A model generated the notes under the pieces. That model was not told where the DNA came from, did not search any database, and saw nothing but the letters and a program-made list of their open reading frames with translations. This document shows, piece after piece, positions 1 to 64,000 of a stretch of DNA of 64,000 nt. The DNA comes from Fomitopsis serialis (Eukaryota; Basidiomycota; Agaricomycetes; Polyporales; Fomitopsidaceae): contig NW_025955128.1 of assembly GCF_022376445.1 (NCBI RefSeq), positions 21,185 through 85,184 of the forward strand. Direction: 5' to 3'. The position numbers and the translations under genes are program-made. Positions within the stretch are counted from its first letter, which is position 1. Each line of letters begins with the position of its first letter.

Positions 1-102
1 AGCTTCTGTTCTGGGGACTATCTACTCTAGGCAACAACCTGGAAACTTCGAATTTCTATGCTTTACATCAAAACCTAGTCGACTTCGCAACCACTCAAGA
101 AG

Positions 103-3100
103 ATGGCTGGATCGACAACCCACTCTCCCAAGCACTCACGTAGTACTCGGGAGGCCCACCGCGCGAAGGTCGATGCGAAGGTCGATGGAATTCTTGACAG
201 TTTTGCGAAGTTCTTGAAGAGTATTCCGGTCGAGACACGAGCTACCCCCGATAGGCGGTTCCGGACACTCGATGACTCGATGAAGCATCTAGATGATGCT
301 ATCACATCGTTCAGACGCTCCGTGGAGCAGGACAACGAGTCCAGACGTCACCGTCGCACGACCTGCCGGACTGAGCTCTCCGACCCCGAGAACTCGTCCG
401 GAGCACTCGCGGAGCAGGCACCGTCCGACCGCGAGGTCGAACGCACAGCACACGCAGAACTGTTCGAGCCCAAGGTCGAGCCCATTCAGAGCTGCCAGGA
501 GAACCCGACTCCGCCTGTTCTAACCGAGCCACAGGAGCTGGAAAGCTCTCCGACGAGTGGTGCGCGCACCGAGATCGACAGCGCTGCCGCTGTTGAGCCC
601 GTGTCTGAGCCCAAGGGGCCGCGTCCTGAGCAGATCGAGCCCGACATCGAGACTGCTCAGAGATGTCCGGAGACTCCGTCTCCGATTGCTCCCAGTGAGC
701 TGACCAAACTCGGTACCACACTCAAGAGTGGTGCACGCGCCCGGTTCGACGACGCCGCCGTCGCCGAGACCGAGCCCAAGCCCCAGTTGTCCGACAAGGC
801 GACTCGGCCCTACGCCCGGGAAGGCATAGGGACGCGACCTTACGTCGCATCCCCGGATGTAGGCGAGCTTTTGCTCGTAGATCCACATGTCGCGTGCTCA
901 GAAATGAGCCGCGACTCAAAATATATGATCGCGCCGGACGACGTGCCCGACGCGGCCAGCATCGAGCTCGACACTCAACGCGTCGAGCGTCACGCGCCCG
1001 CGCCGAGAGCGAGCACTCCCAGAGTTAGCGCTGGAAGTGCTCCTCACAATGCTAACCGCCACTTCGACCTTCACTCTGGCAGCCACCGCCCGCGGGCAAC
1101 CGCATTCCAACCCGGGTTGCACTTCCCAACGGAAGTGCGAGCCGCGGACTGTCCTTGGACAGTTGTACCCTTTGCGGTTCAGCTAAAGGACCGACCGGTC
1201 AGTATCGACTGCCATCTCGCGGTCGACACCCCCTTTGGTGACGACTACTCGCGCGCGGCCGCTACCCAGGAAGACTTGCACTTCCTACCGGAAGTGCAAG
1301 ACTTCGGACTCTCCAAGACGGTTGAACCGCACTCGGTATCGTTGGCACGCCTCGACCGGTCCCCAGAACAGGTCGACTGCGCTCAACCTCAGGATAGGCA
1401 CGAGCGTCCGTCTGGCGGGCCAGACGCACACGCTGTTCCAATGGACGTGCAAACTTGCGTTCGCGGATCCGGATGGCCAGCTGAACTACTGACAGTTCAA
1501 CTGGCGGCGCCCAATGATCTGGCACCTCACGGTGCCAGACCGCGATCTACTTCCTATATGACCACGATCCTCGACTCTCGGAACCTCGCTTCGGACTCGA
1601 GAAGCTCTGTCCTCGACCCCGGCACCATCTGTTCGACCCTCGAAGGTTCTGGCGACACGCAACAGAGCCGCGCGGCCCAGGACTCGTACGACGCGCGTGC
1701 AAGTCCAGCGCCGAGCAACAAGGTCGAGAAGAACGTGCAGAACGGGGAGCGAACAGGAACCAGGGAGATGAGGAAGAGAGAGGAGGGGGAAGGGTGTGGG
1801 GCGAGCAAGAAGAACGAGCACAGAGGCTCAATGGACGCAGGTACGCCCGTGTTGAGCGTATCCCACTCGCCACCGCCTCCTTCTCCAATGCCCACACCGG
1901 CACACGTATCGACGACCACAGAGGTCGTCGTGCGTGTCGCAGGCCATGGAGACGGCATGTACGCGTTGCGGGACGACCTAATGGTCGTGCCCATCGCCCC
2001 GGTTGTGCTACGGGACGACCTTATGGTCGTACCACCACCGTCGCAAAGCGACACAGTGGACGTTCAGTCCCGCATATCGGACACGTCCCGACCTTTGCTG
2101 ACCGACCAGCACACTGTACCGACCAGTGAAGGTACGTCCTCGATGGACGTACCTGTCTCGATACCTCCATCCCCAATGCCCGCGCCAGCAGGCGTATCGA
2201 CGAACGAGAAGTCCGTCGTACGCACTGCTGGCCACGAAGATGGCATGTATGTGTTGCGGGACGACCTAAGGGTCGTACCCCCCGCCCCTCGAGGCGGTAT
2301 GCCTGTAACACGGGACGACCTCGCGGTCGTACCGTCTATTCCGCTAGGCGGCACGGCGGACGCGCAGCATTGCACGTCCGAAGTGCCCCATCGAGCATTC
2401 ACCAGCCGTCGCGTAGCGAACTCGAAGCTCGATGGTATGTCCATACTGGACGTACCCAGTCCTTCCCCGGTTCTCTCGCTAGTACCCGAGCCAGTGTGCA
2501 TGTCGACGAACGAGAAGGCTGTCGTGCGCACTACTGGTCACGGAAACGGCAGGTACACGTTGCGGGACAACCTCGCGGTCGTTCCGTCCACTTCGCAAGA
2601 CGACACGGCGGATGCACGGTGCTGCGTGCCCGCCTTGTCCCGACCTGTCATGACCGACCCACACGAAGGATCGATCAGTGAAGAGGTCGTTGTGCGTGCC
2701 GCAGGCCATGAAGACGGCACTTTCGTGTTGCGGGACGACCTGATGGTCATACCCGCCACTTCTCGAGGCAGTACACTTGCGATACGGGACGACCTCGCGG
2801 TCGTACCATCCAATCTGCAAGGCGACACGGCGGACGCGCAGCGCTGCACGTCCGACGTTTCCCAGACAGCTTTCATTAGCTGTCGAGTAGCGGGTTCGAA
2901 ACTTGAAGCGTGCGTATCGACGAACACGGAGATTGTCGTGCGCACCGCTGGCCACGAACACAATACAATCATGCCCCAGAACGACCTTGAGGTCGTACCC
3001 GAGCGTTCGAGTTCCTCGCTACCGTCTCCACTCCCATTACGGTACGACCTCGCGGTCGTACTCTTCAATTGGCAAAGCGAGACGACGACCGAGCGCCATC

Positions 3101-5310
3101 CCACAATCTACGTACCCTGCTCGGTCACGAACGACAGTCGCGACGTAGAGGGTACGTCGAATTCATGGCTCGATATACACGCTACCGGCAAGCACTGGCA
3201 CAGAGGGTCGAGAAGTACAAGTACGCTCTCGGCGGACGTACTTACCTCGACGCCTGCTGCACCCATGCTCGTGTCCGTGCCCACGCTAGCGAGCGTCACG
3301 GTGAACGAAGAACCTGTCGCGCGCAACACCCACGGCTCGTCGGGCCACCGTCTCTTCATCTCCGCCTTCATGATCACTTGTGATCATGGAGATGACATTA
3401 CGCTCACATCTCGGGACGACCTTCAGGCCGTACCGGGACCCGTCATTCGCCACGGCGAAGTCGGGTACGCACAGTGCTCTCAGCAGCCCGAGATCGCCGT
3501 CGGGTCTGCTCAATGCCACCTGGAGGCACCATCCCAAGGTGCCCCGGCCCAAGCGATGAAGCCAGGCATCACCCCGAAGGATGATGCACGCGCCGAGCTC
3601 GACACGTCCGTCATCGAGCTCGCATCCGAGCTGAACGAGTGGTGCGTTGAGTCGACGCATCTCCGCACTCGGGAGGGCATAGGCACACAGTACCATAATA
3701 GTACTGTGTACAGCGGGGACGAACCCGTACGTGTAGATACACCCGTCGCGCGCTCAGAGATGAGCCGCGACACAAAAAATGTATTATTATTATCGGACGA
3801 CGTGCCTGCCACGACGAGCAGCCTGCTCGACGCGACGCGCGACGCGCTCAACGCTACAGGCGTTGGGTGTCACGAGCCCGTGGCGAGCGACCCGAGCGCT
3901 AGCGCCCACCGCACTACACTCGACCGCCACCACCGAACCCTCGTTCTTGACCTCTTCCACTCTCTGGGCAGCCACCTCGAGCGCCCGTCTGGCGAGCCAG
4001 ACGCGCGCGCCGCCACGCGAGTGCGAACTCGCGTTCGCAACTGGCTGGTTGACTTAATGCCAGCCCAGTCAGTGGCAGCCGACGACCTGGTACCTCGCGG
4101 TACCAAATCGCCACTTCCTCCCTCCCCGGCTCCTCACCTCACCACTTTCGGTTCGCGCATTCACTCTGGCGACCGCTACCGCGGCTTTGGCGACATGCTA
4201 CCCAGCAGCGCGACTCAGGACTTGAACACCGCGCGTTCAAGCCCAGCGCCGAGCTGCAAGGCCGAGCGGACCACGAGGAACGCGGATAGTGGAGGCTGCA
4301 AGGAGATCCCGAAGGAACAAGAAGGGTGCGAGGAACGGACGAAGGGTCAGGGGGAGGAAGGGTGCGGGGCGAGTAGAGAAAGCGAGCAGGAAGGCTCGCA
4401 AAATACAGGTACGCCCTTACTGGACGTACTCAACTCGCCTCCGCCTGTGTCAGTGCCCGCGCCAGCGTGCGTGTCGACGAACATGGAGTTCGTCGTGCGC
4501 ACTACGGACCATGAAGATGGCACCTCCGCCCCCAGGGACGACTGCGAAGTCGTACCCAATGTCCCGCACGGCAGTGCATCCGTGCTGCGGGACGACCTCG
4601 CGGTCGTCCCACTCATCTCGCAATACGACATGGCGGACGTGCAGTACTGCACGTCCGACGTGCCTCACCATCCCACGACCGGATGTCGAGTAGCGGGTAC
4701 GCCCCAGATGGACGTACCCACCTCGACACTTCATCCCTTGCCCGCGCCCATACCAACAAGCGTAGCGACGAACGTGAAGTTCGTCGTACGCATGGCTGGC
4801 CAAGAGGACGGCATGTTCACGCTGCCGGACGACCTATTGGTCGTGCTTTCCGATACGCAAGGCCGCGCGCCAGTATTAGAGGACGACCGCGAGGTCGTAC
4901 ATTTCAATGCGCAAGGCGGCATGATGGATCAGCAGCGATGCAGGTCAGAGATGCCCCATCCAGCGTCGACCGTCCGTTGTGCAGCGCGTACGTCTAGCCT
5001 GCCGCTAGACGTACACGGGGCTTATGACCACCCCTCGTCGATTGCCCCTGACTTCTTGTCTGGCAGCTATATCGCTCGTCCACCCACAACGCAACACGGC
5101 CTGCACGTCCTCACGGAAGTGCAGGCCCTGACTGGCCCAGTGCAGCTGAACCTCCTTTGGTTCAGCTGGCAGAGTCGTGGGTTCACCTCGACGACAGATC
5201 CAGCAGCCCCCAATCGCGCGCGGCCGCATTCCGGGAAGACTTGTACTCCCAACCGGAAGTGCGAGCCCCCGGTAGCGTCAAGACAGCTGAACACCTCGCT
5301 GTTCAACTGA
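103..5310 (+). CDS. Very long repeat-rich reading frame (1,735 codons), function unknown
   Basis: This is an uninterrupted frame from an ATG at 103 with no family I recognise. The N-terminal ~95 residues are charged and possibly helical (rich in Lys, Asp, Arg) and are the only non-repetitive part. The rest is Pro/Ser/Thr/Asp/Arg-rich and low in hydrophobic residues, with no membrane segment. Short peptides recur many times, mainly VVRTAGHEDGM and RDDLxVVP, along with LPEVQ and TPxLDV. Each repeat coincides with a DNA inverted repeat: RDDLxVVP is encoded over the hairpin ACGACC-NNNN-GGTCGT. Two large degenerate copies of the same arrangement follow one another (roughly 780-3,060 and 3,660-4,900). 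A Gag-like role is possible from its place inside an LTR-like element, but no zinc knuckle or capsid motif is visible. Peptide repetition may be a by-product of nucleotide-level structure. Confidence 0.5.
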   Translation: MAGSTTHSPKHSRSTREAHRAKVDAKVDGILDSFAKFLKSIPVETRATPDRRFRTLDDSMKHLDDAITSFRRSVEQDNESRRHRRTTCRTELSDPENSSGALAEQAPSDREVERTAHAELFEPKVEPIQSCQENPTPPVLTEPQELESSPTSGARTEIDSAAAVEPVSEPKGPRPEQIEPDIETAQRCPETPSPIAPSELTKLGTTLKSGARARFDDAAVAETEPKPQLSDKATRPYAREGIGTRPYVASPDVGELLLVDPHVACSEMSRDSKYMIAPDDVPDAASIELDTQRVERHAPAPRASTPRVSAGSAPHNANRHFDLHSGSHRPRATAFQPGLHFPTEVRAADCPWTVVPFAVQLKDRPVSIDCHLAVDTPFGDDYSRAAATQEDLHFLPEVQDFGLSKTVEPHSVSLARLDRSPEQVDCAQPQDRHERPSGGPDAHAVPMDVQTCVRGSGWPAELLTVQLAAPNDLAPHGARPRSTSYMTTILDSRNLASDSRSSVLDPGTICSTLEGSGDTQQSRAAQDSYDARASPAPSNKVEKNVQNGERTGTREMRKREEGEGCGASKKNEHRGSMDAGTPVLSVSHSPPPPSPMPTPAHVSTTTEVVVRVAGHGDGMYALRDDLMVVPIAPVVLRDDLMVVPPPSQSDTVDVQSRISDTSRPLLTDQHTVPTSEGTSSMDVPVSIPPSPMPAPAGVSTNEKSVVRTAGHEDGMYVLRDDLRVVPPAPRGGMPVTRDDLAVVPSIPLGGTADAQHCTSEVPHRAFTSRRVANSKLDGMSILDVPSPSPVLSLVPEPVCMSTNEKAVVRTTGHGNGRYTLRDNLAVVPSTSQDDTADARCCVPALSRPVMTDPHEGSISEEVVVRAAGHEDGTFVLRDDLMVIPATSRGSTLAIRDDLAVVPSNLQGDTADAQRCTSDVSQTAFISCRVAGSKLEACVSTNTEIVVRTAGHEHNTIMPQNDLEVVPERSSSSLPSPLPLRYDLAVVLFNWQSETTTERHPTIYVPCSVTNDSRDVEGTSNSWLDIHATGKHWHRGSRSTSTLSADVLTSTPAAPMLVSVPTLASVTVNEEPVARNTHGSSGHRLFISAFMITCDHGDDITLTSRDDLQAVPGPVIRHGEVGYAQCSQQPEIAVGSAQCHLEAPSQGAPAQAMKPGITPKDDARAELDTSVIELASELNEWCVESTHLRTREGIGTQYHNSTVYSGDEPVRVDTPVARSEMSRDTKNVLLLSDDVPATTSSLLDATRDALNATGVGCHEPVASDPSASAHRTTLDRHHRTLVLDLFHSLGSHLERPSGEPDARAATRVRTRVRNWLVDLMPAQSVAADDLVPRGTKSPLPPSPAPHLTTFGSRIHSGDRYRGFGDMLPSSATQDLNTARSSPAPSCKAERTTRNADSGGCKEIPKEQEGCEERTKGQGEEGCGASRESEQEGSQNTGTPLLDVLNSPPPVSVPAPACVSTNMEFVVRTTDHEDGTSAPRDDCEVVPNVPHGSASVLRDDLAVVPLISQYDMADVQYCTSDVPHHPTTGCRVAGTPQMDVPTSTLHPLPAPIPTSVATNVKFVVRMAGQEDGMFTLPDDLLVVLSDTQGRAPVLEDDREVVHFNAQGGMMDQQRCRSEMPHPASTVRCAARTSSLPLDVHGAYDHPSSIAPDFLSGSYIARPPTTQHGLHVLTEVQALTGPVQLNLLWFSWQSRGFTSTTDPAAPNRARPHSGKTCTPNRKCEPPVASRQLNTSLFN

Positions 5311-6290
5311 CAGGCCCGCAATACGACCTTGACCTGCTCGACGAAGTGTTGGACCTCAATCCCGACTTGTTGAGCAGTCACCACCGTCTTCGCGACCCCG
5401 GCGCCTCTGCGAGTGCGCAGCCCGACGCTTGCGTAGCCCCAACGAACACGCGAGTTCGGGATTGCGAGGCGACTACTGCACTACCGACAGTGCAGCAGCC
5501 GGCGCTTACGGACTCCGACCGACCAGAACGGCTGTCCGACCGTCAACCCGACGAGAACTTCACAGTTCTCATCGAGGGTTCGATCCTAGGGACCCCTACC
5601 AAACTCCCCATCACCTCCTTCGCGGCCCCCGACATCGGTGGCGACTACGAGAGGCGTCACGAGTCGGAGCTCGTGCACGCACCCCGAAGATCGAGTGCAG
5701 GACGGACGGAGGATCAGGGCGGGGTCGAGGTGGAGGTGGAGGAGATTGCAGAGGCAGGAGAGGCAGAGGAGGAAGGTCAGACAGAAGGAAGAGAGGGGGA
5801 AGGGCACGGCGTAGGCAAGGAAGACAAGCTTCCGTGCTCGGAAGACAAAAGTACGCCCGTACTGGACGTACCTCCCCCGCTTATATCGCCACCCCTTACA
5901 CCGTCATCACCACTATCGACGGCCACGACAACCACACTGGTTGTCGTGGCAATCACCGTGCACAATGGTGGTACGGGCAGACCACGGGGCGACCTACAGG
6001 TTGCTCCCGGCACGGCTAGGCATTGCGGTACGATCGGCGAGCGAGTCTGCTCGTCCGATGTATCCGACATCTTCACAGCTCACGCGCAGACGACGAGTTC
6101 CTCGCTCGACATCTACGCTGAGGTGCTTAGCAGTGGATCAAACAACGAGTACCTCAAGGTACTCGCTGCGCATTCACCACCTCCTATCCCACTACCACCA
6201 CCTGTGACGATCACGACAATCAACGTGGTTGTCGTGGCAGTCACCACGTATGACGGTGGTACCAATGGCCTATGGATGTATTACGAGCTG
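780..6290 (+). repeat. Three diverged tandem copies of a multi-kilobase module
   Basis: Matching landmarks recur in order. The GCTCA-loop-TGAGC hairpin followed by GCCGCGAC occurs at ~896 and ~3752. The GCGCGCGGCCGC block ahead of a GGAAGTGC hairpin arm occurs at ~1250 and ~5215. A GAGGAAGGGTG-type purine-rich stretch followed by a GTACGCCC...GGACGTAC-like pair occurs at ~1,780-1,860, ~4,330-4,430 and ~5,780-5,870. The copies are too diverged for simple tandem repeat arrays. Some sites keep a hairpin but with an unrelated stem sequence: 834-848 versus 3685-3709. Confidence 0.6.
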
Positions 6291-6686
6291 CACCCGGCAT
6301 GACGATGCATCGCGGTACAATCGGTGAGCTTATTGCTCGACCGATGTATCTGATCGTTCTGCAGCCCACGCGCAGACGTTGGGCTTCCCCGTCGACGTCC
6401 ACGATGAGGAAGTTGACGGTGATTCGAGAAGCGAGTACCTCGTGGTACTCGTGCCAGTATCATTACCCTGCATTCCGATACCACCACCGATTGGTCACAT
6501 CCAGTATGGTCGCGCATCGACTCAGGGAGTGCTGAGCTCGCTGGCGAATGCGAGTACATTACAGCTCGGGTTGCGACCACCCTCACTGGTCCCATCACCA
6601 TCATCCATGATGTATCTGGAGAATTCACAGTTCTCCGACCTGGGTTGCTATCATCATTCCGGGCTGCATAACTCCATTGAGTTATG
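834..6686. repeat. Dense array of short perfect or near-perfect hairpins
   Basis: Inverted repeats with 5-12 bp arms and mostly 4-5 nt loops occur throughout. Examples checked by eye: 834-848, 864-877, 896-909, 1275-1300 (11-bp arms), 1910-1930, 1973-1988, 2015-2030, 2130-2154 (10-bp arms), 2261-2276, 2315-2330, 2831-2854, 3043-3060, 3369-3388, 3685-3709, 3752-3765, 4538-4553, 4592-4607, 4634-4657 (24-bp palindrome), 4829-4844, 4883-4898, 5553-5570, 5923-5949 (11-bp arms), 6146-6165, 6432-6451 and 6667-6686. The commonest stem is ACGACC/GGTCGT. At 4538-4553 both arms change together (ACGACT/AGTCGT), keeping the pairing. Confidence 0.85.
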
Positions 6687-6720
6687 TATGACGAGAGTGG
6701 ACGGCCATGCTGCTCACTGA
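5157..6720 (+). pseudogene. Frame-broken third copy of the repeat-rich reading frame
   Basis: Peptides homologous to the upstream frame continue here in other frames. Residues resembling the LPEVQ and VQL blocks are read in a second frame from 5157 to 6302. A third frame is needed around 6272-6380, and a fourth stretch runs from 6379 to 6720. The first frame change lies at ~5,140-5,160, beside an inverted repeat whose arms read CAGCTGAACC and GGTTCAGCTG. The protein frame is therefore not maintained, yet perfect hairpins persist (5553-5570, 5923-5949, 6146-6165, 6432-6451, 6667-6686). Either the 3' portion is decayed coding sequence, or the coding appearance of the whole region is secondary to DNA/RNA structure. 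Unrecognised introns are an alternative but no convincing splice sites were found at the frame changes. Confidence 0.5.
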
Positions 6721-6870
6721 CACGAAGTAGCTTGTCGTTGTCTACAGTATGGCACCACCTCGGTCTGGCCTATTGCTACCACCGTTGTGTGGTAGCATGT
6801 ACTTTCCTTTTCATTTCATTTCCTCTTTCTTTGTTTCTCTGGTTATCTCTGGGACCCGTGGTCGTGTCCA

Positions 6871-6881
6871 GTGGGGGAGGG
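6871..6881 (+). other. Polypurine tract before the 3' LTR
   Basis: An almost pure purine run (GTGGGGGAGGG) lies immediately 5' of TGTAAC. In LTR retroelements such a tract primes plus-strand synthesis. A pyrimidine-rich stretch precedes it (6805-6850). Position next to the LTR-like end is the main evidence. Confidence 0.55.
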
Positions 6882-7084
6882 TGTAACGGATATTCCCGTT
6901 ACGGTATATCTTATCTCGTATGATTGTTCTTGTTTGTTCGAGGGCTCGTATGGCACGCCAGCGCACCTATGAGACCTCAGTCCTTTACCATCCTCATCGC
7001 CCCATGTATGCTACGTGTAGACAGTCCCTCTGAATAGAGACTGGGTACAGCGCATACCGGGCCCGAGGATTAAGGGACGCTACA
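6882..7084 (+). mobile_element. Putative 3' long terminal repeat (203 bp)
   Basis: Begins TGTAAC and ends GCTACA, short imperfect inverted ends with the usual TG...CA. A TATA-like TATATCTTAT lies near the start. The right border is supported independently: the paralogous sequence at 18085 is continuous with flanking DNA, and similarity between the two copies starts at 7085. The partner LTR is not in the window, so identity between LTRs cannot be tested here. The expected target duplication would be about 5 bp beginning at 7085 (GGGGA). Confidence 0.6.
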
Positions 7085-8034
7085 GGGGAACTCCTGCTCT
7101 TGTATGAGCAGTTGAGTGAACCTCACCGTTTTCACGAGATGCCGACCCTCCGGGCTCCAACATTCTACCCCACGAAGGCTTGAAGATGCTTAGCACCATT
7201 AAGTATCAGCGATGTGTGCCGCCTAGAGCCCGATGAACGCTGTACGCGCGATGGTCCCTTCGATGTTGTACCGAAGACATCAAAGGGCTGACAACCGATT
7301 CTCGATAATAGGCCCTGCTGTCCCCGTTTTGCAAAAACATGGTCGACGAATCACTCGCGTGTGACCTACCCCGCCGTAGCCGTGCGTGCAGGAACTGCAC
7401 AGGTGGGTCTGATGCGACCAGAGCAGTTCACATCTCCTGACGCCTCAGATCCATGCCCGCGACCAACGTACGCACCGCGTCTGACCTCGCATGCTCAATT
7501 TGCCTCGAGCGGACGGACGAACCGGCGGGCGGGCGAATGAACAGACGGATGAGTGAGCGGATGTACGGACGGACGAGTTTGCGGGCGAGTTGGTTCTTTG
7601 CGAACGCACGACCTCTACGGGACGAATTGGCGTCGCGAGTTGTGCGCCCTTGACTGTCTTCTCGCCGACCACACCAAGGATATCTCCGTCAAAAGTGGGA
7701 GCCCGAGCAACTAATCGTCACGATCTGGCACGGCTCGGCGCTCGAATCCGCCTTCTCTGCCGTCGTCGTCGAAGACTCCTCGCTTTGCTGGACCGTTGCC
7801 GGAGACCCCCAGTGGTGACATCGGCGAGCGAACATCTGCGCCTTCTTGGTCGCAATGAACGCCTGGCCGGACTCCACCCCCCTCCCCCGCTGCGAATGCA
7901 GATAAAGGGCGTTGATACGTGCGAGGACGTCGACGCTTTCCAATGAAACGGAGGCTGTCGCCATCCACTTCTACGTCAAGATATTCGATCGCGAGCCGCC
8001 GCTCAGCAGACAATGCAAGCCTGTGCCACATGAG

Positions 8035-8043
8035 TATATAAAG
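8035..8043 (+). promoter_or_regulatory. TATA box of tail-anchored gene copy 1
   Basis: TATATAAAG lies 40 bp upstream of the ATG at 8083. The same box sits at the same distance in copy 2. Confidence 0.7.
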
Positions 8044-8082
8044 CGAAGGCGAAGTCGACCAACGTGCAGTCAAGCAAGCCCC

Positions 8083-8782
8083 ATGTCCTCCCCTTCTCCC
8101 TCGTTCAGCACCCTCTCCGATAATGTCGTCGTCGTCCGCTCTGGGAGGCGCCCCGACAAGTAAGTTGGTTGCCCTTCCCTCATAAATTATAGCGCTGAGC
8201 ATCAGTTGACAGAGGGATATTCGTCTTCTATGTGGCGGATTACCGAATAGGAGGGGTCGTAACTATAGACGGCGCTCGCATCATGAGGCCTGGACGCCTC
8301 GTCTTCATCCCTCTCCCTGGCGGTCGTTGTGAGCCTGCCCTTCCGATTCTTTGCTGTCGATCCGCCACTGACGGCTACCTCCCGCAGATGCCTTCTTCTG
8401 CTGCGGGCCTCGCGAGGTGCGAGGAAGGCCGATCGGCTCATGGAACGTTCAAATCGTTGTCCAAGAGGTGAGCGCGCAGCCGGTTCAATGGCTCAGTCAC
8501 TAAGTTGTTGTGTTATAGCCCACATTGACCGTTTATTGGTACGATGAAGTGGCGGACAGGGTCTACTCGGTGACCATGTACGACGACGAGAGTTTCCGTA
8601 CGCTTATGTACCACTGCTTCGGAGGGAGTGGCGACGGCGCTATCTCGCAGGGCGTTGTTAGCTCGCAGAGCACCAGGCCGTCCTGGCGCCACGCCTGTGG
8701 CGTCATCGTTGCATACCTCGTCGCTCTTTATCTCTCCTACAAGGCTACTGCTGCTTATGTCTCGTTCACGAAGTACATGTAG
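8083..8782 (+). CDS. Small tail-anchored membrane protein, copy 1 (four exons, 178 aa)
   Basis: Exons 8083-8159, 8213-8328, 8388-8467 and 8519-8782 join in frame with GT-AG introns of 51-59 bp. I do not recognise the family. The N-terminus is Ser/Pro-rich, then a beta-rich stretch (IFVFYVADYR, RLVFIPLPGG) is followed by a Cys-Cys pair in exon 3 and a Trp/Tyr-rich segment at the start of exon 4. Near the C-terminus, about residues 149-172, is one hydrophobic helix (GVIVAYLVALYLSYKATAAYV) with a short tail ending KYM, so the protein is probably tail-anchored with its bulk in the cytosol. No signal peptide is visible. The second copy at 19024-19717 preserves frame, splice phases and stop, which argues that both are functional. 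A clear TATA box supports the start. Confidence 0.75.
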
Positions 8783-8825
8783 ATGATCACCGTTTCCTGG
8801 ATCTTCGAGGTCTTAGTTCAATTGT

Positions 8826-8942
8826 TTTCATTTTCCCTCCCCTCCTTTCCTTTCCGTTCCCTTCTCTTCCGTTCCTCCCCTTCCTTTCCGTTCCCTCCGT
8901 TCCCTTCCTTCCCCTCCTCCTCCCCTCCTCTCTTTCCTCTAG
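8826..8942 (+). repeat. Pyrimidine-only tract
   Basis: About 110 bp of almost pure C/T (CCTTTCCGTTCCC-like units) lie shortly after the stop codon of the gene. The copy-2 equivalent (19751-19810) is shorter. Could lie in the 3' UTR; no further function inferred. Confidence 0.6.
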
Positions 8943-9231
8943 CACAATCACCGCATTGCCCATCGAATCACGCCGTAGTAATTTAGAATACAACCCGAGG
9001 ACCTTCGCTCCTACACCTCAGCCATGCCCCTTGTGCCACTGACGCTGCGCTTGCGCGGCCGTGCGCGAGCGACGAACGTGTGCGAGTGCCAGTGGGACGA
9101 CGGCATGCATATTTCGAGCATGTTGTCCTCATTGTCGTCGCTGTGACCCAGACAAGCTCGGCCTCCGCTCGCGCGCGTCCTCCGCTCCCATCGCGCGTGC
9201 GCGCGTTGATCGGCGAAGCTCGAAGGCGTGC

Positions 9232-9823
9232 ATGTGGGCGTCTACTGGCGGACGATTTCGATTAGTAGCGACGTACCGATAGCCCCGAGGCGACGGAGAC
9301 CTTCTTCTACCTGCTCGGCCTCGGCTGCAGTGAATTGTTGGGTGCGTGTGCAGATGCGGTGGGCGAGGCGTGCGGGTGGGTCGCGGAGCGGGTGGTTCGA
9401 TGGAAGGAGCAGAGCAGAGCAGGGCGCAGAGGCCGGGGAGGATGGCGGAGGTGAGGTTCAAGGTCCATAGCACGCTGAATAGGTTCAGGAAGGGGTATAG
9501 GTGCGTCGGGATGCTCATCCGCGATACTAACGAGCAGTACGTGCGTTGCCATAAGATGCTCGATCCGTATCGGTCTGCGTTTGACTCTAGCCATGTCGGC
9601 TCGCCTGGTGCGGACGCGACCTCCGAGCCACCGCCGCATCGATGGTGCATACACATTTGTTTTCACTCGGCGCGCGCTTAGCGTCACTACGTGCGACTGA
9701 GAGCGACGCATACATTGATAGTGAGAGCAGCCTTCTTAACTGAAAGAGACAACATAAAGAGATGTAGATTACAGCGTGTTGTGAACTTGAAAAGGACAAG
9801 GCATAGACAGTCTCATAACTCGC
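9232..9823. other. No confident gene
   Basis: Similarity to the D1 copy ends at ~9231. Open frames exist on both strands (the longest on the minus strand, 9129-9656, includes one hydrophobic stretch). None has supported splice sites or a recognisable domain. A short segment near 9,255-9,290 (TAGTAGCGACGTACCGAT) recurs at ~13,888. Confidence 0.4.
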
Positions 9824-10699
9824 TCAGTAGTAATCCGAGCCTAGCTCACGCATAGAGCGTGCACGCCGGATTGCCGGCACAGCAGTCGAGAGGTCCAGCG
9901 ACAAGTGTTCCAGAGCATTGACTGTGATGTTTGATCGCTGTTCCCCATTGATGTTCCCTTCAACTAAGAAGCGTATGCCCCAAGCACGCTGAGATCCTCG
10001 GTGCGTCAGTATGTTGTACACAGCATTGAATTTAATTTTACCCACCCTTTCGAAGACCTGGACAACGTGAATAGTAGTCGTAGTATGGGCAAAGTAGCCA
10101 AGGTTGATGCGCATGAAGTCTAAGGGTATATAACGTTAGGACAGACAGTATTGAGCCAAGGAGACTTCACTTACCGGACAAATTGTGTCGGAGGTGGCGC
10201 CTCCATTCGCGGCTCAACTGCCCCGCCCGAGGGGGTCCGGGCTCTCTGTACACGTGAGGGTGCGTCATGGCGGTCGCTTGCGCGAGGACAGCACTGTTCT
10301 GGCTCGCCGACATAAGCTCTCTGCCCAAGAAGATCACTCGAGGGCACTCACCCATTCGTGACGTTCATAGGGACGATCAGCGACATTCCAATCGATCTCA
10401 ACGCGATCTTCGACAATGTCCAGCCACTCGAGGGCATAAGTGAAATAGTTACAGAGCAACCGGATGCGGTGCTGCCGTAATTGTCAATGAGTATTCAAGA
10501 CTCTGTTGAGCATGAATGAATTGAATCAGTGGCTCACCAGCACCCCAATGACCTGGCAATAGGTGACATGTGCCGGGATTCCAGTAATGTCGACAGGGGA
10601 TAAAGTCACAAGCAGGGAGGCTGCAGAACTGATGTTTTCCAGTTCATCATCGGATAAGTAACGCGGGTTGGTGAGCTGGAGCCATCGGGGAGTGGCCAT
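9824..10699 (-). CDS. Four-exon gene of unknown function (233 aa)
   Basis: Reading on the minus strand, exons 10699-10538, 10471-10352, 10298-10175 and 10119-9824 join in frame (54, 40 and 41 1/3 codons, then the rest) with GT-AG introns of 65, 53 and 54 bp. The start ATG encodes MATPRWLQLT. The protein is soluble, without signal peptide or membrane helix. It has aromatic, acidic stretches (LCNYFTYALEWLDIVEDR) in exon 2 and a basic segment (REWRRHLRHN) in exon 3. The C-terminal domain (FERVGKIKFNAVYNILTHRG) looks like a compact alpha/beta fold. I do not recognise the family. The consistent splice phases and ordinary intron sizes make it a likely real gene. It lies between duplicated blocks and reads opposite to its neighbours. 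Confidence 0.65.
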
Positions 10700-12539
10700 C
10701 CTTCGACAATTGCCAGGTGAGAGTTGAGGGACACCGACTCTCCAGCCGGTCGAATCTTATATAGTCACGCCAGCATGTGCTGCTTTGTCTGCGTACGAAT
10801 CTGTTGATGGATGCGCAGATCCACCTGGCTGAGAGGTGTGGACAATGCAGTACAGTTCCAAAGTCACACCTTCGTGCCTTTTCGCTGCCCTTCTGGCCTC
10901 GATTTTCAATGCTAAGTCGTCAGGTAGGATTCTCAGAACGTTCAGACGGCCTGCCAGACTACCCAGCTTGTCACTGAGATCAGCCAGGACATATGGATCA
11001 ACTCAATCATATTCTATTGATCACTACTTACTACCGTATACAACTTACACAGACGGGCGCGGGCCCCGCACCCACGTCGACGACCTTCCTCACACTTTTA
11101 GGCCGTCAATTTCGCTTTCTCGACACCTCCATCCGACCGTTTTTGACCCATGGGGTCGAGAAATAGCGTCGCGGAGCCCAGAAGACGAGTAATCCGCAAG
11201 CTGGACGAAAAAGACATGCTACGCGATGTTGCACGAGCGTCACGCGTGTGGCGCGAAAGCCTCCTCCTCGGACTTAATAGTTAGCGGGCAACTGCTTACT
11301 CAACGGTGAAAGTGGCGCTGGCGACGCGCCCTGAGGATGAGGCTTGTTGACCGGCACCTCACCCCCTCCTACTGCTAAGTAAAAGTTTCCCCCTTCGCTA
11401 CGCCCGTTACCGACGTCAGTGCTGGCTTTCATCCGGTCAAACAGCGAGACTCCAACCTTGGGCATGTGCGCGCCGCGAAGACCAACGCGCCGATGAAGAC
11501 AAGCCGCGAACCGGACGCAACCGGCGTACGCAGTACTCGCCAATGTGAGCGCGGGGATCCTCTAGCCACTACAGTGGTTGCATATCCGCACTCGGGGAGC
11601 TTACTAGCTCGGGCCTGCAAGGCTGGATGGGGAGGCGAGTGGAGTAGTGCACAGAGGCGATCAAATTACGTTTCGCTGCCTCCAGGTACACTCCGTCATA
11701 CTGCCACTGTCCGCGCACAACACGTCCTCGTCCTCGTGCAGCCTGCGTGCAACGTCCCTGCGCCGCGAGAGGGCGCACACCCGGAGCGCCCGCCGCCTGC
11801 GCAGGTGCTATTGTAGTATCTCGACCGCGTCCTCCACCAGTCGACCAGTCACGCCATCGCCTGCTGCAATTTCTGCTCGTCGCCATCCCACCGCCTTGCC
11901 CTTGCCCCTCCCGTGCTCACCGCGATGCCAGGTCGACGCGCGCAGCCGAGACGAGCCCGCCGACATCTCGAATGCCCATGGACAGCGAACATGAGCGGGC
12001 GGGGAAGGAGCGCGATGAAGAGCGCGTCCCAGTATTGACGCCATGCGGACGTGTATGTGGGCGATGCGAGAGGTGCGTACGTATGCTGGCGCTGCATGAA
12101 CTGATGGCTAAGATACAGTTGGCGATGACAGGCGGGTTGAGCGCAGCTGCGTCGATCTGTGTACGTGTGCACGGGGACTGAGCGGAGGTGGAGGCGGCGC
12201 GGTGGCATAGCAGCCGGGTGGCGGTGTCGTACACCAGGTCAGTTCTTATCGTTGGGCATGTGACGGTGAAGTGACCACTGGATGTGGGTGCGCAGGTTCC
12301 TCATAGTCGTCCTGAGCGCATACCACCGGATCTGTTCGCAATCCAACGGCGTCCTACGCAACATCTCGGTGGCAACCTCGACAAGGCATCTGCCTTCTTG
12401 CGCCCCAGTGCGTAGTCCGCTCCCTCCGTTCTCCCTCCCCTCGCTATGCAGCAGTCGCTGACTACTGCTGCTCGCGCGCAGTCATCCAAGGCGACGCAGA
12501 GATTCCGCACGACCCGCGCAGACCCGCGCAGCACCCGTA
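10700..12539. other. No confident gene (1.8 kb)
   Basis: GC-rich sequence with many short open frames on both strands, none with convincing splice structure. A segment at ~11,303-11,390 (CGGTGAAAGTG...GGCACCTCACC) resembles ~13,940-14,020, indicating a shared low-copy repeat. Confidence 0.4.
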
Positions 12540-13657
12540 CTCGCCGCCGCCGTCGTCGTCACGAAACTCGAGGCTCTAATCGACCTGGGCAGCAAGGAGA
12601 TGCTATCCTTCGCGGAGCAACAGACCATCCAGGGGCAATCCAACGTGAATCGGCGGCATATGGATGGATTTTACCGTACCAATGGGCTGAGGGTCGCCAG
12701 AGAGGATGCGTGCATTGAGGGAGCACAGTCCACGCCTGTACGCCCGCAGGTAATGTTTAGTTTTCATCTTGAACTATAGCGGTTGGACTGACGAGGCGCA
12801 AGGAAAAATACGGCTGAAGGGTGGTCCCTCGTCTGCTCTGGACGTTTCCCTTGACGCAAGCGAGGACGGCGACTCGGACAGCAGCTTCTCGAGCTCGAAC
12901 CTCCTCTTGACGCCTGCGCAACACGGAACAGATCATGTCGGTGCACATGGGGAATACGGGCCCTCGGGAAGTTTCCGGTCTGATCACGTACTCAAGGCCT
13001 CATGCAACATCCAACACGCAGGGCGTCCAGTACCGCCGACGACGAACAGGATGAGAATGTGGCCTACCCATCGGGCCTCTAGTTGTCCACGGAGCTTCTC
13101 AGCTCCAGCAAGACAAGAACCGGAAACCGAGCGGCAGAACGATCCCAGTCAGCACTCCCCATAGCTTCGCACACCTTAGGCCTGCCTTCGAACTTAGAGA
13201 CATCCTCCAGAGCTCGCTCCTCCGGTCCTGCAGCCCGGGCACGCGTTGTATGCTGTCAACCCCATGCAAGCCCATTCGTGGTACCCCGCTCAGGCGTATG
13301 CCGAAGCTGCAAACCCTGTCTATCGCCCTCATAAGCCGACGTTGTAGCCGCCGTACGTGCCCCCAGTCCCGAGTCTGCCGCAGGAAGGGTAGTGGGAGCG
13401 CGGAAATTCCATCACGATGTTGCAGGATGCTATTGCTGCGCCTGCGTGTTCTACGGCATCGCTGGGAAGTAGTCAAGAGACGAACAAAGGCAAGCGGCAA
13501 GACTCAGATGGGCAGCGCGGCGGTCGGACGAAGACCTATTTCTGCAGGATGTAGGACTCGGCCGTCGAGCTTTCAAGCAGCAACCAAATGCCATAATTCG
13601 CGTCGACGAATTCTTCCGTCCCCTACGTATACATTTGTTCTCCTATCATTACTTTGA
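12540..13657 (+). pseudogene. Fragments of an unrecognised coding sequence
   Basis: Stretches that read like protein occur in different frames. One segment at ~12,540-12,749 (containing KLEALIDLGSKEMLSFAEQQ) ends before a possible GT donor. A Ser/Asp-rich segment runs from 12,769 to 13,164. A Tyr/Pro/Ala-rich segment near 13,230-13,345 (AQAYAEAANPVYRPHKP) runs into a stop. No single set of introns joins them that I could find, so this is either a decayed gene or one with unrecognised splicing. It lies just upstream of the intact Cys-rich gene at 14037 and could be a related remnant, but no direct similarity was seen. Confidence 0.3.
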
Positions 13658-13754
13658 CAAGAATGTAGCGGCGGATCCTGCGGTGTCTATACATTATGCC
13701 CAGGATATTGATCGCGCCTGCCCGAGGTGCCCTGACTTGTTCCGTGGATGGGTG

Positions 13755-13830
13755 CGCGAGCGAACGGGCGAACGGAAAGGCGAGCGAATGGGCGAACGAA
13801 TGGGCGAACGAATAAATGGGCGAAGGAATG
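13755..13830 (+). repeat. Short tandem repeat (GGGCGAACGAAT-type unit)
   Basis: Degenerate 8-12 bp units of GCGAACGGGCGAACG and GGGCGAACGAAT repeat here. A similar GGACGGACGA/GCGGGCGAATGA array occurs at ~7,510-7,600 and ~18,450-18,535. Confidence 0.6.
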
Positions 13831-14036
13831 ATTGCGAATCAATGCCAGTCGATAAAGCAAGTACTGGGCCCGTGTACACTTATTTAGTAGCGACGTACCG
13901 ATCAGTGGTCTTCGATCTAGATCTAGGATAATCACATCGGTGAAAGTGCACGAACTCGGACGCACTGCCGGCGACGCACCCTGAGACTTGTTGCCCGGCA
14001 CCTCACCGTCTCCTAGTCTCCGGTCGCCTCGATATC

Positions 14037-15402
14037 ATGATTGGATCCTCAAACCACGTCGTGTCCAGCAGTATTGCCACGAAGATGAAGGAGGCAAACA
14101 TGGCGATGGCGAAGGTAATGAGGGAGGAGGAGGAGGAGGAGGAGGAGGAGGAGGAGGAGGAGGAGGAGGAGGAGGAGGAGGAGGAGGGTCATGCCGCAGA
14201 TGAAGACGTGGATGAACTCGAGGAGAGCGATGTCGACAGCCCAGAACGTGCGGAGGAGCGGCGCCAAGTGAACATCAAGGTCAGTGTACCATACGTTCAC
14301 ACTTGTTGTGCCGTTCACAACGTTCTCCGTTAGTTCCACGGCGACTATAGATGTGATTACTGCAAGCGTGCTGAGGAATGGGCACAAAAACGGGCAGCGA
14401 AGGTTGGGAAGGGCCCCAGTGAAATCACACCGTTCATTTGCACGATCTCTGGGAGACGGAAGCGTTGCGACTTCTGCTCAAAGGGCCGGCGCACACCCTG
14501 CTCGCTTCAGGTGAGTGTTTGCTCGTCCTTACGCCGCATTCAATGATGTGCTGAATTTTGGACACAAGCCATATCTCATCAACAATTTGGTCAGCGTCGA
14601 TAAGGACCTTGTCGGCACATACACAATCAACCACGCTCCCGAGGCCACAGTTACTGGCATCGAGTCCAACAACAAGATCTACTCGGCAGTCCGCGTACAG
14701 GACGGTTTGCCTCGAACGAAGCGTATGACCAGCCCCGCAAAGCCCAAGCGCAAGAACGCAGTGAAAGCAGCGAAAAGGGTCGCAAGGGTTCGCAGCAGCG
14801 CAAGCCAGCCCCGCAAGCGTGCTCAGCCGCGCACACCTATCGCCACCTCAGTAACTGGATCGTCTTCGCATTCAAATGACTCGCAAAGTCATGTCGAGAC
14901 CGATCTTCTGAGCCAGGAGGGATCTCGTCTCCGCAGCACTGCGGAGGAGGCCCTAGATGGCCTGTGCAGTGATGTCCGCAGACTCGAGAGCGAGATGTAC
15001 GAACTTCGCAACACATTGGAAGCCGAGCGGGCATTCCGGAAGGAGGTAGCAGTCGATCTCGCCAAACTTCGCAGTGAGATGGATGACCTACGCGCCGGCG
15101 CTGGTGTGCGCTCCTTGGCCGCTCTTGAACTGGATATATCAGCGTTCGTTGCCAAGGTTAGGAGGCAGTTGGGCAGTGTCGATGATCGCGATGATCTTGG
15201 CGTAAGTTCATGTCCATGACTTATGTTTCCCCCGCTGATGACTGGTATGAACCCTGTTACCTGTTAGACGACCCATCAAGCGGCTTGTATGTCCAGTGAG
15301 CCTAGCGAAGGCAACGACGGCCACGGTGCTACAGTGAATATAACTGCACCGATCATGGCACCCTCTGGTCCCAATGTTGGACATCGCACGGAGATCTCGT
15401 AA
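14037..15402 (+). CDS. Cys-rich, putatively zinc-binding nuclear protein with coiled coil (395 aa)
   Basis: Four exons (14037-14279, 14334-14510, 14569-15201, 15268-15402) join in frame with GT-AG introns of 54-66 bp; the intron-2 acceptor at 14568 is the least certain. Residues ~30-50 are a run of 21 Glu, followed by an acidic segment. Exon 2 carries a Cys cluster: CDYC, then after ~35 residues CTISGRRKRCDFCSKGRRTPC, with basic residues between the cysteines, as in DNA-binding zinc clusters, though the spacing is not the classical Zn2Cys6 pattern. Exon 3 is Lys/Arg-rich with Pro-Arg stretches, then a heptad-like coiled coil (DVRRLESEMYELRNTLEAER). Inferred role: transcription regulator or chromatin-associated protein. 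The Glu run is encoded by pure GAG repeats and may vary in length. Confidence 0.6.
14124..14186 (+). repeat. (GAG)21 microsatellite encoding poly-Glu
   Basis: Twenty-one uninterrupted GAG codons inside exon 1 of the Cys-rich gene. Confidence 0.95.
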
Positions 15403-15668
15403 TGACACTATAGTGCCTTCGATTTTGGAGACAATACACAGTACATGCCGCTGGGTAGGTTGGTGCAATGCGCGACGTGTAGAGTACCGAGGCAGCTTCG
15501 CAGTGTGTATACTATCAGATTGTACTACGTGCGAGTGCAACGCACCCGCCGCGAAACGTCTATACTCGTTTACTTTCTTCGATGGCACGGCGTAGACCAA
15601 TATTGTTTCTCCGTTACGCCTACGGACAACACCAGCTCGCAATGTCGATAGCTCTTCTCCCACTAAGC

Positions 15669-16615
15669 AGCTCCTCCGCGCGCGACTCGGGGCGTCGATG
15701 CTCTATGTTTTCGAATTCGCGATCGACATACTAGTAAGGATGTCGCGGCGCTAATGCCGACTTACGTCATCCTCTCACGCCTCGCAACCTCCGACGACTT
15801 GCAGCCCGTCGTGCTACATGCGGCGGCGCTCAACGCTCACGGCGTCCACCATCCCGCAGCTGCAGCCCCGTCGCACCCCCGCCGTCGCCGTCACTGTCCG
15901 TCCGAGGCCTACCTGGAACGAAGGGACCCGCCAGCTGGCGGGTTGAAGCGCGGCGGCTTAGCCCGCGAGGCCGTCCGCCAGGTCGACATGGGAGCCGACA
16001 TAGGGTGTCGGCGCGACGAATCCTTGCGGAACGTCGGCGGGACGGGTCGCTTCTATGCGGGGAATTGTAAGTGCGTTCTCTGCGTGTCCTCACGCAACGC
16101 AAAGCTGACCTATACGCAGGAGACTGTCGCCGATATCGATGGCGGATTCACCGCCACCCGAAATCGACCCACAGGTCCAAGGCGACGACCACCCTCGTTT
16201 CACGCCCTCGATCGTGGACGGGATAGTGTCAGCTGCGCGGGTCATTCTCAGCGATCGCAGCGTAGGGCGCGTCGTTGTCGCAGCAAAGCGACAGAAGACA
16301 AGGGCGGCGAGCTTCAAGTCACGCAGTCGGTGGAGCGGTACCGTAGGAGGGCCATGCCAGGGCGCGAAGAAGAGGTGCGTGGTGTGAGATGTCTCCTCCA
16401 TTCGATGCTCACCTGTCGTCCTCGATGGATAGCAAACACCTTACCACGTACTTGCCGCGCCGAATGCGCGGGTGATAGCGACGCTTCGTGCGAAGGTATC
16501 CGAACTGCAGCCCGTCCGTCGCCTCCGTCTCGCCCCGGTCGTCCGTTTTGGTTTCGACCATGCGTTGATGACCGGGCGGTGAGCTCCTGCTCTTGATGAG
16601 CGGTAGAGCGAACCT
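15669..16615 (+). repeat. Segmental duplication D2, copy 1
   Basis: Closely similar to 20193-21256. Both contain the same possible intron (GTAAGTGCG...ACGCAG, near 16,066-16,120 and 20,559-20,611) and the same open frame after it (MADSPPPE...). A short protein cannot be ruled out. Both end in a block with GGTTTCGACCATGCGTTGATGACC and an inverted GCTC/GAGC pair, which also occurs at ~18,045-18,111. Copy 1 lacks a ~130-bp segment present in copy 2 at ~21,010-21,140. Confidence 0.85.
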
Positions 16616-16642
16616 GCTCCTGGTCGTTGTTCATGCCCTCCC

Positions 16643-17875
16643 TCAAGTCGCGCTCTCAGTCTTTATTGCCCATCCTGCCGTCCCTCTGTCCTCCACACTG
16701 AGCCCGAGTCGATAAGACACTCGTGTTATCCCCGCCCTCTCGTGTCGTTTCTTACGTCGGATCATCCGTTACGCCCGGCTGCCACCGCCTCCGCGAGCTC
16801 CCATACAGGCTCAGAGAATTCCTCACCTAGCCGCGGACGTGCCCGCACCCGTTGTTCAGGTCGGCTCGGAACTGCGGTCTGTCAAGGATGGGCCGGTGAA
16901 GCGAGTAGGTCGTTCTGTGTCGACGCCCCATGATGGACATGGCGGCACAGTTCCAAGTTCCAAAGGTCACAAGTGAAGGCCACGTTGTTCGACACGGGCA
17001 CTGACTTCTCCTGATCCCTCTCTGACTCCCGCTGCCGCTTGGGTTCCCCCTCCTTCCCCATCACCCTGGCGGACGCGCCGTGCCTCTGCACCCTCGCCCT
17101 CCGCGCGCTCGCCTTCGACGACGAGCTGTTTGACACGTACTGCACCGAGCTGCCGTCTGACGGATACCACACGAAGCCGATGACACGCCCGACTCATCGC
17201 CAGAGAAGGGGATATTGATTTTAAAGATGTCGACCCCAGAGATCTTCCGCTCGTCCTGAAGCAAGTGAGCTTCGCTGTGCGCCCGGGGGGGAGGTACGTG
17301 CATCTCCGATGATCCCTTCATTCGCGCTCATCCAGTCGGCTAGATCGGCATCGTAGGTCGCACAGGCGCAGGAAAGCGCTTGCTCATGCACGCGCTGTTT
17401 AGGTACGCTGCTCTTCGTGCGGCGCGCATCCTCAGATTGATGTTTTCTCTAATGCAGCACGGTGAACATCGCCTGGAGATCGACGGCGTGGACGCGCGCT
17501 ATATCGGGCTGAAGACACTGCGTGCGCAGCCGCCTTGCTCTCGTCCCGCAAGACAACGTGCTCTTCAAGGGAACACTCCGTCAGAACCTGTACGTCCACT
17601 GTCATGCACACCACGTTGACGATGCCTGATCAATATTCCCGTAGAGACTCAGAGGGCACCCGCACGGATGCGCAATTGATCTCTGCCATCCAGCCGACGT
17701 GGCTACTGCCGCAGAACGGGGCGCATGACGCCGTGGCGGAGGCGAAGTTCAGTCTGGACTCTCTCGTCGGCGACGAGGAGAGCAACTACTCCGCTGGCGA
17801 GAAGCGGATGTTGGTGCTCTATCGGGCGTTGGCGAAGAACAGCCGCATCATCGTCCTCGTCTGGGATGTGTAAGC
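16643..17875 (+). pseudogene. Decayed ABCC-type transporter fragment (second nucleotide-binding domain), copy 1
   Basis: Read in several frames, this contains recognisable parts of the C-terminal ABC domain of a fungal ABCC (MRP-type) transporter. There is a strand leading into LPLVLKQVSFAVRPG (~17,225-17,290), a P-loop GRTGAGKR at ~17,355-17,380 with Arg in place of the usual Ser/Thr, LEIDGVDARYIGLKTLR (~17,470-17,520) and PQDNVLFKGTLRQNL after a frame change. The signature region NYSAGEK (~17,785-17,810) is followed by a Walker B strand that reads IIVLV without the DE pair. Frame changes, stop codons and lost catalytic residues make this a pseudogene. The transmembrane part is missing. Duplicated at 22321-23560. 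Confidence 0.7.
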
Positions 17876-18975
17876 GCTTGTTGGCGTCTAGTACGGCACC
17901 GGAGGTCCGGCCAGAGTCGCCTTGAGCGCTTGTGCGCCCGCCCCGTCCTCCCGTCCTACGCCGACCTCTGGTCTCTTTCAACAGCATTCGTGCTCTGCTA
18001 TGTCCACCTCAGCCCCTCTCTATGCCTCAATTCTGGTACAACAGACGTCCGCTTTGGTTTCGACCATGCGTTGTTATTTGAGCCGGGGAGCTCCTGCTCA
18101 TTTATGAGCAGTTGAGTCAACCTCACCGTTTCCACGAGATGCCGACCCTCCGGGCTCCAACATTCTACCCCACGAAGGCTTGAAGATGCTTAGCACCATT
18201 AAGTATCAGCGATGTGTGCCGTCTAGAGCCCAATGAACGCTGTACGCGCGATGGTCCCTTCGATATTGCAACGAAGATATCTCAAGAGGCCGACAACCGA
18301 TTCTCGACATTAGGCCCTGCTGTCCCCGTTTTGCAAGAACATGGTCGATGAATCAACCGAGTGTGACCCACCCCGCAGAAGCCGTGCGTGCAGGTGCCCG
18401 TGACCAACGTCCGCATCGCGTCTGACCTCGCATGCTCGATTCGCCTCGAGCAGCCAGATGAACCGGCGGGCGGGCGAATGAACAGACGGATGAGTGAGCG
18501 GATGTACGGACGGACGAGTTTGCGGGCGAGTTGGTTCTTTGCGAACGCACGACCTCTACGGGACGAATTGGCGTCGCGAGTTGTGCGCCCTTGACTGTCT
18601 TCTCGCCGACCACACCAAGGATATCTCCGTCAAAAGTGGGAGCCCGAGCAACTAATCGTCACGATCTGGCACGGCTCGGCGCTCGAATCCGCCTTCTCTG
18701 CCGTCGTCGTCGAAGACTCCTCGCTTTGCTGGACCGTTGCCGGAGACCCCCAGTGGTGACATCGGCGAGCGAACATCTGCGCCTTCTTGGTCGCAATGAA
18801 CGCCTGGCCGGACTCCACCCCCCTCCCCCGCTGCGAATGCAGATAAAGGGCGTTGATACGTGCGAGGACGTCGACGCTTTCCAATGAAACGGAGGCTGTC
18901 GCCATCCACTTCTACGTCAAGATATTCGATCGCGAGCCGCCGCTCAGCAGACAATGCAAGCCTGCGCCACATGAG

Positions 18976-18984
18976 TATATAAAG
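18976..18984 (+). promoter_or_regulatory. TATA box of tail-anchored gene copy 2
   Basis: TATATAAAG, 40 bp upstream of the ATG at 19024, matching copy 1. Confidence 0.7.
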
Positions 18985-19023
18985 CGAAGGCGAAGTCGAC
19001 CAACGTGTAGGAAAGCAAGCCCC

Positions 19024-19717
19024 ATGTCCTCCCCTTCTCCCTCGGTCAGCGCCCTCTCCGATAACGTCGTCGTCGTCCGCTCTGGGAGGCTCCCCGACAA
19101 GTGAGTTGGTCGCCCTTCCTTCATGAGTTGTACCGCTGAGCATCAGTTGACAGAAGAATTCTTGTCTTCTATGTGGCGGAATATCGACTGGTCGCAACTG
19201 TTGGCGGCGGGAGCATCATGAGGCCTGGACACCTGGTCTTCATACCTCTCCCTGGCGGTCGTTGTGAGTCTGCCCTTCCAACTCGTTGCTCTCGGCCCGC
19301 CACTGACGGCTGCCTCCCGCAGATGCCTTCTTCTGCTGCGGGCCTCGCGAGGTGCGAGGAAGGCCGATCGGCTCATGGAACGTTCAAATCGTTGTCCAAG
19401 AGGTGAGCGCGCAGCCGGTTCAATGGCTCAGTCACTGAGTTGTTGTGCTATAGTCTACATTGACCGTTTATTGGTCCGATGAAGTGGCGGACAGGGTGCA
19501 CTCGGTGACCATGTACGATGACGAGAGTTTCCGTACGCTTGTGTGCCATTGCTTCGGAGGGAGTGGCGACGGCGCTATCTCGCAGGGCGTTGTTAGCTCG
19601 CAGAGCACCATGCCGTCCTGGCGCCACGCCTGTGGCGTCATCGTTTTGTACCTCGTCGCTCTTTATCTCTCCTACAAGGCTACGGCTGCTTTTGTCTCAG
19701 TCACGAAGTACATGTAG
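19024..19717 (+). CDS. Small tail-anchored membrane protein, copy 2 (four exons, 176 aa)
   Basis: Exons 19024-19100, 19154-19263, 19323-19402 and 19454-19717 join in frame with the same phases as copy 1. Two codons are missing from exon 2 relative to copy 1, a change of six bases that keeps the frame. Most other differences are substitutions. The exon-2 strand reads ILVFYVAEYR, the exon-3 Cys-Cys pair is kept, and the C-terminal helix (GVIVLYLVALYLSYKATAAFV) and short KYM tail are conserved. In-frame indel and preserved splice sites point to purifying selection on both copies. Family and function not recognised; a tail-anchored cytosolic-facing protein is inferred. Confidence 0.75.
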
Positions 19718-20192
19718 AGGATCACTGTTTCCTGGATTTCGAGAGGCCTTGATCTTTTTCCCTTCCCTCCCTTTCTTCCCTTGCTCCTCTCACCCTCTTC
19801 TCTTTCCACAAGCGCAATCGCTACGTCGCGCATCGAATCTCGCCGTAATACTGTAATTATGATTTAATGTGTTTCAATACAACCCGAGGACCTCTGCTCC
19901 TACACCTCAGCCATGCCCCTTGTGTCACTGACGTCGCATTTGCGCGGCTGCGCGCGAGCGACGAACGTGTACGAATGCCAGTGGGACGACATCATGCACA
20001 TCTCGGGCATCTTGTCTTCACTGTCGTCGCTATGATGCAGAAGAAGCTCGCGCACGTCCTCCGCTCGCTCCAGCTGGCATCGGGCGTGCGCGCGTTGATC
20101 GGCGAAGCTCGAAGGCGTGCGTTGACATCAAGACATCCTTTCTGTGCTGCGACGACCTGAGGTGACGAGTCCGATCCACCATCTGGCTGTCC

Positions 20193-21256
20193 AAGCTCCT
20201 CCGCGCGCGACTCGAGGTGCCGATGTTTTCGAATTCGACATGAGGATCTCGCGGCGCTAATGACGAATTACGTCATGCTCTCACGCCCCGCAACCTCAGC
20301 GCTTCAGTCCGACGACGCGCAACGCTCACGGCGTCCACCATCCCGCAGCTGCAGCAGCCCCATCGCACCCCCGCCGTCGCCGTCACTGTCCGTCCGAGGC
20401 CTACCTGGAACGAAGGGACCCGCCAGCTGGCGGGTTGGAGCACGGCGGCTTAGCCCGCGAGGCCGTCCGCCAGGTCGACATGGGAGCCGACATAGGGTGT
20501 CGGCGCGACGAATCCTTGCGGAACGTCGGCGGGACGGGTCGCTTCTATGCGGGGAATTGTAAGTGCGTTCTCTGCGTGTCCTCACGCAACGCAAAGCTGA
20601 CCTATACGCAGGAGACTGTCGCCGATATCGATGGCGGATTCACCGCCACCCGAAACCGACCCACAGATCCAAGGCGACGACCACCTCCGTTTCACGCCCT
20701 CGGTCGTGGACAGGATAGTGTCAGTAGCGCGAGTCAGTCTCAGCGATCGCAGCGTAGCGGGCGCGTCTGTGTCGCAGCAAAGCAACAGAGACAAAGGGCG
20801 GCGAGCTCCAAGTCGCGCAGCCAGTGGAGCGGTACCGTAGGAGGGCTACGCCCGGGCGCGAAGAAGAGGTGCGCAGTGTGAAATGCAATCTCTCGTTCGA
20901 TACTAACTCGTTTTCCTCGACGGACAGCAAGCCCCTTACCATGTACTTGCCGCCCCGGATGCGCTGGCGAAGACATCGCTTGCTGCGAAGATACCCGAAC
21001 TGCAGCCCCCGTATACGGGAGGCATTGCTATCCTTGAACCATATCGTTTCGTCTTGCGTTGGCAACGCAAGACGAAACGATCTGGTGCTTCCTTCGCATC
21101 GAGGTCTACACGGGGTTGTTTCCTTGGACTGGCTCCACGCCTCGCCCGCCCGTCCGTCGCCTCCGTCTCGCTCCGGTCGTCCGTTTTGGTTTCGACCATG
21201 CGTTGATGACCGGATGGTGAGCTCCCGCTCTTGGTGAGCGGTAGAGCGAACCTACT
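20193..21256 (+). repeat. Segmental duplication D2, copy 2
   Basis: Partner of 15669-16615; contains an extra ~130 bp at ~21,010-21,140 that includes a long perfect hairpin. Confidence 0.85.
21043..21081. repeat. Perfect 18-bp inverted repeat with 3-nt loop
   Basis: Arms 21043-21060 and 21064-21081 are exactly complementary around GGC. The sequence lies in the segment that is present only in this copy of duplication D2. Confidence 0.95.
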
Positions 21257-21289
21257 CGCTGTGGCGTAGTTTCTCAGTGTGTTTGTCTG

Positions 21290-23580
21290 TGCGCTTCTCA
21301 CTGCTGCAATTCGTCGCCTGCGCGCGCTGGATGCAGTGAGCCGTAGGGTCGAGCGCGGGACGACCCGGTTCGCGTATGAGGTGCAGAGCGTGCTCAAGGC
21401 GGAGATGGCAGACAGGTGACCGCTCGGCCACGCAGGATATCACACTCTACGGTCTGGGGCGATTGGCCGTGAGTAATTGTCGACGAGTCCACTGCACTCG
21501 GTGCAAGCAAGGAGCCCGAGGAAGCGCAGCCTGAGCTGATGCAGGTACGCTGCTCCAGTATTTCCACTCTTCCCTCGCTCACAATGATACGCGCAGAATC
21601 GTTGACTGGCATTAGCGCCGTCCGTGCATACGGAGAAGAGGTGAGTATCGCACCGGAATGACACAGTCGTACCCGGGAACGTATGCCCGTGCAGGGCAGA
21701 TTCGTTCGGAAGACGGAGCACGGCCTTGACGTAGAGAACAGGGCCCACTACATGGTCATCGCGACCCAGCAGTGGCTGAGCGCTCTGCTCGACCTACTCA
21801 GCGACATCCTCGTCCTCGACGTCGCGCGATTCACGGCCAGGTTCAGCCAGACGATCAGCCCGAGCAAGGTCGACATCGTCCTGTCGTACAGATTGAGCAA
21901 TGCGTGCCTCTCTGCCCTCCAGCACGAGTTCGCGCAGAGTCTCAGCCGCACGGTGCGGTTCTCCGAAGTGGTAACAAGCATGCACGGTCCGCTCTTCCCG
22001 ATGGACGAGGCACCCACCCTTCAATCGCAGGCTCGTAGGAGCCGATCACAGCGAGAGCTCTTCGCCAGCTTGTTTGATTCGAAAGACTGCGAGGATGAGC
22101 GTGCGCTTGCTAAGGGAAGGCACGAGGTCGAAGCGGGCAAGCATGCAGGCGGAAGCCACAGGACGTGGATGTGTTGCAAGCGATCCTCATCGTCCGTGCC
22201 TAGCAGCGGGTCGGCCATCTCCTCATCGGCATTGACCATCACCCAATTCTTGGTTCTCCTTCGGCAGCTGCAGCTCGGCGTCGACCGCTCTGACGACGCC
22301 TTCCTTCTCCCTGCATTCTTCAAGTCGCCCTTTCAGTCTTTATCACCCATCCTGCTGTCCTCTGTCCTCTACACTGAGCCCGAGTCGATAACCTCGTGTT
22401 ATTCCTGCCCTCTTGTATCAATTCTTACGTCGGATGACCCGTCACGCCCGGCTGCCACCACCTCCGCGAGCTCATACAGGCACAGAGAATTCCTTACCTA
22501 GCTGCGGGCGTGCCCGCACCCGTGGTTCAGGTCGGTGTGCTTCCATTCCGGAGCTGCAGTCTGTCGAGGATGGGCTGGTGAAGTGAGTAAGTCGTTCCGG
22601 GTCGACGCTCATGGACACGGTGGCACGGTTACAAAGAGCGTGTGTGAAGGCCACGTTGTTCAGCATCGGCACTGACTTCTCTTGATCCCGCGGCCGTTCG
22701 GGCTCCCGCTCACCTTCCCCATCACCCTGGCGGTCGTGCCGTGCCTCTGCGCCCTTGCTCTCCGCGCGCTCGCCCTCGACGTCAGTGTCTTGCTCTCCGC
22801 GACAGTGGTCGACGACGAGCTGTTTGACACGTACTACACCGATCTGCCGTCTGACGGAGACTACACGAAGCCGAACGACACGCCCGTCTCATCGCCAGAG
22901 AAGGGGGCATCGATTTCAAGGATGTCGACCACGGAGGTCTTCCGCTCGTCCTGAAGCAAGTGAGCTTCGCCGTGCGCCCAGGGGAGAAGGTGCGTGCATC
23001 TCCAATGGTCCATTCCTTCGTGCTCATCCTGTCGGCTGGATCGGCATTGTGGGTCGCCCAGGCGCAGGAAAGTGCTCGCTCATGTAGGCGCTGTTCCGGT
23101 ACGTTGCTCTTCGTGCGGGGGGCCTCCTCAGATTGACGTTTTTCATGCAGCACGGTCAACATCGCCTGGAGATCGACAGCGTGGACACGCAAAATATCGG
23201 GCTGAAGACAGCCTTGCTTTCATCCCGCAAGACAACGTGCTCCTCAATTCCCGTAGAGACCCAGAGGGCACCCGCACGGATGCGGAATTGATCTCTGCCC
23301 TCCAGCGGACGTGGCTGCTGCCGAAGGACGAGGCGCATAACGCCGCAGCGGAAGCTCTCGTCGGCGACGAGGGGAGCAACTACCCCGTTGGCGAGAACGT
23401 GATGTTGGCGCTGTCGGGCGTTGGCGAAGAACAGCCGCATCATCATCCTCGTCAGTCTCGGTTCCGCCGTGCTCGTACAGGGGTTTGGGCGCTGATGTCG
23501 ATCGTTATAGGACGAGGCGACGAGCAACTTTGGCATGGAGATGGACGCGAAGCTGTTCTCGGTGAATTGGTCATCGCGCT
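21290..23580 (+). pseudogene. Decayed ABCC-type transporter fragment (membrane domain plus nucleotide-binding domain), copy 2
   Basis: Recognisable parts, in several frames: ESLTGISAVRAYGEE (~21,598-21,640) and RFVRKTEHGLDVENRA with hydrophobic helices (~21,695-21,960), both typical of the second membrane domain of fungal ABCC transporters. The nucleotide-binding domain follows: LPLVLKQVSFAVRPGEK (~22,940-22,990), P-loop GRPGAGKCSL (~23,050-23,080; Pro and Cys at unusual positions), PQDNV, a short LISALQRTWLLPK stretch, NYPVGEN in place of the usual NYSAGEK signature, and a DEATSN-like stretch at ~23,512-23,530. Stops and frame changes between parts, and an inserted non-coding segment (~22,040-22,680), indicate a pseudogene. 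The ABC half from ~22,321 duplicates 16643-17875. Confidence 0.7.
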
Positions 23581-23714
23581 GAATGCGGTAGGTTTTACAT
23601 ATAATAGTCGGTAGTGTATAGTCGTTCTCAAACCGCTGTGTCGGTGGTCATGTTGCCGAAATTAGATCTAAATTGCTTTTACCATTAGTGGCCGCTAGTC
23701 GGTATCGAGCTGAC

Positions 23715-24005
23715 TGTCAAGATCGCTGTGGATGTCAATACATGTCGTAGTTGGTATCGTGTCCACTGTCGACGTCGCTGTTGAGATCGTTGTCGGGATC
23801 GTTGTCGACGTCCGGTCGCTGTCGACGTCGCGGTCGAGATCGCTGTCGACGTCGCGGTCGAATCGCTGTCGCGTGGTCGGTCGGTCGCGGTCGACATCGC
23901 TGTCGACGTCGCGGTCGAGATCGCGGTCGGTGTCGCGGTCGGTGTCGCGGTCGGATCGCGGTCGAGATCGCGGTCGATGTCGCGGTCGAGATCGCGGTCG
24001 AATTT
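23715..24005. repeat. TCG-rich minisatellite
   Basis: Degenerate tandem units built from GTCGACGTCGCGGTCGAGATCG fragments, with many TCGA and GTCGAC steps. Open frames reading SRSLSTSRS are a consequence of the repeat. Confidence 0.8.
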
Positions 24006-24639
24006 GCTATCGTGTTGTCATGTACCAGGTCTGGAAAGTTCGTATATTATCTGAGTATTCTGAACGAGTACATATAGGATAGCCCTTCCCTGATTCATGC
24101 ATGTCCTGGGTCAGGAAAGCTATCATTGTCTTACAATCTGTTCGAGAAAAGTGTGCGAGGAATATTTAGCGTGCTCTCGACGTATTTGAGCGGAACTTAT
24201 TACGTGACCCATATTTGGGCAACAAACATTTGTATTGTATTGTACAATGTCCGACATCCGTGTATCTTTAGAATACTTAAGTAGTACCCACAATATTCTT
24301 GTGCAAAGTATTGTCAGGATTCTTTAGCTAATCATCACATGCCCTCAGCATATTCCTGCCCAGAACATCGCATTTTGCCCCCAGTGTCAGGCACTCTGGC
24401 GTTAGATCACGGGCGGTACTTATCCTGACATCCAGCGCCCCGCAATCGCAACAGCAGTCACAAAAGCTGTTCTAATCGCAATCAGTTGCCATCAAAGGTT
24501 CTGCAACCCTCTTCGCGCGATGACAAGTGATGTTGTGCTCGAGGGCCGACTCGGAGGCCTGTTAGTAAAGTCCAGGGCATACAGCTCCTGTCCAAATATG
24601 GTAATCACCCTCTGAGTCCGCACTTGGCTAGGCTCGTTC
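24006..24639. other. No gene seen
   Basis: AT-richer than its surroundings, with no supported coding sequence. It separates the minisatellite from the left end of the two-gene element. Confidence 0.5.
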
Positions 24640-24761
24640 CCAGCCGTTCTGGCGAGAAGAGATTTAAACTCCGTCGTGGCACTCCTCGCGTTCGCCAGAA
24701 CGGCTGGTATAATTGGGCGCGCTTTACCTGAGTACTCCCGTGGGAAACGGGACTTAGAGAT
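24640..24761 (+). repeat. Left composite terminal inverted repeat
   Basis: Outer arm 24640-24655 and inner arm 24692-24707 are perfect 16-bp complements separated by 36 bp. A 15-bp spacer and the 39-bp block 24723-24761 follow. Confidence 0.75.
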
Positions 24762-24864
24762 ATCGCGGCACGACCCATTGAGAGCTCATGAGCAGATGAA
24801 CAGCCCGGGTCGCTTTCTGCGCAGAGGGCTTGTAGATAGGCTGTGTAACATATGAGAATGTAAT

Positions 24865-27800
24865 TCAAATACCAAACTCGAAGTTGTCGAGGCGGTCAGG
24901 GTCAAGTGCTACGTCGCCCGGCATATCAAGTGAGAACATGTTCTGACCCTCATCGTAATCTTCGTCTTCGCCATCGGAGTCCTCCTCTCCCTCCGGGTCG
25001 AACTCTGCATCCGAGTTCACGTCACTGTGTTGCTCAGCTACGATGTCCGAGAGCTGGACTGGAGCCTCAATATGAACATCACTTGCTACTCCAGTGGACG
25101 GCTGTGACTGTGGCTCCGAGGACTGAGGTGTTGCGGAAGATGCAGTCGAGCTATGCGTTCCGAGGCCTGGATACTTGCCGCCTGTAAGAGGCGTGGATTG
25201 ACAGCGTGCTTGTAGTTTCGAGAACTCCTCGTTGAAGACTCCAAGTGGCCCCTCCAGAAGTTCGAGCCCAACAGTCAGCGCATCCGGTACAACAGGGTTG
25301 TCGTCGTCGATGGTGCGGCCAGGATGAAGTTCGTACACACGATGATGACGCAGGGAGTCCATGAGCAGCGTGATGTCCTTTTCGATGCTTGGATTGGTAT
25401 GTTTCGATCCTATCTTCGCTCCGAGAGACGTGTTCATTTGGGTAGATAGGCGGCGCAGAATGTCAATGCATGGTGAGATCATCGCGAGCCACTCCCATGA
25501 TGCATTGACCCCATGAGCCCTATATATTGTCTTACAGGTGCACCGTGAGCCATCAGCAATTCACTCTTTGAGATTTGCACCGTCAAAGTGCTCACTTTGA
25601 TCCAGAAGTTCATGTGCTCCTGGAAGAGGTCAACCTCGACCCAGGAGTCCGGTTTCCCGGTCGGGTTGATGAGCCAATTCTCAAGCACAATCTTCCTGTC
25701 TCCGTGAGTACAAGGTTCTACTCGTCAGCAAGGCTTCTGTATGATCATCAGATGTGCACGACGTACCGTAGTCCCTCGGGCCATACATGAGTCAAATTGT
25801 GACACAGGAATAACACTTCCTGCGCATACTTGGTACGTCCAGATCCTCGATATATCATGCCCAGTGCCTTCAGGAGCAAGACGACGTGGCCAGACACACC
25901 TGCCTTGATCGCGTCTGTGAGTGCACGCAAGACAAGAGCGTCACGCATAAATAAGAGTGCGTTCTCATACACCATGTCCCCTTGAAGACGGTCGTTTTCT
26001 CGAGGCGGTGGCTCGGCGCTGACTTGCGCTAAGTCATGCGACTGCTCTTCTGCCGCATTTCTGGCTGGCTGGGCCGTGGCGGTGGAGTCGGAGTCGCCTC
26101 TGCGACGGATTTCAGCAGCGCGTGCTGTGCGCAAGCGACTTACAGTGCGACTACTGGTATAGCGGTCCACTATCTCGGCCACGTGTGCTTGTAACTGTGT
26201 CCAGGACACATGTTTACTGTAGTCTTCTAGGGATGCGCATGAACTGACCGCTTCCAGGCAGATGAGCACTCGAGCATAGAGCGACACGAAAATGAGATCC
26301 TGGCATGTGCGGAATGGTGGTAAGCTGGTGAGGGTGATGGGTTTTCGGTCGAGAACGGTGTTATGAAAGGCAAGTGAGCCGGGGTTGCGGTGACTCGTGG
26401 TATGTCCATAGTGCAGCTCCATGAAGCCGTGTACGCCAGCCATCTTGTAATGGAAGAATCCTGGCATGACGACAGCCCATAGAAATGAGTTAGAAAAGCT
26501 GTCATGCCCCGAGCGGTTCTTCATGAGAGTTCGAAGACGTGCGATGGACAACTGGTCGCCAGCAATGACCTGGACCACTTTGCCGAAGTCTTCGCTGCTC
26601 ATGTCCTTGCCAAGCTCAGCAAGAACGGCCTTCGTCACCTCCGCATTTCCAACCGTGGTCGACTCGTCAATCTTCATGGAAGGAACAGGGTATACGTTGG
26701 TGCGGTGCAAAGGTATGCGTGTGTCGAGCAGAGGGCCATAACCTTCAACATTGGCTTTGAAGCGCGCAAAATGCTCACCGCCATGAGCAACGATTATACG
26801 AAGGACGGCGCGCTGGAGGATCGCGTTGTAGTCCTGGCTCTCTTGAGGGGAGAAAAGAAGATCGCTGTACTTCAAAGGCGGCGCGTTCACGATGCTCGTC
26901 ATGAGATCCGCGGTCTGCATGGCCTCCTCGCCCGCGCCGTAGAGCTCAAAGGCAGTTGCGCATGTTCCATTCTCCTGTGTGTCCTTACGACCCATTATTT
27001 GCTCCGCGATGCGGAACACCATGTTGATATTGTCGTACACAAATGCGAGGAGACGCGTCGACGCGTTCGCACGTGCAGCGCGTCGACACGCATCTGAAAG
27101 GCGCTTGAGTATGCCTTCGACCCGCTTCTTCTTGGCTACCTTCGGTGCAGTGTCCCGGCCACTGTCCTCCTGCAGACTCTCGGCTTGACTCTCGGTACGA
27201 AGGTCCTCGAGTGCATTCAGGATATCCGCGCTACCAGCCTGACCCTCATCTCCCGTTATCGCAAGCTCTTGCGCTCGGACGTCGTCCAGCTGTGCCCATA
27301 TCAGATCGTCCGAGTCGACCGGCGACGCGGCTGCCAGTGGTGAACGCGTGTGGGAAGGACCCGCGAGGGCTTCCGGAGCTTGTTGTGAGTGCGATGTGCT
27401 GGGTGAATTGGCAAGTGCAGTGGTAGATGGACATGGAGCATGGGGTTGTCTCGGTGAGCGGGAGGGCACAGCTGTTTGTGAGTTAGTAGCCGGACGTGGA
27501 CGGTGCAGAGTCTCGTCACTATCGCTGTCAGAAACCTCCGAGTCAGAGCTCTCCGAGTCACTGGCAGGTGTGGAATTCAGTGGCGAGGGTGCGTTCGGAT
27601 CGTCTGGTTCGAGGCTATCATCGCCGAGATTCGCGGTAAGGGAGTTGTAGCTGCAGCACAACCCAATGTGTGACAGGAGCTCAATCATCTGCCGTTTGGC
27701 CCCCGAAGTGTACGCGTACAGTGCGAAGATATTGCGTGCATAGTTGTTCTTTTGGCTGCGAGCACTGAGGCATATGAGGGCACTGGTAGCGAGATACTGA

Positions 27801-28594
27801 ATTTGAGGTAAGTACGCATGTCGCTAGCGTGCATCCGAACATCTACTCACGTTCCGGTGACGTTGCATCCAGGTCGCTGTGGCCATGCGCTTTTGTCTTG
27901 CGGACGTACTGAATGCTGACAGGAGATCCATCATTGTCGGACAGATGCCACGAAGATCGCTGGCCAGCGCCTCGAGGCTGAAGTCCAGAGCGAAGTGTTC
28001 GTCAATCGGTCTCTTCTCCGTGCGCAGAAACCCGTCCTTGCACACTGTATGACCTTCCCGCGCCACCAGCTGCGCAACGTATGTTGTCGCCCACTTGCGC
28101 ACGGTCTCCCTCCCAGTCATGCTGTTTCCAGAAGAGACCCACATATCTAGGATCTCCGAGACACCGGCTGTGTCTCGAAACAGGCCCCAGTATCGCTCCT
28201 TGCCGCGATAAAGGCTGGGATCCGACACATAACGGAGTAGATCAATGAAAGGTGTGTTGGTTTCCTCGAGTATTCCGAGAACCTGCAGGCAGACAGCTTG
28301 GCGGCGCGCTGTCCTCTCCTCTTCATCGGCTTCTTCTGCGAGCTGACGAACTTTTTCTCGGTCTGCCTTGTCCTTACGGCGGCGATCAGCAACCGTTCGT
28401 GCAGGGGACTCGGGAAGCATGGATGTATCGGACAAGACATGTTCATGTTCACTTGGGCCTGGCGAAATTCGATATAGTCCCGCAAACAACGCAGGGAGAG
28501 GGGGCTCGTGGTCATCAATGTAAGCAAGGTCAGATTCTGGCAATTCCGTGAGTGGCGACGAGGCGGGCAATGGGCTATGAATGTCTTGTGCCAT
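24865..28594 (-). CDS. DUF6589-type protein (about 1,180 aa)
   Basis: Exons on the minus strand: 28594-27851, 27796-25767, 25695 to ~25,535, and from ~25,520 to the stop at 24865. The first two introns (27850-27797 and 25766-25696) have clear borders. The third junction near 25,500-25,620 is ambiguous: several donors exist, and the conserved-looking NASWEWLAMISPC must be in frame. The N-terminal ~250 residues are charged and helical. The central region (~residues 450-800) has stretches I associate with DUF6589 (VYDNINMVFRIAEQ, RKDTQENGTCA, VIAGDQLSIARLR, FFHYKMAGVHGFMELHYG), and the C-terminal third ends in a long acidic tail (DPEGEEDSDGEDEDYDEG). Conserved Asp/His residues in the central part could be catalytic, but no reaction is known. 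Diverges from the helicase gene across ~150 bp. Confidence 0.7.
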
Positions 28595-28741
28595 GGTGTA
28601 GAGAGTTACAGTGAGCGGGCGTCGGGCAGTAAAATACAATGATCGACGTCAAGGTAGTTCGGACGAGCTGACAGGCGCTTCGTTGACAGTGATTTTTTGT
28701 CTCGATCACTCCACCGGACTCTTCATTGCACTCAACACTCC
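28595..28741. promoter_or_regulatory. Shared divergent promoter region
   Basis: Only ~147 bp separate the two ATGs of the divergent DUF6589-type and helicase genes, so they very probably share control elements. No clear TATA box in the right place was identified on either strand. Confidence 0.5.
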
Positions 28742-31700
28742 ATGGCGCGCGGTCCTGCAAAATATGCCTACAAGCTACGCCGTCCTAGTGGCGAACCAAC
28801 GCAGCAGCACCAACGTCCAAAGTTGACAGCAGAACAGGTCCAGGAGCTTGCGCAGCTCATGCAGTCACGGTTTCGCTGGAGCAGCGAGCCCCGTTTTTTT
28901 CAGATTGAGGGTGTAAAGGCGCAAATTGAGGGTGTCGATGCGATAATCCAGGCCCCAACAGGCTCAGGCAAAACAGCTATAGCAGCGGGTCCTCACCTCT
29001 GGCCGGGTAATGCTGGGAAGACAACGATAATGGTATGCCCACTTCTCGCATTAGAGGAAGAGATGGTACGTAACCTCATGTCTTGCTGGTAAGTAACTCC
29101 TCTCATTTTACTCGCTAGGTGGAGACCTTCAAGACGGAATTTGGCTTGACTGCTGTTGCTGTCAATGGCCAGAATACTCTCTCACAAAATAAGCAGATTA
29201 TGCAGGTCAGTCAGTTCAAGTTCACAAGCCATAAGAACGGTATTGGCCCGTATAGCCTGCACTGACGATGTGTCACATCTAGGGCATTCTCCGTGGACAG
29301 TACCGTATCATCCTCATATCCCCCGAAATGCTACAGTCACGGTCATTCAAGGATCGAGTGCTGCGCAACACCCAATTCATGCGACGTGTACTCAGTGTAG
29401 TCGTGGACGAAGCACACTGTCTCTCTCACTGGGGCGCCGACTTTCGCAAAATGTATGCGAGCCTTGGATCTATACGTGCGTTCCTTGCACCAGGTACTCC
29501 TATCATTGCTGTCACAGCCACTCTCACCGCTCGCGTGCGCCGCGATCTCCATACCAAACTTCACTTCCCAAAAACCGGCAGCCGTTTCGTCAATGTGGGA
29601 AATGACCGCCCGAATGTCTCGATCATCGTTCGTGCATGCGAGCACCCTCAGAATACACTCGCCGATCTCGATTTTATTCTGCCAGACACCATCGCAACCC
29701 CGCATGACATCCCGAAAACGTACCTCTATGTCGACAAGATCGACACCGGCAATGCCATCATAGATCACCTTGGAAAACTCCTTCGACAGCGCAATCCCAC
29801 ACTCTACGAATTGGGAGTTATACGCCCGTTCAATGCGACCATGTCTCCCGAGTACCGCTCTCACGCCATGGCAGCTTTCCGCAACAACCCTAACTACGCC
29901 AGTGGAGATGTGACAGCAGACAACATAAAGATAGGGCCCATACGTATTTTGGTGTGCACGGATGCTGCTGGCATGGTATGTAATGTGCTTCTACCCTTCA
30001 TCTGCTCGTATTCTAACATATCTGGCCGCCACGAGGGATGTAACGTGCCCGATGTAGATGTCGTCATCCAATGGAAGTTGCCTGCGACACTGTCCAATTT
30101 CATACAGCGAGCGGGGCGTGCCGCACGCGCACGGAATAGGACCGGGATTGCAATCCTCCTGGTCGAGCGTTCCGCGTACTCCATCAACCTGCAGGTGACG
30201 CCTCAGGAAGACGAGTCGAGCTCAGCCCCAAGGTCGAACAAAAGGCGACGTGGGCGTAAAGCACCCGGGCCGCCAAAGGATGGTCGCAAGAAAGTGCCGA
30301 AAGACTATGCCAAGCGACACGGCGTCAACCGCGGCAGTAGTGCAGGCTCAAACAGCGACGGGATTCTCAACCCCGCTGACCAGCCAAAGATCAACCATGA
30401 CGCAGAAGACGAGGGTCTTCTAGCTTTCGTACAGAGCACCCAATGCCGCCGGAAAATTTGGAGGGAGATCTACGAGTGCCCTGCATCAGGTATGTACCTG
30501 TAGTACTTTCGACAGCTCCTAACAGAGGCAGCTGAACTCCGTATGCCATTCAGGACACGACACAACCCTTCCCGTACCATGTTGTGACGTATGTGATGCG
30601 TCACTGTTGGATCGCGCACGACCGCCTGTGGTCCAAAGCACGCGCAGAAATGCCAAACAGAAGGTGGGCCTCCCTGATCCTGCAGCACAGACGGTGTTGG
30701 AAGAGTGGCGCGAGACCAAGCTCGACGAAGACCATCCACATGCACTGTTTGGCACCACGGCCATTCTTAGTGACGCGCTCATTGAACGGCTAACCTCTGT
30801 GGGACCGTTCACGCGTACCAAGGCCACAACAATGCTCAAGACGTGGCTATGGCGCGACCGATATGAAGATGAGTTGACTGCCCTCCTGCTATCCCTACCC
30901 ATCCATTCTATTCCAAAGCCCACGAAGACATCTTCGAGCGGGAGCAATACCACCAAAGCCTCGTCAGTCGACAAGAACGTACAGGCCAGCAAACGTACTG
31001 TCACTGCTGACGGAGATACTGCATTGGCACCTGGCGGCCACGAGCGTTCATCAAAACGCGCACGTCGTACTCACGACGCAGAGCAGGTATGTTGAGGGCA
31101 TTCCTCTCACTCATTGGCATCCTGACTCGGACAATGCATAGATTCAATCTACTAGTACATTGACGCCTCCGAGGTCGGGGACTGTACACCCCATCCCAAG
31201 TCCCAGTCCCTTCACACATCATCCAGGCCGACCTTCTATGCCGTCTGTGGCGACCCACACACTTCCCTCAACATCCTCGCATTCATCGCATCCTGCCGCT
31301 GCACCACCCTTCTCATCTCTGCCGTCTTTACATTTCCCATCTCATCCTCCGGCGACCCTCTTCCAACCCAGTACACCGCGCCAAATGTTTGCAAGCGATG
31401 TTCCACAAGGGGCTGGTCCATCTCGGCACGTACAGGCATCCTATGGAAGCCATCAGTTGCCCATTCACCCGGTCCCGTACCACGGATACACGGCTCCCGC
31501 GACGCCGGACCCTCAATGGTCGCACTCGTGGCACTCAGCAGCATGGCAGCCATCACCACATCCTATCCCCTACTCACCAGGTGCTCCGCAGCGCGACTCC
31601 ATGGACGAAGGGGCTAGCGCAGCCATCTTCAGCACACAACTCACCTCCGAGAACTACCTCGCTTTCCAGACGAGCAGGGGACGAGGCCGAGGGCGCGGGC

Positions 31701-31765
31701 GCGGGCGAGCGCGGGGCATGAGCGCAGCCGCAGAGCGAGGCGGGGGCAGCACTGCCGGCGAATGA
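28742..31765 (+). CDS. RecQ-like ATP-dependent DNA helicase with disordered C-terminal tail (904 aa)
   Basis: Exons 28742-29065, 29119-29205, 29283-29975, 30036-30489, 30554-31086 and 31142-31765 join in frame. Motifs: Walker A APTGSGKT (residues ~71-78), DEAH followed by CLSHWGADF (~179-190, the RecQ-type motif II), AVTAT (motif III), then a second RecA-like domain with CTDAAGMGCNVPDVDVVIQW and QRAGRAAR (motifs V-VI). After it, CCDVCD (~529-534) suggests a partial zinc-binding site. No HRDC domain is visible. The last ~200 residues are Pro/Ser/His-rich and end in an (RG)n tract. Expected action: ATP-driven unwinding of DNA with 3'-5' polarity, from family knowledge. The 60-bp intron at 29976-30035 has no stop and could be retained. 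As part of the element, a role in its mobilisation or copying is inferred. Confidence 0.8.
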
Positions 31766-31905
31766 CGATGTGTATAGGTTCTCTGTACCGGATTACATAC
31801 ACTCAGTACCATCTGACGTGACTAAAAACATACCGTGCGCAACACATGGTTAAAGGCGTACAGGATGCTCAGGTCTGCTTGCGACCGCAAAGCGCGATGC
31901 GTGAA

Positions 31906-32070
31906 ATCTCTAAGTCTCGCTTCCCACGGGGGTACTGGGGTAAATGGAGGCCAATCTCGCCAGTCGTTAGAGGCCCCCACCTCCTTTTCGCACTCCGATT
32001 CCTTTCCTGGCTTTTACCGTTTCCAAAAGGAGGAGTGCCGGAAAAGGTGGTGGCGGGACTCAACGACTGG
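31906..32070 (-). repeat. Right composite terminal inverted repeat
   Basis: The 39-bp block at 31906-31944 is the inverted counterpart of 24723-24761. It is followed by a 15-bp spacer, arm CCAGTCGTT (31960-31968) and the complementary outer arm AACGACTGG (32062-32070), 93 bp apart. A further 8-bp inverted pair (32074-32081 and 32095-32102) lies just outside. Confidence 0.7.
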
Positions 32071-32102
32071 CTTGCGAGTCTAGAGTTGACGCGAAGACTC
32101 GC

Positions 32103-33700
32103 GAAGACGTCGATTTCCGACTACGTTCAGCGCGCTGCACAGGACACACTCGCTCGTTTCTACGTACTTACGCCGATCGTCGCGACGTACTGTGATAACA
32201 TTCGGCGCCGGGCCGTTGCAGTCTCCACAACCGCCGGGATACTGCTACTTACACGAACGAATTTCATCAGATCGTGAGTGCCCGTTTCCAATGGTGAGTG
32301 TAGGCTGCACTGCTATCCCCTTCTGTACTCTCAGGCCTCCTTCTTTCATTACGGGATTGTGTTTGATCGAGGTGATAGGCTTGAACGTTCGAACCATACC
32401 CTAATAGGCTAGTAACGAGGCCGCCGTCGTCGTTCCCGACGTTCACCGGAACAGTTGCACATCGCGATTGCATTGTGATGTAGGTGTCAGTCATGATGCA
32501 GCCAAAGTTGTAGATTGTTCATTTTTCATATGCATACAGGCGCCACTTGGCGTTCACCACATACGACTTCGAGATCGGTACCCCAATTATGGTACGTCGC
32601 AGTCGATTGGATGATCCTCAGGGTGCTAACCTTCTATTGGACGCTTTCTGGCTCGCATCGCACTGGGAATACTCGGGCTGTTTGATCTTGGAACTGACTG
32701 CCAGTGATGCAGACTTCCTCGATGTAGTAGGTTGACAGCTTGCCACGCAGGCGCACGTACCTGTCTCGACGGTCTCCATGTCGGGGTTTCCTCGCACAAA
32801 ATCCGCTTCTCTGATGTTTGTCTATCCGTCATGTTCCTCCAACGGTTCGTCGTCTAGTGAAGGGCCGCTGGTGTATTGCAACGGAAAGATGTGGTTGCGG
32901 ACCTCCGCCTTTGGCCAGCGCGTCTTGACCAAATTTCACACATCCACACCATCGGGTATCAGTGACGGCTTTTCAGGCAGGAACGTCGCTGTCCAGATGT
33001 CAATACGAGGACCGCGAGATGATGGCCTAAGATGGCAACTGCTCCGAGTGTGTCAAGGGTGGGTGGATGATTATGTCAAGAATTCCGACAGTCGACGGCT
33101 GACGGCGCTTTGGGTTCTGCGGACCATCGCCGATCATAGCGAGCGGACGTGCTCGGCGGAGACACTTCGATTCCGCCTGCTCATTCTTCTGTTAATTCTG
33201 TATATAGGAACTGGACACTGCATCGCAATGGTAAGGGTACGACCTGTCACGGCACGATATGACAGGCTGCGATCACTGTATGCGCTAGCCTGTGTCCGGC
33301 GGTAGCAGGGTCCCGCCGGCAAGAGCTAGAACACAAGACAATCCAATACAGATCGTGGACGCGGTACGCAATAGATGGCACCCACCCAATACTAGGACTG
33401 GTGTATTTCACATCCAGCCTTCCGATTTGCTTCCAACAAACGGGCGTCGAACACCACTTTCCTCTACCGGAAGTTGGCCCTGGGGACCTGCATGACGCTC
33501 ATTGATGCAAGAGTGAGTCAAGATACGCGACTCGGAGACGCATTGACAGCGGGTACAGCCCGCTGTGAACGGGGTGACACGGGCACGAATATGGGCGGGA
33601 CTGGGTCTCCGAGTCCGTGGACATGTTCGCCTCTATTGTGCCAGCGCTTTGAATGATATTTCCACTGTGACTGTTGTGCCGTCTGAGGCTGTCTGATCGT
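32103..33700. other. No confident gene (1.6 kb)
   Basis: Several short open frames (for example 32778-33305, +) lack recognisable domains or supported splice sites. Confidence 0.4.
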
Positions 33701-33702
33701 CC

Positions 33703-33709
33703 TATATAA
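33703..33709 (+). promoter_or_regulatory. TATA box of the acyl-CoA oxidase-like gene
   Basis: TATATAA 46 bp upstream of the ATG at 33755. Confidence 0.7.
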
Positions 33710-33754
33710 GATAGACGTAACCGGACACACGACAACAAGACTTCTCGCGACAAG

Positions 33755-35887
33755 ATGTGGCCTACCGAATCGCTGTTGAATACCGAGTTGTGGCAGCCTG
33801 AGGCTTCGCAGGCATCGGCCTCGCAGCTGGGCGAGGTTTCATACCTCCGTGCTGAATCCATCTCCAAGGCTTATGGTAAAGTCTCCGTCCATCATGGTCG
33901 TACCACGTATCTGACAGACATGTAGGACTGACATTGAAGGATGTCGCGACGCTGACACCGAAATTCTGGAAGTTGCACCAAGATCCGATTCTGTGCATCG
34001 ACGGCGCTGCGACCACCTTGCTGACTATCCACTACAACCTGTGTCTCGGGACGATCAGTACCTACCTGCCTCACAGGAAGGATCTGTTCCCGCTTTCGCA
34101 GAGCCTCGCCGAGTACCAAACCATGTGGGTGATTCGTCTGCCTTCCTCGTATTGCGTGCTCACAACCCGTGTAGTGGTCAATTTTGTCTTACCGAAGGTT
34201 GGAAGATGTTGATTCTAACAAATGAATGCACGCTGACGCGCGGATAGTTGGCCATGGTCTCGACGCCTTCAACTTGGGGACCACGGCGACCGTTCAGCCA
34301 GATGGCAGTTTCGACCTGCACTGTCCCACGGCAGCGAATGCCAAGTGAGCGCATCCGACTCGTAGCACAGTGTGGAAACTGATCCGCCTACGTCAGATAC
34401 ATGCCGCCCACCATTCCTGTGCTCGGCCGCCCGTGTGTTGCGGTCGTCTTCGCGCAGCTTGTTGTCGAAGGCGAGAAAAGGGGTATACGCCCTTTTCTCG
34501 TTACGCTGAACGACGGCAAGACCATGTCCAAGGGGATCACCGCTCAGTGAGTATTCTCACAAGTTGGTCCCATTCAAACACCGTGTCTGATGACGACAAC
34601 AGGCTTGTCCCTACTCGCCACGGCGCCACGCCCGTCAACCACGCCATAACCCGATTCGAGCATGTCGCCCTGCCCTCCTCCGCCCTGCTCGGCCGCCTCG
34701 AGAAGTCAGACTCGCCGCACCAGGACTTCCTCGGCGCGATCTGGCGCGTCGGCGTCGGCACACTCTCCCTGAGCGCGATCTCCATCCCCGCGCTGCAGGT
34801 CGCCACGCACATCGCGTTCAAGTACTCCGTCCGCCGCAAGATCGGCGGCCCCGACGGCGCGCCGCTGCCCATCATCTCGTTCCGCACGCAGCAGATGCCT
34901 ATCTTCTACGCGGCCGCGCAGGTGTACGTCCTGAAGGCACTCAGCAAGCATATCGTTATGCGCTTCGCGGACACGACGGGCGATCCCCGCGTGAGGCACG
35001 CGGCCGCGACGATCTTCAAGGCGGTCACGATGCGCCAGTGCCAGAATCTGCATCTCGCGCTCTCCGAGCGCTGTGGCGCTCAGGGTCTTTTTGCGTACAA
35101 TCAGATCGTGTCGCAGCTGGTCTGTACTTCTGTTACTACTCCTTATGGGGCTTCACTTACGACAGCTCTGCAGAGCGACTTCCGGGGCATCGTTATTGCT
35201 GAAGGTGACATCCTAGTGCTTTCCATCCGTGAGTTGATAGTGCATCGCGTTTCACACACGAGTGAGGGTTGACGTCCGCGGTTGCTTCTAGGACTGGCCA
35301 GCGAGCTGCTCCTCGGGCGGTACACCCTTCCGCCCGCCGCGGACACAGAGAGTATCCTCGCGAAGCACGAACGCGCGCTCTTCGACGAATGCCGCGACAT
35401 CGCGAAGACGCACGGCCACCGTAGCAAGACCTTCGCGTCCCTCGTTCTTCCCCGCTGCCTGTCCCTGGTGGAAGCCATCGGAGCGCGCATGGCGTACGAG
35501 GCGGCGCTCGCCGAGGGCGTTCCGAAGCCGCTCGTCGATCTCTTCATTTCCCATACAGTCAAGGAAGATCTCCCTTGGTACGTCGAAGCAGGGCTTCTGA
35601 CTCGCGCCGGCCATATGGAGAAGGAGAACGACGCCTTCGAGGCAGCGGTTCCTGTGATGCCGGGGTTCATTGACGGTATGGGCGCAGCGCCCTTCGTGCG
35701 CGCCCCCATCGTCAGTGATGCCAAGTGGGACCAGTTCTTGCAGACTCTCAGGGTGTTCAAGCCGTTCGAGGATGGTACTGCTACCGTGGAAAGCGCGCTC
35801 GATAAGGCTTTGGAAGAGCTGGTGATATCTTCGGAGCCCAAGCATGAGATAGATATCGCTGTCAAGGAAGTTTCTGTTGCAGTCTAG
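33755..35887 (+). CDS. Acyl-CoA oxidase/dehydrogenase-like flavoprotein (585 aa)
   Basis: Eight exons: 33755-33875, 33926-34124, 34175-34197, 34248-34344, 34397-34546, 34603-35119, 35174-35228 and 35292-35887. Exon 3 is only 23 bp but is needed to read IGQFCLTEVGHGLDAF, the flavin-binding strand typical of the acyl-CoA dehydrogenase/oxidase superfamily. Further support: IHYNLCLGTISTYL (N-terminal helical domain), an FEHVALP motif, a QLxxDFRG helix, and a C-terminal helical domain with SHTVKEDLPWYVEAG. Expected reaction: FAD-dependent alpha-beta desaturation of an acyl-CoA, with H2O2 formation if it is an oxidase. A catalytic Glu could not be placed with confidence. No PTS1 peroxisomal tripeptide: the protein ends EVSVAV. 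It may serve general beta-oxidation or tailor a polyketide acyl chain. The 20-kb distance from the PKS makes the latter speculative. Confidence 0.8.
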
Positions 35888-37151
35888 ACTGGGCTCTCGT
35901 CGAGTATATTGTTCCTTGTGGAGGCGTGTTGTACTACTATTACTACTATGTATGACAGATGTGATGTACCGACAAATATTTATCATTGCAGTGCATAGGC
36001 CAATGATTAGTCTTAATTCTGGGTTGTTTTGGAGCGGGAGTGGAAACCATCAATGAGGGTTGCGATGCCGCGTGCCCGAAGCCTATGTCACTTGCGTCCT
36101 TAACTTCGGCTGGAACTTCCCTCGGGCGATGCTATCCATGATGCTGCAGGTCTCGCAAGGAACATTTGGCCAGTGAAACCCTCAACGCCCGCACCAGCCA
36201 GGCACGGAGACTACAGTTCGAGCGGTTACGAGAGTCCGGGAAGAAGGATCGACTAGGCTAGGGTCCTACGTCCAATTTGCATCCGGCAGGAACGGTAAAT
36301 CGTTGATCTTATCTCAGATGCGGCCTCCGGCCTCTTCGGAGATCGGGATCATGATCGGGAAGCCGCACTTGCTCCCTGCCAATTGACGTGCACGTGGCAT
36401 CCTTTGCCGCCGGGACGCTTCGAAATGACTTGGACTCGGAGTGAGCGCTGAGAGCTTCCGGTTGGCCTCGGATCCCATTGCAATAGTGTTGATTGTACTA
36501 GGTAGATATTACTTCGCCTAGGCCAAACCCTGGCGGTCAAATGGAGTTCCTGTAGCTGATGGGTTGCGGCAGCTACTTGATGGGGCGCTCTCCTCATGAG
36601 ACCTTACTGGAAGGTCTATTCCCGAATATCGGTCATTTTCTCACCCGACGCGGTGTTTTCAACTACCTACTTACCCACAGGGCTGCAGCTTTAGGTAACT
36701 CGGAGTGGTCGCCGCGCTCTCATGAAGGTAGTCCGCTGCCTTCAAGATTCCGAAGGAGAGCGCCATGACTAGTCGGCGGTGATGTCCTGTCACACGGCGA
36801 TGTCCAGGTCGCGGCGCCTCGCCAGAACGAGATACTGGATTGCGGGATGCAGTAGTATCAATGGTCCCCGGATTGGCAGAGGTGTGTATTTCACACTGCA
36901 ACGAGTTGAAGATAGCGACTCAATGGCAATATGCTCGATTGATAGGCCGTGTTCCAAATTACAGGGCATCAAACACGCAACAGTCCTTCCGGGGTCCTGG
37001 GGCAGCAGTGGCCAGGTCTGCGAAGCTCCATCCAGAGGAAGGCGTCTCCTGGTCGTGATCCAAGGTGTGTATTCCTCAGAGGAAAGCTAAGTCTCGTTGA
37101 GCACATTAACCTTCTCCCCAGGACGCATCGCTATCCCACCTGCCATCCTCG
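35888..37151. other. No confident gene (1.3 kb)
   Basis: Short open frames only; nothing recognised. The upstream part of the following P450 promoter must lie here. Confidence 0.45.
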
Positions 37152-39632
37152 ATGAAGCCTCCCGTCTTCTATCTAATCAGCGGCCTCTGGCCTCTCTTGC
37201 TACCTCCGGTGGTGCTCTCAGTACTTGCTCATGTCGCGAAGGACCAGACGGGTTTTGCTTTGCCCACACCCGTCGTCGTTGTCCTCTGCATCCTGAGTAT
37301 CCCGGCAACTTTCGTCACGGTGAACTTCATCGTTATGCGCGCTCAGATGCAGAGGGCAGCGAAGTTTGGTTCAGCCCTTCCGCCTCAATGGGAAGGAAAG
37401 TGGATCGGAAACCTCGACGTGCTCATTCGCTTCCTGAAAGCGTGGAAGGAGGGCTACATAGGTAGTGTACCGTGCACGCCTTGCTGCTCGTCTGCCACTC
37501 AGCCAACATACAGGCGATCGCCACCTCGATGGTGTCACGAAATTGGGTTCTGTACTAGGACATCGTTTCATGGGCGATTACGCGACGTTCACGACGGAAC
37601 CCGAACACATCAAGGTAGGACTCAGCCAACTGTAACGATAGGGCGACGTGACTTATCCGGGTCGTCTCGTAGATCATCCTTGCGACGGACTTCAATAATT
37701 ACATCAAGGGCAAACGATTCCGAGTCGCTATGGAGTCTGTCTTAGGTTCCGGCGTCTTCAATTCCGACGGAGACATGTGGAAGTCAGTGGGACTTGCTCC
37801 ATATACGCACATAACACTGATTTAGCGACAGGTTCCACCGCGGAATGACTCGACCTTTCTTTGCGCGCGACCGCATCAGTCACTTCGCGATATTTGACAG
37901 GCACGCAGTACGTGTCTCCAGACAACCTCGAAGTGGCCAGCAACCGCTGACACCTCCATCAATCACAGGAGGACCTCGTCGCTAAGCTGAAGGAACGCCT
38001 GCGCGGCGGGTACCCTGTGGACTTCCAGGACGCCATCTCGCGCTTCACCCTGGACTCCGCCACGGAGTTCCTCTTTGGCGCCTGCGTGAACTCGCTCTCC
38101 GCCGGCCTGCCGTACCCGGGCGACGCGTATGCCGGGCACGCAAAGGCGTCCGACGACCCCGCGGAGAAGTTCGCGCGGGCGTTCGCGGAGGCGCAGTACG
38201 TCGTCGCGGGGCGCAGCAACACCGGCGATGCCTGGCCGATGTTCGAGCTCGCGGGCGACAGGTCGAAGAGGCCGATGGCGGTCGTGAATGCGTTCATCGA
38301 GCCTGTGGTGAACAGGGTGCTTGCAAAACATCAGCAGATGAAGGCGGAGCGTGAGGCGGCCAGTCATAGCAGCAAGGAGGAGATCGAAGACCACGATACT
38401 CTCCTGGACTACTTGGTCCGGCAGACATCCGGTACGTTGACACTCCTGCATGAGAATTTCGCTCACAGTATCGCAGACGTCTCTGTCTTGAAGGATGAGA
38501 CTCTGAACATGTTGGTAGCTGGACGTGACACGGCAAGCTTGATTTCACAGCTCGTCTCGTAAGTCTTCTGACTAGGGAATCTGGCAGACTGCTGGTCTCT
38601 TGACCTTCACCGCGTATTTCCTCGCGATGTATCCGAACGTCATGGCTCGTCTGCGTGAAGAGGTGCTTTTGACGGTAGGTGCCTCCGCACAGCCGACATT
38701 CGACAACATCAAGAATATGAAGTACTTGCGTGCTGTGTTGAACGGTGAGTAACATGTCTTATTGCATTACATTTACCGCTTAAACTGGTCCCCAGAGACT
38801 CTCAGGTTGTATCCGTTGGTGTAAGCATCTCATACCCTTGGGATGGTCTTGAAACTGACCACTCGATCGCGCTCTGACAGACCTTGGAACGTCCGGTCAG
38901 TGGACGCCTATACTGTGCGCGTTCACCCACGTTACTGACCCATGTGAACTGTAGGGAATCGGTGCACGACACGACCTGGCCCTCTCCGCATCCCGACGGT
39001 AAACCGATATTCATCCCCGGTGGTACGAGGTGAGTTTGCGATGTCGTTGTCGTATATATAAACCTCACATGAATCTGTCAGTGTAATCTACTCTGTGTTC
39101 ATGATGCAGCGACGCAAGGATCTGTGGGGGCCTGATGGTACGCTAAGGAACATTCGCCTGGCTGGCATGTGCTCATGCCCGCGACGATGCAGCCGAGGAG
39201 TTCGATCCGGAGCGATTCCTCGACGAGCGTGTCAAGAAGTACTTGATACCTAACCCGATGATCTTTGCTCCCTTCAATGCCGGTGAGATCTTTCCTACTT
39301 GAAATGATGCGCATTCCTCAAGGCAAACATCTTAGGTCCCCGTATCTGCCTTGGTCAACAGGTTCGCACCGTGTTATACTCCTCGTCGCAGGACTGACCC
39401 TACTGTTTTTCAGTTCGCGTACAACGAAGCGAGCTTCGTCTTGATACGACTTCTCCAACAGTTCTCCGCGTTCCACCTCGCAACCGAGTACCAGCCGCGC
39501 GAGACCCATCCGCCGGCTGACTGGGCCTCCTGTGAAGGTCGGAAGGGGATTGAACAAATCTTCCCTCGTAGCCACCTTACTGCATACTCCTATGGCGGTT
39601 TGTGGCTTACGATGACTGAAGCAGACGATTAG
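37152..39632 (+). CDS. Cytochrome P450 (CYP63-like), multi-exon
   Basis: Start [21 protein letters not shown] gives two N-terminal hydrophobic segments, as in CYP63-type fungal P450s anchored in the ER. Exon 1 ends at 37461 and exon 2 is 37514-37614 (GDRHLDG...TEPEHIK); then come [24 protein letters not shown] and [18 protein letters not shown] split by short introns. The large exon 37970-38559 holds [18 protein letters not shown], and the I-helix reads AGRDTAS (~38,518-38,540). The ExxR motif ETLR is at ~38,796-38,810, across an intron. The heme-binding loop [12 protein letters not shown] is split by an intron (~39,275-39,360). Expected reaction: NADPH-dependent monooxygenation with a partner reductase; substrate unknown. 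All key motifs are present, so the gene is probably functional. About nine to twelve introns, with some internal borders not fully fixed. Confidence 0.8.
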
Positions 39633-40411
39633 ACTGCGGCGGGCGAAGGGCGGTGATCGGCTCCTCTTTCTGGATCGACTAGAATCCAGTTGTTTTGCAG
39701 AGGAGATGCGTCGTTGACAGATGTAACAATCATATGGTACTCAGGCAATGTCACCCTCTCGAGCTAGTGTGATTCCGGTGTGCGCACTCAGTATGGTTAA
39801 CACGGGCGATCGGATATGCACACCAAACCTGGCGGAACGGTCGCTGTTTACGCGTTCAGGCGGTGCTCCGGGACAGATTGGGGTACAATGGCAAGTCGTC
39901 GCCAATGAAGTGATCCGACGCGTAGTCCATGAGAAGTTGTAAGTCACTTACATACAACCGCCCGATGCCTGGATACAGATACCTTGGCGAGGTCTCGATC
40001 TCCCGGAATTCGATACACAGCGCTCCGTGCACCGCGGCGGATCATCGAAATGCGTGAGAGAGAGCCAGGGGAATGGAGGACTACGGACAAGATTCTTCTT
40101 CGGCGCCGCCATCTAGGTACGCATCTCCCGGTGCGTAGAACTGTCCAAAACGCTCATCCAGGAGATTCATGAGGCACTCCTGATGCCGACGCCCTGATAT
40201 GCAGTAAGATATGAAATGCAAACGCCGCCATCATCCGCTTGACGGCTGCAACAAGTGGACAAAGGGCTTTCCTGGGGTCCTGGTGCTCAGCGCAGCTCTT
40301 TGGACGTGTCACGAAGTAACGACTAACCTCAACATAAAACTGCGTTATGGTATATGAATACGCAGACATTCGTAAGGGTAGCGCAGCTTTCAGCTTTCAG
40401 TTCCTCTTGCA
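39633..40411. other. Intergenic, nothing recognised
   Basis: Short open frames only. The sequence AACTGCGTTATGGTATATGAATA (40338-40360) might contain a TATA element for the next gene. Confidence 0.4.
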
Positions 40412-42601
40412 ATGGCTACCTTGAGGGTCGCCGCAGACGCGACGTCCGCCAACCTTTTCACTTTCAGTGCGGTAGCAAGCCTGGTATGTCCTTAGCACTA
40501 GTCTCAAGGGACGACATACTGATATCCACCGTTAAGACAACTTGTCTGTACTTGCACCGTTTCGATGTACGGGGAGACGTCTTCCTGGCGTATCTCTTGA
40601 TTGTGTTTGCGTCGACCGCATCGCTGCTCTCCCATGCGGGCTTGGGCACTTTTGAAACGTTGATCCAAACGGCTCAGGCGATGGGTCTGTACATTGGATG
40701 CATGACCGCCATCACAGTCTTGTATCGCATCTCGCCCTTCCACCCGCTCGCCGCCTTCCCTGGACCACTTATCAACAAAGTGACGGCCCTCAAACTTGCC
40801 CACATTGTCTGGTCCGGGAAACGATACTTGATCATCAAGGACCTACATGAGCGGTACGGCTCCTTCGTGCGCACAGGTGAGTACTCGTATCACGCCGTTA
40901 CTAGGGAGAAAATCGCTGACTGACCTTTACCGCAGGTCCCACTACGTTGTCGATCAGCAGTCCCAACGCAATTATGCCGGTATATGCTTCGCCCCATAGC
41001 ATGGACAAGAGCGAGGCATACCGACCTGGAAGATTTCACCCCGGAGGTCTCTTCTTCATACGCGAGCGCGACGACCACAATAAACGGCGCAGGATCTGGG
41101 CTCCCGCATTCTCCGCCCCCGCGTAAGCGTGTGTTATTCTACCAACGCTGTAGCGATTGACAACCGCGTGTACAGTGTGGAGCACATGTTGAGCGTTGTA
41201 AACAAGCGGACGCTACAGATGCTGCAGTGCATAGAGCGACGGCGTACCAAGGAAGGTTTGCTCGATATGACAGAAGTCATACGGCATTGGGCCTATGATT
41301 TGATGGTCAGTTATTTTCCATACTATACTACCTACGGGCTCACCTTCGCCAACGCTGTCTTGTAGGCGGACATTACATTCGGCAAGGCATCTAGGATCGT
41401 AAGCTCAACTGCCATATAATCAACAAATGATGTGACTGACGATGTCGCGTAGGAACTCATGGAAGATGGGGATCCGCATGGTGTCGTAGCAAGCGTGCAG
41501 AACGCCACGGTCCTATTCGAGACGTGAGTGTCCTGCAACTTCTCTTCAATCTTGCTCTGACACAAACTAGACTCGGAGAGATACCACCCCTCTTCGACGT
41601 TATGTGGTACCTGCCCGTCACGAAGGATGTGCATGTCCTTGACAGAATCTCTAAGAATATCATGGCTGAACGTAAGAATGCGCCTGGGCAAGAAGATATC
41701 TCGGCTCACTTGGTAAGCCTTTCCTCGGTATGTCTCGGGAGCCGTCCTTTGCTGACTGTACCGCAGCTCGGTGAACTCGGCGGCGAGCGTCTCAGTGACG
41801 AGGAACTTGACCTTGATGCTACATTCTCCATCGTCGCCGGTATGCAGAAATATTGTTGTTGAGTCGGCGTCGCTCATTGATTCATAGGATCGGACACCAC
41901 TGCGGGTAGTCTCACCCTGCTGATGTTTTATTTGCTCAGAGACCAGGAGACATATGCCAGGTTGCGCGCGGAGCTCGACCAGCATTTCTCTTCTCCCGAA
42001 GAAGCGAATGACTGGAAGAAACTCGTAGAGCTTCCGTACCTGTTCGGCGTCGTGCACGAAGGGTTGCGTTTGGGAACGCCGTTCCCGGGCCTGCCGCGTG
42101 TAGTGGCCAAAGGCGGGGTGGTGATCGACGGCAAATACGTCCCCGAGAAAACGATCGTTGGAGTACCGCCGTACGTTCAGCAAACTAGTCCCGGTGAGTA
42201 AATTTGGCACGCAAGTGAAACGCATGGTAAACGGTTGAATTCCTGAACAGAGAATTTCTATCCGAACCCTATGGAGTTCCGCCCTGAGAGATGGTCTCCA
42301 GATGGTCTGGGGCCGTCGACAGTGACCAAGAAGAATGCAATCATGTGCTTCTCGTCTGGTCAGTACATGTACAATCTATAACGGATCTGCGCACTTACTC
42401 TCTCGAGCAGGCCCGTTCAGCTGCCTAGGCAAGACCTTCGCTATTCGTGAGATCCATCTAGTCGTCGCGAAACTCGTACTTGCTTTCGACATGCGTCTGG
42501 CACCCGGCTTCGACGAGCAAGCATGGATGGACGGATGCCTCAATATGCGGACGACTCTGTTCAAGCATCCGCTCATGATCACAGCGACTCCCAGGCACTA
42601 A
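40412..42601 (+). CDS. Cytochrome P450, second gene
   Basis: The chosen start (ATG 40412) gives exon 40412-40483, then a 53-bp intron to 40536, then a membrane segment VFLAYLLIVFASTASLL and the hinge FHPLAAFPGP. The exon from 40537 runs to ~40,874 (LHERYGSFVRT), and a following exon reads GPTTLSISSPNAI. Later: an I-helix AGSDTTAGS bridging an intron (~41,838-41,905), ExxR as EGLR (~42,057-42,068), the meander PMEFRPERW (~42,268), and a heme loop FSSGPFSCLGKTFA split by an intron (~42,352-42,440). An upstream in-frame ATG at 40354 would give a longer N-terminus without the intron. The second half has a cysteine ligand and normal spacing. Family not assigned; substrate unknown. Same orientation as the P450 at 37152. 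Confidence 0.8.
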
Positions 42602-43444
42602 TGGGAGCACACCTGTGAGGACTGAGAGTGGGCAGCTTGTAGAGGACCAGATGTGTCATAAAAGCGCTTGTCGTTCTTTTATGGTCGGCAACGGAGACTA
42701 CAAATGTCACGTGGTGGAACTTGTAACTGCATCTTGGTCGAGTAGCGGCGTTACAGTGAATGCCTTTCGTGAATGTAACATCAGTACTGCAACTTCTCCG
42801 TCTACATCGAAAAACGCTGGCTCACACTGACCCATGAATATCATTGTTATCGACTGACTGTACGCCTAACGAGACGCTGCTAGTCCCATCTTCGGTGGCG
42901 CCTCCGAACACCGTTTTGCGCTGTCAGCCTGAGCCGGCATGACCGCGCGTATGTATGCCTCAGGATCACCAGGGCGAAGTCTAGCTGTCTGCGGAGGAGA
43001 CGAGTTTGAGAAAAATGTGAACACATTGTCGCAGTGGACAATTCCAGAGGTCGCCCGTGTCGTCGAGCGGTCAGTAGCGACGGTTAGCGCCGAAGTTGAG
43101 ATCGCGTCGCTACCAAACTGCGCGCCAATTGAGGAGGACCGAGGTCATTCTACTTCCATCGAGTCTGTCCGCCTTTCATCGCCACCCTTCATGCTCCAAT
43201 TTTTGGCGCAGAGCTAGATGCAATTGAACGCACGTGAATATGCTCGGAAAGTGCCCGAGATCAATCTGACAGAGGCAGTGATAGCATTGACGAGTGTAAG
43301 CGAGAGGTATGTCACTAATAACTTACTACTACGGGGGCCAGCCAACAGACTTACGGAGCGATACAGTACACCGTTCAATAGTAATATATCTACACCCCAT
43401 CCTTACACCCTCCACCTTCCTATGCTGGTCGCAAAGACGTCGCA
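42602..43444. other. Intergenic between convergent genes
   Basis: Between the stop of the second P450 and the minus-strand membrane protein. Open frames are short and unsupported. Confidence 0.5.
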
Positions 43445-44763
43445 CTAGGCATACGAGTCGACGTGCTTTAACTCTGTCCCTTTGTACACAGATGGCCCAG
43501 TATCGGTGGTGCCTTCCGTTCGCGAACCAGATCTGGAGTCATGGTTGCTGTTGTTGTACATAACCGCGCCGAGAGGCACCGGCGTACGAATCGAGCTCCG
43601 CACGGCCGTAGAGCCCTGGAGGTTCTTGGTCATGCCGATGCTGACGAAGACCATGTTGAAGATGAGCGAGATCAGGGAGGTCATCTAAGGAAGGATGGGG
43701 GATCGTGTCGGGATGCAGCTCTCAGTAGATGCTCAGGACGTACCAAGCCGTTCACGACCCACTCCACGCTCGGCGCGTGGATAATGGTGATGAGCGCTAG
43801 CATGAGCATAACAGAGTAAATCATCCCAGACTCGATGATCACGAATAGGATCGGGCGAAGTGGGTTCCGCCTGTAGGTCGAGTCGAAGTTCCGGTATGTC
43901 TGCGAGCCGACGGCCCAGATGCGATAGGCGAGGAGCACTGTTCGTTGGCTCCGAGTGAGAACTACAAGTGATGCGTCGAATCACAGAAAATACGCACCAG
44001 TCGCAATGAGGTTCGTCGCCAGCGTGAAGGCGAACGCCATGAGGATCCAGTTGAGGTACGGGATGCCCTTCGCGAAGCACCACTCTACCCACGCGAAGCT
44101 ACCTGGTCATACGCGGGACATCAGCGATCCGAGGTTAGGTCATGCGAACAGATACAGCACGCACATATAGCCCCAACGCAGGTCAGACACGGGAAAGCGA
44201 TGATGTACCACTTCTTCCAAACGGCATAACATCTGAAGATCTGGCGTGGCGCGTCAGTCTTGCGCACCGGTTCTGAAGACTGCCAACATACCACAACGGC
44301 ATCTCCGATAATGGTGGAGATGTAATAAAGACATTGGTCGAACACAAACAGGCCATGGCTGAAGTCCAAGAGATAGTCGAAGGGGCCGGTGGGTGTCCGG
44401 AGGTTATCGTTGTCGAACGCGGTTTCTAGCTGCACGATGTCCGTGCAGGTACGCTGGACACAGTCCGATCAGCGAAACGAGCCTCGCGTCGAGGAAGTTT
44501 GGGATACGCACTACCGTAGACATGAGCCAAAGCACCGCTGCTATGATGAGCATCGTCGTGTTCACCGGGAGCTTCCTCCGGTCTTTCAGAACCCACACCG
44601 TCATCGCAAACGTACATGTCGCAAACCCTGCAAGCGATCCAAAGCCACTCGTTAGGCCCGCCACCTCCTACACGACCCCAGAGAAACACCACTCACCATA
44701 AATAATACATTCCAGCGTGACAGCAGCGATCGGAGCCTTCGCACTGGTCATCCAGCCCGGCAT
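43445..44763 (-). CDS. Seven-helix membrane protein, basidiomycete family
   Basis: On the minus strand from ATG 44763 (MPGWMTSAKAPIAAVTLECIIYG, then an intron at once). Hydrophobic segments in order: GFATCTFAMTVWV, MLIIAAVLWLMSTVV, GLFVFDQCLYYISTIIGDAVV, WYIIAFPCLTCVGAICACC, LNWILMAFAFTLATNLIATVLLAYRIWAV, ILFVIIESGMIYSVMLMLALITII and SLISLIFNMVFVSIGM. The last is followed by a hydrophilic tail ending HVDSYA. This pattern, with a RIWAV after helix five and an FNMVF...GMTKN end, is shared by many paralogous basidiomycete membrane proteins of unknown function. It may act as a receptor or transporter; neither is shown. Five or six short introns. It lies between P450 genes and converges with the one at 40412. 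Confidence 0.7.
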
Positions 44764-47549
44764 GGTGGGCAGAAGGATGTGCAGAGCGTCCCAGATGGTT
44801 GATCACATTATAGCGGCAGGTCGTCCCGTCGCTGCACAGCCATTGCGGTCCCGCGATTGATGTGATACGCTCGGGGCGGCGCCACCAACAGCGGCAGCAC
44901 GTCCTATGAATCCGCGCTCATTGATCGCGGGTTTCACTTCCGTCATCCTGTCAACGATTGCGGTCTCCGCAGGAGTGAAGCGAGGTGCTGTGAGTGTTTG
45001 TGCCTGAGCGGGGGATCATCCTGGAGGGGCATCAATTAATCGCATGTCATGCTAAGCTTTTAGTGTGAGCGCTCGACGCCTCATTGTACTGGCCTCCAAG
45101 GTTGCGCCTTGTCCGTGCGGTTTTGGAATCGCGATGCACGAGACAGTATTGGCCTAGATGGCATTACAGGTACTGTCAATCGATTACGGCTATGATACCT
45201 GTCGTCTGGTGCGCTGCGTCTCGAGTTCCGTACTCTCCAGGGGGTAGACGCTGATCAGTAGCGAATGACAGCGCCAGTAAGTAGTGCGTATCCTGACATG
45301 ACCTGACAGACCACCGGCCGATCACGATCACACTCCATTTTGCATCCGTCGGTCGATGGTGGGTGGATGGCATTCTTGACTTGATAGGCTTCAAGTTGAG
45401 GAGTATAGTGGCTGTTCACTACGACGACAGGCATTAGATGATGCACGGTGAAGAGGATACAGGACACACAAACCTTTGAGCATTCCCGCCAGCCATGTCG
45501 AACATCTAGGCCGGCCCTGGCCGGGCGATGGCCGCATCATTTCCTCCTCTCCTCCACGGCGCTTGTGTCCGCAAGTCCTCGCCGCCACCGGCCCATGATC
45601 AGCTGGGCGCATCAATGTGGTTGCACACGTTCCCTCCTCAGTTATGTCTGGCCCAAGTCTGGCCGATCCTCAGTAGGGTGTGATAGACTGCGGATCCAGG
45701 CCAGTGCGGAGCCCTCTGACATGACAGGGTCCTCAAGACGTGATGTGCCACCGACATATTCAAAAGGCACTGCAAGAGTGGACGTAACCTGACACTGTCG
45801 CGTTCGGTTTCGGAACATACTATTGTCAGCTTTGAGTTAGTAACTCGTAGCAGATTAGCACACACCTTCGGACCGCAACAGGCTGCTGGTCACGGCTGGC
45901 GGATACTAGACTGAATCAACGGTGCAGCGGGCTCGCAACAAACTTATGGAACGTCACAGTATTGGTTCCGTATCTATACACTCTCATTCGGCCAACAGGG
46001 AGGTCCGCAGTCGACCCAAGGAATGCGTTGGTCTGAATGAGTGGTGATACAGCGGGCACACGAAGGTTGCTCGCGAGCGCCGGTCAGTCCGTCAGTACTG
46101 CCACGTGGGACGCGATCGGGCACTGATCGGGCACCTGAACTTGCGGATATGATGCCAGTGCGGATGCGCTCAATGTTCGAGTGTTCAACTCAAATTCAAT
46201 TCCAAGTCACTACTCTCCTCCTCATGTGCGGTTGTGTTGGAAATCTCAGCTGTTGTCCCGGCTTTCTCAATCGAACACGCTTCCGTGAATTCGAGTTTCT
46301 AGGCTGGAAGTAACCCTGCAGGCAAAAACCGCGGCAGTCTTGTCCCAGGGGCCGACGTTCAACACCGGAGTACGCGTGTATAGATGGAGGGATTCGACTA
46401 AGGGGCTTTGTTCCGGTGAGACCAATGTTCCTTCTTCATCTGAGACTGCATTATGACTCCGAATGCTTTCCCCATGGCAAAAGGCCGATCGTACGAATCG
46501 CTGGCACGTTAACGCACAAAAGCCCCCACTGCATAAGATAAGTATTGGACGGCGCAGTGTTTCGAACCCATGACATCCGCCTGTCAAAGCTTACTATAAT
46601 ACGACTCGACAAGTTACCCATTCCCTTCACCACCATAGCGCCTTGTGAAAATGGGATATGCGTATGCTGCCAGGACGGGATTTGTCCTACCATGGACGCC
46701 CTGAGAGTGGCCGGACACCTCAGTGCGACTCCCCGAAATGCAAGTAGCATGCTGGTCCGCCTGCTGGGCACCGGTACTCCAGCCACGGTGTCTCCGAACG
46801 ATGTCCTCAAGGGCGCGAAAGCAGTGTGTGCAGTGCGTTCCGAGCAGCTCCTGTGCTGTCATATGCTGATTGTCGCTGCGTTAGCCCCCGAAGAAAGGGA
46901 AGACAGCTTCCCTGCCGGCCTTCAGTAGGTCACGGTCGTGAGAGTCGTTCTTTGACTACCGCCCTAGGAAGGCTTGCCGCCGGTTCCATCATTCAACCGG
47001 CTTCAAACCTTGCTCTGGCGACGGGCTTTGGTTTCTTCAAATGGGATGCACACTGAAGCAATTCTTCATCTCGCTAGACAGAATGGGACTCCATGTACGC
47101 CAATGTCCATAGAGAGACTCAATGTGTGTCGAGCATCTGTTAACCGGGCATCTTCTCCACCGTTCCAGGTATCGATTACTGCTTGCGCGCGTTCGCGAAG
47201 GAAACATCGGGTACCCATGCAGTATTTGTAGCCAGGGGATGACATGACACCTGTCTGCTCATGTGAGTGAGCTAAACAACCCGAACTCAATCTGTAGGCT
47301 AGAACGCCGCTCACGCTGAATGATATAAGAAATGCCGGCGCTGTTGTGACTATGCTCAGAGCTGGAAGTCGTGACAGAAAACAATGAGCGCAGAACTTTC
47401 GCAGCTGTGGCGCTTGCGCCATATTCACAAACACTATCCAAGTGTTCGCACCATGTAGCTTTTGCCTACATAACCTCGAGGTCAACGATGGAAATGAAGG
47501 TATCCCCGCCCCCATTTGTATATCTGCCTTCGCACTTCGGGTCGACAAC
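44764..47549. other. Gene-poor 2.8-kb stretch
   Basis: No domain or credible multi-exon model was found on either strand. The longest open frames (46545-46928 +, 46451-46810 -) overlap each other and have no recognisable product. A CAACC/GGTTG-rich and AT/GC-mixed composition suggests degraded repeats, but no ends were identified. Confidence 0.45.
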
Positions 47550-49447
47550 ATGAACACGACGTCTGTGGCCTTACTGGCCCTTGTACTTCTCTTCGTTGCA
47601 TGCCTCGCGCATCTTTTACCTTACCTCACAGATCCACATGCCCTCCGCTCCTACCCAGGCCCTTGGTTAGCCAAGCTGTCGGACGTATGGCTCGGACGAG
47701 TAGCCGCTCAAGGCCACCGCTCTGAGGTTGTCCACCAGCTACACAAGCAGTACGGTGAGAAGTCTTCCCATCGAACCAGACGTCCGAGCTGAACGTGCAT
47801 CGTCACACAGGGACCTTCGTCCGGTTGGCGCCAAACCACTTGTCCATCTGCGACCCGGATGGGATCCAGGACGTCTACGCGCACGGGAACGGCACGACGA
47901 AGTCGGACTTCTACGACGCGTTCGTGTCCATCACGCGCGGGCTCTTCAACACGCGCTCCCGCGCGGACCACACGCGCAAGCGCAAGGTCGTCGCGCACGT
48001 CTTCTCGCAGAAGAGCGTGCTCGAGTTCGAGCCGTACACACGCGTGCACGTCGCCGCGCTCTTCAGGCAGTGGGACCGGTTGTGCGGGCGCGGCGCGGAG
48101 GGCTTCGAGGGGAAGGAGGGCGAGGGCTGGCGACGCGAGGGAGGCCGTGTGTGGATGGATTGTCTGCCATGGTTCAACTACCTCGCGTTCGACATCATTG
48201 GTACGCATTCGCCGTCGACGTCGCTAGGGTAGCCGTATTGATGCGTGACCGTCTCCTTCAGGGGACCTAGCCTTCGGAGCACCGTTCGGCATGCTCCAAG
48301 CCTGCGCAGATACTGCACCGACTGTCCTATCCCAGGAGGCCGCAATGGCGTCATACGGTAGCTCAGGTAAGGATTCACCAGAGGTGACCTACTGCCCCGC
48401 CGTGCAGATTATAAACGAGCGTGGCGAGTACTCCGCGTCGATCGGCGTGCTGCCACCGCGCTGGCGACCGTGGCTCGTTCGGTTCGTCCCCTGGTACCGC
48501 CAAGGGGCCACCTCAGTGGAGTTGTTGGCGGGGATGGCGATCGCTGCGATCTCGAAGCGTCTGGCTGCGCCGACGGAGAGGACGGACTTGCTATCGAAGC
48601 TGCAGCAGGGGAAGGATGAGGAGGGGAGGCCGTTGGGTGCGAAGGAGCTTACAGCGGACGCCCTGACTCAGCTCATCGCTGGGTCAGATACAACGTCGAA
48701 GTGAGTATGTTCTCCTGCTCGAGTCGTTCTCTAGGTGCTCATCACCTCATCTCAAGCTCGTCGTGCGCGATAGCCTATCACCTGGCAGCCAACCCTGACG
48801 TCCAGGAGAAGTTACAGCGCGAGCTGGACGCAGCACTCGGCGGCGAGGATGATCCCGTCGTCACGTTCGAGCAAGTCAGACGTCTTCCGTACCTCGATGC
48901 GGTGATCAACGAGGGCATGCGAGTCCACTCGACCTCTGGAATCGGTCTGCCCCGCGAGGTGCCTACCGGGGGGTTGACGGTGTGCGGGCGGTTCTTCCCC
49001 GAAGGCACGGTCCTATCGGTGCCGACTTACACTGTCCACCGAAACGAGGACGTATGGGGAAGCGACGCGGACGTGTTTCGACCTGAACGCTGGCTGGAGC
49101 GGGATAAGAACGAGCTCCAGAAGGCCTTCAACCCGTTCTCGTTCGGACCGAGGTGCGTTGCGCTCGTGCGGTGTTGCAGCAATATTTCTGACTGAGCGCT
49201 GATGTAGGGGATGTATCGGCCGCAATTTGGCGAGTATGGAACTGTTTATCATCGTAGCTTCCGTATTCCGACGGTACCACTTCGTCTTGGAAGACACTAG
49301 CCAAAAGGTACGTGTATCCGGTGATGCGTTGCGATATGGACGGGGCACTCATGCTCTTGATAGTTGGATACCAAGGAGGGTTTCTTGCGGAAGCCTGTCA
49401 AGTGCAGGGTGGGGGTCAGGCGCAGAGCAACAGGGATCGGGATGTGA
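47550..49447 (+). CDS. Cytochrome P450, CYP53-like (benzoate 4-hydroxylase type)
   Basis: ATG 47550 begins MNTTSVALLALVLLFVACLAHLL, one N-terminal anchor, then the Pro hinge YPGPWLAKLSD. The first exon ends at ~47,753 and the next starts after ACACAG at ~47,811. GTFVRLAPNHLSICDPDGIQDVYAHG, RADHTRKRKVVAHVFSQK (C-helix) and DLAFGAPFGML follow. The I-helix is AGSDTTS (~48,681-48,703), ExxR reads EGMR (~48,911-48,922), FNPFSFGPR is split by an intron from GCIGRNLA (~49,130-49,220), and the end LDTKEGFLRKPVKCRV (~49,363-49,420) is typical of CYP53. CYP53 enzymes convert benzoate and related aromatics to 4-hydroxybenzoates in wood-decay fungi. One could alternatively supply or modify an aromatic unit for a secondary metabolite; no direct evidence. 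Complete motifs suggest an active enzyme. Confidence 0.85.
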
Positions 49448-51889
49448 CCAGTAAGACTGGTTGAACAAGTCTGACAGCTGCTATCGTTCTAAGTTACATC
49501 TAGCAGATTCATGTTGTTGATTGAGCGATCGACCTACCTAACAGTGAGTGCGGTGATGAATAGGAGCATCGAATGATAGACCGTGAAGACCTCGGCCGCG
49601 GAGACCCGATATTAGTCGATTCAAGAGGTGATGTACTAACGCAGAGTAGCATAGTAGATACATCTTACTAGGCTTGGCGATGGGGGTCTTTAGACCCGAT
49701 CGCACATGTTTCTGCGCCTCCTGATCAAACATACTATGTAACATAGTGTTATACAACCACTGTAGTCCGACTCTTTCCTCCTCCTCAAGTGTGCTCGCGT
49801 CCTCCTCCTCCACCATTATTCAGGTGTCGTGGGAAGATTAGATCGCTACTGGCGCGGGCGCTTGGCTCCTCCTGACTATGATCAGGCGTGGCCACCTCGT
49901 AACTCAAGTTCAATCGTGCAGTTCTGTACTGTCATCTTCTACACACACTGGCACCTAAAGGCTCTTGAAGTGACCAACGAATCCCGACCGGGAAGATACA
50001 TGAGCACTGTGTTATCGCCCATCGAAACCCCTACTACTTGTGAGCCAGTAGCACGATTAGCTCAAGCTGTGACGCCGCACAAACCTGTTGCAGCCGCAAT
50101 CGAACTTTCCTCCAGCAAGACATCAGTGCGCTTACATTCTCAGCGCGCCGAGCTATGCAGCGAAGTAGGCTAGAGATGCATCTGGCAGATATTATGCGTA
50201 TCACCAGCGCATTGTCTGACGCCAAGACGATAGACCTCTGCTTGCGATGGAAGTTGATTTCCTGGGAAACTTTGTGAGTGGTGGTTCCCTTTGGATGGCT
50301 GATTAAACAGCTCTATCTTTTGTGTTCGCAGCATCAAATCACGAGCCGCCCGGATTGAAGTATCGGCATCCCTGAAGCACCCGTCCCCGCTACGTGAGCT
50401 GATGAAATAGGAATGCGTACACTCCCTGAACATGCCTCAAAAGACGCGGAAATAAACGCTTCGCTGGAATGATCCTCAATACTTCACAGCGTTCGTCTTG
50501 GAGTCAAAGAGCACAGCGGGCGCACGCTGAGACATGGATGCACAGGACACACCTGTACCGTCCGACGTGCGGCGTAAAATAAAGCAGTGCTCTCTGGGAA
50601 TGACTGGCCGAGTCAAGGCCGAGTGCAGTTCCGAGCATATCGCTACATTGTATTCGATGTTGCGCGGAGTGGAACGTCATTCAGTCTCATGCATCCTCGT
50701 AAGATGTTTGACCTATATAGACATTGTCACAGCTAGTTCTCGGAGGAGGACGCCTTTCGTACGACTCAGTTGATTTTGGCCGGCGAATACGAGCATACTC
50801 GCAGGCGATTCAAGGTATGATACGCCACTGCTTGAATAGTAATCTTGAAGCGGTTCCTGATACTGATGTCAAGGACAGACTCACACCAAGTCATCAATGA
50901 TTCAGCCAAGCAACACGCCAAAGCTCTCTTTGTCTCTGCTCACGGTCTTTTAGGAGCTACGCCTGAGAGCTATGTCAGCGCTAAGTACTGACACCGAGAA
51001 GATTTACTCGACTCCTGATTTGCGGTACGTATCATTATAGTGTGCTTCATTGTATGCATGGTTAGAGATGCAGTTCTGACCCGCTTGTTGCATTCGATAG
51101 CTTACCTAGGTCCGTATGCAGCATGATGCCTCCCTCAGGAGCATGGGACTCACGGGCGCCAGTGATTTGATATCGATGCCCCGAAGACTCACTCCTCTCC
51201 ATTAGTCGCGCTTCTTCTGTGAACGGGTGAATTGTATGGCATCCAGTGGTGATGACAGCGGCGTCGCTCTCCGAGGCCGCCGGGAGTCGCATCTCCGCTC
51301 AGAGCCTGTCGGGCACCCTTCGTGCATCATACCATCATACGCGCAATCAATGTTGGACAGTCGGATGGTCATTGCAGTGTGGCTCCGCCACGGCGATGCG
51401 TTCAGCTGGGCGCCAGCATCTCGTTGGCATCCCGAACCCTTACGGAACGGCGCTTCGTGCGCAAAGTTGGTTATAAGCGATGCAATGAAGCAACGGGAAA
51501 TACTTCCTGGCGCTCCCAAGCCCCCGCGACGGCGATAAAATGTCCGTCTCTATCAGCGACATCGATTCATTGGAAGTATCCAAGTACCTTGCAGGCGAGG
51601 CACTTATTCGATGTTCCTGTGCTCCGTTGTCTGACGTCGTGATAGCACAGGTGCAGGAGTAACACTTGTTCTCTATGATCACCTCCTCAACTTACCGAGG
51701 GAGATCCAATACGTGTGGCAAGAACCGCCTCTCTTTCTGGCAATATGCGTGCTCGCCGACGTATATCTTAGGGAAGCCGGTCTCATGTATATTGCAGTCG
51801 GTGTGTCACACTTGTCTTGAGCTGTTCTGCGACGTGCTCAAGTACCTTGAACAGTATTGAGCGGGGTTGCTCCTATGGATAGGCATGTG
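49448..51889. other. Gene-poor 2.4-kb stretch
   Basis: Short, unsupported open frames only. Contains no motif or repeat I could name. Confidence 0.45.
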
Positions 51890-53040
51890 AGTGTCGTTGC
51901 AGATTTTGAGAGTGGTCACTTATGTATACGCCGTTGAAATATCAGAAGTGAGACCTAAGGACGTACACGTCGCCTCGGATCCGCCCACTGACACCGGCGA
52001 TCATGACAGGTGTGCTTCCTTCACCGTTTTCGCTGTCGTTTATGGTCTTTTCAGTAATGCATCAGTCCATTGTGAGTGAAGTTTGACGTTATTCTTGACT
52101 GCACTCACCGTTGTTCGGAAGCTTACATTCTCTTTCGATTGTACCGAATCTGGGACGACCGAAAGTTTGTCAAATATGTCCTTGGTGTAGCCTTCGTGAT
52201 ATGTATGGCTGGAACCATCGTATCTGACGGCTACGTCTTGAAGCAGCTCACCGGTATAGCAAGACAAATATGCTCAATGTGGATAGCTAACGAGTAAATA
52301 CTCTTTTAGCGGAAGTGCAATACGTGCAGTTTCATGCCATAAATCAGGCCGCGACATGCGTATTCCCTAAGAAGTCTTGGTATCTTGTAGGCTCTTGGGC
52401 AGGCATGGTGAGTACTGGGATAATGGACAAACACATCCTAATCCTTTCACAGGTCGCATTCGATTTGATTGCACTTGCCATGGTCACCCTGAGCTCCCTG
52501 ATGACCCCGCGTAGACCCAACACTGCCATTGTCGGTGTTCTATACAAACAGGGGTTCCTTACATTTTTGGTGCGTTAAAACGGAGTCCTTCGTTTTGCAA
52601 AATGCATAATCAAATTATGTCTAGGCGTTTCTGCGTAGGGTCCGTTCGCTACTTGTCTAGCAATTCATTGACCACCGTTCCCAGTTCTACGACTATCAAG
52701 ATTACTGCCAACCATATTCGGATCGGTGAGCTTTTCGCGCCCACGCGCAGCATCAGTAACTGATGGATGTCCAGGCTGCGGACACGTTACTCATGCCACC
52801 GTGAGTAGTCCTATTCGCTTCGGCACTACATGCGCTATACACATGACTATCACTCAGGGTTACGTGGGCGCTAGACGGCGTTCTTAGCTTCCGACTCTTT
52901 CTGAAGATCAAGCAGGTCGAGCACAGTTCGAGGCGACACTGGTCAAAGTACGACGCGGGCCCGCGAACACGAGGCAACGGGAGTCTTGGTTCACAACCGA
53001 CCATCCTTGTGTTCGAGGAGATCGAGATGGACAATAAATA
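51890..53040 (+). pseudogene. Remnant or divergent copy of a second multi-helix membrane protein (DUF6533-like end)
   Basis: Three pieces read like the C-terminal half of a basidiomycete membrane protein: SEAYILFRLYRIWDDRKFVKYVLG with hydrophobic FVICMAGTIV (52112-52230), then ATCVFPKKSWYLVGSWAGM, VAFDLIALAMVTLSSLM and KQGFLTFL (52350-52575). Near the end is FRLFLKIKQVEHSSRRHWSKYD with VFEEIEMDN and a stop at 53040. Between ~52,620 and 52,840, where the last helices should lie, I find stops and no acceptable splicing, and the N-terminal half is not evident upstream. Probably a pseudogene; a poorly spliced divergent gene remains possible. Confidence 0.5.
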
Positions 53041-53797
53041 GATTTCGGTGAACACTCGACGGAAAGACACGACGTTGGCACCACTACCTAGCATTACTTA
53101 TCTATCTGAGATGTATGACACCGTTGATGTAGCACCAAATCGGCGCACGGCTGAATACTGTATTTATTGTTTTCAGTCAGTACTAGTATACTCTGCGTAT
53201 TAGCGTACTTATCATGGGATGAGGAGCTGATGTACGGACCTATCATGACACCTTTGGACTGGCGGGGTAACAGAATGATGGGAGCGGGACCCTGAAACTG
53301 AGCATCCTGTTTGCAATGCTTCTTGACAGAACCATACACACGTTACCCATGGATGTGAGAACGTGACTGGCCGATACCCGTAGGAGAGAAATGTATGACG
53401 CGCTTACAGACCGGACGCGAAGTCCATGGGGATATCATGCCTGCGGAGAAGCCGCATCGTGACATGTGCCGGCCTATCGAACCGCCTGCACCTGAGAGCT
53501 TGGAGTTCTGCTTATCAGGTTACCTACTGCTGGGGCTACGGCGGGTCTAGTCTGCCGTACGATCAGTACGAAGTGCTAGCTTGCTCGGTAGATGCGCCGC
53601 CCAAGGTACAGTGAGCACTGCAGGAGACTAATAGCTATACATAGTGATGTGAACGAACGGAACACGGAATGCACATGCTTTGTGATCGCTCTCACCCGGA
53701 TCCTAGCTAACCACAGCCATATAGCATCATCTTAAATGCGATGTCGGCGACGGCGTAGTAGGCAGGTCGCAACACATCGGCCGCTGTAATCATTAAT
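53041..53797. other. Intergenic, nothing recognised
   Basis: Lies between the membrane-protein remnant and the 3' end of the enoyl reductase gene. Confidence 0.5.
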
Positions 53798-55068
53798 CTA
53801 TGCCCGGGGTGTCTGAAATCCGATACGTGATCTTTTCCGCGTGGACCTCATCGCACAGATGTCAGAATACGGCTGAACTCGGAGACAAGACAGTGAACGC
53901 TCATTACCTTCCCTGCTCCCATGTATTCAAACCCGTCATGGACGCTTTGCAGTCCGTTAGGGAACACTTTGACTGGAACGGGCTTGAGCTTCCCTTTCGC
54001 CAGGAGTGCTGAGATTAACTTCGCGTATTCCATGGCACTTTGACGATGCTCCTCTACAGCAGGATATGCGAAGGGGAAGGTCAACTCCTGTGCAACCGTG
54101 GAGATCTGAATAGGGATGTACTCGTGTCAAGGAGACGGCTGCTGCACTGACCTTCCCCAGAATAGTGTAAGCGAGAACCAGGTGCGTCTGAACACCTTTC
54201 GACCTGCTGACATAGGGCAGCAGAGTCGCAATGGTGCCGCCCTCCTTGCTCAGCGACGTGCTGACTTGGTTCGGCGTTCTATCTTGACTGAAACAGTCCA
54301 TGGCGTGCCGAAGGGAACCGCGAGTACTGGCGAATATCTTCCTCGGGGTCTGAGAGTCGGCGTAGTCGTACACTTCGTCTGCCCCGAGAGCCTTGACGAG
54401 TTCGAAGTGCTTCGGCGACGCCGTCGCGATAACTCGCATACCACTCAGCTTCGCAAATTGAACGGCATACTGTCCGGTCGCAGAGGTGCCGGACCATATA
54501 AGCACGGAGCTCGACTCTTCAACGGGATGGTCGGGCGTAGGAAGTTTGAGACAATCGTAAAGGGCAAGACATGATGTGAAGCATGCTACGCCAAGTTGTG
54601 CCCCGTCTTCGAAAGACACTGAATCAGGGAGAGCGATGGCCAGGGCGGCTTGCATGACAACATATTCAGCAAATGCGCCGTTGGGAGCTATCCCTGGTAT
54701 GCAAGCGGGAGATCAGGTTCCCGTTATACTACCGAGTACAGGCCAATACTCACCTCCCTGTACGCATCCAGCGACGCGTTCGCCTACGTGTCTCAACGTA
54801 TCAGGAACCTCCGGTCCGAGCTCAACTACTGTGCCCGCGAAGTCACAGCCAAGTATATTGTTAGGCTTCTTGTGCAAAAGGGTGGTCTTCCCTGATTGTT
54901 AATCAGCAAAGTTGTGAATACGTTGGTTAAGGAAGATTTTTCATTACAGTCCACAGGGTTTTGAGCACTCGCGGTAATTTTGACCAAGATCTCACCCGCC
55001 GAAGCCTGAGGTATGGGTACGTCCTTCAGTGTGAATTGCCCGTTTTCCAAGGTCACGATCGCCTTCAT
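53798..55068 (-). CDS. LovC-like trans-acting enoyl reductase (medium-chain dehydrogenase/reductase)
   Basis: From ATG 55068 on the minus strand: MKAIVTLENGQFTLKDVPIPQASAGEILVK, the usual N-terminal GroES-like domain. A splice joins NPVD to WKT across 54 bp or so (the conserved NPxDWK of this family). Then HKKPNNILGCDFAGTVVELG and an NAD(P)H-binding domain with GTSATGQYAVQFAKLSG and IATASPKHFELVKALGADEVYDYAD. After further introns it ends QSVHDGFEYMGAGK joined to VHAEKITYRISDTPG, stop at 53798. No structural-zinc Cys cluster is seen, as expected for LovC/TenC-type proteins, which reduce enoyl intermediates on a partner highly reducing PKS. Its start lies ~1.06 kb from the PKS start, divergently oriented, so co-regulation is likely. 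Five exons or so; all key parts present. Confidence 0.8.
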
Positions 55069-56123
55069 GGTCTTGCCCCGGGAGTACGCTGTCATTGAAA
55101 GCAGCTCGAAATCAACTTAGAGACGAAGGCAGATACTGATGGCCTTGGATGTTCATCGCAGGAATGAATGTCACCACAATAGAGTTGCCGCTACTGGAGC
55201 GCCAGTGGAACCGCATTATGGCGGTGATAGTACTCGGTCACGGTGATACCGAGCTCGGGCTTGTCTGTGACAGGACTCGGAGCCTGAGGGCGCTTCAACA
55301 TACACATTATTATGACTTCCATGATTACAGAGAACCATTCACTCACGTTCAACTTGGAGTAAGTCCTACCATATCTACTAGTAGTACTACTGTATCAAGT
55401 TACTGCAGTGGCCCTACAACCAGACCAGAGCACATCGCGACTGAGTACTGAGATCTGAGATCCAGAGCTGATTAGTAAGCGCTTAAGCCCCGACACGCGC
55501 CTGCCACCAGTGCCTCTTTGAGTCTTTCGACAACCGTCTTCTACAGTTCTACTTCGACTCGAACTGATTATTCCTGCCGCTCGGACGATATCAGCAGGAT
55601 CGAACAGACAGGCCCTCAGATAGTAAATGCCGAGAATCGTAACCTTGGTGGTATCCCGCGTGCGTTACGATTCGGACTGAAGGCTTGAGCTCTTGTCACG
55701 TTTCAACTTGAACGCGCCGGCGTTGTGGACGACTCGATGATTGCACCGTTCCGTGTAATATGTAGTATGTTGTGAGCCTTTTTGCATGTTGCCCTATATA
55801 ACTCATCGTGCATCGCAACAGTCATTATGCTGCAAGGGTCGAAATGGCTTATCCGAACCCCTCACTCGGAGGACTCGGCTTTCTCATCCCTCAACATAGA
55901 CATATTGAAGATTGCCGTGATGTGAGCTATGCAGTGTGATCCGTTCATCTGCACTGATGCGACTTGGTGGATAAGGTTAAGAGGCGGAGCTACAAGCACA
56001 TATATAGACTTGGGCAATCAAATGCAACAGAAGCTCTTCCGGACCCTGTCGTGTCTGTTCAGGCACGCGCCAGCATCAGAGTATATAGAAGCATAATCAT
56101 CAAATCACAACTTGCACTTACCC
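55069..56123. promoter_or_regulatory. Divergent enoyl reductase / PKS intergenic region
   Basis: About 1.06 kb between the two divergent ATGs. TATA-like elements toward the PKS lie at ~55,794 (CTATATAA), ~55,999 (CATATATAG) and 56081-56088 (GTATATAG, 36-43 bp before the PKS ATG). A short open frame (55,828-55,926, 32 codons) follows the first TATA. It could be a leader ORF or chance. Confidence 0.5.
56081..56088 (+). promoter_or_regulatory. TATA-like box before the PKS start
   Basis: GTATATAG, 36-43 bp upstream of the ATG at 56124. Confidence 0.5.
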
Positions 56124-59100
56124 ATGACTTCAATCGCCATAGTGAGTCGGTCTGCCTTCGTTCCTTGCTTCGTATTCATGGGGCTCGCAGGTTGGCGTCT
56201 CAGTGGAGCTTCCCAGTGGGAAGTATTCGCCGAAGAATCTTGACCATGACACCTTCTTCAAGCTCTTGCTTGATAGGGCTGATGCATATGAACGCATGCC
56301 AGCGGAACGTTTCAATGCAAATGCGTACGTGTCATGTCATTGAATGTGCGACTTGAGCTCACTCGATGTCACCACCACGCAGATGGCTCGGAAACCATCT
56401 CGGAGCGATTCATGTTGATACGGGTGCCTTCCTGAAGGACATCAACATGTTCGACAATGTCGAGTTTGGAGTGTCAACTAGGGATGCACGTAGCATGGCT
56501 CCAGCAACAAGAAGACTCCTTGAGAACGCCTTCCTCGCTTTGCTCGACTCTGGCATTGATTATCGATCGCGGAACGTTGGCTGCTTTGCGTCAGCGACAG
56601 GATTCGACTTGTCGACCGTATCTGAACCGGCACGTCATGCTCATGTTCACGTGGATTTCATATTGACCCTTTCTCAGGATGAATACGACGAACGGGGTTC
56701 GTTTGCGGGATATCCGTCCATGGTAGCCAATCGGATTTCTACCCATCTCGATCTGCTCGGCCCATCTGTTCCGACCGATACGGCATGCAGCTCAACTTTA
56801 ACCGCGTTCCATCTCGCGGTCCAGGCCATCTCACAGGGAGACTGCGAGGCTGCCGTTGTGGCTGGATGTCAGTTGAACCATCGGTGTGTAGTCCCAACCG
56901 ACGTCCTGACACGTTGCTTAAACCGCCACAGCTTCATCGACTGGTTCACGTACAGTCAAGGTTCTCTCCTTGCCAAAGACGGGAAGTGCAAACCCTTCGA
57001 TACATCTGCGGACGGGTATGTCGTGTTCCAATGCTCTTATCGCTCGTACTCAGAGTGTCTTCGCAGCTTCTCTAGGGGAGAAGGTTGTATAGCTATAGTG
57101 CTCAAACCACTTGAGCGTGCTCTCCAAGATCACGATCGCGTCTATGCCACGGTATGACTCTAGTCACGCATGCCTTATCCCGCCCTCATGTAACGAATAG
57201 GTTTTGGGCACATCGCTCAATTCGTCAGGAGGTGCTGCCCCTCCGGGCGCTCCAGTTGCGGACGCGCAGCGCGCGGCGATGATGCGAGCGTTTGCGCAGG
57301 CGAACAGGAATTTCAAAGATGTAGATTACGTTGAATTGCATGCAACCGGTGCGCACAGTCGTTACTCGGACCGAGCTGTCCACTAAATAGCACTACAGGT
57401 ACAGCGAAAGGAGATCCTACGGAGGCGAACTGGGTCGGCGCGGAATGTTCGCGTGAAGACGAGCTGCTCATCGGCAGCGTCAAGAGCAACATTGGGCAAG
57501 TCTACATATTTTGTGTGGTACTACCTGGCAAAATCGAACTAACAGTGAACGCCAGACATACCGAAATTGTGGCTTTCCTGGCATCGTTGTGCAAAGTGAT
57601 ATCGATCTTCAAGACTGGGACCATACCTCCGGCTGTGAACCTGCGTACGCTGAACCCTGCAATCGAGTGGGAGAAGCACAAGCTTCGCGTTCCTTTGTGC
57701 GCCACGCAACTTCCATGCCGGAATGGGAAGAGACCGCTAGTGTCTATAGCCAGTTCAGGCATCGGCGGGTCGAACGGCCACGCTGTCTTGGAAGGACCTC
57801 CCCCAGCACCTACACTCGACGGTTCGGCAGTATCTGGTCCGGTGGTCTTGATGGCATGCGGACTCTCCTCGCGTAGCGCCACTTCCATAGGACAGTCGCT
57901 GCAAAGCTCGGCACTTGTGGATTTGCGTGCGCTATCAACGGCGTTAGGCCGACGTGCTAAGCAGATGTCCTGGAGGTCCTATGCTATCGTTGAGGAGGGC
58001 TCCAAAGGCGCCATCACATTCTCTGCCCCTCAGCATTGCCAGCGAACAAAACCTCTCGTCGTGTTTTTGTTCTCGGGTCAAGGCCCACAACACCCGGATA
58101 GTACGTTCATCGTATCCACTTAATCCCATGCCAGAACTCTGACGGTATCGTGCAGTGGGTCGCGAACTCTTCGACAGATTCCCTGTCTTCAGGGATAGTG
58201 TTCTCGAAATGGATGTTATTTTCGAGCGGCTGACGGGAAAGTCGATTATCAGGGACCACGGTCTCTTTTCGGGGACGTCCTGCGTTGCGGATGGAACCTG
58301 GCCAATTTCACTCATTCTGCCTTCCATCGCTGTATTTCAAATGGCGCTCTTTGACTTGCTCATACACCTGGGAGTTAGACCCGACGTTGTTCTCGGACAC
58401 TCTGCCGGTGAAACGTCGGTTCTCTACGCCTCAGGCGCAGCTCCGAAGGCGATGGCCGTAGAGCTAGCGATCCTGCGAGGACGAACATTCTCATCAATGG
58501 AAGATCTGGGCGGTACAATGGCGGCTGTGTCGTGTATGCCGGAAGAGGCCGAGCTGCTCCTAAATCAAGTTCGCCGGGAAGACGACAGGAGCATCATTGA
58601 CATAGCCTGCTACAATTCTCCGTCTGCGGTTGCCATCTCTGGGCATGCAGTAGCAATAGATCAGTTCTTGGAGCTAGCACTCGTCCGTGGCTACTTCTGT
58701 CGCAAAATCAGGACCCGAGTACCAATCCATTCGTCCATGATGGACCGGTGTCGCGACGAATATGTCCAGGCGCTTCGTGACCTGTTCGGCCGCTACCCAG
58801 GCTGCCATGTACCGAGCGTTACGACATATTCTACATTGACTGGCGCTCGGTTTGAAGGCCCCTACGACGCCGAATACTTCTGGAAGAACACGCGGAACCC
58901 TGTCCTGTTCACACACACAATCCAGGAGCTTGCTCGTGCGCATTCCACGACAACCATTGAGATCTCTCCACATCCTGTTTTGTCGTCCTACATCTCGCAG
59001 ATCACCCAAGGCGCCAGTGCGGTCTTCCCGTCGACCCACAGACGGAAGCAAGGCCGTCCATCTACGGAACATCGCGATCTGTTGGAACTATGCGGACAAC

Positions 59101-62100
59101 TTACTTCCGCGGGTCACAATAGTGTCAACTTCACGGTGCTCAATGGACGCGCGTGTTACGAGTTGAGCACTCCGTTGCCGGAGTATCCCTTTGTACGAAA
59201 AGCATTTCCTCTATACCCCGATACTTCCGAGTGTGTGAAGCAAATGCAGCCACACAACGGACCGCTGAATCATGATTACCTCAAAGTGAATAAGGATACA
59301 CATCCGACGCTGGCGGAGCATGTCATCAGAGGAGAGCCAATCATGCCTGCTGCCGGTTTTATTGAGATGGTCTGTGAACATCGGTGCTATGACCGTTCGT
59401 GCTGCTGATCTGGTTTTTATCCCAGGCACTGGAATATGGGGCTACGACCTTGATGAATGTGGACATGCGAAGCATCCTGTCCTTGTCGTCCGAGAGGCCC
59501 ATGAAGGTTGATATCTCCCGCGATGGCTTCCTTTGGGCTGTGAAGACTTCGATTTCGTCCAGTCATGCCGCTTCGGCGCCGGTACGTCGTTTCCGCAGGC
59601 TCTGCGAGGTGTTGCATGCGATTCATGTATCCTGTACCAGACCGAACGGACACACGCGAGCGGATACCTGTCATTTGAACCACCGACGCCCCAGACTCCG
59701 TTAGACATTCCCGCCATACGTCAACGATGCGAAGGGTATACTGGATCCTGTGAGTAAGTGCTGCTGGCAACCGCATGTATCACGGCTGAGAAGGCGATCA
59801 TAGCGTTCTATCATTCACTTGCGTACTTCTCTGCGTACGGTGCGTGCTTCCGTAGAGTCACGGAAGTCTTTTATGGCTATCACGAGGCCTTGGTATCGAT
59901 CAAGGGTATGGACGATGCGTTAGAGCGGTATGCTGCTGTTCTTTCCCCAGTATCAATGCCGCCGCTGAACATATGTTAGTGATGGACGTTATTTGCTGCA
60001 TCCGGCCATTCTGGACGCCTGCCTGCACATCACCTCTTATAGGCCATTTCATGGGGACCATGGCCCGAACAACTACTACTTGCCCGCGCACGTCGACGCT
60101 GTCATTCTTCATTGCCCTCCTCGGGCTCACTTCTTCCCCGAGCATATCTATACGCACACCGTTCTGAAGAAATGGACACCTTGTCAGTACTGCCCGCTTC
60201 TATATGATGATCCTAAATGACGAACAGTTTGCATCAGCGTCCGTGTTCTATGATATCATCATTGCGGATGATGCTGGCACACCCTTATGCACGTTAGAAG
60301 GACTCGAGGTTGCGAAACATCAATTTAACCCACCACCAGAAGATCTGATACCATATGATGTCGGGCTACAACGATCTGTCCTACCTTTGCTGTCGGATAC
60401 TAGAGACAAAGTCAATGGGCACAAGCTTGATCAATTTAACGGGAATGCAGCCTCCACTAAGGTTCGTACCTTACGTGACCTCTATATCTCCGCACTGAGT
60501 TTTGCAGCAGCAGCACGAGGATCAATGCGCAGATGCCGTGATTGACCACATCAGTGCATTACGGGAAGTTGTAGAGCAGGTCTCAAGACAGAGCAGCAGA
60601 AGTGTTGTTCGCCTCCTCGCCCACGGGACTGGTGCGTCCTACGAGCATCGAACCTATGTTAAGGCGAACTGACCGTGCGGCCAGAGTTCCCACGTACCGA
60701 CCATTTCACCCACTTACTCGATGGATTCCCTCTGCTCTTATTTGATATCTCCGCGCAACCTGATCTGCGAGCTTCCCAGGACGTGAGCCCACGGCGAGGA
60801 ACTGTCAGGACCTCAAACATCGATCTTGCCAACCTTGGGAGCAATCACCCTGCGTACTTCGATATCATATCTACGTTCCTTCCCGAGGGCGATCCGTATG
60901 TCGCGCAGCTGAGCCGTATACTCGTCCCTGGTGGTTTATTGGTCCTCACGACGCGGTCAGACCTACCGGTTGTGAACGGTCACAAGGCGCATGGGATCGA
61001 ACGACTTTCTCAAGCGCTACATGATGCGGGATTAACAATTCGGCGAACGCTGATCGCACCAGGTGGATCATCTCCGACCTTTACCGCTTGGTGCCAAAGG
61101 ACCGAGAGTTCCGCAGACGGCGTACCGGCACCACCTGTGTTCGATCCCGACGAAGCGTTCGTATTCCACTATGCCCAAGGGCATGAGATGGACCTGCAGT
61201 GGGACTTCAGTGGTCTGGACCCTGTGGACGCCTTGGACGTTTGGGTTCTCGTCGCCGAAGGTCGTGATGGGGGTGCCGCACTCGGGCTTGTCCGGGCTCT
61301 GCGACTGGAGTATCTGTCATGGACAATCCACGTCGTTGTGTTCCCCCCTGACTCTTCTTATGGCGACGAGGCCTCGCGAGAAGAGTATCTGCAAACGATC
61401 CCAGCGCACATGCGCGAGGAGCTGGATATATTCGTGACTCAGGAAGGCGGTGTTTTAGTTCCTAGAATGATGCCTCTGCCTGAGCGGACTGCTCCAGGTG
61501 GGCAGATAGCTGACCAGATGGATCCTGGCGTGGAATGCGAAGGCAGCATCCTTCTCGAGGTGCAGGGCGTATCTGGTAGCGCTATAGTCAAGGGTGTTCT
61601 CGGGTTGGAAATGAACAGAAGCAACTCGTGGACAAGCACAAACCCCAACAATGGACCCGTCGTCGCCATTGCCCAAGGTCCAGTGGGAAAGTATGTCACC
61701 GTTCGCAGAGAGGCCACTTCCCGCCTCTCTCCGCGTTTGAATCGACATTCGACCATGATAATGCAGTGCATACCAAGCGTCGTAGCTGGCATCCTTGCGC
61801 AAGGCACGCACACGTTCTCCAACGACAAGAGGTGCCGAGGTCTCCGAGTGCTCGTCACGCATTCAGATACCGCCACCGGCATGACAGTCATCTGGATGTA
61901 CCGCAGGCAGGGCATAACTGTTGTCGGGCTTCCGGCGGACGCGACGCCCTGCATCTGTCCTCCGCTCTTCGCAGTGGATTCAACCTGGTCGTGTCCGGAT
62001 ACACGGATCCTTCTTATATTCAACTCCTCAGGTCTGCGTCGTGCCCGAAAGGCGGGAAGATGTATTTCTGGACGACCCGCACGAGGGATTAGCTTGGGCA

Positions 62101-63513
62101 CTGCGGAACGACCTGTGGTCAGTACAGGATGCACTAGAGCTCGCGCTCACCTTCCTAGAGGAGCGTATGGATGACTTGGAGGAGAGTCTGCGTAGTTGTC
62201 CAGCTGAGCATCATAGCGTGCTCGAGTGCCTGACATCGCCATAGCGACCGTTGAGCCGCGGACGGCAACCTTCAGCCCGCACAAGACCTACCTCGTCCTG
62301 GGTGGCATCGGAACCTGGGGGCGCACGTCGCCTGGATGTTATACAGAGTGAGTGTCATCCGATGGTTCGACGCATGCTCACCTCATCCCAGCACGGCGCT
62401 CGACGCCTCGTGTCACGTCCCGTCGGGCGCAGCCAGCCTGCAGACGACGTCCAACCGTCTCGTCCGGCGCACATTCGGTACCTGCGGTCCCTCCCTGACC
62501 TAGACCTGCGTCTCTCAGCAACCAACGCTTCCGACATCGAGAGTATGGCTGAGCTGCTCCGCGGGATCCCAGAGGAGGCACCGCTTGCGGGGTGCATAGT
62601 CCTCACGGCCGCACTGTCCGACCGAACGTTTGCACGGCTCGAGGAGGCAGACTTCGCAAGCGTATACGAGTCGAAGATTGGTGTGGTTGACACGCTCCGT
62701 GAGTGCGTCGATGTCGGGGCATTGGAGTTCCTCGTCCGTTCTCATCCGTGGCGGGCCTCTTTGGAAATGGAGGGCAGACGAACTACTGCGCGTGAGTGGC
62801 TACAATAGGGTAACAAAAACTGATCAGGACTGACAAGTATGATGTTAGAGCCAACACGGCGATGGAGGAGCAGGTCTCTGCGTATCCGAACGCATTCGCC
62901 TTCGTCTGTCCGGGGATCATCGACTCCACGATGATGCGCTCGAGCGAACTGGGCGAGTCAGGCAAAGTCGCACAGCTTGAGCAGTTCGCCCAGTGGGGCA
63001 TCACGGCGGAAGGTGCGTCCACACATCTGCATATCGCGCCCGACGTCACTCATGGCTCAAACTTACACAGACATGATCCTGTGGCTGGAAGACGCCCTCG
63101 CTCGCTTCCAAGCCGGCGAGCGGTTCGCGCGGTATGTACCGACAGTCGACTGGTACGCGCTCGAGCGCACGCGGGGCATGCCCCTTCTCGGACGACACCT
63201 TCTATCTACTCCGCTGACGCGGTCGGGCTCGTCAGCCGCGGCCCCGGGGCGAATGGTGGGGGCGGCAGACGAGGGAGGCGACGTGGGCATACGGATGGCG
63301 GCGATCGTACGCGGGGTGCTGGGCGTCGCCGCGGAGGACTTCTCGCCGGAGACGCCGTTCACGGCGTATGGCGTCGACTCGCTGTCCGCAGCGCGGCTCG
63401 CATTCATGCTGCGCCCGTTGGTGGAGGTGACGCAGCTGCAGCTGTTGGCGGACATGTCGTTGGAAGGGCTGGAGGTGCTTGCGGGGAAGGGGAAGAAGGA
63501 GGAAGGGGTATAG
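56124..63513 (+). CDS. Highly reducing polyketide synthase (KS-AT-DH-MT-like-KR-ACP), KR region frame-broken
   Basis: Many short introns. Start MTSIAI joins to VGVSVELP across the first intron. KS (to ~57,850): catalytic Cys in DTACSSTLTAFHLA, His in ELHATG and in SNIGHTE; the intron before HTE uses a GC donor (57496-57555). AT (~58,050-59,100): FLFSGQGPQHPD and GHSAGE. DH (~59,215-60,330): HVIRGEPIMP (HxxxGxxxxP) and DACLH. A methyltransferase-like stretch (~60,550-61,110) has VVRLLAHGTG in place of a clear SAM motif, so C-methylation is doubtful. The following region (~61,140-62,240) resembles a structural pseudo-KR/ER-derived part; no working ER motif is seen, matching the trans-ER next door. 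KR (~62,280-62,900): GGIG and GNGGQTNYC are visible but need frame changes. ACP: YGVDSLSAARLA with the phosphopantetheine Ser (~63,365-63,410). No release domain. Product unknown. Confidence 0.75.
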
Positions 63514-64000
63514 CGAAGTGGGGGCGTGCGTTGCAGAGCTGTTTCTTAATCTGTGAGTACATTCGGGTGACTGGCGAGACTGGCAACCTCAAATTATCGT
63601 CTTTCTAGCCCACCATTGTTTCTACACTTGACCCAAGCATCTGTGGATCTGAAGGCCAGAATATTGTACTATTTAGCTGTGGAGGCTTTTTGTAAAACCC
63701 GCCGAACTGCCACTTGCTCGAATTCTCTGCTGTGTATCTCGAATCTGCTACTAGTGCTAGGGGAACCGTTCTCGCGCGACCGCGGCACGCACTGACATCA
63801 TAATGTAGCAGGCAGTGCAGGGTATATTCAATGAGGCCATCGGCGCTACGTATGACAGACTTGGCTGGTCGGTCGGGCAACTGCATCGAGGAGCGGTCCG
63901 TGATGCCGCATCTGTGAGTGGCCAAATGTGCAAGAAACTCGGTGCAGCCTCGCTATACACCATCAAGCCCATCATCATCTGGCGGGCGCAGAGACGTTGC
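63514..64000. other. Window end, no confident gene
   Basis: Downstream of the PKS stop. Minus-strand frames (63605-63925 and 63757-63978) could include an exon of a following gene, but no domain was recognised and the window ends. Confidence 0.4.

Follow-up and report, generated by a model that had tools for sequence, protein, structure and literature searches.

Palindromic sequence inside reading frames is known from the Rickettsia palindromic elements. In the account cited here, these are insertions whose arms lose their identity with time, and the same account describes perfect inverted repeats of up to 284 bp in the conserved respiratory genes of Nematomorpha mitochondria, with both arms translated and template switching under discussion (PMC6649704). 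PARCELs, described as palindromic DNA in repeat-coding ORFs with a mobile-element link in some taxa, combine 25-residue tandem repeats with imperfect dyads. The LARDs and TRIMs of plants are non-autonomous LTR elements that lack gag, pol and env, are presumed to be mobilized in trans and, as reported for the group, have a well-conserved RNA secondary structure (PMC7215508). For the genomic RNA of the LTR element Ty3, a mosaic of local structured regions is described, with palindromes in dimerization (PMC11381356). Positive-strand RNA viruses carry stem-loops throughout their coding sequence, with MFED values of about 15% in SARS-CoV-2 and 7.5–10.7% in HCV (PMC7642675).

Here we analyzed a 64,000-nucleotide stretch (the window) of the wood-rotting fungus Fomitopsis serialis, whose hairpin-packed part forms the interior of a young LTR retroelement in the nuclear genome (Table 1). 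The window copy is bounded by 203-bp LTRs identical to each other (C77:20963-21165 and 28066-28268); of these, the 5′ LTR ends 19 bases before the window starts, so that neither it nor those 19 bases fall inside. In the 12 complete copies, the LTRs measure 201–203 bp and, like the TG...CA terminal repeats of LTR elements, start with TGTAACGG and end with CA. All 12 have target duplications of 5 bp, within the 4–6 bp of such elements, to which a paralogous empty site is added, and a polypurine tract precedes the 3′ LTR. The hairpin region is not a host gene but lies inside this element, which has GGGGA on both sides. A T-run followed by GCGCTCC stands after the 5′ LTR in every complete copy, with no TGG start of the kind seen in tRNA-type primer sites; the post-LTR motif TTTTTTGCGCTCC has 38 genomic matches and none in the control. 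A preliminary description had placed the hairpins at 834–6686 and read this span as one long reading frame. The span does hold the densest array, but the unit rich in hairpins extends over the entire interior of the element (window -18 to 6881); the sequence is coding, but the frame covers 103–5310 and homology continues in frames +3 and +1. The hairpins are real, nuclear and coding, as that description held, but it missed the LTR retroelement and its roughly 40 relatives in the genome.

Table 1 Features of the hairpin element and its surroundings (window coordinates unless stated otherwise)
Feature	Position	Strand	Remarks
LTR retroelement, 7306 bp	C77:20963-28268 (window -221 to 7084; in-window part 1..7084)	+	Identical LTRs, GGGGA on both sides
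ORF, 1735 aa, no Pfam match	103..5310	+	Frame nearly stop-free across copies
Coding homology beyond the ORF, other frames	5142..6453	+	tblastn of P0003; description only
Densest hairpin array of the window copy	834..6686	.	51 with arms of at least 6 bp, 20 with arms of at least 8 bp
TCTGGCACC/GGTGCCAGA hairpin	1518..1539	.	Second-half counterpart TGGTACC/GGTACCA at 4088-4105
CGACGACC/GGTCGTCG hairpin	1910..1930	.	One pair is GC, GU or AU among its forms
CGACGAAC/GTTCGTCG, compensated forms of the 1910..1930 hairpin	4475-4495 and 4766-4786	.	
Compensated form of the 1910..1930 hairpin, 13-bp arms	5922-5950	.	
ACGACC-NNNN-GGTCGT hairpin, type case (RDDLxVVP)	1973..1988	.	Also 2015, 2261, 2315, 2789, 2981, 3044, 4592, 4829, 4883
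Compensated ACGACT/AGTCGT form of the RDDLxVVP-type hairpin	4538	.	Both arms changed, pairing kept
CATGATCA-CTTG-TGATCATG hairpin	3369..3388	.	Loop inverted (CAAG) in L023 and L024
Polypurine tract CAGTGGGGGAGGG	6869..6881	+	Directly 5′ of the 3′ LTR; same 13 bases in 11/12 complete copies, one-base variant in L031
3′ LTR, 203 bp, TGTAACGG...CGCTACA	6882..7084	+	Identical to the 5′ LTR
Target site duplication GGGGA, 5 bp, 3′ copy	7085..7089	.	Same 5 bp on the other side of the element
Element-free paralogue of the insertion site	17943..18694	+	Left flank matching (82%) as far as 18089, right flank (92%) from 18085 on

The number of relatives is estimated from the 38 motif matches, at least 40 LTR matches and many protein matches. 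Complete copies span 6.1–7.8 kb, and their LTR pairs are identical in 11 of 12 and one base apart (202 of 203 bases) in L023. Copies are spread over many contigs, some longer than 1 Mb, and the window copy adjoins nuclear-type genes, which sets the element apart from the mitochondrial, non-coding double-hairpin elements of fungi, as the preliminary description had proposed. One further relative, known here from protein P0008 alone, is found in Rhodofomes roseus.

None of the 147 RVT_1 matches falls inside the 19 LTR-bounded elements, nor, as read off the match list, does any of the 104 RVT_2 matches; an own reverse transcriptase, as an autonomous element would have, is found in 0 of the 19. 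Among these elements there is also no autonomous partner with the same LTR, and one candidate (L041, on C457) turned out to be another hairpin element. The six longest frames, those of the window copy, L024, L025, L031, L032 and L039, have no Pfam match, and the ORF continuation and P0001–P0004 gave only weak matches below the cut-off. No PDB relative of P0003 was found, the window yielded neither an Rfam match at gathering scores nor a tRNA gene, and pattern-limited scans and tblastn found no prokaryotic, viral or plasmid relatives. Judged from its sequence, the family appears to be non-autonomous, without a reverse transcriptase of its own. It resembles the LARDs and TRIMs in being LTR-bounded, presumably moved in trans and without gag, pol or env, as seen over several kb in a Pfam scan of the long ORFs of six of the 12 complete copies. 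It differs from the LARDs, as the cited account presents them, in the dozens of short stem-loops along its coding region. No earlier description of hairpin-saturated fungal LTR elements appeared among the top-ranked matches of the open-licence literature.

Hairpins were defined as perfect inverted repeats with loops of 3–10 nt, and 834–6686 was compared with 200 dinucleotide shuffles. With arms of at least 6 bp there were 51 hairpins against a shuffle mean of 12.4 (maximum 22), with at least 8 bp 20 against 0.86 (maximum 4), and with at least 10 bp 6 against 0.04 (maximum 1). Permutation of synonymous codons in the ORF gave means of 13.4 (maximum 24) against 44 observed for arms of at least 6 bp and 1.4 (maximum 4) against 15 for at least 8 bp. 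Chance or composition as the source of the hairpins is excluded by the dinucleotide, codon-order and synonymous shuffles. Loops of 4 nt are in excess (27 in window 1–6720 vs 1.9 per shuffle of 834–6686). Density reaches 9–20 hairpins per 2 kb in 1–8000, compared with a background of 1–8 from 8001 on, and is reduced in 103–834; no excess of codon-aligned hairpin axes was seen over synonymous shuffles (20/42 vs 571/1166). From codon 245 on, the folding energy of the ORF is far below that of 40 synonymous shuffles on both strands (z about -10). The MFED of 834–6686 is 14.4% on the plus and 14.1% on the minus strand, whereas a control stretch gave -0.2% and -2.0%. Local ensemble calculations gave the arms a mean pairing probability over 0.5 in 42 of 49 hairpins on the plus strand and 43 of 49 on the minus strand. 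All 12 complete copies are saturated, with 45–61 hairpins each at arms of at least 6 bp (shuffle means 9.5–12.8) and 17–26 at arms of at least 8 bp (0.5–1.1). The preliminary description had claimed a density beyond chance, to be refuted by a similar count in shuffles or by a lack of hairpins in relatives; neither the shuffles nor the related copies refuted it, and the peptide repeat RDDLxVVP over ACGACC-NNNN-GGTCGT is as it described.

An MFED well above 1% along coding sequence, which indicates ordered RNA structure, is shared with positive-strand RNA viruses, a resemblance only, the element not being an RNA virus. In the viruses, as described in the cited account, stem positions are poorly conserved, whereas here position and arm sequence are both kept between copies. 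Ty3 is likewise an LTR element with locally structured RNA, but hairpin saturation of the coding region does not figure in the part of the Ty3 account cited. The Nematomorpha repeats also lie within coding sequence, but in conserved mitochondrial genes, while the present arms are 6–13 bp long, many per kb, in a nuclear mobile element with a barely conserved protein. In place of the tandem repeats of PARCELs, or of the one related palindromic repeat that Rickettsia carries in many frames, there are many distinct short hairpins inside one LTR element; the window copy alone holds 21 arm families (arms sharing five bases collapsed), and the arms are conserved rather than decaying.

Tests in which hairpins are defined in one of the two compared copies may carry ascertainment bias, and we relied on a test in which arms were defined in a third copy and divergence was measured between two others. 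With each of the 12 copies as reference, arms diverged at 0.40–0.54 of the outside rate and loops at 1.10–1.54 (12/12 for both). Base pairs differing on both sides numbered 2570, in counts over copy pairs that are not independent because the copies are related; 1332 were Watson-Crick in both copies, 661 Watson-Crick in one and not in the other (30 G-U), and 577 two non-Watson-Crick states. Double changes exceed independence (47 vs 12.8 expected, window copy as reference), and single arm changes far outnumber doubles (15788 vs 2570 comparisons). One such double change with pairing retained separates the hairpin at 1518..1539 from its second-half counterpart, which lies in a homologous peptide. 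Amino-acid covariation in homologues is weak, with 27% of both-arm variants fully pairable vs 21% in mixed arms, a comparison blurred by secondary alignments. Tolerance of pairs that would wobble as G-U in the sense RNA is not clearly higher, as the two wobble tests contradict each other: over all positions, suppression relative to the outside rate was 0.42 for sense-wobble changes, 0.50 for antisense-wobble changes and 0.35 for transversions, whereas at third codon positions the order was reversed (0.52–0.53 for sense vs 0.45–0.46 for antisense). Mismatches of the window copy (9 A-C vs 1 G-T) did not settle this test. Across the copies compared, the arms change less than the remainder of the frame, which suggests that the folded nucleic acid, RNA or DNA, is itself the working part.

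The reading frame is nevertheless kept open. Frames of 1735–2202 aa occur in 6 of the 12 complete copies, the other six having none of at least 1700 aa, and nonsense changes between copies are depleted 6.7-fold in the true frame (42 observed vs 282 expected) but not in five control frames (0.92–1.0 of expectation). This differs from the LARDs, which the cited account presents as lacking protein-coding capacity. The window copy is frameshifted near its end, where P0003 homology (tblastn) follows the ORF in frame +3 (5142-6167, with an extra piece at 6195-6299) and then in frame +1 (6337-6453). Divergence at the three codon positions is 15.0/15.6/15.4% outside arms and 6.4/8.8/7.9% in arms, and 592 of 1595 indels are multiples of three, barely above one third. 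The omega-like ratio is 0.60–1.04 in arms vs 0.85–1.02 outside; in single bins of the window ORF it ranges from 0.49 to 1.91, and it is 0.59 in the first 120 codons. Some protein constraint is thus present, somewhat stronger in arm codons. Since the arms are conserved, codon positions behave alike outside them and stops are depleted, selection appears to act on pairing and on keeping the frame open, and hardly on the amino-acid sequence.

Selection on a repeat protein with RDDLxVVP and TS..LDV motifs, whose codons happen to form palindromes, would account for the depletion of stops and the weak constraint just described. It would also fit the arm-encoded residues, which all 8 homologues conserve better (pooled, 57% vs 41% outside and 31% in loops), and the acidic tails at the C-termini of P0003 and P0008, which align with 44% over 77 positions and which the C-terminal end of L039 resembles by eye. 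We consider this explanation unlikely: third positions in arms are conserved like first and second ones, codon position leaves no bias outside arms, and synonymous shuffling abolishes about 70% of the hairpins. In addition, the first V codon of RDDLxVVP-type motifs in the window ORF, which lies in the arm, is GTC in 11 of 11 cases, whereas the next V is GTC in 1 of 10. The palindromes could instead be bound as double-stranded DNA by a dimeric protein, or be cruciforms acting in chromatin or recombination, and both the lack of a clear strand bias in pairing tolerance and the fixed spacing of 4 in the commonest palindrome are compatible with this. The diversity of arm families, arm lengths and loop lengths, and the strong preference for 4-nt loops, as expected of folded strands, make it quite improbable. 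Although stable stems on both strands would suit a source of small RNAs or a decoy in host silencing, Dicer substrates have longer stems than these hairpins, and we regard such a role as very improbable.

It is possible, although we find it doubtful, that the hairpins have no function. Short inverted repeats would then arise and be perfected through template switching (snap-back copying) while the element is reverse transcribed or replicated, and a loosely constrained product would tolerate them. Near-neutral missense change agrees with this. Template switching has been discussed as leaving exact in-place loop inversions (PMC8794818), and 66 of 818 loop comparisons with at least two differences were exact reverse complements, against none that were plain reverses or plain complements. 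Among distinct pairs of 3–4-nt loops the count is 4 of 78 (controls 0), hinting at template switching. These four events are few, however, and two differ at two bases only, while no inversion was found among 77 distinct pairs of 5–8-nt loops or 318 of 9–40 nt. By our reasoning, arm divergence should not slow simply because one arm is copied from the other, yet arms diverge more slowly with every reference and at all codon positions, and unrepaired single changes far exceed doubles.

We favor, at a probability of roughly 55%, a young non-autonomous LTR family whose hairpins are kept for folding and whose frame is translated into a product of little sequence importance. The element would move with the enzymes of another retroelement, and its RNA, or single-stranded cDNA made from it, would have to form a row of local stem-loops within its cycle, a fold that might serve packaging, protection or an orderly course of reverse transcription. 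The RNA would need to be translated, hence the open frame, with the sequence of the product mattering little, and occasional template switching at stem-loops may help to create and repair arms. More tentatively, the selected content could be the stem-loop string and not the protein, with the frame open only so that the RNA is translated, for stability or entry into the cycle, while amino acids drift and template switching in reverse transcription renews the hairpins. Of the roles offered in the preliminary description, RNA packaging or protection may still apply, given the conserved arms and the compensation seen in some of the pair changes, and the idea of a recombination substrate gains some support, as a link to recombination or template switching, from the inverted loops.

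If confirmed, this would be a mobile element in which folding, and not the protein, shapes the coding region, and a good system in which to study how hairpins arise and persist, by selection or by template switching. Its related, recently inserted copies form a natural series that separates structure from protein constraint base by base. At least seven annotated 'uncharacterized proteins' of Fomitopsis serialis are part of retroelement reading frames or related to them.

Perfect hairpins (loops 3-10) were far denser in 834-6686 than in dinucleotide shuffles: 51 had arms of at least 6, against a shuffle mean of 12.4 (maximum 22, n = 200 shuffles), 20 had arms of at least 8 against 0.86, and 6 had arms of at least 10 against 0.04. 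Four-nucleotide loops numbered 27 versus 1.9 per shuffle. When synonymous codons of the ORF at 103-5310 were permuted with the protein unchanged, 13.4 hairpins remained of the 44 observed. The mean folding z of 120-nt windows over 830-6600 was -2.1 (+) and -2.3 (-), versus ~0 across 24-31 kb, and the mean folding energy of the ORF was 10 SD below synonymous shuffles (n = 40) on both strands. The shuffle excess and the folding statistics therefore confirm the hairpin array of the preliminary description. However, its proposal of one frame reaching 6686 must be corrected, as the frame stops at 5310 and coding homology past that point runs on in other frames. The 5′ arms are A/C-rich (104 C-G or A-T versus 64 G-C or T-A pairs in window 1-6720, 21 collapsed families), a bias that is absent from hairpins of shuffled sequence and is the reverse of the RNA-stem bias given in PMC8794818.

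A whole-genome search located the window on contig C77 of the 66.2-Mb assembly, and the hairpins belong to a 7306-bp LTR retroelement flanked by the target duplication GGGGA at both ends. The DNA past the 3′ LTR matches the second host-repeat copy at 18085, starting exactly at the LTR end; because the flanking sequence on the left aligns to 17943-18089 and that on the right from 18085 on, the window also contains an element-free version of the site. Pieces of both host direct-repeat sets are 79-95% identical. Just after the 5′ LTR, 9 of the 12 complete copies carry a leader hairpin, CCAGAACAG-CTT-CTGTTCTGG, adjoining a conserved T-run and GCGCTCC; locus L025 has five T, not six, and the hairpin is altered in L031, L039, and L040.

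Features of the element and its surroundings (window positions unless a contig is named)
Feature	Position	Strand	Remarks
LTR pair of window copy	C77:20963-21165 and 28066-28268		100% identical
3′ LTR, TGTAACGG...CGCTACA	6882-7084		203 bp; directly after polypurine tract
First host direct-repeat set	7085-9231 and 18085-20120		retroelement at its edge
Second host direct-repeat set	15669-17861 and 20194-23453
Degenerate 12-bp GTCGCGGTCGA-type tandem repeat	23699-24024
DUF6589 protein, 646 aa	25748-27688	-	E 5e-96
Polyketide synthase gene pieces	about 56366-59408		ketosynthase, acyltransferase, weak dehydratase

The assembly holds at least 40 LTR matches and at least 38 matches to the post-LTR motif (motif control, 0). 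Among the 20 loci fetched, one was part of the window copy, 11 held complete copies, and 8 had one LTR in the fetched stretch. The 12 complete elements, window copy included, are 6.1-7.8 kb long, and all have 5-bp target duplications. Their LTR pairs are identical in 11 of 12 (202/203 in L023), and between copies mean identity is 91% for LTRs and 86% for internal regions (averaged over 65 of 66 pairs, those whose aligned LTR length sufficed), with internal differences of 1.4-22%. Every insertion thus looks young, yet many divergent lineages coexist. It would seem that many of these lineages transposed recently, unless the LTR pairs are homogenised. In searches that scored the best candidates, none of the 147 RVT_1 or 104 RVT_2 reverse transcriptase matches listed fell, by its coordinates, inside any of 19 LTR-bounded elements. 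The family is non-autonomous, and its mobilisation would depend on another element's enzymes. One copy (C257:285604-299522) spans 13.9 kb between LTRs, probably through a nested insertion of ~6 kb.

Hairpin saturation is a property of the family. Internal hairpins with arms of at least 6 number 45-61 in each of the 12 complete copies, and those with arms of at least 8 number 17-26; 20 shuffles per copy gave means of 9.5-12.8 and 0.5-1.1, respectively. The counts cover these 12 copies and a thirteenth, L041 (56 and 26, raw counts without shuffle control). With hairpins set in one copy and divergence taken between two others, arms diverged at 0.40-0.54 and loops at 1.10-1.54 times the rate of the remaining internal region for all 12 reference choices (pooled: arms 7.2%, remaining region 14.7%, loops 19.1%). 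Both pair members had changed in 2570 comparisons, with 15788 single changes in arm pairs; 1332 of the 2570 were Watson-Crick on both sides, 661 Watson-Crick versus other (30 G-U), and 577 non-Watson-Crick on both. When the window copy served as reference, both pair members had changed in 47 cases where independent change predicts 12.8, and 28 of the 47 were Watson-Crick. Small repeat-unit alignments inside the window pointed in the same direction, their covariation score being reached by 15/500 and 23/500 shuffles. Shared ancestry makes all of these comparisons non-independent, and no probability is attached to them.

The protein itself seems to matter less than the openness of its frame. In the six long-frame copies, divergence by codon position was 15.0, 15.6, and 15.4% outside arms and 6.4, 8.8, and 7.9% inside. 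Missense/silent ratios were 0.85-1.02 of the neutral expectation outside arms and 0.60-1.04 inside; within the window ORF, individual bins of 120 codons ranged from 0.49 to 1.91. Amino-acid constraint is thus slight, not nil. Over 66 ordered comparisons, stop-creating changes in the reading frame numbered 42 (at 23 sites when the six references are summed) versus 282 expected, and the other five frames gave 0.92-1.0 of expectation. Frames of 1735-2202 aa are found in 6 of 12 copies; in the other six the longest is 632-1564 aa, with interruption at least partly through frame changes. Indels in multiples of three were only slightly enriched (592/1595), a small excess that argues against frame maintenance being very strict, or else comes from gaps in the alignments.

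Selection on a folded strand is indicated by three features: arms conserved at every codon position, loops that vary, and a surplus of paired double changes. Wobble-creating changes occurred at 0.42 (sense) and 0.50 (antisense) of the outside rate over all positions, and at third positions the order was reversed (0.52-0.53 and 0.45-0.46), which gives no consistent strand preference. We propose, with a probability of roughly 0.55, that stem-loop-rich RNA or cDNA is selected within the element's cycle and that template switching would supply the hairpins. Template switching could be such a contributor or a rival explanation in its own right. In PMC8794818, whole-loop inversions are taken to suggest the interstrand mechanism of template switching. 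Among the 818 loop comparisons that differed at two or more bases, 66 were exact reverse complements, with no plain reverses or plain complements. Counted as distinct loop pairs, these inversions come to 4 of 78 pairs of 3-4-nt loops and none of the longer ones (0/77 and 0/318).

No Pfam, PDB, or Rfam family match was found for the hairpin element. Of the eight relatives found in protein searches, one came from Rhodofomes roseus and the other seven from Fomitopsis serialis. One F. serialis relative, P0010, matched 439/439 residues on contig C257, with a second match on C223; its remoter relatives (41-44% identity) on C41, C279, C334, and C179:431096 suggest further subfamilies, and that on C41 has an open frame of 2524 aa.

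Plants have comparable elements, LARDs and TRIMs, in which an LTR architecture without autonomy goes together with conserved RNA structure; these, however, are reported not to code for protein (PMC7215508). When tested, the Fomitopsis element did not lack coding capacity, and we therefore did not classify it as a LARD. Inverted repeats within coding sequence also occur in the coding palindromes of Nematomorpha, in PARCELs, and in Rickettsia elements, all of which are distinguished from it by their length, setting, and degree of conservation. Its folding-energy excess (MFED 14.4%) is similar to the value given for SARS-CoV-2 (about 15%) and above that for HCV, but in the element stem positions are kept between copies. 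At 21043-21081, a neighbouring repeat holds a lone hairpin, perfect over 18 bp and closed by a 3-nt loop, that is longer than any hairpin of the window's element.
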